From: Phorcus lineatus
Lineage: Eukaryota > Mollusca > Gastropoda > Trochida > Trochidae
DNA length: 64,000 nt
NCBI GenBank assembly: GCA_921293015.1
Contig: OV121096.1
Coordinates: 11,907,000-11,970,999 of the forward strand
Reading direction: 5' to 3'
This document shows positions 1 to 64,000 of this stretch, in pieces. Every line of letters begins with the position of its first letter. Position 1 is the first letter of the stretch. The position numbers and the translations under genes were made by a program. The notes beneath the pieces are model-generated. The model searched no databases and was not told the DNA's origin. It saw nothing but the letters and a program-made list of their open reading frames with translations.

Positions 1-239
1 GTAAGTGCATTTATGAAGCATCTGACATCCAGTAAACCTTCTTCACATTGTCTGCATTTCGTTGTACTTTTAATTGTATTCTTCTTGCCATATGATATTA
101 ATCAAAAGGTCAAGAAATTCTTGTTAATACAGAACTTAATAATGTGACCTTATTTGATATTGCAATTTTTTAAAACTGTAATTGTACCCTGTATAGAAAG
201 TTTTCTCTTTTTCCATCCAGCAAGAAGTATTTTTATCGT

Positions 240-1010
240 TTCTAGACTTTTTCTAGTATTGTTTATCCAAAGACCTTTAAAATGGGATTGAGATATACAC
301 TTAGGATGTTGAAGTCACCTTCATGCCAATCGAAAGTGCAGTATCACTCTGCTTCCAATCATTGAACCAATCCAAATGGCTTTGGGTTTATCAATGTCTA
401 TCTTATGACCTTAAATTTCAAAACAGTTCTGTAGTGTATCTAGAACTGCTTTAATACTGTTTTCAGACCCAAACAAATATGAGTATCGTCACCATATTGT
501 TCCTTTTTATATTGTCCATTATTGATTTTAATGTCCTATGTTTTTGTTGTCTCGCAAGTCGCATCACAGAAATTTAACAAGTAGAAAAGAAAGAGGAAAG
601 ATGACCATTTGGAATTACACACGAAGATGCATTTTGCATTAATATATTTATCCATTTGATCAGGTTCGAAAAAAAGGTTTTCAGAACTTGAATTATAAAA
701 TCCTTAGAAACTGTATCAAAAGCGTAATCGAAATCTATAAGAATCTGAAGGCCTGGTTATTTTGTTTTGTATAAAACCTGTTTGATGCACGTATGAGAAT
801 GTCTAGAGTCTGTTACAGTCTGTTAGTAATACAAGAGCTTATATTGGTTCATTCAGCTTACTATAGTATTCGCAAAAGATGGCGTTAATGGTGTTAACCG
901 TTATTTATGTATTACAATAAATATTAGAAGCAGCATAGAATTTTATGATAAAACCTCCCTTGTCCATTGAGAATAGCTCTAGCATCAGTCAAACGTTCTT
1001 GGTTTAGTCA
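240..1010 (-). pseudogene. L1/Tx1-like LINE reverse-transcriptase relic
   Basis: Read on the minus strand with frameshifts, this stretch gives the RT core of an L1/Tx1-like non-LTR retrotransposon. 'IDFDYAFDTVSKDFIIQVLK' (about 735-675) corresponds to the 'IDFEKAFDSVSW' block. 'YGDDTHICLG' (about 490) is the YxDD active-site block, and 'KPKAIWIGS' (about 385) is the block that follows it. Residues between the blocks are out of frame, so it is a dead copy. It resembles the RT fragment at 10.1 kb, which has the matching 'KTKAIWIGS'. No tail or TSD was recognised and the ends are approximate. The alternative, that this is a host gene, is unlikely given the frame damage. Confidence 0.6.
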
Positions 1011-1955
1011 TTAAGGACTTGATGAATTTACTCTTATAATAACTGATTTAAAAGTGACTAAAATATTTTGATGTTTTTGTTCCTTCTTCATACCATTAAA
1101 TTTCTGTAAATTTTTTTCTAATTCTGACATATTTTTAGATATTACAAAATTATACATTTTGTAAGTTTTCTCTTTCTCTATACAACTGTTTTTCTGTTTA
1201 ATTGATGATTTATTGAAGATATGATGCGAAACAGATTGATTCCCCCCTGACTTTCATAAGAAAGATTTTGTTGAAAACATACTTAGCTTTAGTTTAAGGC
1301 TATCACTGTCAGTATTTAGTTGTTTTGGTGTCTGATATCAGACATCGCGATCTATTTGACGAACAAAGTTTTGATATCGAAAATGAAGAAGATGCTTACA
1401 AAGAACGAGGTCAAAACGTGGTTACGCACTATACACGTTATAAGTCATCGACATACATCAATAACACGATTCCCAAGAGACAATGATAGTGATGGGTTTT
1501 ATCTAATTCTAAGACCGTCATTTTACTCTACTTTTAAATTCGACATCCTTCATCGTTAAAAAGGAATCTCGTATGTATTCTATCATTTTAAATGATAAAA
1601 CCTACGTCTAGAGTGTCTGATAGGGTCTCATGATATAGCCCGTGTAAGGGAGTGTTATGTTTGTGTTTTAACCGTAGAAGGAAACAATTCACCATATAAT
1701 TATGAGCCACCGTTAAGTGCACGGTACTAACATGTAGTGAAGCAACTATCTCATGCAGTTAAATAAAAAGCTCAGTCTGAATAGCTTTCCAGTTTATTCT
1801 TAAAAATTGTTTTGGAAATCCGTTTTCGCTTTGGTATACATGTATGTGCATTGATATTAAACAAATATAAGTTATCATACACGTATAATAACGCATTATA
1901 TAGCAAAATGTATTCCAAAACAAGACAAAGCCGTTTATATTGCTATCAGACTGAC
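1011..1955. other. No recognisable gene
   Basis: AT-rich sequence between two LINE relics. The short open frame at 1320-1559 has no recognisable domain and no splice or promoter context. I see nothing that can be called. Confidence 0.5.
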
Positions 1956-2420
1956 AAGACTCTGAACACTAATACATCTTCTACAAATAGGATAGAACGT
2001 TTATTTGGAAAAGAAAACCAGGTATAATGTCAAAGCTGAAAATAAAGTAACTAGAAACCATTATAAAGGAGGCTATAGTGTACCAGATGTACCAAATACA
2101 TTACTTTCGCTAACGATAAGCTGGGTGAAAAGACTTCTTAACTCCCATGATAAATGAAAACTTTTTTTAAAATCGTTTAAATTAAATGTATCCCTGCACA
2201 CGATTATATCAGCACAATGAATTATCTATGATATGTTAACTCCAAAAACTATAGATATTTGTGAAGATGTGTTATACAATGTATACATGGTAAGCTTTAT
2301 AAAAGAAAAAGGAAAAGGTATTTAAACCAAATAAACATTCCTATTACAACCAATATAATGAAATATTAATTAAACAACAAACATGTCAAATTCGGGAAAT
2401 ATGTTTAACTAAGATTGTTA
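1956..2420 (+). pseudogene. L1/Tx1-like LINE fragment, region after the RT domain
   Basis: Frameshifted reading on the plus strand gives 'FIWKRKPGIMSKLK' (about 2000-2045), then 'GGYSVPDVPNTLLSL' and 'ISWVKRLLNSHD' (about 2070-2150). This order (FxW.GK ... GGL.xPD ... sWxkRL) is typical of the region downstream of the polymerase domain in L1/Tx1-clade elements. It lies in the opposite orientation to the relic at 240-1010, so it is a separate insertion. The 3' end is unclear. Confidence 0.5.
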
Positions 2421-2843
2421 AAGTGGGTGGTAAGATTCTCAAATATGTAAAATTTATTCCAAACTATTATTGTAAAATGGATTTCTCAAATACGCGGGAA
2501 ACGCTCATTCAATAATGACAAAAAGTCAAACAAATTTGAAATGTTTTTTAGAAAATCAAGTCTTTATTCATAACAAATCTATTTAAAAACATTGTCAATT
2601 AGAAAAGGATGCGGCTTTATAAAAGAATCGAAAAACCACGATAGTAACTGTAAATGCAAACAGAAACATCTTAAAAGTTCAATCAGTTATGATGAATCGG
2701 ATAATATACACAGAGAACAGTTCATATTTTCCAAATTTATATGGGTTTTTAATAGTTCATTTGACATGGAATTCTATCGACAAGCGATATCTGACATACG
2801 GTACAAAGACACAAGCAAATGCAATTTTGGGTAAGTAACAAGA
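2421..2843. other. No recognisable gene
   Basis: A lysine- and serine-rich open frame at 2592-2834 (initiated by TTG only) has no recognisable motif. It may be the decayed end of the preceding LINE. Nothing else is supported. Confidence 0.4.
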
Positions 2844-2949
2844 AACCAAAGCTATCAATCAATCAATTTTATTTCGTAAAAGGCCTTAGGCCCACGTACA
2901 ATACAGAGTAAACAAATATGTGTATTTATACAGTTGTGGCAATTTACAC

Positions 2950-4266
2950 TCACGTGTACTGGGAACGCAGTAAAAATGCTTCCTTAATGTAATTTGAACA
3001 GTTTATGGTCGTGGAAAGATTGTTACATTTTAAAGTATTTACAAAACATTGCTGGTCAATGTGATATGGTAAAGATTTAAAATATTTACAGCGCAGATCA
3101 TTATAAATTCTACATTCAAACAAGAAATGGAACTCGTTTTCTATAAAGTTATCATTACAAATATAGCAGAGTCTTTGGTGCCTTGGAATTCCATCAAATC
3201 TACCAATATTCTTATATAATGGAAGTGAACCTATTCGCAACATTGTTATTCTACACCTTGCATCTTTGGATTTCAAAAAGGTTAAATATGGTTCAATGCA
3301 AAATACATTTTTGATTTTTGCATAAACATCAAGAGAAGAACATTTATGCATTTCAGAAAATATAAGCTGCTTATGGCAGTCACTTACTCTTAAATGAAAT
3401 TCTTTTAAAAATCGTTCCTCGTCTCCAACACCTTGTGCCTCCCAAACAAAACCAAAACCATAATCAAACAAAATATTTTTTACAAAGAATACCCATGTTT
3501 TTCTTTCAACTTTGTCAAGTTTATATAACATAAAATAGCATTGCTTGGGGTATCTATCTCTATGATAGTGTAAAAGTTTGAACCAATACTTCACAGTACG
3601 TAAGAGAGTATCAACAAAGATATAATTTCTACCACATTCAGCTAAAACAGCAGCGTTAGAGCATTTATAACTGACACCTAACACAAACTTACAAAACCTT
3701 ATGTGAAACTGTTCAATAACATGCCATTTCTGAAAACCCCATATTTCTGAAGCATACAAAATGATAGGCTTTATCTGAACATCAAAGATTTTAAACAAAA
3801 TAGTTGGAGAAACATTTTTCAATCTTCTACTAAAAACCTTAACTGAAGACAAAGCGTCATTCGCTTTATTTACCAGATTTTGTACTGATTTGGACCATGA
3901 AAGTCTACTTGAAAACAATACACCCAAATAATTATAATATGAAGCAATGTTTAACTTATGATTACCGAAGTACCAAGATTCATACCGCCTCAATGTACCA
4001 CCATTTCTGAAAACTAAAACCTCTGTTTTCTGAAAATTTAATTTCAAACCCCACTTTTTACAAAAGGCAAATAATACATTGATCTTTCTAGCTACCGAAT
4101 CTCCAAACAAACACAAATCGTCTGCATACAGTAATAAATACAAATCCATAAACTCAGAATCAGTAAATACGCCTCTTTCTCCAGAAGTAGATAATTCGGT
4201 ATGTAACTGATTGACAAATAACGCAAATAATAAAGGACTTAGGATGCAGCCTTGTCTAACTCCACT
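2950..4266 (-). pseudogene. LINE ORF2, C-terminal part of reverse transcriptase
   Basis: The open frame runs from the deletion junction to the stop at 2950. It starts in RT block 'GVRQGCILSPLLF' (about 4262-4222), continues to the active site 'LLLYADDLCLFGDS' (about 4135), then the thumb ('FQKTEVLVFRNGG', 'YYNYLGVLFSSRLSW'), and ends in a C-terminal zinc-knuckle-like C-x2-C ... H-x3-C at about residues 329-352 of the 399-residue ATG-initiated frame. In a complete element this would be reverse transcriptase used in target-primed integration. The fingers and part of the palm are missing, so no polymerase activity is expected. The first in-frame ATG lies after the QG block and is not a true start. 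Confidence 0.85.
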
Positions 4267-5047
4267 GATCTGATTCTATTTTCGTACATACACTAAAATC
4301 CACAATTGAATTGAATAAATTAGTAGAACACAACACATAGTCGACGAGACTGCAGCCTTTGTTTGCAATACATGTATATGCACAATGAGGGTCACTTTTA
4401 GATCTGCCATTCACAATGTGTAATCCATAACTGCAGCAGAGATTAATAAGTTCCTTTCCATAGTTGTTTATTTCAGAGTCTCTTGAATATCGTGGGGAAT
4501 CAAATGTAACAATAATATCATTTACAGCATCTAATTCTGGAATGAGATCTGTTTTGTCACCTAATATGTAATCTAATAAGGCGCCAGTCCTGGCGTTAAA
4601 GTCACCAGAGATCATGATATGTGTTTCATTATAACGACATTTCAGATCTAATATAACACTGTCAAGATATTCAATGCCCTTCTTCTCTCTAGTGTCAGTC
4701 ACAATTGATGAGGCTTCAGGATGGATATATACATATCCTAGTATGACATCTCTGTCCATACAGAAAAACTTTGCATCCAAAACAAGGAAAATACAATCAC
4801 TGTATGTTGTAATTATTTTCTTCACACCAACATTCAATTGACTTCTAATCATAACTAGAACTCCACCTCTATTGTTATAATCTCTCAAGTTGTAATGAGG
4901 ACTGTAATTTGGAAATATGTTTTGTATTAAATCCTTGTTTACATTGCTCCAAACCTCCAGGAATCCAATAATGTCAAATTGTGAACAATATTCTAAAAAT
5001 TCAGAATTGAACAATTTGGACTGTAATCCCTGTATATTCCATGTCAA
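4256..5047 (-). pseudogene. LINE ORF2, APE-type endonuclease domain
   Basis: About 260 residues with the apurinic-endonuclease signature: 'WNIQGL' (metal-binding Asn), 'FLEVW' (catalytic Glu), 'GDFNARTG', 'SLVDYVLC' and terminal 'ESDQ'. Family members end the domain with SDH followed by a hydrophobic residue and Pro. Here His is read as Gln because the internal deletion cuts inside that codon, and the frame then hits a stop at 4256-4258. The frame opens with TTG, so the real ORF2 start is not defined; ORF1 ends 40 bases upstream. Role in an intact element: nicking target DNA. Here it is probably inactive because the final His is lost. Confidence 0.85.
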
Positions 5048-5086
5048 AAGGGAGATAACTCCCTGGTGATGAGCCCGGCCCCTGTC

Positions 5087-5872
5087 CTAGGTAAGTGATG
5101 ATGTTTCAGAGTGACTTCTGTTACCTCTCCTGGAGAACACAGCTTCATCCTCCTGACTGTTCCAGCTCACAACCTCTCCATCGTCAAAGATTAGCTTATC
5201 AAATCTAAACTTTGATTTTCGACCCTTTTCTTTTTCTGAATCCATTATCGTTTTTAGCTTTTTTCTGACCAATCTAACTTTGAGGGAAAAGTCCTCTGAG
5301 ACATAGATACCTGTATCTTTTAGTAGTCGTGTACTCCGTAGAATCTCAGTTTTCATGTTGAAATCCAGCAACTTTATGATGATTGATTTACCTTGGTTAA
5401 TCCGGTGAGCTCTCTCAATAGTGATAAGAGAGTCATCAATGTTCATCTTATCACGTAGTAGACTTCGCACTAAGTCTTCACAATCACTCCAAGTTTCATT
5501 TGATTTTACCTTAGCAACACCGTGGAAAAGGAGATTGTGTCTTCTACCTTGATTTTCCAGGTAATCTAGTTCACTTGCGAGATCTGAAACATTGGCTTTC
5601 AATGTAAAGTTCTCTTCTTCAAGCTTAGTGCACTTACTTGAAAGCTCATCCACTGATTTCTTAATTGTACCCACAGATTTTGTAAGTTTATCTAGACGTC
5701 CTGAGAGATCTATTTGCACATTATCTACCTTTGTGTTTATCTTCTGCAGTTCATCCATAAGTCTCTCAAACTCAACGCTAGTGGACTTGATAGATAGCGA
5801 TATTTTACGAGTGCTTCTTTCTAATAATCCGAGCGTGACTGACTTGACGAGTCGAGAAACACAACATTTCAT
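5087..5872 (-). CDS. LINE ORF1, L1-type coiled-coil RNA-binding protein
   Basis: An intact 261-residue frame with an ATG start. Residues about 30-110 form a heptad-rich coiled coil ('LDKLTKSVGTIKKSVDELSS', 'LEEENFTLKANVSDLASELD'). A short 'RRHNLLFHGVAK' strand opens the RRM-like part, followed by an L1 ORF1p-like C-terminal domain containing 'IERAHRINQGKSIIIKLLDF' and 'GIYVSEDFSLKVRLVRKKL'. In L1 elements such proteins trimerise and coat the element RNA as a chaperone. It is the only undamaged frame of this LINE. An overlapping 115-residue frame (5805-6152) lies in the 5' UTR and starts 'MGDSLEQWRARTGVFRHPRG'; whether that is translated is unknown. Confidence 0.8.
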   Translation of the reverse strand: MKCCVSRLVKSVTLGLLERSTRKISLSIKSTSVEFERLMDELQKINTKVDNVQIDLSGRLDKLTKSVGTIKKSVDELSSKCTKLEEENFTLKANVSDLASELDYLENQGRRHNLLFHGVAKVKSNETWSDCEDLVRSLLRDKMNIDDSLITIERAHRINQGKSIIIKLLDFNMKTEILRSTRLLKDTGIYVSEDFSLKVRLVRKKLKTIMDSEKEKGRKSKFRFDKLIFDDGEVVSWNSQEDEAVFSRRGNRSHSETSSLT

Positions 5873-6270
5873 GTTTACAAATCAGAGATTGTAATTGTAC
5901 GGGTGTATATCCGCATTCATTAGGTTCATTAACTATACCACGGAATGCGATACATGAGTTTGCAAGACAGGTACCTAGGGTCCAGACCGTTGACAAAACT
6001 GTGAAGCATAACAACATCCGGTAGGCTATGGCTGTCGAGGCGGTCCATTTTGAGTACGGGCTGTAAGGGCAGACTGATTCGACTTGTTTTAGTCCTCTAG
6101 GATGGCGGAATACCCCCGTTCTGGCTCTCCACTGTTCTAGACTGTCTCCCATCTTACTTCAGACACTTTTCAGCGAATAAAGTTGTCTTATATGGCTTTT
6201 ATATACATAATTGTCAAGAGACAATTTTCACCAACATCTACTGCTAACGCATGCGCACAACCAAAGCTAT

Positions 6271-6639
6271 ATTCTATGTGTCTCAATGGTATTTGGAATG
6301 GCATCACGCAGTGATGAGGCAACCTAAGGTAAACACCCAAAACTTAGACAGGCAGATATCAGACGCCTAAAAACAACAACATTTATGGTTGAGTGCACAG
6401 CTAATCCTAAAGCTAATTCCTATTTCTGATAACGGAATAGTCCAGAGGACACAAGAAAAGATTCACACAATTTAGACAGTCATTCATATCTAAATCGTAT
6501 GTATAGGTCAATTATTTTCCGATATTAGACTATTGCAGCCACTTATACGACAACTTTTCTAAAACCCAATCACAAATCTTGGAAAAACTGCACTAAGACG
6601 CTCTGCGCACGATCTGCGGGGGTGTCCGGGGAGCCAGTC
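6271..6639. other. No recognisable gene
   Basis: Spacer between LINE insertions. No coding signal, RNA gene or clear repeat seen. Confidence 0.5.
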
Positions 6640-7044
6640 ATGAGAAAATCTAAAACGAAACATCTACAGTTTCACTTTCTGAAAGAAGAAGAATTGCTGA
6701 ATTGTCATTTTCTTTAAAATGTATAATAACAGATTGCCCGATTACTGAAGCCAATTTTATCCCTCCTGATCTTAATACCGATAGATTTAAAAGACATATA
6801 TCTGATAAAGCAGACTGCTCTTGTGGTTACCGCAATGAGGACGCACTTCATTACTTCTTTATATGTTCCAGATTCGACTCTATAAGATCAAACAAATATT
6901 ATTACACAAACGGCTTTCCACTAGAGATAATTTTATATGGACATTCTTCTCTGAGCACTGTCACAGGATCTGAAATATTAAAATCGGTTCACAAATTCAT
7001 AATTGAATCCAAACGTTTTGCTTAAGTGCTCATATTATGATATT
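6640..7044 (+). pseudogene. LINE C-terminal fragment with zinc knuckle
   Basis: The frame ending at 7025 encodes 'DKADCSCGYRNEDALHYFFI' followed by a Cys and 'RFDSIR', the C-x-C ... H-x4-C motif that closes ORF2 in several LINE clades. The catalytic parts are absent, so it is a 5'-truncated or eroded copy. The zinc-knuckle spacing (CSCG) differs from that of the neighbouring LINEs (CxxC), indicating another family. A younger LINE has inserted directly downstream (TSD at 7045-7054). Confidence 0.6.
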
Positions 7045-9121
7045 GACTGCAAATGATAATGACACTAATAATCACGGAAATCCAGAGCAGACAATATTAA
7101 CCAATTAATTCCGAGCTTCAGATTTCTGATTCTAGACAGTATTCCACGATTTCAAATCTGATGATAGATGGCATGATATCAGAATTCTTTAAAAATTCAG
7201 CAGATCTCATTGTACCATATCTGGATTTGTTATTCAACATCATACAAGAAAATGGTACCTTCCAACATTCATGGACGATTGGTATCATTGTTCCAATTCA
7301 TAAACATGGAGACGTTAATGGCGTTAATTCCAGAGGAATAACATTATAAAGTATTTTTAGTAAGATTTTCACCTATATCGATAAAACAAGACTTGTAAAT
7401 TGGGGTGATACAATGGATAAGATCTATGAATCACAAGCTTGTTTTAGACACGGATATACCACTACTGACAATATCTTTATATTACAAAGTATAGTCCAAA
7501 GGTATTTGAATACAAAAGGAGGAAAGTTTTTGTCGATGTTGCAAAAGCGTTCGATTCGAACAAACATTCGAAGAAACAAACTTTGATCCTTATTTCATGA
7601 TCAATGGCATGGTCTCAGTAACAAAATGGGTAAACTTCTGTCAAATATGTGTGAGAATGTAAAGGCATGTGTTAGAAATAATCACAATTTATCGAAAACG
7701 TTCGAATTACAACTTGGTGTAAGACAGGGTGTATTTTAAGTCCTTTCTTGTTTTCATTTTTCATAAACAAGCTTGCCACTCAAATTGAAACTAACTGTTC
7801 GAACGGTATTCAACTACATCCTGAAATGGTCCAAATTTTTCTTCTTTTATTTGCAGATGACGTTGTCATGTTTTCGAGCAGTGTCAGTGGTCTCCAAAAT
7901 CAATTATATGAACTTACACATTACTTTGATACATGGAAATTGACAGTAAATAGAACTAAAACAAAAATAGTAGTCTTTAAGAAGGGAGGTAAATTATCTA
8001 AAAGAGAGAAATGGTTATTTAAGGGTATAAATCTAGATTGTGTTAGTCATTAAAACTATTTGGGCTTGTATTTCACAAATGGATTGTCATGGAGCATGTC
8101 AAATATGCTTTGCTCCAAGCGCTAAAAGCATTGATTGGTGTCCTAAATACAATAAGTCCACTTGGAGATATTTACTACCTAACCTTCTTTAAAATATTTG
8201 ATTCTAAAATAAACCCAATTTTGACCTATGGGGCGGAAATTTGGGGATTAACTAACTTTCATCAGATCGAAAGAATACATTTGTATATTTGCCAGACATA
8301 TATTGGTATTAAGTTGAATACAGTTAATGTTATGGCATATGATGAATGTGGCAGATATCCCATGCATATTTTCACAAGTATTAAAGTAATTATTTGCTGG
8401 CTGAAGCTGTTAAATATGCCTCCATTTAGAATGCCCAAAACATGTTATAACATGATGCTATTGTACGACAAAAATGGACAAAGAATTGGGCCTCTAATGT
8501 TAAAGATTTCTTATACTCAATAGGTTTTGGAAACGTTTGGAATGAACAATGTGTAGAGTTACCTACACCATTCATACAATCAATAACTACAAGGCTCAAA
8601 GATATGTATCTGCAAACATGGTGCGAAAAATGTCTTTGTAGAGTAAATGTTTTTATTATTCAAAGTTCAAAACTGATTTACTGAAAGAAGTATACTTAAC
8701 ATGTGTTACGATAAAGAAATTTAAGCGATCATTAGCACGATTCAGATGTTCATCTCACAATCTATTGATTGAAAGTGGCCGATATAAAACTGTTAAAAAA
8801 GATGAGAGAATATGTAAGCTTTGTGTTTTAAATGAAATCGAAGATGAATATCATTTCCTTCTCATCTTTCCGTCTTATCATTCACTGCGATACAAATATA
8901 TTAAAAGATATTACTATACCCATCCATGTATTAGCAGTACCAATCAAATGATATTACAAAATCTTGCCATGTTTATCCATTATGCACTGTTGTTAAGAAA
9001 TAATGTTTTATCGCTTTAGTATGAATTTATGTATGTATATAATTATCATCTATTTATGTGCTATAGGCCTGTGGCCTTTTCAGTATGAAATAAAGATTGA
9101 TTGAAGAAGAAGACTGCAAAT
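7045..9121 (+). mobile_element. 5'-truncated, decayed LINE with 10-bp TSD
   Basis: Flanked by 'gactgcaaat' at 7045-7054 and 9112-9121. Within it, broken frames give successive RT blocks: 'FFKNSADLIVPYLDLLFN' (7185-7240), 'WTIGIIVPIHKHGDVN' (7275-7320), 'GGKF' then a frameshifted 'VDVAKAFDS' (about 7525-7555), 'LLLFADDVVMFSS' (7838-7876), 'ILTYGAEIWGL' (about 8218-8250), and the zinc knuckle 'CKLCVLNEIEDEYHFLLIF' (8815-8870). Stops occur at 7349, 8053 and 8523. The 3' UTR has the hairpin 'aggcctgtggcct', AATAAA and a short ATTG tail. It is the same general family as the minus-strand element at 2.9-6.3 kb, but dead. Confidence 0.8.
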
Positions 9122-9309
9122 ATCAAAAATGCATTTCACCATCATTTCTAATACACTTTGGTGTCCCTTACATTGTCAATGTTTGATCATGTTTGTGTAC
9201 CATGTTCGCTGCTGTTTTTCTTATCATGTTCATGTTTCATAGATATTTGTTGTTGGAGCGGCCTTCACATAAGTTCTGTTCAACACTTTTCTTTTTCCCA
9301 TTTGTCAAT

Positions 9310-10095
9310 ATGCCTCCTAAGAAGTCTGACCTGTCACTTGAGATAGAAGATATAAGAAACATTCTATCTGAAATGCCCAAAACAAATGAATGAAAAGACC
9401 TAATCACATCTGCAGTTGATGCGGCCGTAAAATCCCTTCACGATTCTTTCAAAATAGAGATTAAGGAGCAGATATTGAGAGAAATAGGCTTTGAAAAACT
9501 GCAAAGTGACTTCCTATCCCTCGACACTGAAAATAAAACGCTTAGGGCGGATATGAATGACAAAGACAAACAAATCGAAGAGCTCAACCAAAAACTTGAT
9601 TGTGTCTCGGATAAGGTTAACCAGTCGTTAACCTGTCGAACCAAAATGAACAGTTCTCTAGGATGTGTAATATGAAGGTCTTTAATATGGAGCAGTCTGA
9701 TGGTGAGGATTTATTGGCAAAGTTTTCTGAACTCATGTCGACAAAGGCTGACATTCAGGTCAATAGTGGTGAAATATCCGCAATCCAGAGGATCGATCAT
9801 GCCAATTACACTATTGTCAAACCAGTTCTGGTCCAGTTTGCTTCAGTTGAAGCCAAGTCAAGAATCATAAGGGCAGGTAAACAGATTAAAGACAAATCTT
9901 GTGTTCGCCTTGCTGATGACGTCACTAAAGCAAATGTGGTGTTGATAAATAGACTGAAAGGTCATCGCGACATTGAGAATGCTTGGTATTTTAATGGCAG
10001 GGTCTTCGCACAAACAAGCTGTATAGAACTATTATCCATATCTATCAAGAATAACGAACGGATAAAAGGCATAGACATTCATGGTGTTGAATATC
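9310..10095 (+). pseudogene. LINE ORF1 (L1-like), broken by a stop and frameshift
   Basis: Starts with 'MPPKKSDLSLEIEDIRNILS' (ATG at 9310) and has an early stop at 9391-9393. The same frame resumes as a coiled coil ('LREIGFEKLQSDFLSLDTEN', 'IEELNQKLDCVSDKV'), and a frameshift near 9660 leads to an L1 ORF1p-like C-terminal domain ('ISAIQRIDHANYTIVKPVLV', 'SVEAKSRIIRAGKQI', 'VRLADDVTKANVVLINRL'). The architecture matches the ORF1 at 5087-5872, but sequence and downstream RT point to an L1/Tx1-like family. No endonuclease follows: the sequence passes directly into RT palm near 10.1 kb. Confidence 0.75.
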
Positions 10096-11515
10096 TAACT
10101 TTTCAATACCTGATGATGCCAATTTCACTTTAGAAGGATCACAAGAGGGCCTTTCAGAACTTATTGGTACCCTACGAGATTTCGCATTTACATTCGGTTT
10201 AAATATTAATTGTGATAAGACTAAGGCTATCTGGATCGGTTCAAAAAAGAATTCAAATGAACAACTATGTCCCCAAATATCGATATCCTTAATTTTCCAA
10301 AACATCAATTAAAAAAGATAATTAAACATGTCAATAATGACTTCTGGAAGGATGTCCTAGCTCTTTATAATAACTTGCATACTTTTGAGATTAAGAACAT
10401 AGTCGAATTTAGGAATCTCCCGTTAATGAGTTACGTTCCCTATGAGGACTTTATAACATATGTTAAATAGTCTCGATGTGGAATAAGATATATTCGAGAT
10501 CTAATGACTGACTATGGACATTTAAAAGAATTTCATGTCTTGAAAAGTGACTTTCAATTAAATGATAATTTCATCTCTTATTTCAAATTGCGAAATTTTT
10601 TACCAAAATCATGGATAAAGCTTTCAAAAGATAACCAATTATGATATAAACTGTCAGATTCTTAAGGACATTATTTCATCACCAGATTGTAAATTTCTTT
10701 ACAAATCTATTCGCACTAATGGGGGTATTTGTTCTCTTCAAAATCTTACCTCAAAATGGAACTCAAAACTGGGAGTTCAAATGTCAGAAAATGACCTTTC
10801 TGAATGTTTTGTTACAATACGGAATTGTGTGATTGACAGTAGGACAAGAAACTTCCAATATAAATTCACCCATCGGATCATATCCACAAAATCATTTCTT
10901 TTCAAAATAGGATTTACAGAGGATAATCTCTGTACCTTTTGCCAATCTGAAAATGAAAGACTTGAACATTTATTTTTTCTATGTCAAAACGTTCAAATTC
11001 TGATACACGAGCTCATAAACTGTAATAATTTTTCTCCTTGGCGATCCAAAGTTGAATATTCTTGAAAATCATATTTTTATGATTACAAAACGTTACATAC
11101 AAAAGTGTCAATATACCCACTCATCTCCCATATTTCTTCAGTTATTATATCAAATAAAACATTATCATAACATTGAACAATTCATTTCTGAAGATAAATG
11201 TGAATTTATTAAAAAATGGGCCCCATTGCATCTGTAGTTTAACTCAAACCAAACCAATAAATTATTTGATATGTTTTTACCTCTTACAAACTATCTCCCA
11301 CTCCCTCCCTCTCTCTACCTCTCTCTTCATTTCTAGCTCCCTCTCCGTCTATCTCCTCTCTTCATATAATTTATACTATGACTCTATAATTTGGTTGAAT
11401 TAGTATATTATCCATCTAATCGTATTGTTGATTATGTTATGTCTTTCTGAAAATGTATTGATGTTGAGCTTGTTGGCCAATCTAGTTCATGTTATTTTCC
11501 ATGAAATAAATATGT
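10096..11515 (+). pseudogene. L1/Tx1-like LINE ORF2, RT palm to C-terminus
   Basis: Begins at a degraded active-site block ('IPDDANFTLEGSQEGLSELI', where YADD is expected) followed by 'FGLNINCDKTKAIWIGSKK'. It continues with 'NNDFWKDVLALYNN', 'SYVPYEDFITYV', then 'NFQYKFTHRIISTKSFLFKI', the zinc-knuckle-like 'NLCTFCQSENERLEHLFFLC', and, after a one-base shift near 11050, 'NILENHIFMITKRYIQ'. The 3' UTR holds a CT-rich tract (about 11290-11360) and AATAAA at about 11505. The piece at 57.8 kb is a second copy of the same C-terminal region. Everything between ORF1 and the RT palm is gone. Confidence 0.75.
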
Positions 11516-12908
11516 TTAAACAAAACCGGCTTCAGGAATGAAAAATGTTGAATATAACGCTGTAACTGTAAAGATATGTATTTTACATATGTTAATGAAA
11601 ATTATTGTGTTTAAATGTGTATACTTATATAAAATGTGTATATTTGATGTTATAGGTGAAGAAAAGTCTCGAGCGGATGAAGTTAAAAGCCATGAAGACA
11701 CTTAAACCAATGTCTGCTCTCTACAACGAGGAACTTCTATCCCGGAGAGAAGGTCCATGGACAGAAGAAAACAAGTCCGTGGTGGAGTCCATGCCGTCCT
11801 GTGGCAGCGTGAAGAACCGACTGTATAAGGCCAGACGAACAACTTTTCCCCCGATCCCATCCAGACGTCAAGATATTGTAATTCCAGGAGACTATACTAC
11901 GACTAATGGCGGCGAATCGTTCCTGTTCGCCAATGATGGCGACGATGAGAAGATTCTGGGTTTTACCACCAGAGGAAACCTACAACATCGCTGTGCGGCC
12001 GATGTCTTTTATGGTGATGGAACATTCTATGTCTCACCGAAGTTGTTTCTGCAACTGTATACAATCCACGCCGTTGCAGATCAGATGTTCCCGCTGGTTT
12101 TCTTCCTGCTACCCAACAAGAGCACACAGACCTACACACGGGCTTTCCAACTCCTGAAGGATGCAGCTGCCAACATGGGGCTTCAACTGTCACCGCAAAC
12201 TGTACAGGTAAAATTGCAAATAATAAAACGATTACTGTATTTAATAATTATGACTGATCCAAAGTTCTTCAAGGAACTCCTACTATTCATGTTTGCATAC
12301 TTTAAATTACTGAAAATATATGGTTAAATTGTGAAACTAATTTATTATTTTCCCTTTTCCAGATGGAGTTTGAATCTGCTGCAAAGTCTGCAGTACTCTC
12401 AGTGTTTCCAGATGCAACATGGAAAGGATGCTTTGTTCACTTCACTCAGTGTGTGTTGAGGAAAGCCCAGAACGTCGGCTAACAAGGACCCTACAACGTC
12501 GACCCCGACGTTACGACACTTGTCCGGCGATGTGCTGTACTACGTTTGACACCACTTGCTGATGTAAGTTATTTTTCTTTCTTAAACATTTTGATATCTT
12601 GCAGTAAACTCGGATGTATTTTCATCAGATGGATTTTATTTATTCACAAAACAATTGTATTTTCCAGGTTGAAGACGTATGGCTGCAAACCCTCGCAGAC
12701 ATGCCTCCAGACAACAAGTGCTTGGAGCTGACAGACTACGTCACCAACCAGTGGGTTGAAGGCGACCTCCCCAGTTGGAACCACTTCAACACTGACGGAC
12801 CCCGCACCAACAACCACCTAGAGGGGTGGCACGGGAGAATGAAGAAGATTGTCTCAAAGGCTCACCCGAACGAGATGATTCAGTTTCTTCTGGATGAACA
12901 GAAATTGA

Positions 12909-15107
12909 GTGAGTGAGTGAGTGAGTTATTGTTTAACGCCGCTTGGGCAATATTTCAGCCATTAGCGGCGTGAGATTTAATGAAATGAAATTGATTGCAA
13001 AAGCAAAGACATGATACAGCACGAAGGCTGTAAAAACATCAGCAAAATATCACAGAATGGTTAAAAGCTGATATACTATATATAAAATTCTACAACTTAT
13101 CAAATAGATTGATTTCCTTCAAATAGGATAAAATGCGGTGTTCACCGATTTGATTAAAAAGTTGTGAAATTGAAACATTTTGGTAAAAAGTTTCCCTAAC
13201 TTGTGCAGTGTCCCAGCATTCGCACAGGATGTGCTTTACTGTGAGGGGACACTGACAGGGAATACACACAGGAGGGTCTTCCCCCTTTAAAAGATATGAA
13301 TGAGTGAGATGGCTGTGTCCAATGCGACAACGTCGTAAAACACATGCTTCCTGACGGGTAAAAGAAGATAGAGATTTATAACCTAAATGAGGTTGTTTTG
13401 CATGAAGTTTATTGTGTTGTTGTTGGTCCCATTGGGACCGCCAACGCTGTTTGATGTAAGATTTGATAGCAGGTTTGGAATCTGTATATGGAACTTTAGT
13501 TTGTGAGACATGTTTAAAGTTAAGAGCTGATTTAGCTGCTGAATCAGCTTTATCGTTGCCTCTTATGCCCATATGGCTAGGAAGCCAGCAAAAGACGATA
13601 TCGCATTCAAGAAATGTATTGTGGATGTTTAAAATATCCCTAATAATGGGATGATCACTTTTACAATTTTTGATTGCTTGTAAGCAAGAGAGAGAATCTG
13701 AAAATATTATGTAGTTGTTAGGAGATGAGTTTTTGATATGCTGAATGGCCTTGAGGATGGCCTTTGCTTCTGCAGTGAAGATGCTGCTTCCATCATATAG
13801 CCTTGAAGCATAGGTTGTTGAAGGTGTAACAGTTGCTGCTGCAACTGTCATGCCATCCTTAGAACCATCAGTATAAACTGGTTTGTATTCAGAATAAAAA
13901 TCCCTGAGTTCGTTGAAAGCCTGTTGGAATATTAGCTGATTAGTGTCTGATTTTTTATGAATGGTTAAGCTGAGGTCAACACGGGGCTTGACCAACTGCC
14001 ATGGTGGAGTGACTAGCCAATCGTCTTCTGCAATAGTTGAGAGGTCGATATCCGACTCTTCAACATGTTGTTGAATACGGATACCAAGAGGTGGAATTGC
14101 TTTTGGTTTTGAAGAATACAACTGCTGATACTCAGGATTGAATACACAGTTGTAAGCTGGATTTGAAGGATTAGATTTGAGCTTAGTTATGTATTGAAGT
14201 GCTAACTTAATGCGCCTATCTGCAAGAGATGGCTCATCAGCTTCGACGTAAAGGCTTTCAACGGGGGATGTTCTGAAGGCCCCAAGACAAAGTCTTAGAC
14301 CCTGGTGGTGGATTGTATCTAACATTTTGATATATGAAGGACGGGCAGATCCATAGATGATTGATCCATAGTCCAGTTTTGAGCGGATGAGTGATCGATA
14401 GAGATGTAGAAGGGTTTCTTCATCTCCACCCCATTTAGCATTTGAAACGACCTTTAAAAGGTCTAATGCTTTTAAACATTTAGCTTTAAGTGCTTTGATA
14501 TGTGGGATAAAAGAGAGTTTATTGTCAAATAGAATGCCAAGAAATTTGGCCTCTGGAACGACCATAATTGGAGTTTTATCTAGAAAAAGTTCTGGATCTT
14601 TGTGCAATTTTCGCATATTGCAGAAATGCACACAAGATGTTTTAGCTTTAGAAAATTTAAAGCCATTTTCCAACGACCATTTATGAATTTTATTAAGACA
14701 AAGTTGTAATTGTCGTTCGATTGATGGCATATTCTTGCCTCGGCAAGAAACTCCAAAGTCATCCACAAAAAGTGAACCATCAGTATGATCATTTAAAACT
14801 TTAGCCAAGCTATTTATTTTAATGGTAAAAAGAGTGACTGATAAAATGCTTCCTTGTGGGACACCCATTTCTTGGTCAAAAAAATCAGATAGGGTAGAGC
14901 CCACACGGACCTTAAATTGACGATCATATAAAAAGTTGGATATAAATTCAGGCATACGACCTCTCATGCCAAATTCATGTAAATCTTTTAGGATGCCATG
15001 CTTCCATGTTGTATCATATGCTTTTTCCAAATCGAAAAATATAGATACTGCATGTTGTTTGTTTATGAATGCATCCCGAATAAAAGTTTCTAAACGTACA
15101 AGATGAT
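12909..15107 (-). mobile_element. Nimb/I-like LINE with RT and RNase H, 5'-truncated
   Basis: Inserted in the MULE last exon, flanked by 'aacagaaattga' (12897-12908 and 15108-15119). On the minus strand the element starts inside RT at 'HLVRLETFIRDAF' and continues 'FFDLEKAYDTTW', 'GVPQGSILSVTLF', active site 'SLFVDDFGVSC', the thumb, and a complete RNase H domain: 'PVYTDGSKDG', 'FTAEAKAILKA', 'IIFSDSLSCLQAI', 'WLPSHMGIRGNDKADSAAK'. It ends at 13090 after a C-terminal Cys/His motif ('CIPCQCPLTVKHILCECWD'). The 3' UTR ends with a 'ttaaac' box and an (ACTC)n tail. The open frame is intact for about 670 residues. The frame drawn from 15303 includes about 65 N-terminal residues that are antisense MULE exon, not element protein. 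Confidence 0.9.
13090..15107 (-). CDS. RT/RNase H polyprotein part of the Nimb/I-like LINE
   Basis: About 670 sense codons without a stop, a 5'-truncated ORF2 lacking endonuclease and the RT fingers. In the longer frame that begins in flanking DNA at 15303, FVDD lies near residue 179, RNase H acidic residues near 475, 509 and 535, and the final Asp near 585, so all four RNase H catalytic residues are visible. Such proteins copy element RNA at a nick and degrade the template strand. The Phe-Val-Asp-Asp variant of YxDD, plus a C-terminal RNase H, suggests the I/Nimb group; the clade call is from memory. No promoter or start codon belongs to this truncated copy. Confidence 0.85.
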
Positions 15108-15286
15108 AACAGAAATTGAACGAACTCTGCTTGGTGCAGTACCAAGCAGGCCAGAGACCACCACCTAAGAAGGCCAGGTACCAGAACATTTCAACCCGGT
15201 TGAACAATTTGAAGCAGCGTCTGACCGCTGGTGCCATCCCGCTGACGTATGCTGACGCAGCGTCGCGTTTGTTAAAATTAAAGTAA

Positions 15287-15700
15287 ATTAAATTATACAT
15301 CACAATATTATTTATGAATTGTATGTATTTATTAAGTTATTATGTATTATGTATGTATGTAAATGATTCTTGGTGCTATTTTCATTTATCAAATGTATAT
15401 CCATAGAAGTGCTATATTCACTGTTCAATGTATTTATTATATGTGCATATGTATCAAACTGAATAAAATTATTCCTTTTACTTCGTTTCTTTGTCGTTCC
15501 TGATTCCAGTACAACTCTGAGACTGTAACAACATGTTAATCCTATTGTTTAAGGCCACTGATGCACATCCTCCAGGTCCACAACATTTGCATTCGTTATA
15601 TTTTTAGACTTAAGTATATGTCTAACAGTCGCATACCAAAATGGGTACACTTGTAGTCATTGCAAAAAACGAAAATCTCTTGATTATAGGATTTTAATGT
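15287..15700. other. MULE 3' flank, no further gene
   Basis: AT-rich. AATAAA near 15463 could serve the MULE transcript. A terminal inverted repeat was looked for and not recognised. Confidence 0.4.
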
Positions 15701-15715
15701 TGTTATCCCATAAAT

Positions 15716-16243
15716 ATGTTTAGAGATCATCGTCGTATTTTATCAAAATTTAGATGTGGTATTTTACCCTTGTTTATTGAAACCGGCAGATATGCCAAGC
15801 CTCCGGTTCCTCTTTCACAAAGGCATTGTAAATATTGTATTAAAAATGTTAATAATCAACATGTACATATGGTCGAAGATGAATATCACTTCTTATTGAA
15901 ATGTAATCTTTATGATGATTTGCGTTTTACTCTGTTTGAAGCTGCTCTTAAAATTAACGGAGCTTTTTATGACTTAGATGATAATGAAAAGTTTATTTTT
16001 ATTATGAATAAAACACATCTGCAAAATATTTTAGCTTTTTCGATTTTAAATATGTTTAAAAGAAGAGAGTTGTTATTAATCTGATTATGTTCAATATCTT
16101 ATATTTAAGTATATGCATTTATCAATGGTAACATGTGTTTTAGTGTCTCATAAGCCAGTTGTGGCTCGACGCATTGTTCTATATTGTGTACTATGTCCTG
16201 TATATAAAATGTAATGATGCGTGTGACACTTAAATAAAAATTA

Positions 16244-16278
<35 letters not shown>

Positions 16279-16280
16279 TG
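15716..16280 (+). pseudogene. 5'-truncated LINE 3' end with (TAC)n tail
   Basis: The frame ending at 16084 encodes 'FRCGILPLFIETGRYAKPP', then a zinc knuckle 'CKYCIKNVNNQ ... VEDEYHFLLKCNLYDDLR', the usual ORF2 C-terminus of the family seen at 7.0-9.1 kb. The 3' UTR carries a short hairpin (agcca-gttg-tggct, 16153-16166), the box 'gcgtgtgacacttaaataaa' and a (TAC)n tail (about 16242-16277). The same box, with a (TTC)n tail, recurs at 27.23-27.27 kb. Confidence 0.7.
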
Positions 16281-16284
16281 CATT

Positions 16285-16362
16285 TTTGTTGTTACGCGAC
16301 CCCAAAGGTCGACTTTAAGGTAATGAAATATTGCCCATGTGGCGCTTAACAATAACTCACTC
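16285..16362 (+). repeat. Truncated SINE/LINE 3' end with ACTC tail
   Basis: Contains 'tgaaatattgcccat' and 'ttaacaataactcactcatt', matching the last bases of the Nimb/I-like LINE (reverse strand of 12909-12985). It sits directly behind the (TAC)n tail of the preceding LINE. Only the terminal approximately 75 bases are present. Confidence 0.55.
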
Positions 16363-16889
16363 ATTAACTGCAACGAAATAAATCAAGAAGTTGTAATCCT
16401 TAATGTCAGTGGTATTATAGATTTTAATACTACACCCATTTATTTTGACTTTGTAATTTGTTATGTTACACGTGTAGTCGATCAAATTATGATATATTAC
16501 TTGTCGGATAATATCTTGTGAGAATTTTATTCTTATCATCCGTCCAACTGTAGATTTCCAAATGGTAAATTTACATACTGTTACTTATAATAACAAATAT
16601 TTGTGAGTTACAATAACAGGGCCATGCAGATATAATAAACATATAAACATAACATATTTGAGATTTATCTTAAACTTGAAATAAGTTATTTTAAATTATT
16701 GCAAATTTTAGATGTTTTTCATTTTCTGTTCTCTGCTGTTTACCATGTATAAAGAATAAATTTTTTATTTCATGCACATAGCAGGGAGAAGGTGCCCTAA
16801 TTGCATAACTTGTAATCAATATTGTTGACATGAATAGTTTGAAAACCTAAAAGGTATCAACAAATCTTCGCAAATAAAGAAAAGACGAT
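16363..16889. other. No recognisable gene
   Basis: AT-rich spacer; a small pair of overlapping short frames near 16350-16540 lacks any domain. Confidence 0.5.
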
Positions 16890-19700
16890 TTTGCCATAAT
16901 AGGCGATGGACAGTAGAGAGTGGAGAATGAGTTGTAGCTTCACCAAAACATAAAAAGTGATTTGTCGTTTAAGAAAGATTTAAAGTCTTCCTGAGTGAGC
17001 AAGGTTAGAGGGATCATGTTAGCTTAATGCTGAAATCGTATATTGTACAGGTACAAGACCTCAGCAATGTTTTATGGACGTGCCAGGGACATGTCGACAG
17101 TTTTGGATCTAAACTTAACCTAGCTTTAACTTATTATAGATTATAACCTCATAATATTGTCAAGTACTTATCACATGTTGTAAGGTAACCCACCGTATTT
17201 GTGTGAATATTTCAAACTGGTAATCCAGCCTTGTGTTCTCGTAAACTTGTCCATCTATAAATCACTTGTGTTCGTAAACAAGATAAAAGTGTTAAAACCG
17301 TTTTTCAAATTTTAATCAAGTAACGAGGCTACGTGGAAAAAAACGTTTACAGAAAATCATCTGGTACACCTAAATTTGAAATCAAAAGATAATGGATAGA
17401 TTTCTGACATCTTTGGATAGAAAATATAGGTCGTGCTGGAACATGTATATAACTTTCTACGAGGGCTGGACTCAATACCTTAACGTGGTGTGGTGGTTTG
17501 CGTGCTTCAGAGACCCCAAGAGCTATGCCAGCTGGAGCTAACATGCTCCTGGTAGGGACACCCAAGCTGGACAGGTCGACGGGTAGAAGCCAGACTAAAT
17601 TTGAGTCCTTCTAAAACCTGTTGTCTATCTCTCACTATGCCTTTCTTTCCGTCTTTTCCCCTCATCCTGTCGATCCCTTTCTCCCTTGTCTGTCCACTCT
17701 CTTTTGGATGCTTGTCATCCACGTGTTTAATAACTGAAATATTGTTCAAAGCACGTTAAACCTAAACTCACTCACTCACGAGGGCTAAAAGTGTTCAAAA
17801 GAACATAATTTCACCAAGAAACGTATTCAACAGTCTACAGATGTTTCTACCAAATATACCACTGTGCTATTTTCAATTCATTGAAACATATTCATATTGA
17901 TTTCATATTAGATATAATACCGATAAGCCGACATTTCTAGATACATGTTATCAGCATGAATTTAAACACTCAAATGGATAATGATACATAGAAATGTTTA
18001 GAATAACCTTTTCACCATGTTTTAGCTGCATTTTGTAAGAACTTAAGACAATAATTTAGAATTAAAAAAGGGTCATGAGGCAAAGAAAAAAGATTAACAA
18101 GGCCATAGAGAAATGTATATAAATTCAAACTAAAATCTCTAAATGAACATTACAATGATTTAAATAATTTGCTCCGAACACATTGTTTCTTACAAAGGGA
18201 TCTGACAAACTTTATCCTTTCAAATGAAATAAACAAAGTAATACAGGAACAATACAAGTACTTTTATCTTATCATATCATTGAACACATCGATGTTGCCT
18301 TTGATCAAACAATATGTTCCTTTTTAAAATATTTTTTTCCTTTTCAAACTAATTGCAAATTAAACAGCTGCAATAAACATATATAAATATATATCATTTA
18401 TCCAAGATTTTGCTTTTTAATATGTCTATAGTGAAAGGCTTACAGCAATAAATCACTCTTCAATTGGTACTGGTATAGCGGCGATCTGAAATATTACTAA
18501 TGATATAATACGCAATACTTCTATACACTTTATTAGTTAAAACTAATATTACATCATCAATCTATTTTGTGGAATGACCACTTAGTCACAGCAAACATTT
18601 TAAAATGTCCATAGGTTAATGATAATTCTTATTAAGATCTTTACCAAAGAGCTAGCACTGTATTTTTGTGGAAACAAAATTCGACGAGACAACCCTGTGT
18701 GTTTATATGTATCATAACAATATGATTATTTCCAAATTCAATTTCTGTATGTGAGTAATCGCGGAACGGAGGCTGATTTTCATAATGGCTACTGTGAAGC
18801 AAGTGTCTAACTAAATCGTTTGACAAATAGACCATTTCATCATTTGTAACAGTTAGACTGACAATTACATTTTTAGTTAATGTTCCAAGAAAACAGATTA
18901 CAAAGAATATCAACGTGTAGAAATTTCTGATGGTTCAATAAAACATTAACAAGAATTTATCACCTAAAACATTTCCATATCAAGATACATGAAAATTTAT
19001 TAGTGAAACACGTTGAGATAATAACAATTACTCATAATATGCTGAATCAGTTATTGCAATAATAAGCTATATGATGTTTCTTCAGCTTCCGAACGAGCTT
19101 TCATACCATAATGTTATGCCATATGATCATGGACATACATGTATCATGAAAATGTTTTACATTTTCCACACGAGAACATTACACTAGTGAGTATTACTCA
19201 TGCAATATCAATTCCAATTGAACATATCTCTAGAGTTTGATCCACCGACGTGAACAGACTTGCATGACGTGTCAACACATTGGTTTTTACTAACTCGTTT
19301 TATATGTTGCTTCTTTGTAACATAATCTATGTTAAATCAAACGATGAACCTGGCAACCATTTTGAATTAAATCCTCCTGACAAAGATTTATGGGGTCTAC
19401 ATGAACAGGTTTGGCTTAAATAAGATTCTACAAACTGGTTTTTACTAATACATGTTTTCTTAGCGACCAACGTAGTCTCTAGGAGAGGCATATGCCATGT
19501 GGGAATGATCATAAGTTGTGCAACGTAAAAACCGAAAGCAAACAGACAAAGTAGATTTATTACTATTGTTTAAATCTGTTAATTCAAAAACTGATTTAGA
19601 ATCGGGTGAAAGGGCGTGAGACATTGCAATTGAGTGTTCTTAAATGATTGTTCATGTTGCAATTTTTCTTGATCAATCTCATAAAATCTAAAATTCTAAA
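16890..19700 (+). repeat. Direct segmental duplication, copy A
   Basis: Matches copy B (29430-31940) in the same order and orientation over most of its length, at what looks like roughly 75-85% identity by eye. Anchor pairs: 'gtggagaatga' (16918 and 29471), 'agatttctgacatctt' (17397 and 30025), 'acaaccctgtgtgt' (18691 and 30533), 'gtgagtaatcgc' (18750 and 30958), 'accaacgtagtctct' (19466 and 31685). Copy A holds a SINE insertion that copy B lacks. An open frame at 18641-18913 (minus) begins with a hydrophobic stretch ('MIFFVICFLGTLTK'), but copy B does not preserve it as an open frame, so I do not call a gene. Confidence 0.75.
17459..17786 (+). mobile_element. SINE-like element with 9-bp TSD and ACTC tail
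   Basis: Flanked by 'acgagggct' at 17459-17467 and 17778-17786. The 310-bp body contains 'gtggtgtggtggtttgcgtg', 'gctatgccagctggagct' and 'ctggacaggtcgac', then a pyrimidine-rich middle, a short box 'tgaaatattg' and tail 'ttaaacctaaactcactcac'. Copy B of the surrounding duplication lacks it, so this is an insertion after the duplication. The tail resembles that of the Nimb/I-like LINE, its likely mobiliser. No tRNA-like A/B box was confirmed, so the SINE label is provisional. A 5'-truncated relative lies at 33490-33685. Confidence 0.75.
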
Positions 19701-21030
19701 TTAGTGATCGGCACTCACGTGTAATCAAATGAGATATTTGGAAACTAAAAAAAGTATTCGTGTTAGATACTTAACACTCAATGGTCGGAAAAAAATAATA
19801 ACAGGGTCGCATTAAATCCACATGAACAACAATATCGGCAAATCACAAATGTTTTTCATTCGAACACCTATGAAACTACTTGTTAATACATCGTAGTTTG
19901 TTATTCGTATAGTGAAAGGAGAATTTCGAACAAATTAGATATACATATCAAGAAATCTAATTTCTTCAACATAGCAGATATTTGCCAATGCATTTGATAT
20001 GCTATGCAAATCATTTTATATTTTCACATATTGATAAGCCTGCACTTCCCTCTAATATAAGGTTAAGATGATCTGGAACGTCTGCTGATGTTCAGTTGTG
20101 CTCTACTGATAACATGAAGTTTAATTCTGTTGTTTATACAAAGGGAATTAAAAAAAGGAATTCTTAACATGATATCTACGTAAACAGGAGGGTTTTTATG
20201 CCAACTTTGTACTTTGTTATATTTGACGGAAAAAAATATTCTGTCAAATGCCTAAGTCTCAAGGTTCATACATTGTTAAATTGTTTCGAACTAGCACTCT
20301 TTGAAGAGTGATTTATTGAGATATAGATACGCAATATCATTTTCAATTTCACGCAGCAAACACAGCTTTCGCTTTCTCCTACGTTCTAGTCAGACACAAG
20401 AACCTACTATCACTACCTATAAAGCGGAAAATTGAGGCATTACCACATCCTTCATCTTCAGATGAAGAAACAACATTCAATTTATTGACAGAAATTGCAC
20501 CTATCCGGTTATTGAAAAATGGTAGACAGGTATTTGTGTCAGTTAATGTCGCAGTTGATTGTAAATACTCATCCAGTCTTTCAACCATTTCATGATCAGG
20601 GAAACAGGATTGATTTCATTTTCGTTATTTGTTTTAAGAGGCTGTGTACAGGGTATCTGAATCAGCATGCTTGACTAAATACCGCAATAATTTCCAAAAC
20701 GAGTTTTAGACATGCGATTCAAGGAGAAACGATTTTCATTCAAAGCATTAAGTTTTCTTTTGCTAATTTCATTTCACTGAATTCCGACTGAGAAATGACT
20801 TTTATGATAACTATCAATCTTTCACAGTATTTCTGGAAAAAAGGTTTGAAATACAAATCAGTGAAAACAATAATACAAAGTCATCCGTGTAATTGTCAAC
20901 CCTAAATAGATTGACTAAACCTTAAGCTTTATTGACAATAGTGTGAAATCATTCAATGTGATAATGTCACAAATGAAAGCTATGATACCCTAAAACCTGC
21001 AACGTCATATTTAATTCAATTTTCACCTTC
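19701..21030. other. No recognisable gene
   Basis: AT-rich sequence. The short open frame at 20379-20588 on the minus strand shows no domain. Nothing supported. Confidence 0.5.
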
Positions 21031-22405
21031 ACCTTTACTTCAAATCTTAGGGGTAATTTTTGGATAACATACACTTTGATGTATATTACGTCATCTGGGG
21101 CAATGACGATTCAACAGTCCCTAGATGAATATATAAATAACAAACCTAAAGCTCTGTTAATGAAGTTGTGTACATATCATCATGGCAGAAGTGTCTTGTT
21201 AAGACTAAGAACTATTGTGTACTTGTTACAAGTCAATATCACTAAGACAAAATTTATTATAGTCGTTGGGGGCTCGGCAAGTACAACTAAATCGTCTTTT
21301 AATTATGGCGTTAATGATGTTGAAATAGTTGATTCATATAATTATCTTTGAATCAAACTCCATCGAAACAAAAGGATGGTTACATGCATTAAATCCATTA
21401 TTGAAAACACAACAGGCTATGTACAGTTTACTTAAGAGATCGCGCAATATTCGCTTACCATTATACTGTCTACTTTCAGCTTTCGATACAATGATTCTGC
21501 CAATTTTAACGTATGGTTCGGAAATTTGGGGACACGAAAAATTAAATTTGATTGAAAATCTATATCTAAAAGTTTAGAAAATTGTGACTGGACTCCGCAA
21601 ATATACTCCGAACTTTATGGCTTTTAATGAACTGGGTAGAACCCCACTTTATATAAAGATATTACAGCGCACGTTGTTCTTTTGACATAAAGGTTACTTT
21701 CACTTGTACGAAAAATTTCAAACTCTCACATATCATTTATAACTGTCTCCTGATCAAATACCAACAGTATCCAAATCAAGTCCCGTGATTATGCTGCATC
21801 CAGACGGTGTTAAATGATATCGGATTAAGTGAAGTATTTGTTAACCCTTCGCTGTACCCTTCACCTTAGCTAGTCTCTAGAGCTGGACAAATTCTTTCCG
21901 ACAAGTTTTACCAAAAATGGAGAGAAGACATTGAATGTAGTTCTAAGGGCATCATTTATAAGAATTTAAAGAAAACTTTACAATTTGAACAATATCTATT
22001 TTTACAAAAGTCTATTTCTATCCCAATCCTTAAATTCTGAACTTCAAACCATGGTGGCATGGTATTGCGAGGGAGGAACGTCTATGTAAGCTATGCAACC
22101 AAAATGTAATTGGAGATGAGTTTCACTACATCTTCAGGTGTAAAGCCCTTCACGAAATTAGAGCTCTGTATATTCCCGAAAAATATTGCAAATATCCAAA
22201 TATCTATTCTCTTTGTAAAATTTTGACCCCTAAATGTACAAAAGAACTGATATGTAAATAAAGATTGATTACAATGTTACAATTGATTTTAAGAAATAGT
22301 GCATAAGACGCATGTATTTTATTAGATATATATTGTAATGTTATTTTGCTCTAGTACCACCGTTGGTGGGGTTTTTTTTGAGTGAATAAAGATTGATTGA
22401 TTGAC
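21030..22405 (+). pseudogene. Decayed LINE, RT palm to 3' tail
   Basis: Broken frames give 'DVLLTSSGAMTIQQSLDEYI' (a degraded active-site block), 'LLQVNITKTKFIIVVGG', 'VEIVDSYNYL', 'LPILTYGSEIWGHEKLNLIE' (21500-21550), 'NFMAFNELGRTPLYIK', and the zinc knuckle 'CKLCNQNVIGDEFHYIFRC' (about 22088-22142). The 3' end has a stem-loop ccacc-gtt-ggtgg (22357-22369), AATAAA and an (ATTG)n tail to about 22405. Several stops and shifts show it is dead. Related to the LINE at 7.0-9.1 kb. Confidence 0.75.
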
Positions 22406-23638
22406 TAACTATATCCAAAAGAACATGTATGTTAGAGTGAGGTCGAACCCAGACGTTTATCTAGTTTATATGGTATGTTCATTAATAGTAAATCATTAGA
22501 AAATGAAATGTGATGGACATTTCATTAGTACAATAGCGAAGTCATTCAATTTCATAAAGTATAGATGTTATATACATGGTTTCAGTGTTATTAATTCTGT
22601 AAAATAATGTGAAATTTTGCCCTTTTTGTTTGCAACTCGTCTGGATTTAGGTGCCATACCCTTGTAATCAGTTTCAAGGGCACAGACAAGGACATGTAAA
22701 GTCAGGACTACTTTATCAAGGTATCACTGCGCAATGATGACACTATTAATACACGGTGTTTCACATTTATATTTTTTTGTAAGTGCTAAGATAAGACTAA
22801 ATATCTATGATTGAATATAGATTTGAGTTTCAATGAAATAAGGAATTAAAAGTTTATAGATTTATATATATTTCATAATGTATTTGTTCACTGGCGTATG
22901 AATAGTTTGGAAATTCAATTCAAACTGTAATCGACAAGCACCGTCATTTATACAAGTATAAATTACACTCTTCAGACCGTTAATAAGCCAGTGAACAGAC
23001 ACATTATCAAATTTATTTCTTAATGAGCTCGATATTGAAAATAACAATTGTATAATGATTTTAGTATCATTTGTTATTTTTATAATTCACTCTAGTTAGC
23101 TCAAATTGAAATAAATGAGCTCACTACCAATCCCAAGCACAGCCATCTTCAAAGTTTTCCTGTTTAATATTACTCATGCAAAATTCATGATATATGAAAT
23201 GGCGTGTAGCTTATAGATCAACCAACTTCCCCTTAAGGCAAGAGCTTGTTGAACCCTCACGGCCCACTTTTTTTTATCCTATACAGCACACCATGAGCCT
23301 ATTAATACAGTGAAGAGATTGTAACTAAATTTACACATTCTTAGATGTGTAATTCTAAAATTTGCGTGACATTTACTTGTGCTAGCAACCATTTTGGACT
23401 ATCGTGAAAATATGTTTTAAAATATTGTACAGTATATAAACGAAAGAGTATGCAGTTTCCTAGTTTACTGACAGAAGTCCTTTTAAACACCTACACTCAA
23501 ATTCCTCAAATTTTGTGACAGACTACATTCGGAGATTCCGTATATATGTATCATCCCAACTGCGGATCCGTCCCATCTTGAGATGGGACGAGGGATACCA
23601 AAACATGTTAATAATATTCATATTTCATAATGAATTGT
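22406..23638. other. No recognisable gene; one perfect palindrome
   Basis: AT-rich spacer. The only structured item is a perfect 10-bp-arm palindrome, cgtcccatct-tg-agatgggacg, at 23569-23590, just before the TIR element. Short frames lack domains. Confidence 0.45.
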
Positions 23639-24563
23639 GTCAGTAAGGGATGCGGTGATTTCGTAGACAAAACCATTTCGTAGACACGAAATCCAGTTAA
23701 TTCGTAGACACATCGAGCAGTGATTTCGTAGACAGGTTTTAAAATAGGATTAAAAGTAATAATAACAAGGATTCGAACACTAATAGGTTCGATTAAAGAA
23801 ATAAAGTGAATAAAAACTATAAATAGTCAATTTTGTTGTGTTTTGAAATAAAGTGAATAAAAACTATAAATAGTCAATTTTGTTCTGTTTCGAAATAAAG
23901 TGAATAAAACTATAAGTTCAATTTTGTTGTGTTTTGACACGATTAAAGTAATCCAATATTTATGTTGGGTTTTTTTTCAATTCTTTTAGTTCTTGTTTGA
24001 TCTTTTAATAAAATAAATTAAGGTAAGTATGATTATATTCATCAACAACTATCAACACCTGCTTAGAAGACATCCGTGAAGAGGAAAGACGGTAAGACAC
24101 TGACAATCAAACAAATAGCGCGGCTAATCCTCCGGCAACATAATTAAAGCAAATTATGTTTTTAATTTTTTTTTTTTTTTTTTACAAATATATTGAGTCA
24201 AAAAATTAATTTTAATCCACTTGCATGAGTAGAGACTCAAATTTACCTGTCAAAACACATATATAGTATATAAACCACAAGTTTGAAATTATAATTTATT
24301 CATGGCAAACATGGCTCTCTGCGTGGTATGTTCAAACGAAGTTAGACCAAAACAACATGTTATCCAGAGTGACAGATGTGACCTTTGGCAGCACCGAACT
24401 TGCGAATCTTAATTACTTAATTAAAAATAATCGTCAATAGTGACTTAGAAATACAAATTTGATGCTTTCTACGAAATCACTGTCTACGAAATTGTTTTGT
24501 CTACGAAATCCCCTTGTCTACGAAATGGTTTTGTCTACGAAATCACTGCAAGCCGTCAGTAAA
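23639..24563 (+). mobile_element. TIR element with 9-bp TSD and PHD-like zinc-finger ORF (Mutator-like)
   Basis: The body 23648-24554 is flanked by 'gtcagtaag' (23639-23647) and 'gtcagtaaa' (24555-24563), a 9-bp TSD with one mismatch. Both ends carry inverted copies of 'gtgatttcgtagacaaaacc' followed by 'atttcgtagaca'. Additional 'tttcgtagaca' units lie inside each end: four at 23655-23745, five inverted at 24468-24542. Inside, a short frame on the plus strand encodes a Cys4-His-Cys finger. TSD length and finger point to a Mutator-like element, but no transposase core is present, so it is a non-autonomous or internally deleted derivative. Interior tandem copies of 'gaaataaagtgaataaaa' (about 23800-23925) are also present. 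Confidence 0.75.
24302..24412 (+). CDS. Short PHD-like zinc-finger ORF in the TIR element
   Basis: ATG at 24302, stop at 24410-24412, 36 residues. It starts 'MANMALCVVCSNEVRPKQHV' and continues with a C-x2-C-x2-W-x-H-x3-C pattern ('DRCDLWQHRTC'). The layout C-x2-C ... C-x2-C-x2-WxHxxC is what I associate with N-terminal fingers of MULE-type transposases in lophotrochozoans. The usual downstream sequence is missing: the frame ends directly after the last Cys. It is probably the remnant first coding exon of the element. A PHD finger of a host gene is an unlikely alternative because TIRs flank it closely. Confidence 0.5.
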   Translation: MANMALCVVCSNEVRPKQHVIQSDRCDLWQHRTCES

Positions 24564-26290
24564 ACATGTTTTAGATAATTTTGTTATATTCTTTTCACAC
24601 CTACGAAGAAAATTTGATTTGATGTTCATTTACTTCACTTTCTGGCTCGGTTTCATTTGTTATCGAGTACGAACGATTCAACACTACTCAAACAAGTATT
24701 TAAAGTCCCATTTGGTTACTGATTGAATCACATTTGTTAAGCGACATAACAAAATCAGATCAATACATTGATTTATATTTAGATAATAGTTTTCATTTTT
24801 TTTTCCAACGACCAATACATTCTTAGATCGAACAGCTGTAAACAGAGAAAAAAAACGGCTCCACATTTCACAGAGACATCTTTGTATCCGCTTAGTTTCT
24901 TTACAAAAGGGTGGTATAGACTGTTAACAATCAAAGATATGAAGTTATTCTAATACAGATCCAAGTTTTACAATACTAGTGATCAATTGCTTTTTTTTTA
25001 AATATATATTTAAAAAACGTACCTGATACAGAGAAATGAATAATCCATGCACAAATCTTCTATAAGCAGAAATTAAGGTACTCTCCATCGTTACAATCCA
25101 GCAATGAATAGACTGAACATGTTAATGTGACAGCTTGGCATGACAGAGGACGAATGTTTGGGCACCAATTTGCCCACCGTAGGTAGTGTTAGGCTAAAAC
25201 AACATATGGAGACACCATAAGCCCATGTTGTTTTAACAAATTATTATCTTGTGTATCTACTTGGCGACTTGGCTGATTGTATCAAATGTGAAAAAATTAA
25301 AAGTTCCTATTATCAGGGTATGGTTCCCCAACATTTTAGATATTTTCCACTAATGCAAACTTAGGGCTTGAAAATTCCCTAGTAACTCATATCAATATAC
25401 TAAAATCTATCTTAACGGCGACAAATGTTTGTCACAGAGTGTTAACGAATTCATAATAATATCTGTTTATCATTTCATAAATAATACCAACCGATTTTTA
25501 AAGCTCTTTCCTAAAGTTTGTACCAAATGTAAGGTAAACAAAGCTTGATATAAATTTGAGTTTAGTAAGAATAATTGCAAATGTATATTTCCACCAATGT
25601 ACTTGATATCTAAATCGTTTTATTTTTGTTTCAGGAAAAGAATTTATATTGGCATTTGCTGCCTGTTTGCTAATCCTTTTTCCTTTTTGTATGTATATTC
25701 TGAATTTTGTGTAACACATGTTTTATGGAAATAAAATACTGTTTAAATCATAGTATTATACTTACTAACCATTATATGTTTACACATATTGCATATTCTC
25801 ATACAATGAAATATGATAATATTTGACAATAAGCAACGACAGTTTCGATATCAAATTTGTATAAGAAATGACAGTTTCTATATCAAATTTGTATAAGCAA
25901 TAACAATATGAATCATTTAGTCCTCTGTATATATTACATTAGTACATGTGTGTCAGCACAAAATAACTCGATAACTGTTAGTATATCAATAAAACTTCGC
26001 TGATGTGTATTTACAAACCTAATGCCTTTTTTCGGGCGGACATGTAAAGTTGCATATTTAAAGATAACAAAACGATTAGTTAAGTAAACTTTCAGCAGTA
26101 AAACAACAATATTACACTGAAATGTAATTCTACCCTCTCACCTACTCATCTTATTTGACTCAGTTGATCAGTTGATTAACTTATAAGCAGTAACAACACA
26201 CAACAATTTACTCAATTCAACGCTTCTAACAAGCCTAAATGGGGGGGGGGGGGGGTGTGGATCAAAATTGAATGGGTTTGTATGGGAGTG
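24564..26290. other. No recognisable gene; minor repeats
   Basis: AT-rich sequence. A 36-bp unit around 'tatcaaatttgtataag' occurs twice in tandem at about 25835-25905, and a poly-G run lies at about 26240-26255. No coding signal was identified. Confidence 0.45.
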
Positions 26291-27080
26291 CGCTCGTGTG
26301 TGTGCGGTTTAACCTCACTTGTCCCACACCTTTTGTGCTGAGTTTAGGAGCGTTGGGCCATGACCAATTGGCTAACAGAGGGGGATTAGGGTATGTTCTG
26401 TTTCAGACTATAGGACACAGTGGCAGTTGGTAAGACATTTATTTAAAACATATAACACTTGGTATAAGTATACATTAACAGATTTACATATGCAAACATT
26501 GATTCAGTTATATTCATCATTTTTCGAATTTTTTATAAATATTATGATATACACATATTTGATACATTTATAAAATATATATATATGTGGAAATTGAAAC
26601 TCAATATAGCACTTGGTATGAATATGATGTACACTTATTTTAGACATTAATCATAAATAAAGAAATATAAACAAGGATATTGAAACTCAATATAGCACTT
26701 AGTATCACAAATTTGCATCACTCTAACACATTAAAGTCCAACAAAATGCAGCACAGCATTGAGGTATTCAACAGGGGTCTTGGCACCAGTGATTAGCAAG
26801 TTCTTCAGTTCAAGAATTCTCTCGTCGATACGACGATATTTCCTTCTCTTAGGTGGAAGTCTGCCCCCATTTTCAAGTTGATTGATGATGACTTCGACGT
26901 CATCTTGTTCGGCCTTGATCAAGTCCAGGAACTTATAGATGTTTGGATGTGTTCACCAGTGTTCACAGTGACACTAATTAGAACAGGCTATAGTCCCACA
27001 CCCACACTCTTAATCCCCTTTTAATCCCTATCACAACATACAGGTGTGGGACAAGTGAGGTGCCGTGTGTGCGTGAGTGT
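26290..27080 (-). mobile_element. Internally deleted MULE-like element with long inverted ends
   Basis: The two ends are imperfect inverted repeats. Left (from about 26305) contains 'cctcacttgtcccacacc', and right (27040-27060) contains its reverse complement. A second paired block follows inward: 'ggggattagggtatgtt' and 'gactatagg' on the left, 'ggggattaagagtg' and 'gactatag' (reverse complement) on the right. Together they suggest long TIRs of around 100 bp. Between them lies only a MULE C-terminal exon (minus strand). No TSD was resolved because LINE 3'-UTR-like sequence abuts the right end. The alternative, that the inverted segments belong to two opposed LINE 3' ends, cannot be excluded. 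Confidence 0.5.
26728..26960 (-). pseudogene. MULE transposase C-terminal exon fragment
   Basis: Minus-strand reading gives 'THPNIYKFLDLIKAEQDDVE' leading to 'NQLENGGRLPPKRRKYRRID' and 'VEYLNAVLHFVGL' then stop. This aligns block by block with the last exon of the MULE at 11.7-15.3 kb ('GQRPPPKKARYQ') and with 28.05-28.28 kb. No DDE core is nearby, so it cannot encode transposase. In these transposases the segment follows the third catalytic residue; its function is unknown to me. Confidence 0.75.
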
Positions 27081-27089
27081 GTAAGGGAA

Positions 27090-27276
27090 TTGTATGTATT
27101 TGTACGTATGTACTTGTATGTTTTTATAAATATTTTTAAAGTTATATTGTGTCTCGTAGGCCACATGTTCGGACGCTGTTTTAAAAATGTGATTTATAAC
27201 CAATGGTATTTTAATGTATATTTCAGCGTGTGACACTTAAATAAAATATTTTTCTTCTTCTTCTTTCTTCTTCCTA
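27090..27276 (+). repeat. LINE 3' UTR end with (TTC)n tail
   Basis: Shares 'gcgtgtgacacttaaataaa' and an upstream 'gtgtctcgtaggcc' region with the LINE 3' end at 16.14-16.28 kb, but carries a (TTC)n instead of a (TAC)n tail. No coding part remains, so it is a strongly 5'-truncated insertion. Confidence 0.6.
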
Positions 27277-28045
27277 AATAGACGCTTGTACATATAAAAA
27301 CAACCTTTTCATACTGATCGAAATCAATTGTTACATCGGGTTAAGTAGAAAAAAATTATTTTTCTCAACTCTGTACTCTGGTTTGCGTCAAAATATCTTG
27401 TGAAGGTAAACAAAGTTTATTAATGAACTCAAAGTCAACAACCTCCGTTTATAATCTTCTTGTAGTATTGATAAGAAATGAGTTGAAATATTGTATTTCT
27501 AAATTAGCATGAAGAAAGCGCCTTTGCAATATTGAATATCTTAACCGAATTGTTGTGTACATCATATTGGTTTGACATAACTTTGTGTTGTATGTTTGAT
27601 GGTTTCAAAATATAATTTTTATTGGCGCGGCATTAATATAAGCTTCCAGCTTGCTTGCAAATCTTTTTTTTTTTAAATGAATAAAATATGTTTAAACCAT
27701 AAACTTCTTTTGTAAATCTTGAAAACTAAGTTCTAAATTTTTTTAAATTCTATTAAAAAGCCTGCTATTTCCACATAAATAATCAATGGATGATGTTAGA
27801 TTTTATTTTGTTTATTTTACATGATAATCGTTCTGTTTATATAAAAAATATTTTGAATATATTTAGTTTGGCAAAAAAACTTTCATCGAATAGCAATAAA
27901 CATAACAATGTGTTGTTGTTTTTGGTTAGGGTTTAATCACGTCTGCTTCCACCTATCAGTGATATTGCCGATAGGGGCCAATGCCTTGATAAATATGATT
28001 GACAAAATGGCAAATGCACAGGTAGACATTCCAAATTGAACAAAT
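27277..28045. other. No recognisable gene
   Basis: Very AT-rich, with poly-T/A runs. The stretch 27930-27985 ('gggtttaatcacgtctgc', 'gatattgccgatagggg') looks like an eroded interspersed repeat, but I cannot name it. Confidence 0.4.
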
Positions 28046-28047
28046 CT

Positions 28048-28275
28048 GGAACCTGCCATCCAAACCTCTTTAAGTTCATAAGCTTAATTCAGAAGGAACA
28101 ATCATGCAATGAGATTGTTATGTGTCAACTTGCTGCAGGTGGACGTCAGCCACCACGGAAGAAGAAGTATAGGGAGTTGTACCAGCGCCTGCGAAAGGAG
28201 AAGGACTCTCTCCTAGCTGGCACCAAAACTCAAACTGAATATGCAGATTCAGTATATCACCTTGTTGGACTTTGA
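28048..28275 (+). pseudogene. MULE transposase C-terminal exon fragment
   Basis: Encodes 'CHPNLFKFISLIQKEQSCNE', then 'AAGGRQPPRKKKYRELYQRL' and 'TQTEYADSVYHLVGL' with TGA at 28273-28275. It is the third copy of this exon type in the window and is closer to the fragment at 26.7-27.0 kb than to the 15.1-15.3 kb copy. The frame is open, but upstream exons are not present in the preceding kilobase. AATAAA follows at about 28342. A stem 'ctttgccacc' / 'ggtggcaaag' lies downstream (28396-28428). Confidence 0.7.
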
Positions 28276-28428
28276 AGTTTATGTACATGTGTCTGAATCT
28301 CAATTATATTGTGAATTTGAAAGGAGAATGTTAGAATTTAGAATAAAATTTATTGAGACGACCCCCTGTTTTACCAATTAGCATGCATGACCAACTTTGC
28401 CACCGAGAACAATAGGTGGTGGCAAAGT

Positions 28429-29429
28429 GAGAAGACGCCGTTATATGTTACCGGCGTAGACGCAGTTTAAACTAATCAAGAACAGCCAAGCGCAACGCCA
28501 CAGAGGTTGTCATGCTCGTATGTTTCGGGATGGAGAATATCCTGCATTAGGAATAAACATAGTAATCTGCGACCTTATGTAGGATATCATCCAAAACACA
28601 CTTGCATGAAAACCACTTTATCATACAATGTCATTCTTCATTCATTTACGAAAAAGCGTGACATTACTGAAGCAGTTGAAGTTTTCTTGAAATGCGCGAA
28701 TTGAAATATTCAAGTGAACAGCGTTATGGTATTCGCGGTAAATTGACATAAACGTTATCCTCTTTATTTTGCTTCGAGGTGACAGAACTGTTGTTTTCGT
28801 GTGATCTAAATATTTCTTGTTTCTAAACACCATGATTTGAGATGAAAACGAATATTGCTAACAATTTGATGGTAGATACGAACTTTCCTTTTTGTGCCTT
28901 TGCGCTCAAGCTTAAGTTAAAGAACATGTGAATAAAACTGCCTTGGTTACCGTTTACCCGTGAGCAAAATATGACACTTCTCGATCATGAATTTTACGAA
29001 ACAATTGAGAAATACCGTTTCTCATAAAATGTTCTCATAATCATTATGCATTATGAATTTGATATTTTGATAAAGGCGTTCGAAATACCTTTAGGCACAT
29101 CCGAAGAAATGTGCTTTTGAACTGCATGTGGGTATGTACCTTGCCTTGTTGATTGCGAGTTGGGTATAACCCTAAAACTGAAATTCCGTTTAAGGAAAAA
29201 AACATCAACAAAATATACAACATTCAAACATCCATGTAAACATCCATTGAAATGAAATAAACACAAAATGTATCAGATGTCGCTTTGTTTAAATTAGAAT
29301 GTATATTAGAATTTAAGTATCTTAAACATAAAAGAACGAGTATTTTAGGTAGAATGTATGCACTCATGTCTTTCTCATGAACATGAATTTGAAAAGGAAA
29401 CGTAACTTCTAAAAGATCTCAGTTTCAAA
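28429..29429. other. No recognisable gene
   Basis: AT-rich spacer before duplication copy B. Short frames without domains. Confidence 0.5.
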
Positions 29430-31940
29430 GAAAAGAAAATTTTGAAATGACTGGCGATAGCCGATAGGCAGTGGAGAATGATTTGTAGCTTCCCTAAATT
29501 ATAAGTACAATGACTTATTGCGCAAAAAAAGATTGAAAGTCTTATTGTGTGAATGAGGATACAGGAATCATGTTTGTTTAATGCTATCACAGGTACAAAA
29601 CCCCAACAATATTTTATGGACTTGTCATCGGCGTGTCGGCAGTCTTTGTTCTAAACTTAAAATGGCTTAAACTTACAGTATAACCTCATATCGCCAAGTT
29701 CTTGTTTGTGCAAAGCTTCAAGACGTTCAGCAGTGATCCCTTAGCCACATGTTGTCAGGTAACCCAACGCATTTGTGTAAAAGTATTTACTTGGAAAACA
29801 ACATGAAGTTTCTGTTAATCACGGCTTGTGTTCTTGTAAACACGTGTTGTCCATCTGTAAATCAAACTTTAAAAAAAAAAACCAATCACTTGTGTTCGTA
29901 CATAAGACAAAAGTGTTAAGAACGTGGATCACATTATTCATGTCACGATTGGTACGTGGAGAAAATGACTTAAAGAAAATAGACTAGAACACATATACAT
30001 GTATTTGAAAACAATTGGTAAGATATAGATTTCTGACATCTTTTGTTTTACTGGAACATGTATGTGACTTGTTAGGCCTTTAAGTGTCCCAAAACATGAT
30101 AATATCAATAAGAAACGTATTCAACATTAAGAGATGTTTCTACCACAATAATGTATAACATACCTCTGCACTATTTTCAATTCATTTAAACTTTATCATA
30201 TTCGTTTCTTTAAAATATAATATAGATAAGTCGCAATGTATAAATATAAACTCTATTCATGTAATTAAACACTTAAATGGATAATGATAAATACCTGTTT
30301 GAATGCTCGGAATACTGATGAAGGCTTAAAGAAATCAATCAATCTTCGACTGTTCCGGTACCGGTACCGCTATTTTATAAAACGCAATACAGCAACACCC
30401 TTAACAGTTTGTTAAAATTATTATTGTATCATTTTATCACATTTCAAATTTTCATAAGTTATTCATAATTTACTTTTAAAGATATTCGCCAAAGAGGACT
30501 GTATTTTTTGTGGAAACAAAAATTTCGGCGAGACAACCCTGTGTGTGTGTCTTTATATATATATGGTAAAGCGCAAATTTCCACGTACTAGTGCATGCTC
30601 AAGGCGCTACCAGCATTACTACCCTGGTCTAACCAAAGCTGACATATATTTATCGCTAGAAGGTCACCACCAACACACTGCTTTACCAGGTACCCATTTC
30701 ATGTTGGGTGAACAGCGGCACATTTTGAACTAAGTCTCTTGCCCGAGTAGACACAAGTTTTTTTGTGTCTCAGCGTGGGGTAGTGGATCAAGCCTTCAAA
30801 CTCTGAGCTTGTCGAGCAATGACGGATTAACCCATCCTTCTGGCGGGCCACGCGCGATGTTGCTGAACTTCTCAAATACCGGTCATCTGAGCTATGCACA
30901 GGACCACGTGCCTCCACGTTAAACATGACGTATCCTCGCAAGTTGTAATATTTTGTATGTGAGTAATCGCTGAAAGGAGGCTGATTTTCATTATGGCCAC
31001 TGAAACACAAGTTTCTAAACCAAATTGTTTGGCAAATTGGCCATCTCATACTTGGTAACAAGCAAGACTGACAATCACATTGTTAGTAAATGCTCCATGA
31101 AAAGAGTATTAACATACACACATTCTGATGGTTGTCTGGTTTGATAAACATTAACAAGGACGTATTACCTAAAACATTTCCAAATCAAGATACACGGAAA
31201 TTTATGAGTGAAACACGTTGAGATGATAAGAAGTATTCATATAATGCTGAATCCGTTATTGCATTAAGAGGCTATGATGTTTCTTAAGCTATCATAAGAG
31301 CTTCCATACCATAATTTTATGTCATATGATGATGGACCTACAGTTATCATAAAAAAAAATAATCAAAATTTTACAAATTAGAATATCACACGTGTGTGTA
31401 TTATTCATACGAAATCAATGCAAACTGGCTGTATGTATGAAGGTGGGTTTGATCCACCAATGTGTACAGACTTACATGACAAGTCAACACATTGGTATGC
31501 CCTAAATCGTTTAATATGTTGCTTCTATGTAGCATGTTCTACGTTAGATCAAACAATCAAACGTGGCAACAATCACATCCATTTTGAATTAAATCTGTTT
31601 GACAAATGAATAATGGGGTGCACGGGAAGTTTGCTCGAATAGAGATTTAAAAACTTATTTCACAAACACATTTTTTTCTAAACGACCAACGTAGTCTCTG
31701 GGAGAGGCGTGTCACGTGGGAATGTCGTAAATAGTGCAACATACCAAGAAAGTCCTAAAGGAAACAGAGCAAGTAGATTTATTACTATTGTTTAAAACCG
31801 TTAATTCAAAACACGATTTAGAATTAGGTGACAGGGTGTGTTCCTTTCGCGGAGCTCAAGAGACAGACCTAAATGTCCATAAATAATTGTTCATGTTGCA
31901 AAGCTAGTTCGTCAACCTTAAAAATCTATAATTAAAAAGT
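29430..31940 (+). repeat. Direct segmental duplication, copy B
   Basis: Paralogue of 16890-19700, about 12.5 kb away. It lacks the SINE of copy A but contains its own insertion at about 30560-30945, an interspersed repeat with 'taccaggtacccatttcatg' and 'gtctcttgcccgagtagaca', a type of sequence common in marine invertebrate genomes whose class I cannot give. At 29813 it carries an ATG-led hydrophobic peptide 'MKFLLITACVLVNTCCPSV' that looks like a secretory signal, ending near a possible splice donor (CT|GTAAAT at about 29860). In copy A the ATG and the GT are both mutated. Confidence 0.7.
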
Positions 31941-33489
31941 TTATCGAAATGTTTCCAATGCATAAATATCTAAATTAAAAAAAGAGTTTCAGAGTAAAAA
32001 AACAAATCCTGAGAAATGCTAACTATTGAGTTCGGAATGGATATTAAAAAACTATTATCTCTTTTTCATGTTTTATTATAAAAATCTTAGTGTTGACGAT
32101 TATTAGAAAACACCTGCACGCAATTGCACAATTGCATCTGATTAAAATGACAAGACCACTTATGTATGAGAGACGATGACCAGTTGGCTCTGTTACGAAA
32201 CTCAACTGACTGTTTACCTTCGTCAAAAATTTTCACTGGATCTCCACTGAATTTAATTGTCTTTTAGCAATTTGTAATGCATGTAGAGAAGGGGATCTCA
32301 AAAATAGATATCCATTATCAAGAAAACTTTAATTCGCCGTTAAGCGTAAAAATGGTGGAAATGCTGAGGAATCATGTCAATAAGTGATAACCTTGTGTAG
32401 AAAATCCATATTAGCATAACCTGCAATACCATACATCAACTATATGTATGCTCACAAATTGCTTCAAAATGTGAATGCATGGTTTCACTATATGTCATGA
32501 GTAAGTCGTGTAATTTAGTTACAATCATCCAGGTTCGTAAACTCAAACCAGATCACAATTTAATACTCTGCTGGAAACAAGAATGTTGTTCATCGTTGTA
32601 CAAATGAATATGGGATGATATAAGAGCCATTTGAAATGCCTTAATATTCATAACCAAAGCCACATTTGAAAGCACCAGCCCCTCTGTGAAGCGTCAATGA
32701 GCACCTTTGAGATGGATATTAGACGCTATAGAAATTAATTATTATATATATTATTATAAAGATTCTCAGAAATTAGCGTCGATATCTTTCTTGGCAGAGT
32801 TAACTTGCTGCTTTAAAAGGGGGTCTTATCATTTTCTAAAATAAATTAGGTATAGGATGTAAAAACCCAATACTAAACTCGTGCCCAGTACTCGGTACTG
32901 CCGAAATTCGAAAAACAATGAAATTTGTAAAATACAAAAGTATTTAACAGATAGTTGCTTATAGTTTAACAATTTCACCGTGTTGCACACTCAGGCTACA
33001 TACCAACAATCAATTTATCACTCGAGTAGTCCTTGTACACTTTCATCTACCCATATTGATTAAAGCTTGGCGCTCTATATAAGGCGATATTACATGTACT
33101 GCTTTCAACACTAAAATATAAAATATCAAATTTGGTAAAGACTTTTGCAAGTTTAAAATATCTAATTGGCTGTAGTTTCTTGATATGAGTCATGTCATTC
33201 ATATATAGTGTAAAGGTTGTTTCCTTTCCTTTATTTTGGAATACAGAATTTATAGAGTTCTAATATAAGTACTTATACGTATGATTCTACACTACTCTAC
33301 AATTCATCGCATGATAAACGAGGAATCGAATTGACTTTCATGAGAGGTGTGCATCGGTTACCAAAATTCCAGAAACGGTGATTTTAAAGACACTTATGGT
33401 TTTTTGGTTAACCTGGAATTGAAATATATGTCGGGGAAAATATAATTGATTTCATTGTTAAATGGTTTTAAGATAGGTATAGCCAACAT
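31941..33489. other. No recognisable gene
   Basis: AT-rich, short frames only; nothing supported. Confidence 0.5.
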
Positions 33490-33685
33490 GATGCAAACAG
33501 GGCAAATTTGAGTCGTTCTAAAACCTACTATTTTTCTCTCACTATGCCCTTCTTTTCGTCTTTTCCCTCATTCTGTCTAACTCTTTTCCCCCTGATCGAT
33601 CCGCCGCTTTGGGATGATTTTCATCTACGTGGTGAATAACTGAAATGTCAAAAACGCATGTCAAACTCGAACTCACTGACTCGTT
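33490..33685 (+). repeat. 5'-truncated SINE-like copy
   Basis: Aligns with the 3' two-thirds of the SINE at 17468-17777: 'gtcgttctaaaacctact', 'ctctcactatgccctt', 'gatgattttcatctacgtgg', 'aataactgaaatg', ending 'aactcactgactc'. Diverged relative to the first copy. No TSD was recognised. Confidence 0.65.
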
Positions 33686-34139
33686 CTCTTGTTAAATAAA
33701 AATATAAGTTCATTTCTCTCAAGGAGGAAGGATATCCGGGTTTGATCTATCACTCTCTTCTCTTGGAAAAAGTTGGGCAGAATCTCAAAGCTTACATTGG
33801 GTAGAGAAAATCTATTGCACTCGCATGTTTGACATGAAATAGTCTCTCTTTATACAAATGCCCTTCGAAATTCAAGTACTTATTTATACTATTAAAAATA
33901 TCTTTTCCACGAACCACACCTGAGAGGAAACCAATGACATGTTATAACGCGAATGTTTATAAGTCTTTTAAATCATGTAGCAATTGTCGGTTACTATGCA
34001 CCTGTAGGATGTGCCAATAGACACCAAACCGAAGGTCTTTTGAGTTTAAACAGCGAATTGTGTGATTGGTTCAGTTCCCTTCGATACCGTCTGTTTATCA
34101 AATCAAATAAGGAGATTCAGTTGCTTCTTCCCTGACAAC
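33686..34139. promoter_or_regulatory. Upstream region of the EGF-like gene
   Basis: Probable distal promoter region of the gene starting at 34201; no recognised factor site. The short frame at 33953-34135 has no domain. Confidence 0.3.
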
Positions 34140-34145
34140 GTATTG

Positions 34146-34152
34146 TATAAAA
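34146..34152 (+). promoter_or_regulatory. TATA box of the EGF-like gene
   Basis: TATAAAA lies 55 bases before the ATG, which would put transcription start near 34176 and leave a 5' UTR of about 25 bases. The context (GC-richer 'ggggcagggtcgtgg' between box and ATG) fits a core promoter. Confidence 0.6.
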
Positions 34153-34200
34153 CGGAAGAGTACAGGGGCAGGGTCGTGGACTTCACCTGGAGCTTCAAGC

Positions 34201-37200
34201 ATGCGTCTGATTTGTCTTGTGTCCGTCCTTGCAGGTAAATATCCTTTACATCTGAAAACTATCTTATTTTTAGATTGAGCAGCACTAATCCCGATTACAT
34301 ATTATTAAGAATTATATCTTCACAACCTTTATCCTATTTCCATGGTATCATAAAAATATGTTGCTTTTTTCCAACACAAAGTATTTAAGTAAGTCGATGA
34401 TTAAGGTCAAATGCACTTGTGATGCTGTTATCCAAACGATAATGTATTCGCACTTTGGAAGGCATAGATATACATGTATGTCACCTGTACATCATAAACA
34501 GACATGAAACAACCAGATGTTCTATTTATGAGCTTAAATTTCGGTTTCGAAGAAAAAATCCATGTGACAGTACTTGGAGCATCTTCCTACGCAGAGCTTA
34601 ATTATTGCCAGTCTCGAACTGTCCAAGTTAACCGTTGCTGCCCACCGAAGACTTTTCTGGCTTGATACGAGCGCCCCCTCTGGCGATTTTTAGTAATCTA
34701 CAGTAACCTCCTTTACCATGGCAAATCGGCGACGCCGTGTCATTTGCGATACAAACAAAATGGGCGCGCCCGTTGAAAGTGACCTGTTTGATCAGATTAC
34801 AAAGAAGTTTGGCATTGCAAACCTTTCAAACAAGGAGATAGAGTTCATAAATGTATTGAGGGACCAAAAGATGTTTTTGTTGTTGTAAGGACCGGGTGTG
34901 GAAAATATTTAACAATGAATGTGCCCCTATATTTTTCAAAGGAAAGTATGAAGGAGGTCCATGTTATTGTAGGATTTGCCATTATACATCAACAAAATGA
35001 GTGCAGTTTACACATTGTTGATTTTTTCAAATAGCCGCACAATTATAAAAAAATATGTGAAAATGCAATTCTATCAGGGGAGAATATATTTTTAGACATA
35101 CGATGAAAATTTCTTTTCTGTGCAATGTATAATTACAGAGGTGTCCCTATAGTTTAATAAATAAATTGATATCTGTAAACGAAACAAAGTAATATTATCA
35201 TTAAAAGAAATTAAATGTAATTTTTGTTCATATAAAGACAAGATAAAAGCATTTGTAAAACTAAAAAAAATACTGGTCCAAAAGTATGTTGTCTTAGGTT
35301 TTACCGGGCATTTATTTTTAGCGGGTCAGCTTTGACACCATTTCAACAAATTTATATTTTTTTACAATAAGTCTTATGTTAACATTTTAGTTATTTATTT
35401 CGGAATAATGTGAACATTGTATTCAATAATGTTTTATCTCTATCTTGAAATAAGATTTTTACAATTTATTCTAAACTTTGTAATATCCTCTTTATATATG
35501 GCAGAAAGGTAAATTTGTTTATTAGGATCTTATTTTTTTAAGTAAATGGAATGTTAAATTCATCACATGTGAAACCTTCAATGCATATTTCATGTGCACA
35601 AGTCTCATCATTGATTAACCAACTGTTCATATACACACGTACAAGTTCATATGTTCATATACAAAGGTAGTGACTGCAAGTAAAATGTATTCAATGTTTC
35701 GGTTCAACGGGTATTCAATAACATTTTTGCAAGCACAATTGACAAAGCAATTGTACTGTCAATTTTCTCGAGGTGTTTAAGTTTACCGAAGCATTTTAAG
35801 AAAACATTCTTTGACAGGCGGCTGTCCTATATAAGGTTGTAGCACAATACTTGCGCTAATTGACTATAAACATGAATGAACTTGAGCTTCCCTATCTAAC
35901 AACCTCAATATATATGTCAATAAGTTTTCAAAACAGAAAGATTTTTTTCACTCGCGACATAAAATGGTATATGTTGTGACTAATTAAAAATCCGAAATTT
36001 GAGAAATGTTAACAAAAAAGGTGTTGGATCTCAAAATTTGTTAAAACACTATTTCTTCTGGAGCCAAATTCCATGGTAAGGTTTAAGGTACACGAAGAAC
36101 AATGTAATCACACATCTCAAATCATGCATGATTATAGTATTGAAGTTTTATTCCAAAGGGCTACACCTTTATGATATAAATTACCTATGAGATTCGTTCA
36201 GTTTGATTGATCTGACCTTTAAGTTTTGTTTCACTTGGTGCTGTCCTAGATTTAAATTTGTCGTATTGGGCAACCTTTATTGTAGTCATTTTGAATATAT
36301 CTATTGTTGTAACTTAAGTTAAAAGACTGGACCCATATTTTCGAAGCTCTCTTAGTGCTAAGATTGTCTTAAGGCAATGTTAATGTATGGTACTTACGAC
36401 TATCTTAGCACTAAGAGAGCTTCGAAAATCTAGGCCCTGGTTCTTAAGGTATCTTTGTTTAACTTTGAAAAATAACAACGCTCACATTTCGTTATATATT
36501 GACTTCAGTTTAAAGTATAAGTAAACAGTCAATCCGTAACTTAAAAAACTATGATCAAATGCTTCAAGGCAGTTTGGAAAAATATAGCAGTAGGCATATA
36601 TAAATATAGTAAATAAATCATAGTCTAGATTAGTGGCCGCGAAACTTTACCTATAATTCTGCATTCTGAGCACATATCATAATACATAACAATGATCATA
36701 TCAGATGACCGGTAAGATTGACGTTAATTAAGGAAGTTGCATAAGGTGAAATGTTTGTTTTCCATGGTTTATATGCTGTATTTTAACGTGTTGGAAAATT
36801 TATCTCAACACTCCGCCACCTCTCTTGTTTAATTTCGTATCACGTTCAAAATAACGGAGATTTATAATGAGTATTTTCAAAATAAATCTCGAAGATCATT
36901 TTTTAAGTTCGGACAAAATTCAGATGCACCTTCGTGGCTTGAACTGACATATGCTGCAAGTTATTTGAGAATCATTAAGTTGTATTAGTATCTAACAATG
37001 GTTCAAATATGTTAATTAATAATTGACATGAATCGCAGTGGTAACAATTTTAAGCTTTACATCAGTTCAAAAAGTAGAAGAAGCAGAAGCTAGGAAATAT
37101 TATATATATAAAGTCATTCCTGCAAAACTAGAAAACGTTTTTTGCTATGTTTGGCAAGAGGTCATCGGCGTTTGTCCTTTTGACATTGCCTGTATTAGTG

Positions 37201-40200
37201 TTGTCATTTTGAAAAAAATTAGTATTGACGCAGACTGTAACTAATAGACTCCTAGAGCAAACATGTAAGGCCAGAAGACCTGCCAGAGTAAACTATGGAA
37301 TGGCAACACCCGTCAGTGCCGTAACTTTTCTCAAACTCTCCGGCTTTACGTCTAAGATGGGAAATGATAAAGATGATTGTACGTGGCGCCTACTGGACGA
37401 AGATTTTTTCCATTTAAGGCTATAAACATATGTTAAAAGTGTTAAAACGAAATTGAAAATAATTTGCTACCACATGTTCGGCATTATATTATCTTTGCAA
37501 TACGACAACACACTTCAATTGAGCTCGAAAAAGACGGAAGGTAAAGAAAAGATGTCTGATCCTGCAATGAATCCGAAACCGAATCCAATCGACCATGTGT
37601 GAAATCGTCTTGACAGTGAAATCAGACGAGTAGATTGTCCTTATGCTATAATGGATCTTTCAATTTTCTTGTAAATATAGTGAAAAACAGGCCGTGTATC
37701 GTGCCATTCAAGCGAATCATTTGCCCTGAAGTTTCTTACGTTTGGTCTAATGCAAAAAAGTAACTTCGTTATCTTTGAATCGTTTAATGTCAAAACACTT
37801 TGATGCATGAATATAAATCGCCTTTACAGTTAACAGTCGTATTCCCCCTTATGCAGAGAATAATACACTGCTATGGATATCTTATTTAGCTCATTTATAT
37901 CTACTGCGCGCATTAATCTTTACCAGCAAACAATTACATGTATGTCGATCATTTAATCACTGCACTTAACTTGAGACCTTAACAACAAACCTGAGACAAG
38001 TCTCCACAAACATTTGCACCTTATAAACTTTAGTAATAACCATGGTTACATTTAAACGGGATCATTATAATTTCACCATACTAACATTCTGCCAGATTTA
38101 TTTCATTTTATTCCAGCAATATTTGCAACGGCAACTGGAACAAGTTGTGTTAGTGAAAATAGCTGTGGCACCGGTATGGTTTGTGCTGGACCAGACGGCA
38201 CCAAAGTTTGCGCCGGTAACTATGCATCTCTTTTCTTTACGTAAGTAATTACTATAGATAGTACTTCAAATGACATAACCGTTAACAATTGTTTAATTGT
38301 GTACGGGATGCTGGTGAAGGTAGAAGCAAGGTATATATGTAGTGTTAACACAATCCATTTACAAATTGATCCCAATGTTTAGAACAATACATCTTTTTGA
38401 TGAAATGGTGACTAATTCAAAGTTTCCCAAAATGATTTTACATATGAATTCAGTTAGCCATACTTAACATTAAGTAGCTAAAACAGCTGCTGAATGTTAG
38501 TGGGGCGACATCACAGTCATCTGTAAAGAACTAAGTTGTTATCTTAAACTTTGACGTCCTCAGACTTTATCTAGTGATTCATGTAATAATGATAGACATG
38601 TCTCTTAAACAGCGGTTTAATGACAACTACAAAATGTAATTAACCTTCTCCTGCTCTAAGGACATTTTTGTTTTGAGATTTAACGCGTTAAAATGTCAAC
38701 GAATCGGTTAAACAAGATGACATAAACATACATAAGAAGCAGTTACCCTTTTACTTGATCAAACAAGTGTCTTTTATTAATCTTGATCTCTGTCAAGCCA
38801 TTTTAATACTAAAACATTTCCTTTTGTGTTTTCAGATGACCCTTGTAAACAAGGTAGCCCATGCGGTGCGCACGGAGACTGCACACCCGACTTAACAAAA
38901 CAAATACCATCTTCAATATGCACATGCAGAGATGGGTATGGAGGGGGAACATGTGCAGATGGTGAGAATTCGATTGTCACTAATTAAAGGTTTTACGTCA
39001 ATCAAAGATGGCTTTAAAAGTACTCTTTGTTTGATTCAAATAAGATAGTTTATTTTCATCCATTCATCCATCCATTCAAATATACCATTCATGCATACAA
39101 ACATACAGTTTACTTTTGTGTTGATTTGATATACTTAACCTTTCTTAACAATACTGAGCGAACAATCATATGATCTAATTTACCTATAAGGACACTAGTG
39201 CTTTAAAGAAAGTATACCATTTGACCAAACATGGAGAATAAAGGTAAGCAAAAATAGAAGAGCATTTGTTCAACATAAACAGAGTAGTTAATTCTACAGC
39301 AAACGTACACAACTTCAATTTAAATAAAGTCGAAAGTAACGTTTGACAGAAACCATCAGACAAGTGCTATCATTATCTATAGTTTCACAGATTCAAACAT
39401 GTTTGCATTTCTTGTACAATGTCATCAAATTTTAAAATGACAGTGTGAGGGACACCAACATACCCCAATTCAAGAATATCAATTGACAACGTAAAACGAC
39501 GGTTGACGGCGGACGTGACATGATGCCATTAATGTATAAAACAGTATTCCAGCTGTTGAGTGGTGACAGGTGGAAGTCTGAGGATTTGTCAAGAAAAGTA
39601 GTCCCATAAATATTCATGTCTGGTCACAGAAAATAAACGAAGTTGGCGTGATGCGAAAGGGCGTTTGTCCCTGTTAAGCTGTGTGATTGCCTTGCATTAC
39701 AGTGTTAGTAGACACTCCAATGCGGTCAATACAAGCTTCATTTTCAAATCGCAACAGATCTCTCTTTACCCTATAACACTACAATATTCAAAGGTAAGGA
39801 CTGAACACTAAAGGGATTATAAGTCATTGACGCGTCTGTAAACACGTGTTTGGGTGTCAGTTCTTTGCAGATATAACCTACTCTCATCTATGAACCTCAA
39901 GCGTTGCACATTATCAAAATGGCAACGTCTTATCCTCCTGACCCATGTTTATTGACGTCGTCTTTTTGAAGAGTCAGATACGCTTTGCGGTAGGGTCAAT
40001 TTGCTCGAACCAAATCGCAGCGTAGTCCAAACATATCTACTTATGTACTACTTGAGGTGTCCCAGTGCCGTAGATGATGTTGCAGTCACAAACGTTTTCC
40101 CAGATAAAGATCAGATCAGCAGGCGTAATCACACGTGGTCGACCAGTCATTGGATTGCCAGCTGAATGGACTGTATTTCTAAGTGCTGTTTTGTACCAAC

Positions 40201-40813
40201 AAAATACGCATTTCATGGTAAATCAAAAAAAGCGAATTTCGGATTTTACGTTAACGTTATTTTAATGTCATGTGGTACCTTGTATCGATCTTTGCTTGCA
40301 GACAGGATTTACACACTTTTCTTTACTTGTGACACAAGGCTCTATATGAATTATTTTTATTTGTTTGAACGTTTTAGAAATTGTTTTATGTAATTACTTT
40401 CTATTGAGTACTTTAAACAATGAACTGAGAAAAAAGCTACAAGGAATGAGATGATTTAACACCTGATGGTTGTTAAGCGTGTTTGAATATTCTACATGTA
40501 TCTGATAATGAAATTCTATGTATTGTTCAAGCCAACAACTCCATGATTTTTAATATCGTTGCAAGGGTGTTTTGGATATTTGTGTTTTACATTTAATTAT
40601 GCAATATTACAGATTAATTATGTTTATTTGTAAGCCCCAAAGAGATTTTTTAATATCAGTTCACCAATTTCATACACATATTATAAATTTTACAATTACA
40701 GTTCCCGAGTGTACCACGTCGACAGACTGTGCTGTAACTGCTAAACCGGAATGCAAAAAAGAAGACGGAAAACAGTCTGTGTGTGTAGCAAGTGAGTGAT
40801 TCTTAAACAGTCG

Positions 40814-40862
<49 letters not shown>

Positions 40863-43800
40863 CTTGCCCTGTTGAGTACCCTGTTTTAAACATGTATTAA
40901 ATGTTTGCATTTCTGTAACCCATGATACTGTATCTAATTCGTTTTTATGTGTGAAATCTTTTTGACTGAAACTAGAATACAAAATCTTAACATAATAAGT
41001 ATTTTCTCACTCATATGACTTTATTGATAAGCAAGAAGATAAAAAATAGTTCGGAGGATGGATTCTAAAATTAGAACTGAGTAACGTAGTTTCCTATCTT
41101 TGGATGATGATTTTCAATATTGAGATCTAACGGTGTTACAGTCTTTCATCCAAAATCTTAATGAAATGAATACTAGAGAATAAATATCCAAATCAAATAT
41201 GATTGAAATTGGTGAACATTTCGTACAAATGAATGTCAAGGCCATTGTTATGGCCGACAAGACAATCGCAAAGCAGATGATTTTTTATATAATGTCTGCT
41301 AGTACTTATAGAAATAATAATTAGGTGCTGTTCTCATATTGTGAACATGTAGTTCGATGTCGCCGATCGAATCGAGCTCTACATTGGTGTTGTCACCATT
41401 GCTGGAATCAATTACGATGTTAAACGGTGAGTTTTTGCTGTTTTTCGTGAGTGGAGATTTTGGCTTGAAAATCTGGCGGTAGCGATTTTCGGGGCGTCGT
41501 TGCATGTAACTTTTGAAATAATTACCCGATTTTGACAATCCATAGCTCGTTGTGTAGGGAAATCATTTAGCTTTCGAATCGTAGTGAACAATTTGTCCAG
41601 AAAAATTATTTTGGGTGCGAAAACTGACTTTGTTCGAGCATGGGGTGGTTTGGTCGTTACATCCCTTTCTTTTTATATAGTAGCAGGGTAGGGTCTATGG
41701 GTATATATGTCTTTCTAAAGCTATTTCTAAGCGATAAACGCCCCTGTGATTCTTTGTGCATATGGTTCATTCCCAACTGGTGGTATGACATCACGAGGTG
41801 CCAGCGCACTGGGGCAATTGTAACCTATTAGTAATCCAACCTCACATTTGCTAATTGGCATCAAATGACCTGCAATTTCCTCCAAATGAACCACATTCTT
41901 GGCTTTTCTGGTGTTGGGATGTGGTTTCGGTTGGCTGGCATGACATCACGAGCATAGGCCGGAGGCAAAGAAATCTTGTAAGAGCTGTCAAATCCTCGTA
42001 CCTCCAAACCATCAATTTTCTTGCTCATTATCAGTTGGTCCTTTGCGAGCATAGTAGATAAGGCTAGCTTTACATCTGTGCCTTGTACATCTAAAGCTTG
42101 ACATATATCTTCCAGAATGAAGGTGGTATCTGACTGGGTGTCAAGCATGGCATATACAAGTCTTTCGTTCTCAGGGTTGTCTCGATGGGAAAGCCATACC
42201 GGTACTGTCAGGGTGCACTTGGCACCATTACTTTCCTGATGGCTCACTTCTGCTCTCGATGCAGTGGCCTTTAGATCGGTAAATTCTAACTAAAATGTTC
42301 AAAATGTCAAACAAATATTGTCTACAATATTAATTAAGCAATGTTCATTTCCTTTCCGGGTTTCACTTATCAATCCATGTCGAAGGGCCTCCCACAGTCA
42401 AGTGCTGCTATGCCGAGCGATGCTTGGCCAAACACAAAGGGAATTGGTGCCTCCCGCTGTCTGTCTGCTAACCCTTCACTGCATGTCGCCCAACTGTCCT
42501 CGTTATAACGCGTTCTCCTCGCTAACAAATTTATCACTGTGGAAGCTGCATGTATCCTCGTTATAAGGCATTCCCGCGCTCTTTAGCCCATCACTGTAGT
42601 GAAAGCAACTATCCTCGTTAAAACGCGTTTCACACAGACAATATCTCACTTGTCGAATTCAAAGGTCACATTACTAATTCACAAAACAGTATCTTATGCC
42701 ATTTCAAATCATATCCAATTGCACATTACTCACAGTTTTGTCCATTGAATTGTCCTTATAACGAAGTGTCCTTCACTGAGCACGAGATTATATAATGTAA
42801 CGTTAACGGGCCTTCCACACTACAGAAATGACTTGGTTTCCGGTTCACTGAAACCACCATGAAACGACATGGAAACCAGTATTTCCACTTGGTATCCAGA
42901 TAGATTTCTATAGTTTCATGTTGGTTTCCATGAAAACTGAAACCTACTTTCGCCCCAGATCCGGATGGTATCCATCACCGTTCTTTACACATTCTTCCAA
43001 GTAGAATCCACTTGGTTTCCGTGATTGAAGTTTCATGTTGTTTTCCATGAAACTGAAACCTACTTTTGCCCCAGATCCGGATGGTATCCATCACCGTTCC
43101 TTACACACCTCTCCGAGTAGGATCCACTTGGTTTCCATGATTTTAGTTTACTGTAGATTTCCACTTGGTTTCCTTGTTTAGTCAGTTTATTGTATGTTTC
43201 AACCTGGTTTCCATATTCAGGTTTATTGTAGGATTCAACTTGGTTTTCGTGTTTTGTTAGTTTTTCGTAGGTTTCAAACTGGTTTCCATATCCTGATATA
43301 TTGTAGGTTTCAACTTGGTTTCCGTGTTTTGTAAGTTTATCGTAGGTTTCAAATTAGTTTCCATGTAGTGTTTATTGTGTCTTATGTAGGTTGTACAATG
43401 AACAAACACATTAATTACCATAGAATATGTATTGCGATAAAGACAAAAAACATTCATGGAAAGTTAAAATACCTACAAGGTAAAATGTAAGTGTGAATTT
43501 ATGGTGGTTCACAGTGTATATTCATCCAAAGGTCCAAATTCCTCCTCTGAATAACTACAGACATGGTTATTGCACTAGAGAATTTATTTGTCATCACACA
43601 ATCTAAATCTATTGTATATCGCCATGCGTCACAGTTCTTTCCTTGCACCAACCAACTTTCATCAAAAGAAAAACAATGCACGGAATCCCAAGGGGAGTAA
43701 CTCAACGAATTATATCTAATGAATACCATAACAAAACATACTGCAGTTACAAAGGTGTTGAATCTCAAAATTTGTTAAAAAAGTATTTCTTCTGGAGCCA

Positions 43801-45296
43801 AATTCCATGGGAAGGTTTAAGGTACACGAAGAACAATGTATCACACATTTTAAATCATGCATGATTATGGTATTGAAGTTTTATTCCAAAGGGCTACACT
43901 TTTATGATATAAACTACCTATTAGATTCGTTCAGTTTGATTGATCTGACCTCTAAGGTAAGATAGTTTGTTTTCAACAATTCATCCATCCATTCAAATAT
44001 ACCATTCATGCATACAAACATACAGTTTACTTTTGTGTTGATTTGATATACTTAACCTTTCTTAACAATACTGAGCGAACAATCATATGATCTAATGTAC
44101 CTATAAGGACACTAGTGCTTTAAAGAAAGTATACCATTTGACCAAACATGGAGAATAAAGGTAAGCAAAAATAGAAGAGCATTTGTTCAACATAAACAGA
44201 GTAGTTAATTCTACAGCAAACGTACACAACTTCAATTTAAATAAAGTCGAAAGTAACGTTTGACAGAAACCATCAGACAAGTGCTATCATTATCTACAGT
44301 TTCACAGATCCAAACATGTTTGCATTTCTTGTACAATGTCATCAAATGTTAAAATGACAGTGTGAGGGACACCAACATACCCCAATTCAAGAATATCAAT
44401 TGACAACGTAAAATGACGATTGACGGCGGACGTGACATGATGCCATTAATGTAGAAAACAGTATTCCAGCTGTTGAGTGGTGACAGGTGGAAGTCTGAGG
44501 ATTTGTCAAGAAAAGTAGTCCCATAAATATTCATGTCTGGTCACAGAAAATAAACGAAGTTGGCGTGATGCGAAAGGGCGTTTGTCCCTGTTAAGCTGTG
44601 TGATTGCCTTGCATTACGTCAACGTCTTATCCTCCTGACCCATGTTTATTGACGTCGTCTTTTTGAAGAGTCAGATACGCTTTGCGGTAGGGTCAATTTG
44701 CTCGAACCAAATCGCAGCGTAGTCCAAACATATCTACTTATGTACTACTTGAGGTGTCCCAGTGCCGTAGTTGATGTTGCAGTCACAAACGTTTTCCCAG
44801 ATAAAGATCAGATCAGCGGGCGTAATCACACGTGGTCGACCAGTCTTGGCTTGCCAGCTGAATGGACTGTATTTCTAAGTGCTGTTTTGTACCAACAAAA
44901 TACGCATTTCATGGTAAATCCCAAAAAGCGAATTTCGGATTTTACGTTAACGTTATTTTAATGTCATGCGGTACCTTGTATCGATCTTTGCTTGCAGACA
45001 GGATTTACACACTTTTCTTTACTTGTGACACAAGGCTCTATATGAATTATTTTTATTTGTTTGAACGTTTTAGAAATTGTTTTATGTAATTACTTTCTAT
45101 TGAGTACTTTAAACAAGCCCCAAAGAGATTTTTTAATATCAGTTCACCAATTTCATACACATATTATAAATTTTACAATTACAGTTCCCGAGTGTACCAC
45201 GTCGACAGACTGTGCTGTAACTGCTAAACCGGAATGCAAAAAAGAAGACGGAAAACAGTCTGTGTGTGTAGCAAGTGAGTGATTCTTAAACAGTCG

Positions 45297-45366
<70 letters not shown>

Positions 45367-45418
45367 TCTCTCCCTCTCACTCTCTTTCTGACTCCCTAAA
45401 TCTCTCTCTCTCTCTCAC

Positions 45419-45499
<81 letters not shown>

Positions 45500-46335
45500 C
45501 TCTTGCCCTGTTGAGTACCCTGTTTTAAACATAGAAGAATACCTTAAATGTTTGCATTTCTGTAACCCATGATACTGTATCTAATTCGTTTTTATGTGTG
45601 AAATCTTTTTGACTGAAACTAGAATACAAAATCTTAACATAATTAGTATTTTCTCACTCATATGACTTTATTGATAAGCAAGAAGATAAAAAATAGTTCG
45701 GAGGATGGATTCTAAAATTAGAACTGAGTAACGTAGTTTCCTATCTTTGGATGATGATTTTCAATATTGAGATCTAACGGTGTTACAGTCTTTCATCCAA
45801 AATCTTAATGAAATGAATACTAGAGAATAAATATCCAAATCAAATATGATTGAAATTGGTGAACATTTCGTACAAATGAATGTCAAGGCCATTGTTATGG
45901 CCGACAAGACAATCGCAAAGCATGTTGTTTCACTTGGTGCTGTCCTAGATTTAAATTTGTTGTATTGGGCAACCTTTATTGTAGTCATTTTGAATATTTC
46001 TATTGTTGTAACTTAAGTTAAAAGACTGGTTCTTAAGGTATCTTTGTTTAACTTTGAAAAATAACACATTTTGTTAGATATTGACATCAGTTTAAAGTAT
46101 AAGTAAACAGTCAATCCATCAAATGCTTCAAGGCAGTTTGGAAAAATATAGCAGTAGGTATAAATATATAAAGTAAATAAATCATAGTCTAGATAAGTGG
46201 CCGCGAAACATGTTCTTATAATTCTGCATTCTGAGCACATATAATAATACATAACAATGTTCATATCAGATGACCGGTAAGATTGACGTTAATTAAGGAA
46301 GTTGCATAAGGTGAAATGTTTGTTTTCCATAGTCG

Positions 46336-46412
<77 letters not shown>

Positions 46413-47625
46413 CTTGCCCTGTTGAGTACCCTGTTTTAAACATAGAAGAGTTTTTATGTGTGAAATCTTTTTGACTGCAAAGATGGATACACGGGGTATA
46501 AGTGTGAAAGTATGTCTCATTCATTCGAATACTTCATTAGAAAAGTTAACGCATTACATATAAATTTGAAGTAAAATTAGACTTATAGAATTAAGTTATG
46601 AAACAGTGTATCACTGAACACTTATGAAATGATATCATTAGCTACGAGTAAGTCGTAACGAATTGAAAATAGAAGGATTGAACATCTTATATTCCTCTCT
46701 GTCACAAAATATGTAACAGAGAGGAATTAATTCTAACCAAAGATGTTTCCTTCATAATTGTTTTAACACAATTTGACCTTCGAGTGTTTAAAAGAAATTC
46801 ACAGGATTAGTCAAGGAATACTTATAAGGATATTGATGGACATCATCTGTATATATATGAGTTGATATTTTGTAATGTGTGTGCTTTATCAGCATTATAT
46901 CGCTTAAATTTTCAGAGGGCGCTGGGAACCTAGGTAGATATTTTTTTTTCTTTTATGGATATAGTTATTCTGTAATACTTTATTTAGAACATACGTGTAA
47001 ATTTCTTCCTCTCAGCAAATGTATAAGTCAATTGCTGTTGTTTTCACGTTGCCATTCTGAAATCTTGTAAAATTCTATGTGATATTTTAGTAATACATGA
47101 ACTACAATTCAGGATTGTTTATCTTGTTCGGAGTCCTTAACGCCTGTTAGTTTTTCTTATTCAAAAGATTTCATTTATGTTTTTAATGTCAATATTACAT
47201 AATGCCAACGCATGTTTTTACGAATTTATCAATTGAGATAATTAAAGTAGCAATCGCAATAGACAAGAGGATATTTTTATATAGGTACAACATAATTAGT
47301 AGTTATGGTGAACATAATTTTCGTATGATAAGCATTTTTAGTAGCTGTATATGTATTATTCGGAGTTTTGTTGTTATTGTAGTATAAATATATATAGTTT
47401 ATATTGAGGTAATATCGGGTGGCTACCGAAATCACCATGTTTTTGATACACTATTTCTGTATTTCGCTGTACTGTATTTCTTTAATCATTCTTAATGGGT
47501 CCAATTTGATATGATTACATATATTTTCATTGTCATTCATATCAATAAATACTTGTTTGTTTCTGCTAGTTGCTGCCGCTCCTGGATTAGTTATGGCTCT
47601 ACTTCTCGCTGCATTCAACCTCTAG
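34201..47625 (+). CDS. Secreted or GPI-anchored Cys-rich protein with one EGF-like domain
   Basis: Exons (GT-AG, all phase 1): 34201-34234, signal peptide 'MRLICLVSVLA'; 38117-38215, end of signal ('AIFATATG') plus a four-Cys module ('SCVSENSCGTGMVCAG'); 38836-38961, EGF-like domain with six Cys ('DDPCKQGSPCGAHGDC', 'ICTCRDGYGGGTCAD'); 40702-40791 and its duplicate 45185-45274, second four-Cys module ('VPECTTSTDCAV', 'QSVCVA'); 47570-47625, 'AAAPGLVMALLLAAFNL' and TAG. The product is 134 residues with one copy of the module, 164 with both. The short hydrophobic C-terminus after small residues looks like a GPI-attachment signal; secretion with loss of the tail is the alternative. Function unknown: cell-surface ligand, adhesion or immune role are only guesses. 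A TATA box and AATAAA frame the gene. Confidence 0.75.
34718..35000 (+). pseudogene. RecQ-like helicase N-terminal relic in intron 1
   Basis: ATG at 34718 opens 'MANRRRRVICDTNKMG', then 'LFDQITKKFGIANLSNKEIE' (a Q-motif-like region), ending at TAA 34886-34888. In the neighbouring frame from 34868 the sequence continues 'KDVFVVVRTGCGKYLTMNVP', which matches the Walker A region of RecQ-like helicases (usually TGxGKS), with Tyr in place of Ser. One frameshift thus separates the halves. Such helicase fragments are abundant in molluscan and cnidarian repeats. No helicase motifs beyond Walker A were found; 35.0-36.0 kb is AT-rich. Confidence 0.55.
36012..36790 (+). repeat. Source segment of an intron-1 duplication
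   Basis: Matches two separated pieces downstream: 36012-36217 corresponds to 43755-43957, and 36222-36790 corresponds to 45918-46332, at high identity. The intervening part of the downstream copy is the exon-bearing unit. The source copy differs by a palindromic insertion at 36332-36438. It is non-coding. Confidence 0.75.
36332..36438. mobile_element. Palindromic MITE with empty paralogous site
   Basis: About 105 bp made of two near-perfect inverted arms ('ttttcgaagctctcttagtg' and its complement) around a short centre. At the paralogous locus (about 46020-46035) the flanks join directly ('aaaagactgg' to 'ttcttaagg'). 'ctgg' occurs on both sides of the insertion and may be the target duplication. 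No coding capacity; it depends on an unknown transposase. Confidence 0.75.
37150..37640 (+). pseudogene. Tc1-like transposase relic in intron 1
   Basis: Frameshifted pieces match the Tc1 order: 'TVTNRLLEQTCKARRPARVN' (helix-turn-helix end, about 37228-37290), 'TWRLLDEDFFHLRL' (about 37380-37425, where the DES block is expected) and 'MNPKPNPIDHV' followed by a stop and 'NRLDSEIRRVDC' (about 37570-37640, the PxxNPIExxW block). All three are damaged. Separate from the minus-strand Tc1 relics at 39.4 and 44.3 kb. Confidence 0.6.
39045..41282 (+). repeat. Exon-bearing duplicated unit, copy 1
   Basis: Contains a Tc1 relic, exon 40702-40791 of the EGF-like gene, a (CT)n array (40819-40861) and intron sequence. 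Copy 2 lies at 43961-45920 in the same orientation and is nearly identical by eye. Relative to copy 1, copy 2 lacks about 39704-39925 and about 40428-40632. Confidence 0.85.
39425..40175 (-). pseudogene. Tc1-like transposase relic (copy 1)
   Basis: Minus-strand reading gives 'GRPRVITPADLIFI' (about 40150-40105), 'LRFIDESRLYLQRTDTQTRV' and 'YRRVND' (about 39905-39825; DES contains a catalytic Asp) and, with shifts, 'HEYLWDYFS' and 'QILRLPPVTTQQLE' (about 39615-39540), the region around the third catalytic residue. Stops and shifts are frequent. The order matches Tc1-family DDE transposases. Confidence 0.6.
41640..42290 (-). pseudogene. BEL/Pao retrotransposon protease fragment
   Basis: Minus-strand frame 41861-42247 contains 'LTVPVWLSHRDNPENERLVY' followed by 'AMLDTQSDTTFILEDICQ', the retropepsin-like site of BEL/Pao elements (DTQSD), then 'LEVRGFDSSYKISLPPAYAR' and 'NHIPTPEKPR'. 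After a frameshift it continues 'CEVGLLIGYNCPSALAPRDV' and 'PPVGNEPYAQRITG' (about 41820-41730). These blocks precede the RT in BEL/Pao polyproteins. No LTR, gag, RT or integrase was found nearby, so this is an isolated piece between the two exon-bearing units. Confidence 0.75.
42827..43375 (-). repeat. Minisatellite region
   Basis: Two tandem units of about 117 bp (starting near 42913 and 43030; both contain 'ccagatccggatggtatcca') are followed by several shorter units built on 'aggtttcaacttggtttcc' to about 43370. On the minus strand the short units read as repeating 'METNLKPTI'-like peptides (43257-43457), but no promoter or homologue supports a gene. Confidence 0.65.
43755..43957 (+). repeat. 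Left part of the intron-1 segment copy
   Basis: Copy of 36012-36217. It stops where the second exon-bearing unit begins (about 43961). The right part resumes at 45918. Confidence 0.75.
44342..44870 (-). pseudogene. Tc1-like transposase relic (copy 2)
   Basis: Duplicate of the relic at 39425-40175 with a further internal deletion of about 220 bp that removes the DES block. Cannot encode transposase. Confidence 0.6.
45185..45274 (+). CDS. Duplicated Cys-module exon of the EGF-like gene
   Basis: Encodes the same 30-residue four-Cys module as 40702-40791 with, as far as I can read, no nucleotide change in the coding part. Both splice sites are kept. Because the exon is 90 bases and phase 1 on both sides, inclusion adds 30 residues and the junction codon becomes ATT (Ile) instead of GTT (Val). 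Whether transcripts use one copy, the other or both cannot be told from sequence. Confidence 0.75.
45299..45497 (+). repeat. Long (CT)n microsatellite
   Basis: Mostly (CT)n with a few ATCT and CACT interruptions, just 25 bases after the donor of the duplicated exon. The paralogous array at 40819-40861 is only about 43 bases. A third array at 46337-46408 lies in another partial copy. Confidence 0.9.
45918..46332 (+). repeat. Right part of the intron-1 segment copy
   Basis: Copy of 36222-36790 without the palindromic MITE. It ends at 'gttttccat' and is joined directly to a further partial copy of the (CT)n region. Confidence 0.75.
46333..46485 (+). repeat. Third partial copy of the (CT)n segment
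   Basis: 'agtcgatattctctct', the array, then 'gctcttgccctgttgag', 'taccctgttttaaacat' and 'tgtgtgaaatctttttgac', the same sequence that follows exon copies 1 and 2. It contains no exon. Confidence 0.8.
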
Positions 47626-47927
47626 AAAATGGCTTGCTGTTAATCTATAAATGTGTCGTGAAGCCTCATTTTTAACAATTCGGCGACACAACAAATCAAA
47701 ATATAATTTGTTTCCAAAGTAAATCTAACACACATTGACAGAAATGATGTGCAAATATATCCTTGACCCAACATTATTCGAAAATCTTATATTTTCAAAA
47801 TTTGACGTCATTATTACACCATTTAAGGTTTGTTTCATATGTAATCATTACTTCTCTTTGATTTGAGATTTTAATTAAGTTTTCCCGTGTGCTTTTGTTT
47901 GTTCAGTTTGTGAGTGTGATGAGACCT

Positions 47928-47933
47928 AATAAA
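47928..47933 (+). promoter_or_regulatory. Polyadenylation signal of the EGF-like gene
   Basis: AATAAA about 300 bases after the TAG at 47623-47625; the first canonical signal downstream. Implies a 3' UTR of roughly 320 bases. Confidence 0.55.
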
Positions 47934-47949
47934 CTCGAAGGAAATTATA

Positions 47950-48105
47950 GCGTAACTTTGTTCAATCTATCTGAAAGGGCTAAATTACCCCTGTTTCTAC
48001 ATTTGACCCGAGAGATGACAATACTGATGACGTGGTCCCTCCAAAGAACCAACTGACCAAGTAGATGTCATCTACCCTCTCACATACTTTGAACTTTTGT
48101 ACCGC
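47950..48105 (+). repeat. Short downstream duplication, copy 1
   Basis: Shares 'ttcaatctatctgaaagggc', 'acatttgaccc' and 'atgacgtggtccctccaaag' with 51094-51240. Lies just past the polyadenylation signal. The nature of the repeat is unknown. Confidence 0.65.
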
Positions 48106-48429
48106 TTAGGATGTAAAACGCCTTAATTATCGAGATTTATTAAAAGAAATATTATATAAATCTGTGTTGGACTTTTTCTTTACAATTGTGTAATATTACA
48201 TTCTATGCCTTCATAGGTATAATTGTTAGATTTTGTTTAAGATATTCACTTACACCTGGTTGAACGGCTCTTAGTTGTAGCGTAAATTTCCTGTCGGTTT
48301 TGTAATGCACACATATTTGAATTATACAAATCGCGTATAGAATCAGACCATCTTCCAATCGTAGTACGAGTAAACTCAAATTATAATAGAAACGCTGTTA
48401 CTATGGCGGAAATTGTGAAAATATAGATA

Positions 48430-49745
48430 ATGACTAGATAGGCCAGTTCAGGTTCAAGAATTGCTAGACAAATCTGTTGATTGTGCTCTGACTAGTATAC
48501 ATGATGGCATATCCTAAATGATAGAAGAAATCTGTACTGCAGCTTCATGTATGACAAAAAAGGTAAAACAATCCAAAGATATTTCAAAAGTTGGATTGAC
48601 TAAGATTCCGCAAAACTGAAAACTGACAGTTGCAAACTTCTCACTACGTTCGTAAATTTAAAGATAATCGATCATTTGACCAATACTGGATCGCAATGAG
48701 ACAGTCTAATTCTCTCCGCAGGAAGAAACGCCTTGAAAATTTCAAAGAAAAGCAAATATCAATAGAAAAAAGCATAGCTAACAAATCTGGTCCGAATTTA
48801 GACGTTAAACTAGTATTGAAATAAGGCAAAACAATATCCAGATAGACGATTTTTTCCGCTTTAGACAACTTAAGCATGCCTGGATCTGCTTTTCAGCATC
48901 ATACTAGAAAATGGTTCATGGTAATACATGAAGTACAATTCAAGTTTGTTTCCCTGGTTTGGAGTCTTTAACGTCTGTTGGTTTGTTTTAGTCAAACGAG
49001 TTCAGTGTCCCGCATTCATTGACGATTGCTATCTTTGTTAAACGCCACTTTCAAAAGTCATTAACTTATATCACGGCTGCTAGTATTATTGAAGGGAGAA
49101 TGCCCACAACACCAATCTAGCTATGCAATGTGCTGAAACCTGCGAGCATTGGCTGGAACTGGCGAACCATGGGTAGTAGTGCACTGAAATTGGACTTAAA
49201 CCTTACTGCGTGTAGAACAGTTCTCTATTCTGAATAAGAAAATTCTATTTTGGTAAATCAATTTGCTCCTTGAGGAATACGAAACTATTACATATTCCAG
49301 ACAAAGTTGTCGTGCCCCTGGGATTGGAATCCACTGCGCTAGTCAAGAGGTATTTGAAAAATTGTATTTGAAAATATCTATGCCATTTTATTCGATTTGC
49401 AAAAGCGTTAGATTTTGTACAACAAAACAAACGTTCGTCCGTATTTCAATGTCTTGGTCACTGTAATAAATGAGTAAACTTATATCAGTGCCTTCTTATC
49501 ATTCGCTACGATATAAATATATTAAAAAATGTTAATATATCCATCAATGTATTAGAAACATTTTGACTATCGTTAGCAGCAAAAATAAAATTTTGTTACA
49601 AAATCTTGCCATGATCTTTCATCATGCAATGTTGTTTAAAAATGATGTTTTATTGCTGTAAGGTGAATTTATCTCTCTACATTGCTCTAATCTATATATG
49701 CACTTTAGACATGTGGCCATGTCAGTATGAAATAAAGAGTGGTTG
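48430..49745 (+). pseudogene. LINE fragments, same family as 7.0-9.1 kb
   Basis: Three collinear pieces. A linker-like part before RT ('SHYVRKFKDNRSFDQYWIAM', 48640-48700) is followed by the RT block 'AKALDFVQQNK' (about 49395-49430; compare 'VDVAKAFDS' at 7.53 kb). The 3' end, 49485-49745, aligns with 8870-9105, including 'cttatcattcgctacgatat', 'ttacaaaatcttgccatg', 'gtcagtatgaaataaag' and a TTGATTGATGA tail. Large parts between the pieces are missing. Confidence 0.6.
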
Positions 49746-52500
49746 ATTGATGATACACACCTACATGTAGGAACGATATGCCCTTTGTAAAATAAGACTG
49801 GATATATCCCATATCTTGACATGACGTAATCTGAGGTTGATATGTAGGTATAGACCTAGGTAGTTACGAGAAATCCAACCTCTCCTGACGTCATACATTT
49901 TGTTGCAAGTGAAACCTCATATCGTTGTCTGGATACCGGTAATTTTGGCTCCCCTCGACTTTCAGTATCCGTCTTCGGTTAAAAATACATGTCAGTGTTT
50001 TTATTACAATTATTACTCTGTGATTCGCATAAATGTTATCAGGTTGGACGATATAAAAGGTTGATATCTGATATCTCCCTAGTTCAATATGAATGGTTTC
50101 GTACAAGGAACATGACAAGTTTTCATTTATTTATTCTTTCATAAAGAACACATTTTACAACTTCCGCAGATATAAGGTCCTGAAAAACTTACATTTGTGA
50201 AATAGACAGGTTTACAGTCCGACACGCAATGATTTTCTTGTGTTGCAGACATTTGAAAATCTCTGCAACCCTGGGAGGAGTTGCGACCTTATTCCCCGTT
50301 GTTTTACTCCAGTATTATACCAGCAAAAACACTTAATCCATTAAATTTAAATCATAACAGAATACAAAGCTATACACAGCTTACATTGAAAAAACTCAAT
50401 TTTCATTTCAATGTTGTTAAACCAAATGACAAATGCTCATGTCAACGCATCAAAACTTTCAATGTGAGCGAAAATTCCTTTATTGTTTGTAATTAATTCA
50501 AACTAAAAAATAAAACTAAATGAATTCTGGTCCACGAGTGGGATGTGCATTCAGATCCTTTAAAAATATCATTTACCTTGATTCAACATAGTGTTTCATA
50601 ATTGAAATAAGACATAAAATCTAACTATAATGTGCATAGTATTTGCCATACCATATATATCAAAGCAAAGAATGTGGTATGTTTAAAGTTGTAAAACTCT
50701 TACACAGCTTCTATAGTATAGATGATTGTTAGACTTTGTATCGAAAAACTGAAACTATCGGCGTCAAGCATCAAATGATATAGCTGAATCAATCCGTACT
50801 TTCGCGCTATCATCTTGTCAAAATAAAATAAAAACAGGTGTAAAAAATCACATGCTAAATATGTCCATTAAGCCGAATCTCATATTTTGAAAGAAAATAT
50901 ATGAAATTCAACTGAAAAATTGCATCATTCATTAGATACATGGAAATTGCTACCTTTATGTACATTTCTTACATGGAAAATCTTGATTATTCTAGTTTTT
51001 GTGATCTGCTTACGCTCTGACATTCCTCTGTTTTGTTCACTATAGTTGCTGTACATGTGGTTTGATAGATTAAAAGTTTTAAATTTAAACATTGCGTGTT
51101 CAATCTATCTGAAAGGGCAAAATTGCAACAATACATGTAGCAACATTTGACCCACAAGACGACGATACTAATGACGTGGTCCCTCCAAAGGATCAACTGA
51201 CCAAGTAAAGATCATCTACCCTCTCATACACGTTGAACATTACTCATTCGTCAATTGTATCAATTTGTCTAATAAACATTTCAATGCTACCACTATATTG
51301 GAGTTGTTATCGATAAGTTTCAGTAAACCTCACACATAGGCTGTACTCGTTGAAGATGTAAAATTCACTGGATTTACAACAGTTTACACCAGGTAGATGG
51401 ATATGATATTTGTAGTTTTTACAGAACGGGTTGAAGCCATACGCCGTAAATATTTATAAAACATAAAAGAACAGGCAAAACTGTAATAAAATAATATTTA
51501 AACAAGTCATGTAAACTAGCACTCAAGTTTTTAAGAAGTGCTAATGAAAATAAGTACATATTCAGCATATTCTTGTGCCAAAAAAAAGAGACTAATTGTA
51601 ATGTTTGCCAAATGACCGTGGACATAGCTTTGAACACTAAGAAAGGAACTTTATTTTTTTAATGAGTTCATATTTATTTTCAATATTCAATAAAAAAAAT
51701 TACCTGTTATGTTACCATAACTTTCTTATCAACTTTCCCCCACTGGTGAATTTGTCTATGAACGATATTTAGGGACAAACAACTTATAAATAGTCACGGT
51801 ACAACCTCATATCGAAACAAGGGCACATAAAATAAATTTATGTCACTCGAGATCAAGTCCATATTTCATGGTCATATTTGTATCATCGCGATCTCTCCAG
51901 GCAAGATTTATAGATTAAACTGATGTTCAGCTACAGCTGCGTTGTGAAAACATCCAAGTCGTATCAACTAATAAATTGGTGTATATATAATTTCATTTCC
52001 TGTAAAAAAAAATAATGCTCAATCTGGTTGAAAAAAACAACAAACCCTTTGTTACTATTTTTGAAAGGCACGCCTGATTTTATTACAGTGCTCATAATTC
52101 CCTATGTAAAATCATCATTTATTAAAATTTGAAAATTTCCACGAATTATGAACAGAACAATTCACAGACATTACTTTTGAATCAATATATTAGGGTTAAC
52201 ATAAGCATCTGCAATAAGATAGCAAACACATTTCAAGTAAAAATTGACAAACTAGTTAATCATGGTTCTACGTTATGATATATAATACGTTATTTACCAA
52301 AACAATATTTAGAAATGAAAATGTTCTGAGAAAATTAAAAAACATAAGTTTTACCGTCTTGGACCCCAGTGTATATGATATTTAAGTATGTGATAGAAAC
52401 ATTATGTTTATTCATCTAATCAAAACACCGTAAGTTTTGGCAGAAACATGATTAAATGATTCAAACTTTAGTGAACATCTATTTACCTGATGAAAGACAA
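49746..52500. other. No recognisable gene
   Basis: AT-rich non-coding sequence apart from the short repeat at 51094-51240 (copy 2 of 47950-48105). Short frames carry no domain. Confidence 0.5.
51094..51240 (+). repeat. Short downstream duplication, copy 2
   Basis: Paralogue of 47950-48105, same orientation, 3.1 kb downstream. No copy of the last exon of the EGF-like gene was found in front of it. Confidence 0.65.
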
Positions 52501-52524
52501 AACACATCTTTATTGTAAAATTCA

Positions 52525-52560
52525 CGATGTTTCGGAGTATATGCTTCCTCCAGCATCAGG
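52525..52560 (-). ncRNA. Degenerate hammerhead-ribozyme-like motif
   Basis: On the minus strand: CTGATG, a stem 'ggag'/'ctcc' enclosing a short loop, then GAAAC. This is the order of the hammerhead core (CUGANGA, stem II, GAAA), but the A after CUGAUG is C here, which should abolish cleavage. Such motifs occur in Penelope-like and other retroelements. No RT was found beside it. Confidence 0.3.
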
Positions 52561-55500
52561 TAGGATGTGGGGAATTTTAATCGGGTAAATATATTTAATA
52601 ACAAGTAAACATAATAGTGAGGAAACCTAATTAGAGTGTTAGATTAAATGAGAATGTAATACAATTTGGATTTCCTGTAAAAACATGAGGTACGTACACA
52701 CTTAAGTGCAAATCCACATTGTATTAGATTCTTATTTCTCAGATTTGTATTTTTACACATTCAGTTTTTGAGGAGCACACAATATTGAGATAAGCTACCA
52801 GAAGAAATCTTAAGAGCACAGTTTGGCCCCTTGAAGTAATGAAACGAACTGTAGTTCAGCTGCTGGGGGAGTAAATGGTATTTTATGTATGCTTTCATTA
52901 GTGTGACATCGTCGTTTCTGTAAAACCTCTCAATTTTAACAAATAAGGTACTAGTACATTACAACGGTGAATAGAATCCACATAAATAGTCAGATCCCTA
53001 GATATCTACACGTGTATTTATGAACGGTTAATTGCAACACATTTTGGATGAAATCTCTTTCAATGGAATCGGTGAAATGAATTAAATAATAATAATAATA
53101 ATAATAATGATAATAATAATTCCAATATGAACACCAAATATCCAGTCCAGAACTGCATGATGGCGGTACAATGTCCATTTTTACCATGAAGAAATAGTAA
53201 TTTTGAGGTAGCTATTCATTAATTCCCACAACCGTATGGGTCTTTTCTTCCAATCTTCAGGTACCCATTTGTTCTGAGTGAAATGCCTTGTCTCAGGACA
53301 GTGTAAAGCCGAAGTCACAAATTCGTGGTGTCTCCATTTTATACGAAACAAGGCCTTTTGCGTAAGAGGTCAGCATACTAGGCACTACTCCACCGATTTC
53401 TATAAATGAAGATAAGAATGATTGTATTTGTGGTATTTTGGTGACAATACTGATTTGAAAGGGAAAGAACAATAACTGTTAAGATATGGATTATTGATCA
53501 TATGACGTCATATATGATATTATTAATATTTGTTAATAGTTAAACACACATAATGTACTTCAATATTTATACCATGACTGAGTCTATTTTCTTCACGAAT
53601 TGGCAACGTTGAAATAGTGTGTACATATAATATCTCCTAAATTTCTAAAAATGCAAAAAAATAGAGTACAGATGAAACATTTTTTCTACACGATACATAT
53701 TCGAATGATAACAAAGTAGGCAAAATATAACAGATCACAAAACACCAGACGCACAATTCCTATCACCGGATATTTATTTTTAAAATCGCTGCAAATTATA
53801 ATATGGTATCAAAATAAAACGTTTCTTTTTATTGTAGCAATAAGATTATGTTTTAAATGAAATAATTCTCATGATTTAAAGAAATTGGATGTGTTTTATT
53901 TCATACATATGTTGTCAATTTGGGAACTTATATTTGCTTTCTCTAGCATATTTCGATTACAAAACTGAAGATAGTCTTTAATCCTGATGATGAAAGTTGA
54001 TGAAAAAGCAGCACTAACAGGTGAACGTATCCAAACATAATGACCTGAATAAGCTTGTTGGATTAGCTTGTATAAGAAAACACATAATATACTTGCGCGT
54101 TGTTCCAATTTTGCAGGTTAAAAAAGATGCACTGAACACGTCGTATGTGAGTTATTTGTGTTGTATTATGGTTATTAGGACAGGTATTCTCAGATCTCAG
54201 TAACATCAAGTTTTTCACACTGAACAGAGAATTTTCTCAGTGAATTGGAAAGAAATCAGTATCTAAATGTGTACAATGATATGATATGATACAATAATGA
54301 GCCCCCCACCCCCCTCCAGAGCAGATGCAGCTTGTGATTTCGATGGTTTCAATTTGGCCGATGATGACTTTTTTTATTTTGGCCTTTCTTCCATGCAAAA
54401 CGATTAAAGAAATGTGAAACAACATATGAGGTGAGGTGAGCTATTTTGGGGAATAACGTCGCTTTCAAGAGTTCTTCAGTAATACCGAGGTTAAAAATCT
54501 CCTGATTAATGGGTCTTTTAGTAAACAACGGTTAACCATTGTTCTGAATAAGTTAAGGTCACTTTCGTTCATACATAATTTAAAAGTTGAATTTAGTTAT
54601 TGGCAAAAGCTAGTAACCAAGGTTACAATTGACATACGAATAGAAGATGTTCGAACGTTAAAACACTAAAACATGAACTTAAGCAAAAAGAAGTCGGTTA
54701 ATCATTTGTCTTAACTTGTGACGACATGTTAGTGAAACGTTCATTTCCAAATAAAAAAGTATTATGGTAAAAAGGCAAAATTGTGATCTAACACTTACAT
54801 TTTCAATTTTATCGATGAGTACCTTCTAATTGCATTATCGACAAATACCTTGTCAAATATATATCAACGAGCTAGGTAGACAGTTTATATTTATCGCCAG
54901 TGTATCACCCACAAGTGACAATAAAAACTGTTCTGCCTCCCTACAAAGTAACTATGAAACATGTATCTGTAATTCCTTCACGATTCAACGTTCTAGTCTT
55001 ACCAAAATCGGATCGGATTAACGTTGTGTTTGTTCCAGAAGAAATCGATATCGTCTCCACAGCAACAGTATGACAATATGACGTCATGGGCGTGGCATTA
55101 TGTAAGAACAGTGTTTGATGACGTTAGAGCATTGTCGTTAACATTAACTAGTGACTGATACCACACCATTAGTCTCATTGGAAGATATTTCACCAGCTGT
55201 CATATAGTTGATAATGAATGTTATTCTTTTAATTTATTATTTTTTGTAAAACATACTTGTTAATAGCTGCTACAAAACGAAATCCAGCCCGGAGTTGAAT
55301 GAACCTCAGAGCCGCGGAATGAATCTTAGACTTAAGAAAGGAAGAAATATTTCGCAACGTTTTCGGTTTGTTTTTATCGAAATGTACACAGACCTTACTC
55401 ATTCGTGTATTCACATTATGATCAGTTGACGCCATAAACATTTTGCTGACACCAAAAAAGGTTATCTACTCGTGCTTGATTTATAATCACTTTTGTAATT

Positions 55501-57780
55501 ACTTATTTTAGATAGTCCCAATTTCAAATTTTGATTTAATAAATGCTCCAATTAAATGAAATGAGCGGATATTTTCCTAATGTACAAATGTGGAGAGATG
55601 AAAACGATTACATTTTGTACTGTTCTAAAGATCCCTAACCTCAAATAAGAACAAGGTAATTGAAGAAATAAAAGAGAAACAAATCCCTTATAAACAGACA
55701 GAAGATAGATCTATCACAATTGACACCTGCATTGATTACGCATATAAATCTTTTTCTTTGATGTTGTTGAATGACTCAAGCGAAACCTATTCTACACGAA
55801 AGTACTTTCAGGTTGGCGTTCGAACCGCCACCACCTGAATATTAAGACAAGAGCTTATCAAACATTGGCTCGACGGATTATTTGCTTTTTGTAGCATGTT
55901 TACGCTACTTCAAAAAGCATGCCTGGTAACTAGAAAATAACAAACTTGAATCAACGATTTACGGTTGTAACTGAACAGTTTTACTTGCTAAACATCTCTT
56001 TCATCCTTTTTCACAAATAAACATTGGCCGAGGCTGTTTACAAATTTTCAAGTCAAACAGTGTGTCAGCAACAATAAAGTAGCCCAATAGCTGCAAAGCG
56101 GACGAAAGCATTCAGTGACTTTAGAATTATTACTATTGTTTAACAATTTCTTCCATATGGAAGAGAAGATTATCAAAAAAGACCTAGATATTCAAAGAGG
56201 ACAACAGCAGAAAGAGAGTGCTTTCAAGTTTGCCGGGATCATTAGAAGAACGGGATATTTACTTCAAAATAGTCCACGTATCAAAAGATTTCATCACTGA
56301 AATAAATCGGTGCTCCTTAACTAAATATTTATTTCTGTCATAAAACACATCCATCTGAGTAACATGTAAGATATATGTACTTGACTGTTTGATTATGTAA
56401 CCATGGAAACTTATAAACAAAATATAAAACTTATATGCTGTTCAATTATTCAAATATCTTTATGATATATAAATCTCATTCTACATTTATAGTAAGTTAA
56501 ATTGTTTGTGTTTGTTTTTCACATTACATCTTTAAAACCACTATTCTTTAGTTAATATTCAAAATAGATACTTTTAGATTTTTTGAATATGTAAAGATTG
56601 TTCTTTTGCGTTGCCCCATATGTGATGATACGCGTGAAAAAACTCTCTGTGTAAATCTACGGTGACAAATTTTAGTTAATCAAGGTTTATGTTGGCCACA
56701 ATGCAGTTTTAATATTCTTTTAATAATGAAAACATGCCACAATATTTTAGCTAACCGACAGAGTTTTTTATGTGGAAATGTCTTTCGTAATTCGTAAAAG
56801 AACCTCCTATTCGGTTTCTTTGTGGAAACGAAATACATGGGAACATTCTACTTTTTACATATGTGTAATTAGTATATGACTATAACATAACCTAGTTGAA
56901 ACATGTTACTAAGGGTTACATTTTGGTTGATTTAGATTTAGATAAATGAAAGCGTACCCTCGTGAAGGGGGAAGCCATCCATCGGCGCTACGAGTATGAA
57001 AAGCCTGAATGTGGCATTACAACTGAAGGCATTGTTGATAAGTCTTAACAGAAATCATTCGTAAATGTATGGATATTTTACATACATTATGGGTTTTTTT
57101 AATGCTGTAAAATTAGCAAACGCACAACACCTTTATCTTAATTTTACCAAAAATAAGATGGCGGACAGGATGCGGATAGGTCAGACATGTGTAAAACTAA
57201 TATTGCTGTTTCAATCCACTTTTATAATACAGCAGATCTGCTCATCTCTAAGTCTTTTGTCTTTATTTTGATCAACGAAATATCTTGCACAATGTTAATT
57301 TGAAACCTCATTTCACTTTAAGGAATAGGAATAAATCATGCTTACTTTTTAAGTTTCTGTCTTTTTGAATCTTAAAATATATGATTGGATATGAGTATAA
57401 ATTATCACTCATAAATCAAATCAAATTTCAAACCAAAGTTTTATTTAATAAGGTACGACGACATCTGTATACACAAAGTGATACAATAATCTAAACCCTA
57501 TTCCTAAGTAATAATTACTTCTTTTTATGTTATATCATTTCATTACAATAAGATGAACTTACACACAACAAACTTGAATCACAAAGGGGATGCGTATATT
57601 GCTCTAAACTCCACACACACATTATATTGATTATAACCATGGTGTTACCATCGTTTCTCTTTTTCTTTCTTAACTCCCTCGGAGTATACAACCAAGCAGC
57701 CGATTAAACAATACAATATGGAATTGTTGAGAAAGACTGCAATTATATGCCAAAAACATTACAAACTGCTTTTGGTTACG
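52561..57780. other. No recognisable gene
   Basis: AT-rich. (ATT)n-type microsatellite at about 53083-53121 and a C-rich run at 54302-54316. No coding domains, RNA genes or clear transposon ends recognised. Confidence 0.5.
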
Positions 57781-57784
57781 TGTT

Positions 57785-58205
57785 ATACTTGTATATAAAA
57801 ACTAGGAGAACAAATCTCTTACCTTGAAATGAAGTGGGAATCTAAGGTCAATATCACTGTATCTGAAAACTATCTACCAGACTGTTTTGCAGCAATAAAC
57901 CTTACTACAGTTGAAAATAAAGCCAGGAATTTCCAGTTTAAGTTTATCCATAGAATAGTCTCAACGATATCTTTTCTATGTAAAGGTGGTATTTGTCAGG
58001 ACAATATCTGTACCTTTTGCGGTAGAGAAATTGAAACATTTGAGCATTTATTTTATCAATATGAGAAACTAATTATAAAAACCTTACTTCATAGTTAGAA
58101 TCATGGTACCTCTCAAGAACTAGAATTAGCCTTGACATTGATATTACAAAATTTCTACTCGGGGACCCAAAGGCAAATGTGTTAAGAAATCACATTTTCA
58201 TTATT
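57785..58205 (+). pseudogene. L1/Tx1-like LINE C-terminal fragment
   Basis: Encodes 'KARNFQFKFIHRIVSTISFL', the zinc-knuckle-like 'NICTFCGREIETFEHLFYQY' (last Cys replaced by Tyr) and, after a shift, 'LDIDITKFLLGDPKANVLRN' and 'HIFIITK'. It aligns with 10740-11100 and is a second member of that family. Upstream RT and 3' tail are missing. Confidence 0.7.
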
Positions 58206-61040
58206 ACAAAATAATATATCAATAAAATTAGATTTACTTCCAATCTAATTCATTGCACAAAATATCACTGTCACTTAGAAAAGTACATATTTTTATAACA
58301 TTGCACCGTGAGACTCTTTCACTCTTGTACTCTGTAACTGTCCACTATCTCCTGTCTATATATATCACAATCTCTCAGTCTTTTATCTTTCTGGTTACAA
58401 CTATTTATCTTTTTATATGTTAAAATCATACAATTTGATTGTACCATTCTCTTGTCTGTAATTAAGCAGCCGTCTATATCAACTGTCCCTTTCCCGTCAC
58501 TTGCAAACCAGGTATCGAATATCACTGCATGGAGAACAGATGATTACATCAAGCCTAAATAATATCAGCTAGTATACCACACACTTGAATTCCCCAATTC
58601 TACCAGCAAAGGATACGAATAAAGGATGATATGTATAAGAAACTTGTTTCCATCACATACCCATGTTTCCAATCGAATAGATAAGGCAATAATGTGTGTG
58701 ACATGGTGGTCCAAAAGGAAATTACATGAAACATGTTTGTTTTAAAAGATATTCATTTTATGGTGATTAATGGAAACAACAAACTGTTAATGATTACATT
58801 GGTACCATTTATTGTACTGCCAAAAGTTAATGAATAAATGATGGACCCCTTAGCCTTTTTTTGAAAATGCCAGAATTGTAATGAGACACATCTCTCACTT
58901 GATTACGTTGTGTAGATATGATAAGTTTACATATTTATCTATTTCCCTGAAAAGTGTTTCTTTAAAAACGTGACTGTTTCAATATTCTAAATATGATGAT
59001 TTCGCCATTTATTCTTGCTTGTGAACTGAAACAGATTTAAGTTCAACAGCTTTACATTTAACTTGTCATCTTAAGAAACCTCAAGCACACGCGTATCAAT
59101 GTCTCAGAAGTCCTTAAAATACTGTCTTAGCTTGAATAAAGTCTTTTGTAGACGTGCACTTTAAGGATTTATTCGTTTTACCGTGACATCGTAGTGGTTT
59201 GATGCATTGATATTCTTAACAGTATTCACAAGAGATAGAAACTACATATTTGAAAGTAATACGATATAAAAGGCACGGCATCTTCAAATGCAAATACTTG
59301 CTTAGAACAAATAATGCATTGAATTGAGCACAGATTTAGTCTATAACGTATTTAGTATTGCAATGCAAATTACGAAATAATATTTCAAATTCGATATAAA
59401 TTATTACTTTGCTAAACTATAAGCATTGTGTAATATAGTTCGATGGGGCCAGGTTAATTTTTTTCGAGCCGATAGTTTATTTGTGAATTTAATACATAAA
59501 CATATCTCATATCTTTGGAGTAAAAATTTTACCATGTAAAGGGTTCATGTTAATAAAACGTGCCCTGAAAAGATTTCTGTTTTTATTTTAATGATTTCTT
59601 AAAGGCAGAGGTTCCCCAGAAGTTGTACAATTACATATATTAAAAATTAGATGGAAAAAAACATTAACGGAAGGTACCATTTAAGGTTATTTCTATTTCT
59701 GAACGTATAGGAACATTCAAAATATATTACAGTGTCTTATGTCGCTTATTTGTAAGAAAACAAATGTCATTTGCACTTTGAGATAAATCCAAAAGATTAC
59801 AAGTGAACAAGTACAACGTTAATTTGTCTGGAAACACTATCTGCATGTGAACAAATCCTCTTACATGTATGTTGTACATCACCATAAACACTAATACATC
59901 AAAGAATATATCAATATTCATTAAATGTACACTGTTACCCTACTTAAAATATTACTTCATCAAACAACAAAGTAAAGAAACGGCGTCTATGATCGTCTTG
60001 GAGAAGTTCAAACATCCACAAACAGAAAAAGACTAGAAATTATTATCTACATATATACATGTATCTTACTTTTAGTGCGCACAACACAGCCAGTGGGAGA
60101 ATAAGGTTATGTCCACTTCAAGGCGGGACTTGCTGAACTGAGCTAACCAATAAGAAGAGAGCTAATTTTCCATAGCTTCTTTCTAGTTCAATATTGAAAA
60201 TCAAGTGACATTTGATAAGAAATATTATGCGCCGTTGCTACAAACAATGTGACAAATAGCGACAAACCCCTTTGAAAGGCGGACCCTTCTCCTGAACCAG
60301 CACTTCGCATTTGGAGACGAATGAAAGCATTATGGATGTTGAGATTCGTAAGTTGATGACTGTTTTCATTTAACTGCATAAATGCCGTTTTGAGAATCGA
60401 GGCTTTTAGTTTGTGGCCATTTTTGTTTTATTGTCTGAAAGTTCATTTCCCTACCATCATTTTTGTTTGTTTTGTTTTAATTACTTTCTAACTTTATGAA
60501 TATGTCATGTAAAAGGTGGACTTAGTCGAGCATCATTTGTTAAATAAATATGATTACTTTAGGGGATAAAGAAAAACATACTATTACATCAATGTATATT
60601 CGCAGATATAAAATAGAATCGTATATTAACCAATCGTTGTATCATATCTACATTCTGGTAACTTCGTATTTCCATGATAACAAGAGTGAATCTACCTGCC
60701 ATCTGAATTATTTCAGTTGGTGTGAATACTGAATCCAGCAGTTACTGTAAAAGATGTTTTCGTACGCTGAATCAGAAGACGGTAATACCCTGAAGTAATA
60801 CTATGTTGTACTTTTGTTAAATAATCATTTTAGAATTTTAATGGTAAGTAAGAACATTTCAACTTAATTCATATACTAAGCATAGCTAACAGTACAGAGT
60901 GATCATAATCTATACCTTAAACGTCATGTGAAGATACAGTTACCTGTAAGTAGTGAGTTTACTATCACTGTAAATATCAGTGCCTGCTTTCATGGTATTG
61001 ATGGAATATATTGCCCATGCTCTCTGACTTATAACAAGGT
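58206..61040. other. No recognisable gene
   Basis: AT-rich spacer. Frames at 58319, 59727, 60188 and 60550 show no domain. Confidence 0.5.
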
Positions 61041-61044
61041 TTAT

Positions 61045-61612
61045 CTTGATTTTCGGGAGAGGTTCATCGCTAAGAAGAATGTTGAGAGTCTTCTGAGGTT
61101 GCTTTCTTCAGCAGCTTGTTGCTGTACAGCTTGTAAAGGAGGACCGGCCACGGTCTCATCAGGAACAGTATAGACTCTGCCTCACTTTTCTCAATTTTGT
61201 CTTTTTACAAAGAAACCAAGAAACTCTTCTCAATTTTGATTTTTTATTGTTTAGTGTATTTTTTAGATTATGGGTTTCCTGGCTGGTGCAAATTCAGATA
61301 TGTGAGGTTACTGACAATCACAATGAAATAATGAGAAAAGAGTGATTAGATGATTAGATTAGTGAATCGATAGTTTTGCTGCTGTGTTTCAGTTTACTTC
61401 TGAGTGTGAATCTGAACTGAAAATCTGCCATGATACACACCCCTTAGTCCTTCTTCTTCAGGTAGCTCTGTTGATGAGATGAAAGCTCTGATGGTGCACG
61501 ACTCGTACTCACCGCCGGTCTTCTTATGGACAGGAAGGAAGGGATAGGTGTACTGGTTCAACTCGTTAGACAGGAAGACCTGACAGATGTACTGATTCAA
61601 CGCAGCTCATGG
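61045..61612 (-). other. Weak candidate coding exons of unknown function
   Basis: Minus strand, two pieces with a non-random residue composition. First, 61394-61605: 'LNQYICQVFLSNELNQYTYP', 'VHKKTGGEYESCTIRAFISS', 'TELPEEEGLRGVYHGRFS'. Second, about 61055-61168: 'YTVPDETVAGPPLQAVQQQA', 'AEESNLRRLSTFFLAMNLSR' then stop. Possible splice sites exist (AG before the first, GTAAAC after it; AG at the start of the second) but lack strong pyrimidine tracts. I do not recognise the family. It may be a decayed transposon gene. Confidence 0.25.
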
Positions 61613-64000
61613 ACATTACGAACTCTTGATCCTTATGTATTCTTCACCCAAGAGAACTATATAAACAAACGAACAGGTAACATTTACAAATGTCTCATTT
61701 TTTGGGGTCTCTTTCTAACTTCAAAAGGCTTTCCCACCAAAAATGGTCTCTTAACCAGCAGGAAGTTAAGCTTGTTTGATTTCCTCTATGTTATCCAAAT
61801 CCAGCGCAGAGCAGAAGACAAAACCTCAAAAAGTTAGATGAAAGTAGTTATGGCTTTAGATGTTTAAACCTTGACCATTCTGTAGCGATTGTCAATGTTA
61901 CTGGACTGTGAGAGGATTTATTTCACAGATGAAATATAATATTTTATTGCCAATTATATACCAACTTGGAATGCTTGGCAGCACTTAAACATACGTTTTT
62001 GGCTGTTTAAAATGATATCTCAATTGTGTAACGAAATCTTAATGTTTATGAAATAAATTTGTCAAACTTATATCTAACTAAAATACGGTATTTATGTTTC
62101 TCTTCATCTTTAAAAAATATAAACACTCATTATCTTAAAACTATCAACTAAGGTCTATAGTTCTCACCAAAATTAGAAATAGAATCTTGTTATCATCAAA
62201 GGAAATGTCTTCCGAAGGTTAAAATGTTAAATGTTATTTGTAACACATTTACAAGAATATCATAATTTATGTCAAAATCAACATTAATCGGGAAGGCAAA
62301 TATGCATTAGGACAAAGCAGGTGCTTTGCTATAGTGAATGAGCGACTGTCAATCACAGCCATGATTTAGCCTAAATAATGTTATTTTCAACATGACTTAA
62401 GGAATTAGAGATACATGCCATTTAGGTATTGAATGAATGTAAAAATTTGATCAAACATTTAACAACGTTGCTTGGCATTCCTAAATATAACAATTATACA
62501 GGACTATGAAAATAACAAAATATCGTTGGTGTAACATTGAACTTTAAAATAACTCATGCATGACTTTAGATTAACAGTAATTTATCTAAGATGTATAAAT
62601 CCTGTGATCGTTCTGGATACTGTAGTTTTCACCATTCGCTTTGAAATTGTTTTAAGTTGTACGATATACACGATTCTCCTTCTGTTGACTCATCTTTGAA
62701 ACATACGAATTTAGAATAGTTGATATTGTTATTGAATAAGATTTATACTTTCTATATTAAATATATTTACCTATTTAGTACGATTTACCGAGTTGTAAAA
62801 GATGTGATATATTTACGAATAAATGTTCACGTTTTTAGAACATGGTTTGTGAAAAGGTTGCTTAATATTAATAAAAATAAATATTAGCTTCAGAGTTTAT
62901 CTATGAAGCTGATATTCGAGTGGATATTCACTTTTGTTTACACTTTTGTTGCAAAGTTGACCTATATTTGACCTGAAATAGTATAGTTCAATTGTTATCG
63001 AATTTCCTGGTTAATAAGTAACCATATTTATGTTGATACAAGGTTTAAAGGTGAAATCATTGAACATAATGGGCCATTAATTGAAACCTCCAAATTATTC
63101 TTAAACCTTTAAAATTCGAAGATTCGCATTGGTACATCCTTCATCGAGTACTTTAGTTTCATATCAACAAGTATCCACTGTTAATATTCACGTTTATAAA
63201 ATTATGCTAAACTCAACAGCCTAAGTTTTCTCCAAATATCTAATATTGAGATATTTGATAGCTTAAATATTGAATATTAGCGCTGTATAAAGTATATGAG
63301 AAAACACCGAACTACCTGATATCAAAGCAAACGCTCATAAAATCTGTCACATGAGACCAATATTACGAAGAAAAGAAAACTATACTACTACACCTGATGT
63401 ATCAGGAAAGCGTGTCGCCCAATATACATGTGCCTTTTCGATATTTTGTATAAAGGTCCATTCTGACGGTAGCAGAGTCGATTAAACTGGTATAAAGCTT
63501 CAGCTTTGTTTTGAGAAGATCAACTCTTCAATACAAGCTTACCATGCCATTTCAAAACCATAGTTTTTTACCATAAAACTTAACTTGCAGTGAAGAATTT
63601 AGAACAGTCATTCCTATATTATAGGTACATGACAATGAAAACTGAAAAACACACACATCTGGATCTGCTAATCTTCAACACAAAAGTTAGACATAGACAC
63701 TCGCTAGCACTGAATAACCAACCACCTTTTATACCACGCCTCCAAACCTTCGTTTCCTTTGTAGATATTTATACACATATTTATAGATGGTTGATCACAA
63801 TAAATTTTAGTTGATATCTCGCGTTATGATTTCGGTGAAATGAATGAAATGATGATGCGAAATACGGCCATTCTGATTTTGTAATGAAAATACTGATTTG
63901 AAAAGTTAGGTCCTTTACTTTGTATATTGTATACTGTTTTCATTTTGGCGGCCCAAAAAAGAATTATAATCGTCATTTTTCAATCTCCGAGAAAGCAATT
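61613..64000. other. No recognisable gene
   Basis: AT-rich to the window end. Frames at 61526 and 63590 on the plus strand show no domain. Confidence 0.5.

Follow-up and report, generated by a model that had tools for sequence, protein, structure and literature searches.

The window, the whole 64,000-nucleotide stretch of DNA analysed here, is read as containing a small cell-surface protein gene on its forward strand; at least three more genes of its family stand in tandem with it, along with one relic. That the gene is real and has the anatomy described below, with its splicing predicted from the sequence, is given a probability of about 0.8. The predicted product has 140 amino acids, or 170 if both copies of exon 4 are used. 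Small GPI-type EGF surface proteins are an already known kind of protein, and no tandem family like this one was found in the literature among the matches listed. The unexpected part is a 3' element that was found only in the cluster. The gene itself was read by hand from exons of 18-126 nt, and neither six-frame ORF scans nor Pfam cut-offs on their own would reveal the local family around it.

Gene anatomy and coding evidence

An earlier note on this DNA had named five coding exon types. All of these exons are present in the window sequence, where they splice into an open frame of 134 amino acids with every junction GT-AG and in phase 1 (Table 1). The order of modules that it had described (predicted signal peptide, 4-Cys module, EGF-like domain, another 4-Cys module and predicted GPI-type tail) is supported as well. 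Counterparts among the paralogues exist for all five exon types, and paralogue A has them in the same order. Its exon model had overlooked the likely 18-nt exon and the half EGF exon, so the direct 45274/47570 junction that it had drawn is probably wrong.

Table 1. Predicted features of the window gene and its paralogues (window positions, except those prefixed C37)
Feature	Position	Strand	Evidence or counterpart
Promoter and short 5' UTR: ATTGG (inverted CCAAT), TATAAAA at 34146	34060..34200	+	alignment to D and A
Exon 1, signal peptide start MRLICLVSVLA	34201..34234	+	same 34-nt exon in D (MNLIGLVFAFA) and A (MTLMCRVSVIA)
Exon 2, signal peptide end and first 4-Cys module	38117..38215	+	counterpart in A at C37:11897199-11897321, with an in-frame stop there
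Exon 3, EGF1 (6 Cys)	38836..38961	+	exon of the same length in A
Exon 4, second 4-Cys module	40702..40791	+	counterpart in A with an 8-nt gap
Mosaic duplication of pieces of 36017-36777 and 39041-41275, plus a third piece of TC-repeat region	43751..46477	+	identity comparison
Exon 4 copy	45185..45274	+	90/90 bases identical, splice sites kept
3' half of second EGF exon, EGF2 (CKDGYTGYKCE), phase-1 donor gtatgt	46476..46509	+	whole in A at C37:11899637-11899741; EGF2 in C
18-nt exon GAGNL, predicted GPI attachment site	46916..46933	+	likely counterparts in A (15 nt), C and D (18 nt)
Last coding exon, hydrophobic GPI-type tail and stop	47570..47625	+	tail pattern matches in window, A, C and D
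Conserved 3' element (~137 nt), then ATTAAA at 48139	47958..48095	+	
Probable relic of a fifth family gene: six-base tail-exon stub and fifth 3' element (51097-51238), AATAAA 33 nt on	51046..51238	+	
Paralogue D: promoter, exon 1, microexon candidate, tail, 3' element	C37:11855871-11871682		
Paralogue A: promoter, exon 1, exon 2, EGF1, 4-Cys exon, whole EGF2 (105 nt), 15-nt microexon, tail, 3' element	C37:11890415-11901250		
Paralogue C: 4-Cys exon like exon 2, EGF2, four 81-nt 4-Cys exons, microexon candidate, tail, 3' element	ends C37:11995335		

A blind scan covered the forward and reverse strands of the whole window and looked for exons in phase 1-1 that carry at least four Cys and have fair splice sites. 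Five candidates were returned, all on the forward strand: the EGF exon, exon 4, the exon 4 copy, a longer variant of this copy and one inside a MULE-like ORF. The same scan of 30 second-order Markov sequences gave 12 candidates in total (0-2 each). Exon 2 was not returned by the scan, its donor scoring 1.4 against a cut-off of 1.5; a stronger, out-of-frame donor (3.5) lies 25 nt further on. GC content is 0.50 in the exons of the gene and 0.35 in its introns.

The TATA box claimed earlier sits in a promoter that is conserved in two paralogues. Promoter and exon 1 together align to D at 77% (173 columns, E 3e-32) and to A at 73% (175 columns, E 2e-22). The predicted N-terminus, MRLICLVSVLAAIFATATG, fits a signal peptide by inspection, and the hydrophobic core of exon 1 was detected in a scan. 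No selection signal was found in exon 1 (dN 0.24-0.35, dS 0.27-0.30).

By composition alone the tail exon is not beyond chance, with four tails on the forward strand and two on the reverse, where random sequence gives 1.7 per strand; it is accepted because copies of it exist in D, A and C. A tail pattern derived from the window gene, A, C and D had four matches in the genome, all of them these genes and all forward, and its reversed control had none.

The 18-nt exon likely belongs in the gene model, ahead of the tail exon. In the interval from the last Cys exon to the tail, the microexon candidates that pass the splice-score limits number one in A, one in the window gene, two in C and three in D. 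A small-residue peptide was picked for each gene (GAGNL, (G)AGNF, NGGSI and SGGNI, all phase 1-1), those of D and C being choices from three and two candidates, respectively. A first motif, too narrow for the other genes, matched the microexon of the window alone; a wide motif, built after these four had been seen, has four matches on the forward strand and none on the reverse in 164 kb. Independently of the choice of motif, the microexon and its flanks are 82% identical between the window and A over 33 bases (E 0.008). Joined to the tail, the microexon gives KGAGNLVAAAPGLVMALLLAAFNL, which by inspection fits the rules for GPI signals (small-residue site, short spacer and hydrophobic end) and, by the same rules, would be a better signal than the CVAIAAAPG of the earlier note. 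The GPI-type tail is conserved in four genes, and the microexon is likely in four.

The tandem cluster

The genome searched comprises 957,807,699 bases (957.8 Mb) in 74 contigs, with the window at C37:11907000-11970999, and the cluster scan took in 60 kb upstream and 40 kb downstream of the window. The cluster lies on one strand at C37:11.856-11.995 Mb and holds at least four genes, namely D, A, the window gene and C. The tail exon is common to all four, and promoter and exon 1 are common to D, A and the window gene. A genome-wide protein search gave five matches at E ≤0.001. Exons of the window gene itself account for four of them, and the fifth, an EGF exon, lies 9 kb upstream of the window; more Cys-rich exons on the same strand were found by scanning the flanks. 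When the window gene was set against its paralogues D, A and C at the DNA level, exons, promoter and 3' part were recovered. The comparison also recovered pieces of intron 1 in common with D (35033-35635 and 35661-35885 at 92%, 34580-34636 at 84% and inverted), which are taken for transposon copies.

Flank searches found neither exon 1 of C nor the middle exons of D. A 126-nt exon of C with 4 Cys, at about 11988696-11988821, was read by eye; the exon scans returned neither this exon nor the EGF2 of C. Four 81-nt 4-Cys exons stand in tandem in C at C37:11991198-11992609, with peptides 85-100% identical, and are read as a recent exon amplification.

Substitution rates were estimated by the Nei-Gojobori method, and dN is lower than dS for EGF1, EGF2 and every pair of tails. 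The values of dN and dS are 0.35 and 0.66 for EGF1 between the window gene and A, and 0.27 and 1.44 for EGF2 between A and C. Over all six pairs of tails, dN is 0.18-0.28 and dS is 0.54-1.40.

As far as the exact tail pattern and the protein search can tell, the family appears confined to the cluster. Weak EGF matches elsewhere amounted to 95 rows at E ≤10; 20 loci were taken from these, 18 of them outside the cluster, and 12 of the 18 have at least two EGF-type exons. Searched over about 3 kb at each of the 18 loci, a range beyond which farther tails would be missed, the tail expression matched once, and this match is without the hydrophobic end. In viral contigs, none of 15 pattern stretches was confirmed as a relative.

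A mosaic duplication within the gene

Compared piece by piece, exon 4 is read as copied by a recent mosaic duplication, the same event having cut EGF2. The duplicated pieces from 39041-41275 are identical at 650/660, 491/497, 70/70 and 378/379 positions, and those from 36017-36777 at 94, 98 and 87%. They are not collinear: the copy of 39041-41275 is nested in the copy of 36017-36777. The start of the EGF2 remnant coincides with an edge of the duplication, where its 5' half was lost. In six frames of the window, the EGF half-motif was found in the EGF2 remnant and EGF1 only, and 60 simulations gave three matches in total, one of them with a donor.

Every internal exon is phase 1-1, so the loss of EGF2 or the addition of an exon 4 keeps the frame. 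The adjoining copies of the family show symmetric-exon shuffling at different stages, with an exon doubled, a domain cut and a module repeated four times.

Two further observations concern the duplicated region. TC arrays at three related places, 40818-40864, 45301-45497 and 46340-46414, are longer in the duplicated copies, and they are probably linked to the rearrangement. Intron 1 holds an imperfect palindrome at 36319-36447 (77%), and about 36331-36436 of it is absent from the duplicated copy, which is joined up at 46026-46029. This has the look of a small transposon that is accompanied by its empty site.

A conserved 3' element

The 3' element lies 323-384 nt after the stop in four of four genes and is followed by a poly(A)-type signal. 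This signal is AATAAA, 25-44 nt past the element, in A, C, D and the fifth copy, and ATTAAA, at 44 nt, in the window gene. An AATAAA had been taken earlier to frame the gene; it is real and stands at 47928, but the signals common to the family instead follow the element.

Compared pairwise, the five copies of the element are identical at 0.82-0.91 (ten pairs). The 150-nt flanks reach 0.54-0.69, against 0.56-0.64 when shuffled (one shuffle per pair). For comparison, DNA identity is 67.5% for EGF1 between the window gene and A and 68-79% for the tails. Looser local alignments extend beyond the element (74% over 294 columns for window-A and 65% over 657 for window-C), so a little likeness survives in the flanks. 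Gene conversion could be an alternative cause of the likeness among the copies; the low flank identity argues against long conversion tracts, but not against short ones.

A genome search with the element gave five matches, all forward and all inside the cluster. A dispersed SINE as its source was rejected on this count of only five (five of five candidates scored, very common words skipped). No known RNA family matched at the gathering threshold across the window; a sub-threshold SNORD25 row at 47909-47989 (E 0.18 in a search to E ≤1, 20 vs 39 bits) reaches no further into the element than its first part. Over 164 kb, a covariance model built from the element gave 11 rows; ten of them are the five members and their reverse strands, and the other is a weak one at 59714-59795 (E 0.062). 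A structure proven by covariation was rejected, with 38 predicted pairs, none of them compensatory, and an unfavourable covariation term (+1.48). A closed hairpin is predicted for one sequence of the element (z -2.3), and a hairpin is suggested on this modelling.

A fifth gene probably existed around 51046-51238 and has now decayed. The stretch 48921-49004, which is 82% like 47090-47173, is seen as a further trace of it.

Proposed mechanism

A TATA promoter would drive the window gene, and the signal peptide encoded by exons 1 and 2 would route the product into the secretory pathway. The protein would fold as a 4-Cys module, EGF1 and a second 4-Cys module, the latter twice if both copies of exon 4 are used. 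The GAGNL exon and the hydrophobic tail would form a GPI signal that fixes the protein to the outer membrane leaflet. Modules may have been gained, lost and repeated between gene copies, phase 1-1 exons keeping the frame: the window gene is read as having lost EGF2 and doubled exon 4, and C has a 4-Cys exon four times in tandem. The element common to the cluster, ahead of the poly(A) signal, probably controls the mRNAs as a group, through stability, localisation or translation.

The anatomy supports surface display, and the favoured inference for the product is a GPI-anchored recognition or adhesion protein; the recognition role by itself is put at somewhat less than even odds. More tentative is the proposal that the 137-nt 3' UTR element, found only in the cluster family and preserved to a much greater degree than the proteins, serves as one mRNA switch that controls a whole set of GPI surface proteins, themselves changing fast and shuffling their modules; this is conceivable and rather doubtful. 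The element, which is better conserved than the coding exons compared with it, offers a concrete target for probing common 3' UTR control in a tandem family.

Domain identity and known systems

The EGF assignment made earlier fared differently in two genes: in HMM searches the window protein fell below every Pfam cut-off, and the EGF exons of A passed. EGF2 of A matches EGF_2 (23.6 vs 22.1) and EGF (22.1 vs 21.5), and its EGF1 matches EGF_Teneurin (25.0 vs 24.3). The EGF2 of C passes no Pfam cut-off. Six Cys ending in C-x-C-x8-C, together with a G-Y/F turn, mark an EGF-like domain and are found in this gene family, and an alignment of EGF1 from the window and A with EGF2 from A and C has common C-x-C, GY and G columns. 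A profile of these four EGF exons searched against PDB matched a Notch1 EGF (E 5e-4) and TGF-alpha (0.0036) among 35 sequences at E ≤1. The AF2 model of EGF1 is of low confidence (pLDDT 63.5, from the single sequence and with four rows). NCBIfam gave no rows for two proteins.

The 4-Cys modules of the window are weakly like a Dickkopf subdomain (E 0.058) and DX (E 0.17); they differ in that all of these matches lie below the Pfam cut-offs and that each module has only four Cys. Schistosome micro-exon genes encode secreted products, and their short symmetric exons are gained or skipped with the frame intact. The likeness to the cluster, on this description, is in (predicted) secreted products and frame-neutral short exons. 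In micro-exon genes, however, most coding exons are symmetric and ≤36 nt, whereas the cluster genes have one 15-18-nt exon each and domain-sized other exons. With one of five internal exons that short (one of four without the exon 4 copy), the window gene was not placed in this class. Ligands of the EGF receptor follow the pattern CX7CX4-5CX10-13CXCX8C; EGF1 of the window reads CX5CX5CX12CXCX8C, off this pattern, and membership was rejected.

EGF-CFC proteins such as Cripto are small and secreted and have one EGF-like domain; the family and its GPI anchor are described in the abstract of PMC6274844. The window gene is alike in its small, single-EGF type and its predicted secretion and anchoring; it differs in having 4-Cys modules on either side of the EGF domain and in its tandem cluster. 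Membership was rejected, since no model of the CFC domain, which in that family follows the EGF domain, was among three Pfam rows (E ≤10) or two rows (E ≤1) for the spliced protein. In pearl oyster, a bivalve, tandem EGF-like shell matrix genes are reported as a pair in passages of PMC4759782. The likeness to these, as they are described there, is in EGF-domain genes standing in tandem.

Alternative readings

The window gene could be a decaying copy whose EGF2 was destroyed by the duplication and any transcript of which would be a by-product, on its way to becoming a pseudogene as A seems to be. EGF2 is indeed cut at 46476, A as assembled looks broken, its exon 2 being interrupted by an in-frame stop and its exon 4 by an 8-nt gap, D is without detectable middle exons and the fifth copy is a relic. 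The window copy, however, has no stop or frameshift in any exon and has retained its splice sites, promoter, microexon, tail and 3' element, and decay is considered unlikely. An assembly error that mixed haplotypes, the true gene resembling A in its single exon 4 and complete EGF2, is likewise considered improbable. It would suit the 98.5-100% identity of duplicated pieces, the indels and long TC arrays at their edges and the absence of the 36331-36436 insert from the copy, as another haplotype could lack it. It agrees poorly with copied pieces that are not collinear, 39041-41275 lying within the copy of 36017-36777, and with older pieces that are only 87-98% identical.

Much less probable than either is a shed, growth-factor-like ligand, with EGF1 released to act on the EGF receptor. 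The small secreted-type EGF with its membrane-proximal tail and the EGF-ligand structures among the PDB profile matches would accord with such a ligand, but the first two Cys are spaced by 5 and not by the 7 of EGF-receptor ligands, and a long transmembrane segment with a cytoplasmic tail is missing. That the exons were picked by eye from non-coding DNA by chance is scarcely credible and was rejected: the tail alone is unremarkable by composition, but paralogous exons ordered on one strand and a conserved promoter and 3' element contradict a chance origin.

Other features of the window

ORFs or fragments of the non-LTR retrotransposon type lie at 2953-5881 (-), 7682-9016 (+), 13093-15336 (-) and 57799-58095 (+). 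In the part of the ORFs that was scanned, these stretches matched RVT_1, endonuclease and RNase H, with zf-RVT below its cut-off. A MULE-like transposase fragment at 11656-12324 (+) is just under the Pfam cut-off (24.3 vs 27.6 bits). The ORF at 41864-42289 (-), inside the gene, has no Pfam match above cut-off; presumably it resembles the peptidase region of Pao retroelements. Frequent TACATGTA is a habit of bivalve DNA and prompted a guess that the source is a bivalve or mollusc; in this window it occurs 12 times, against 0-5 times in 20 simulations.
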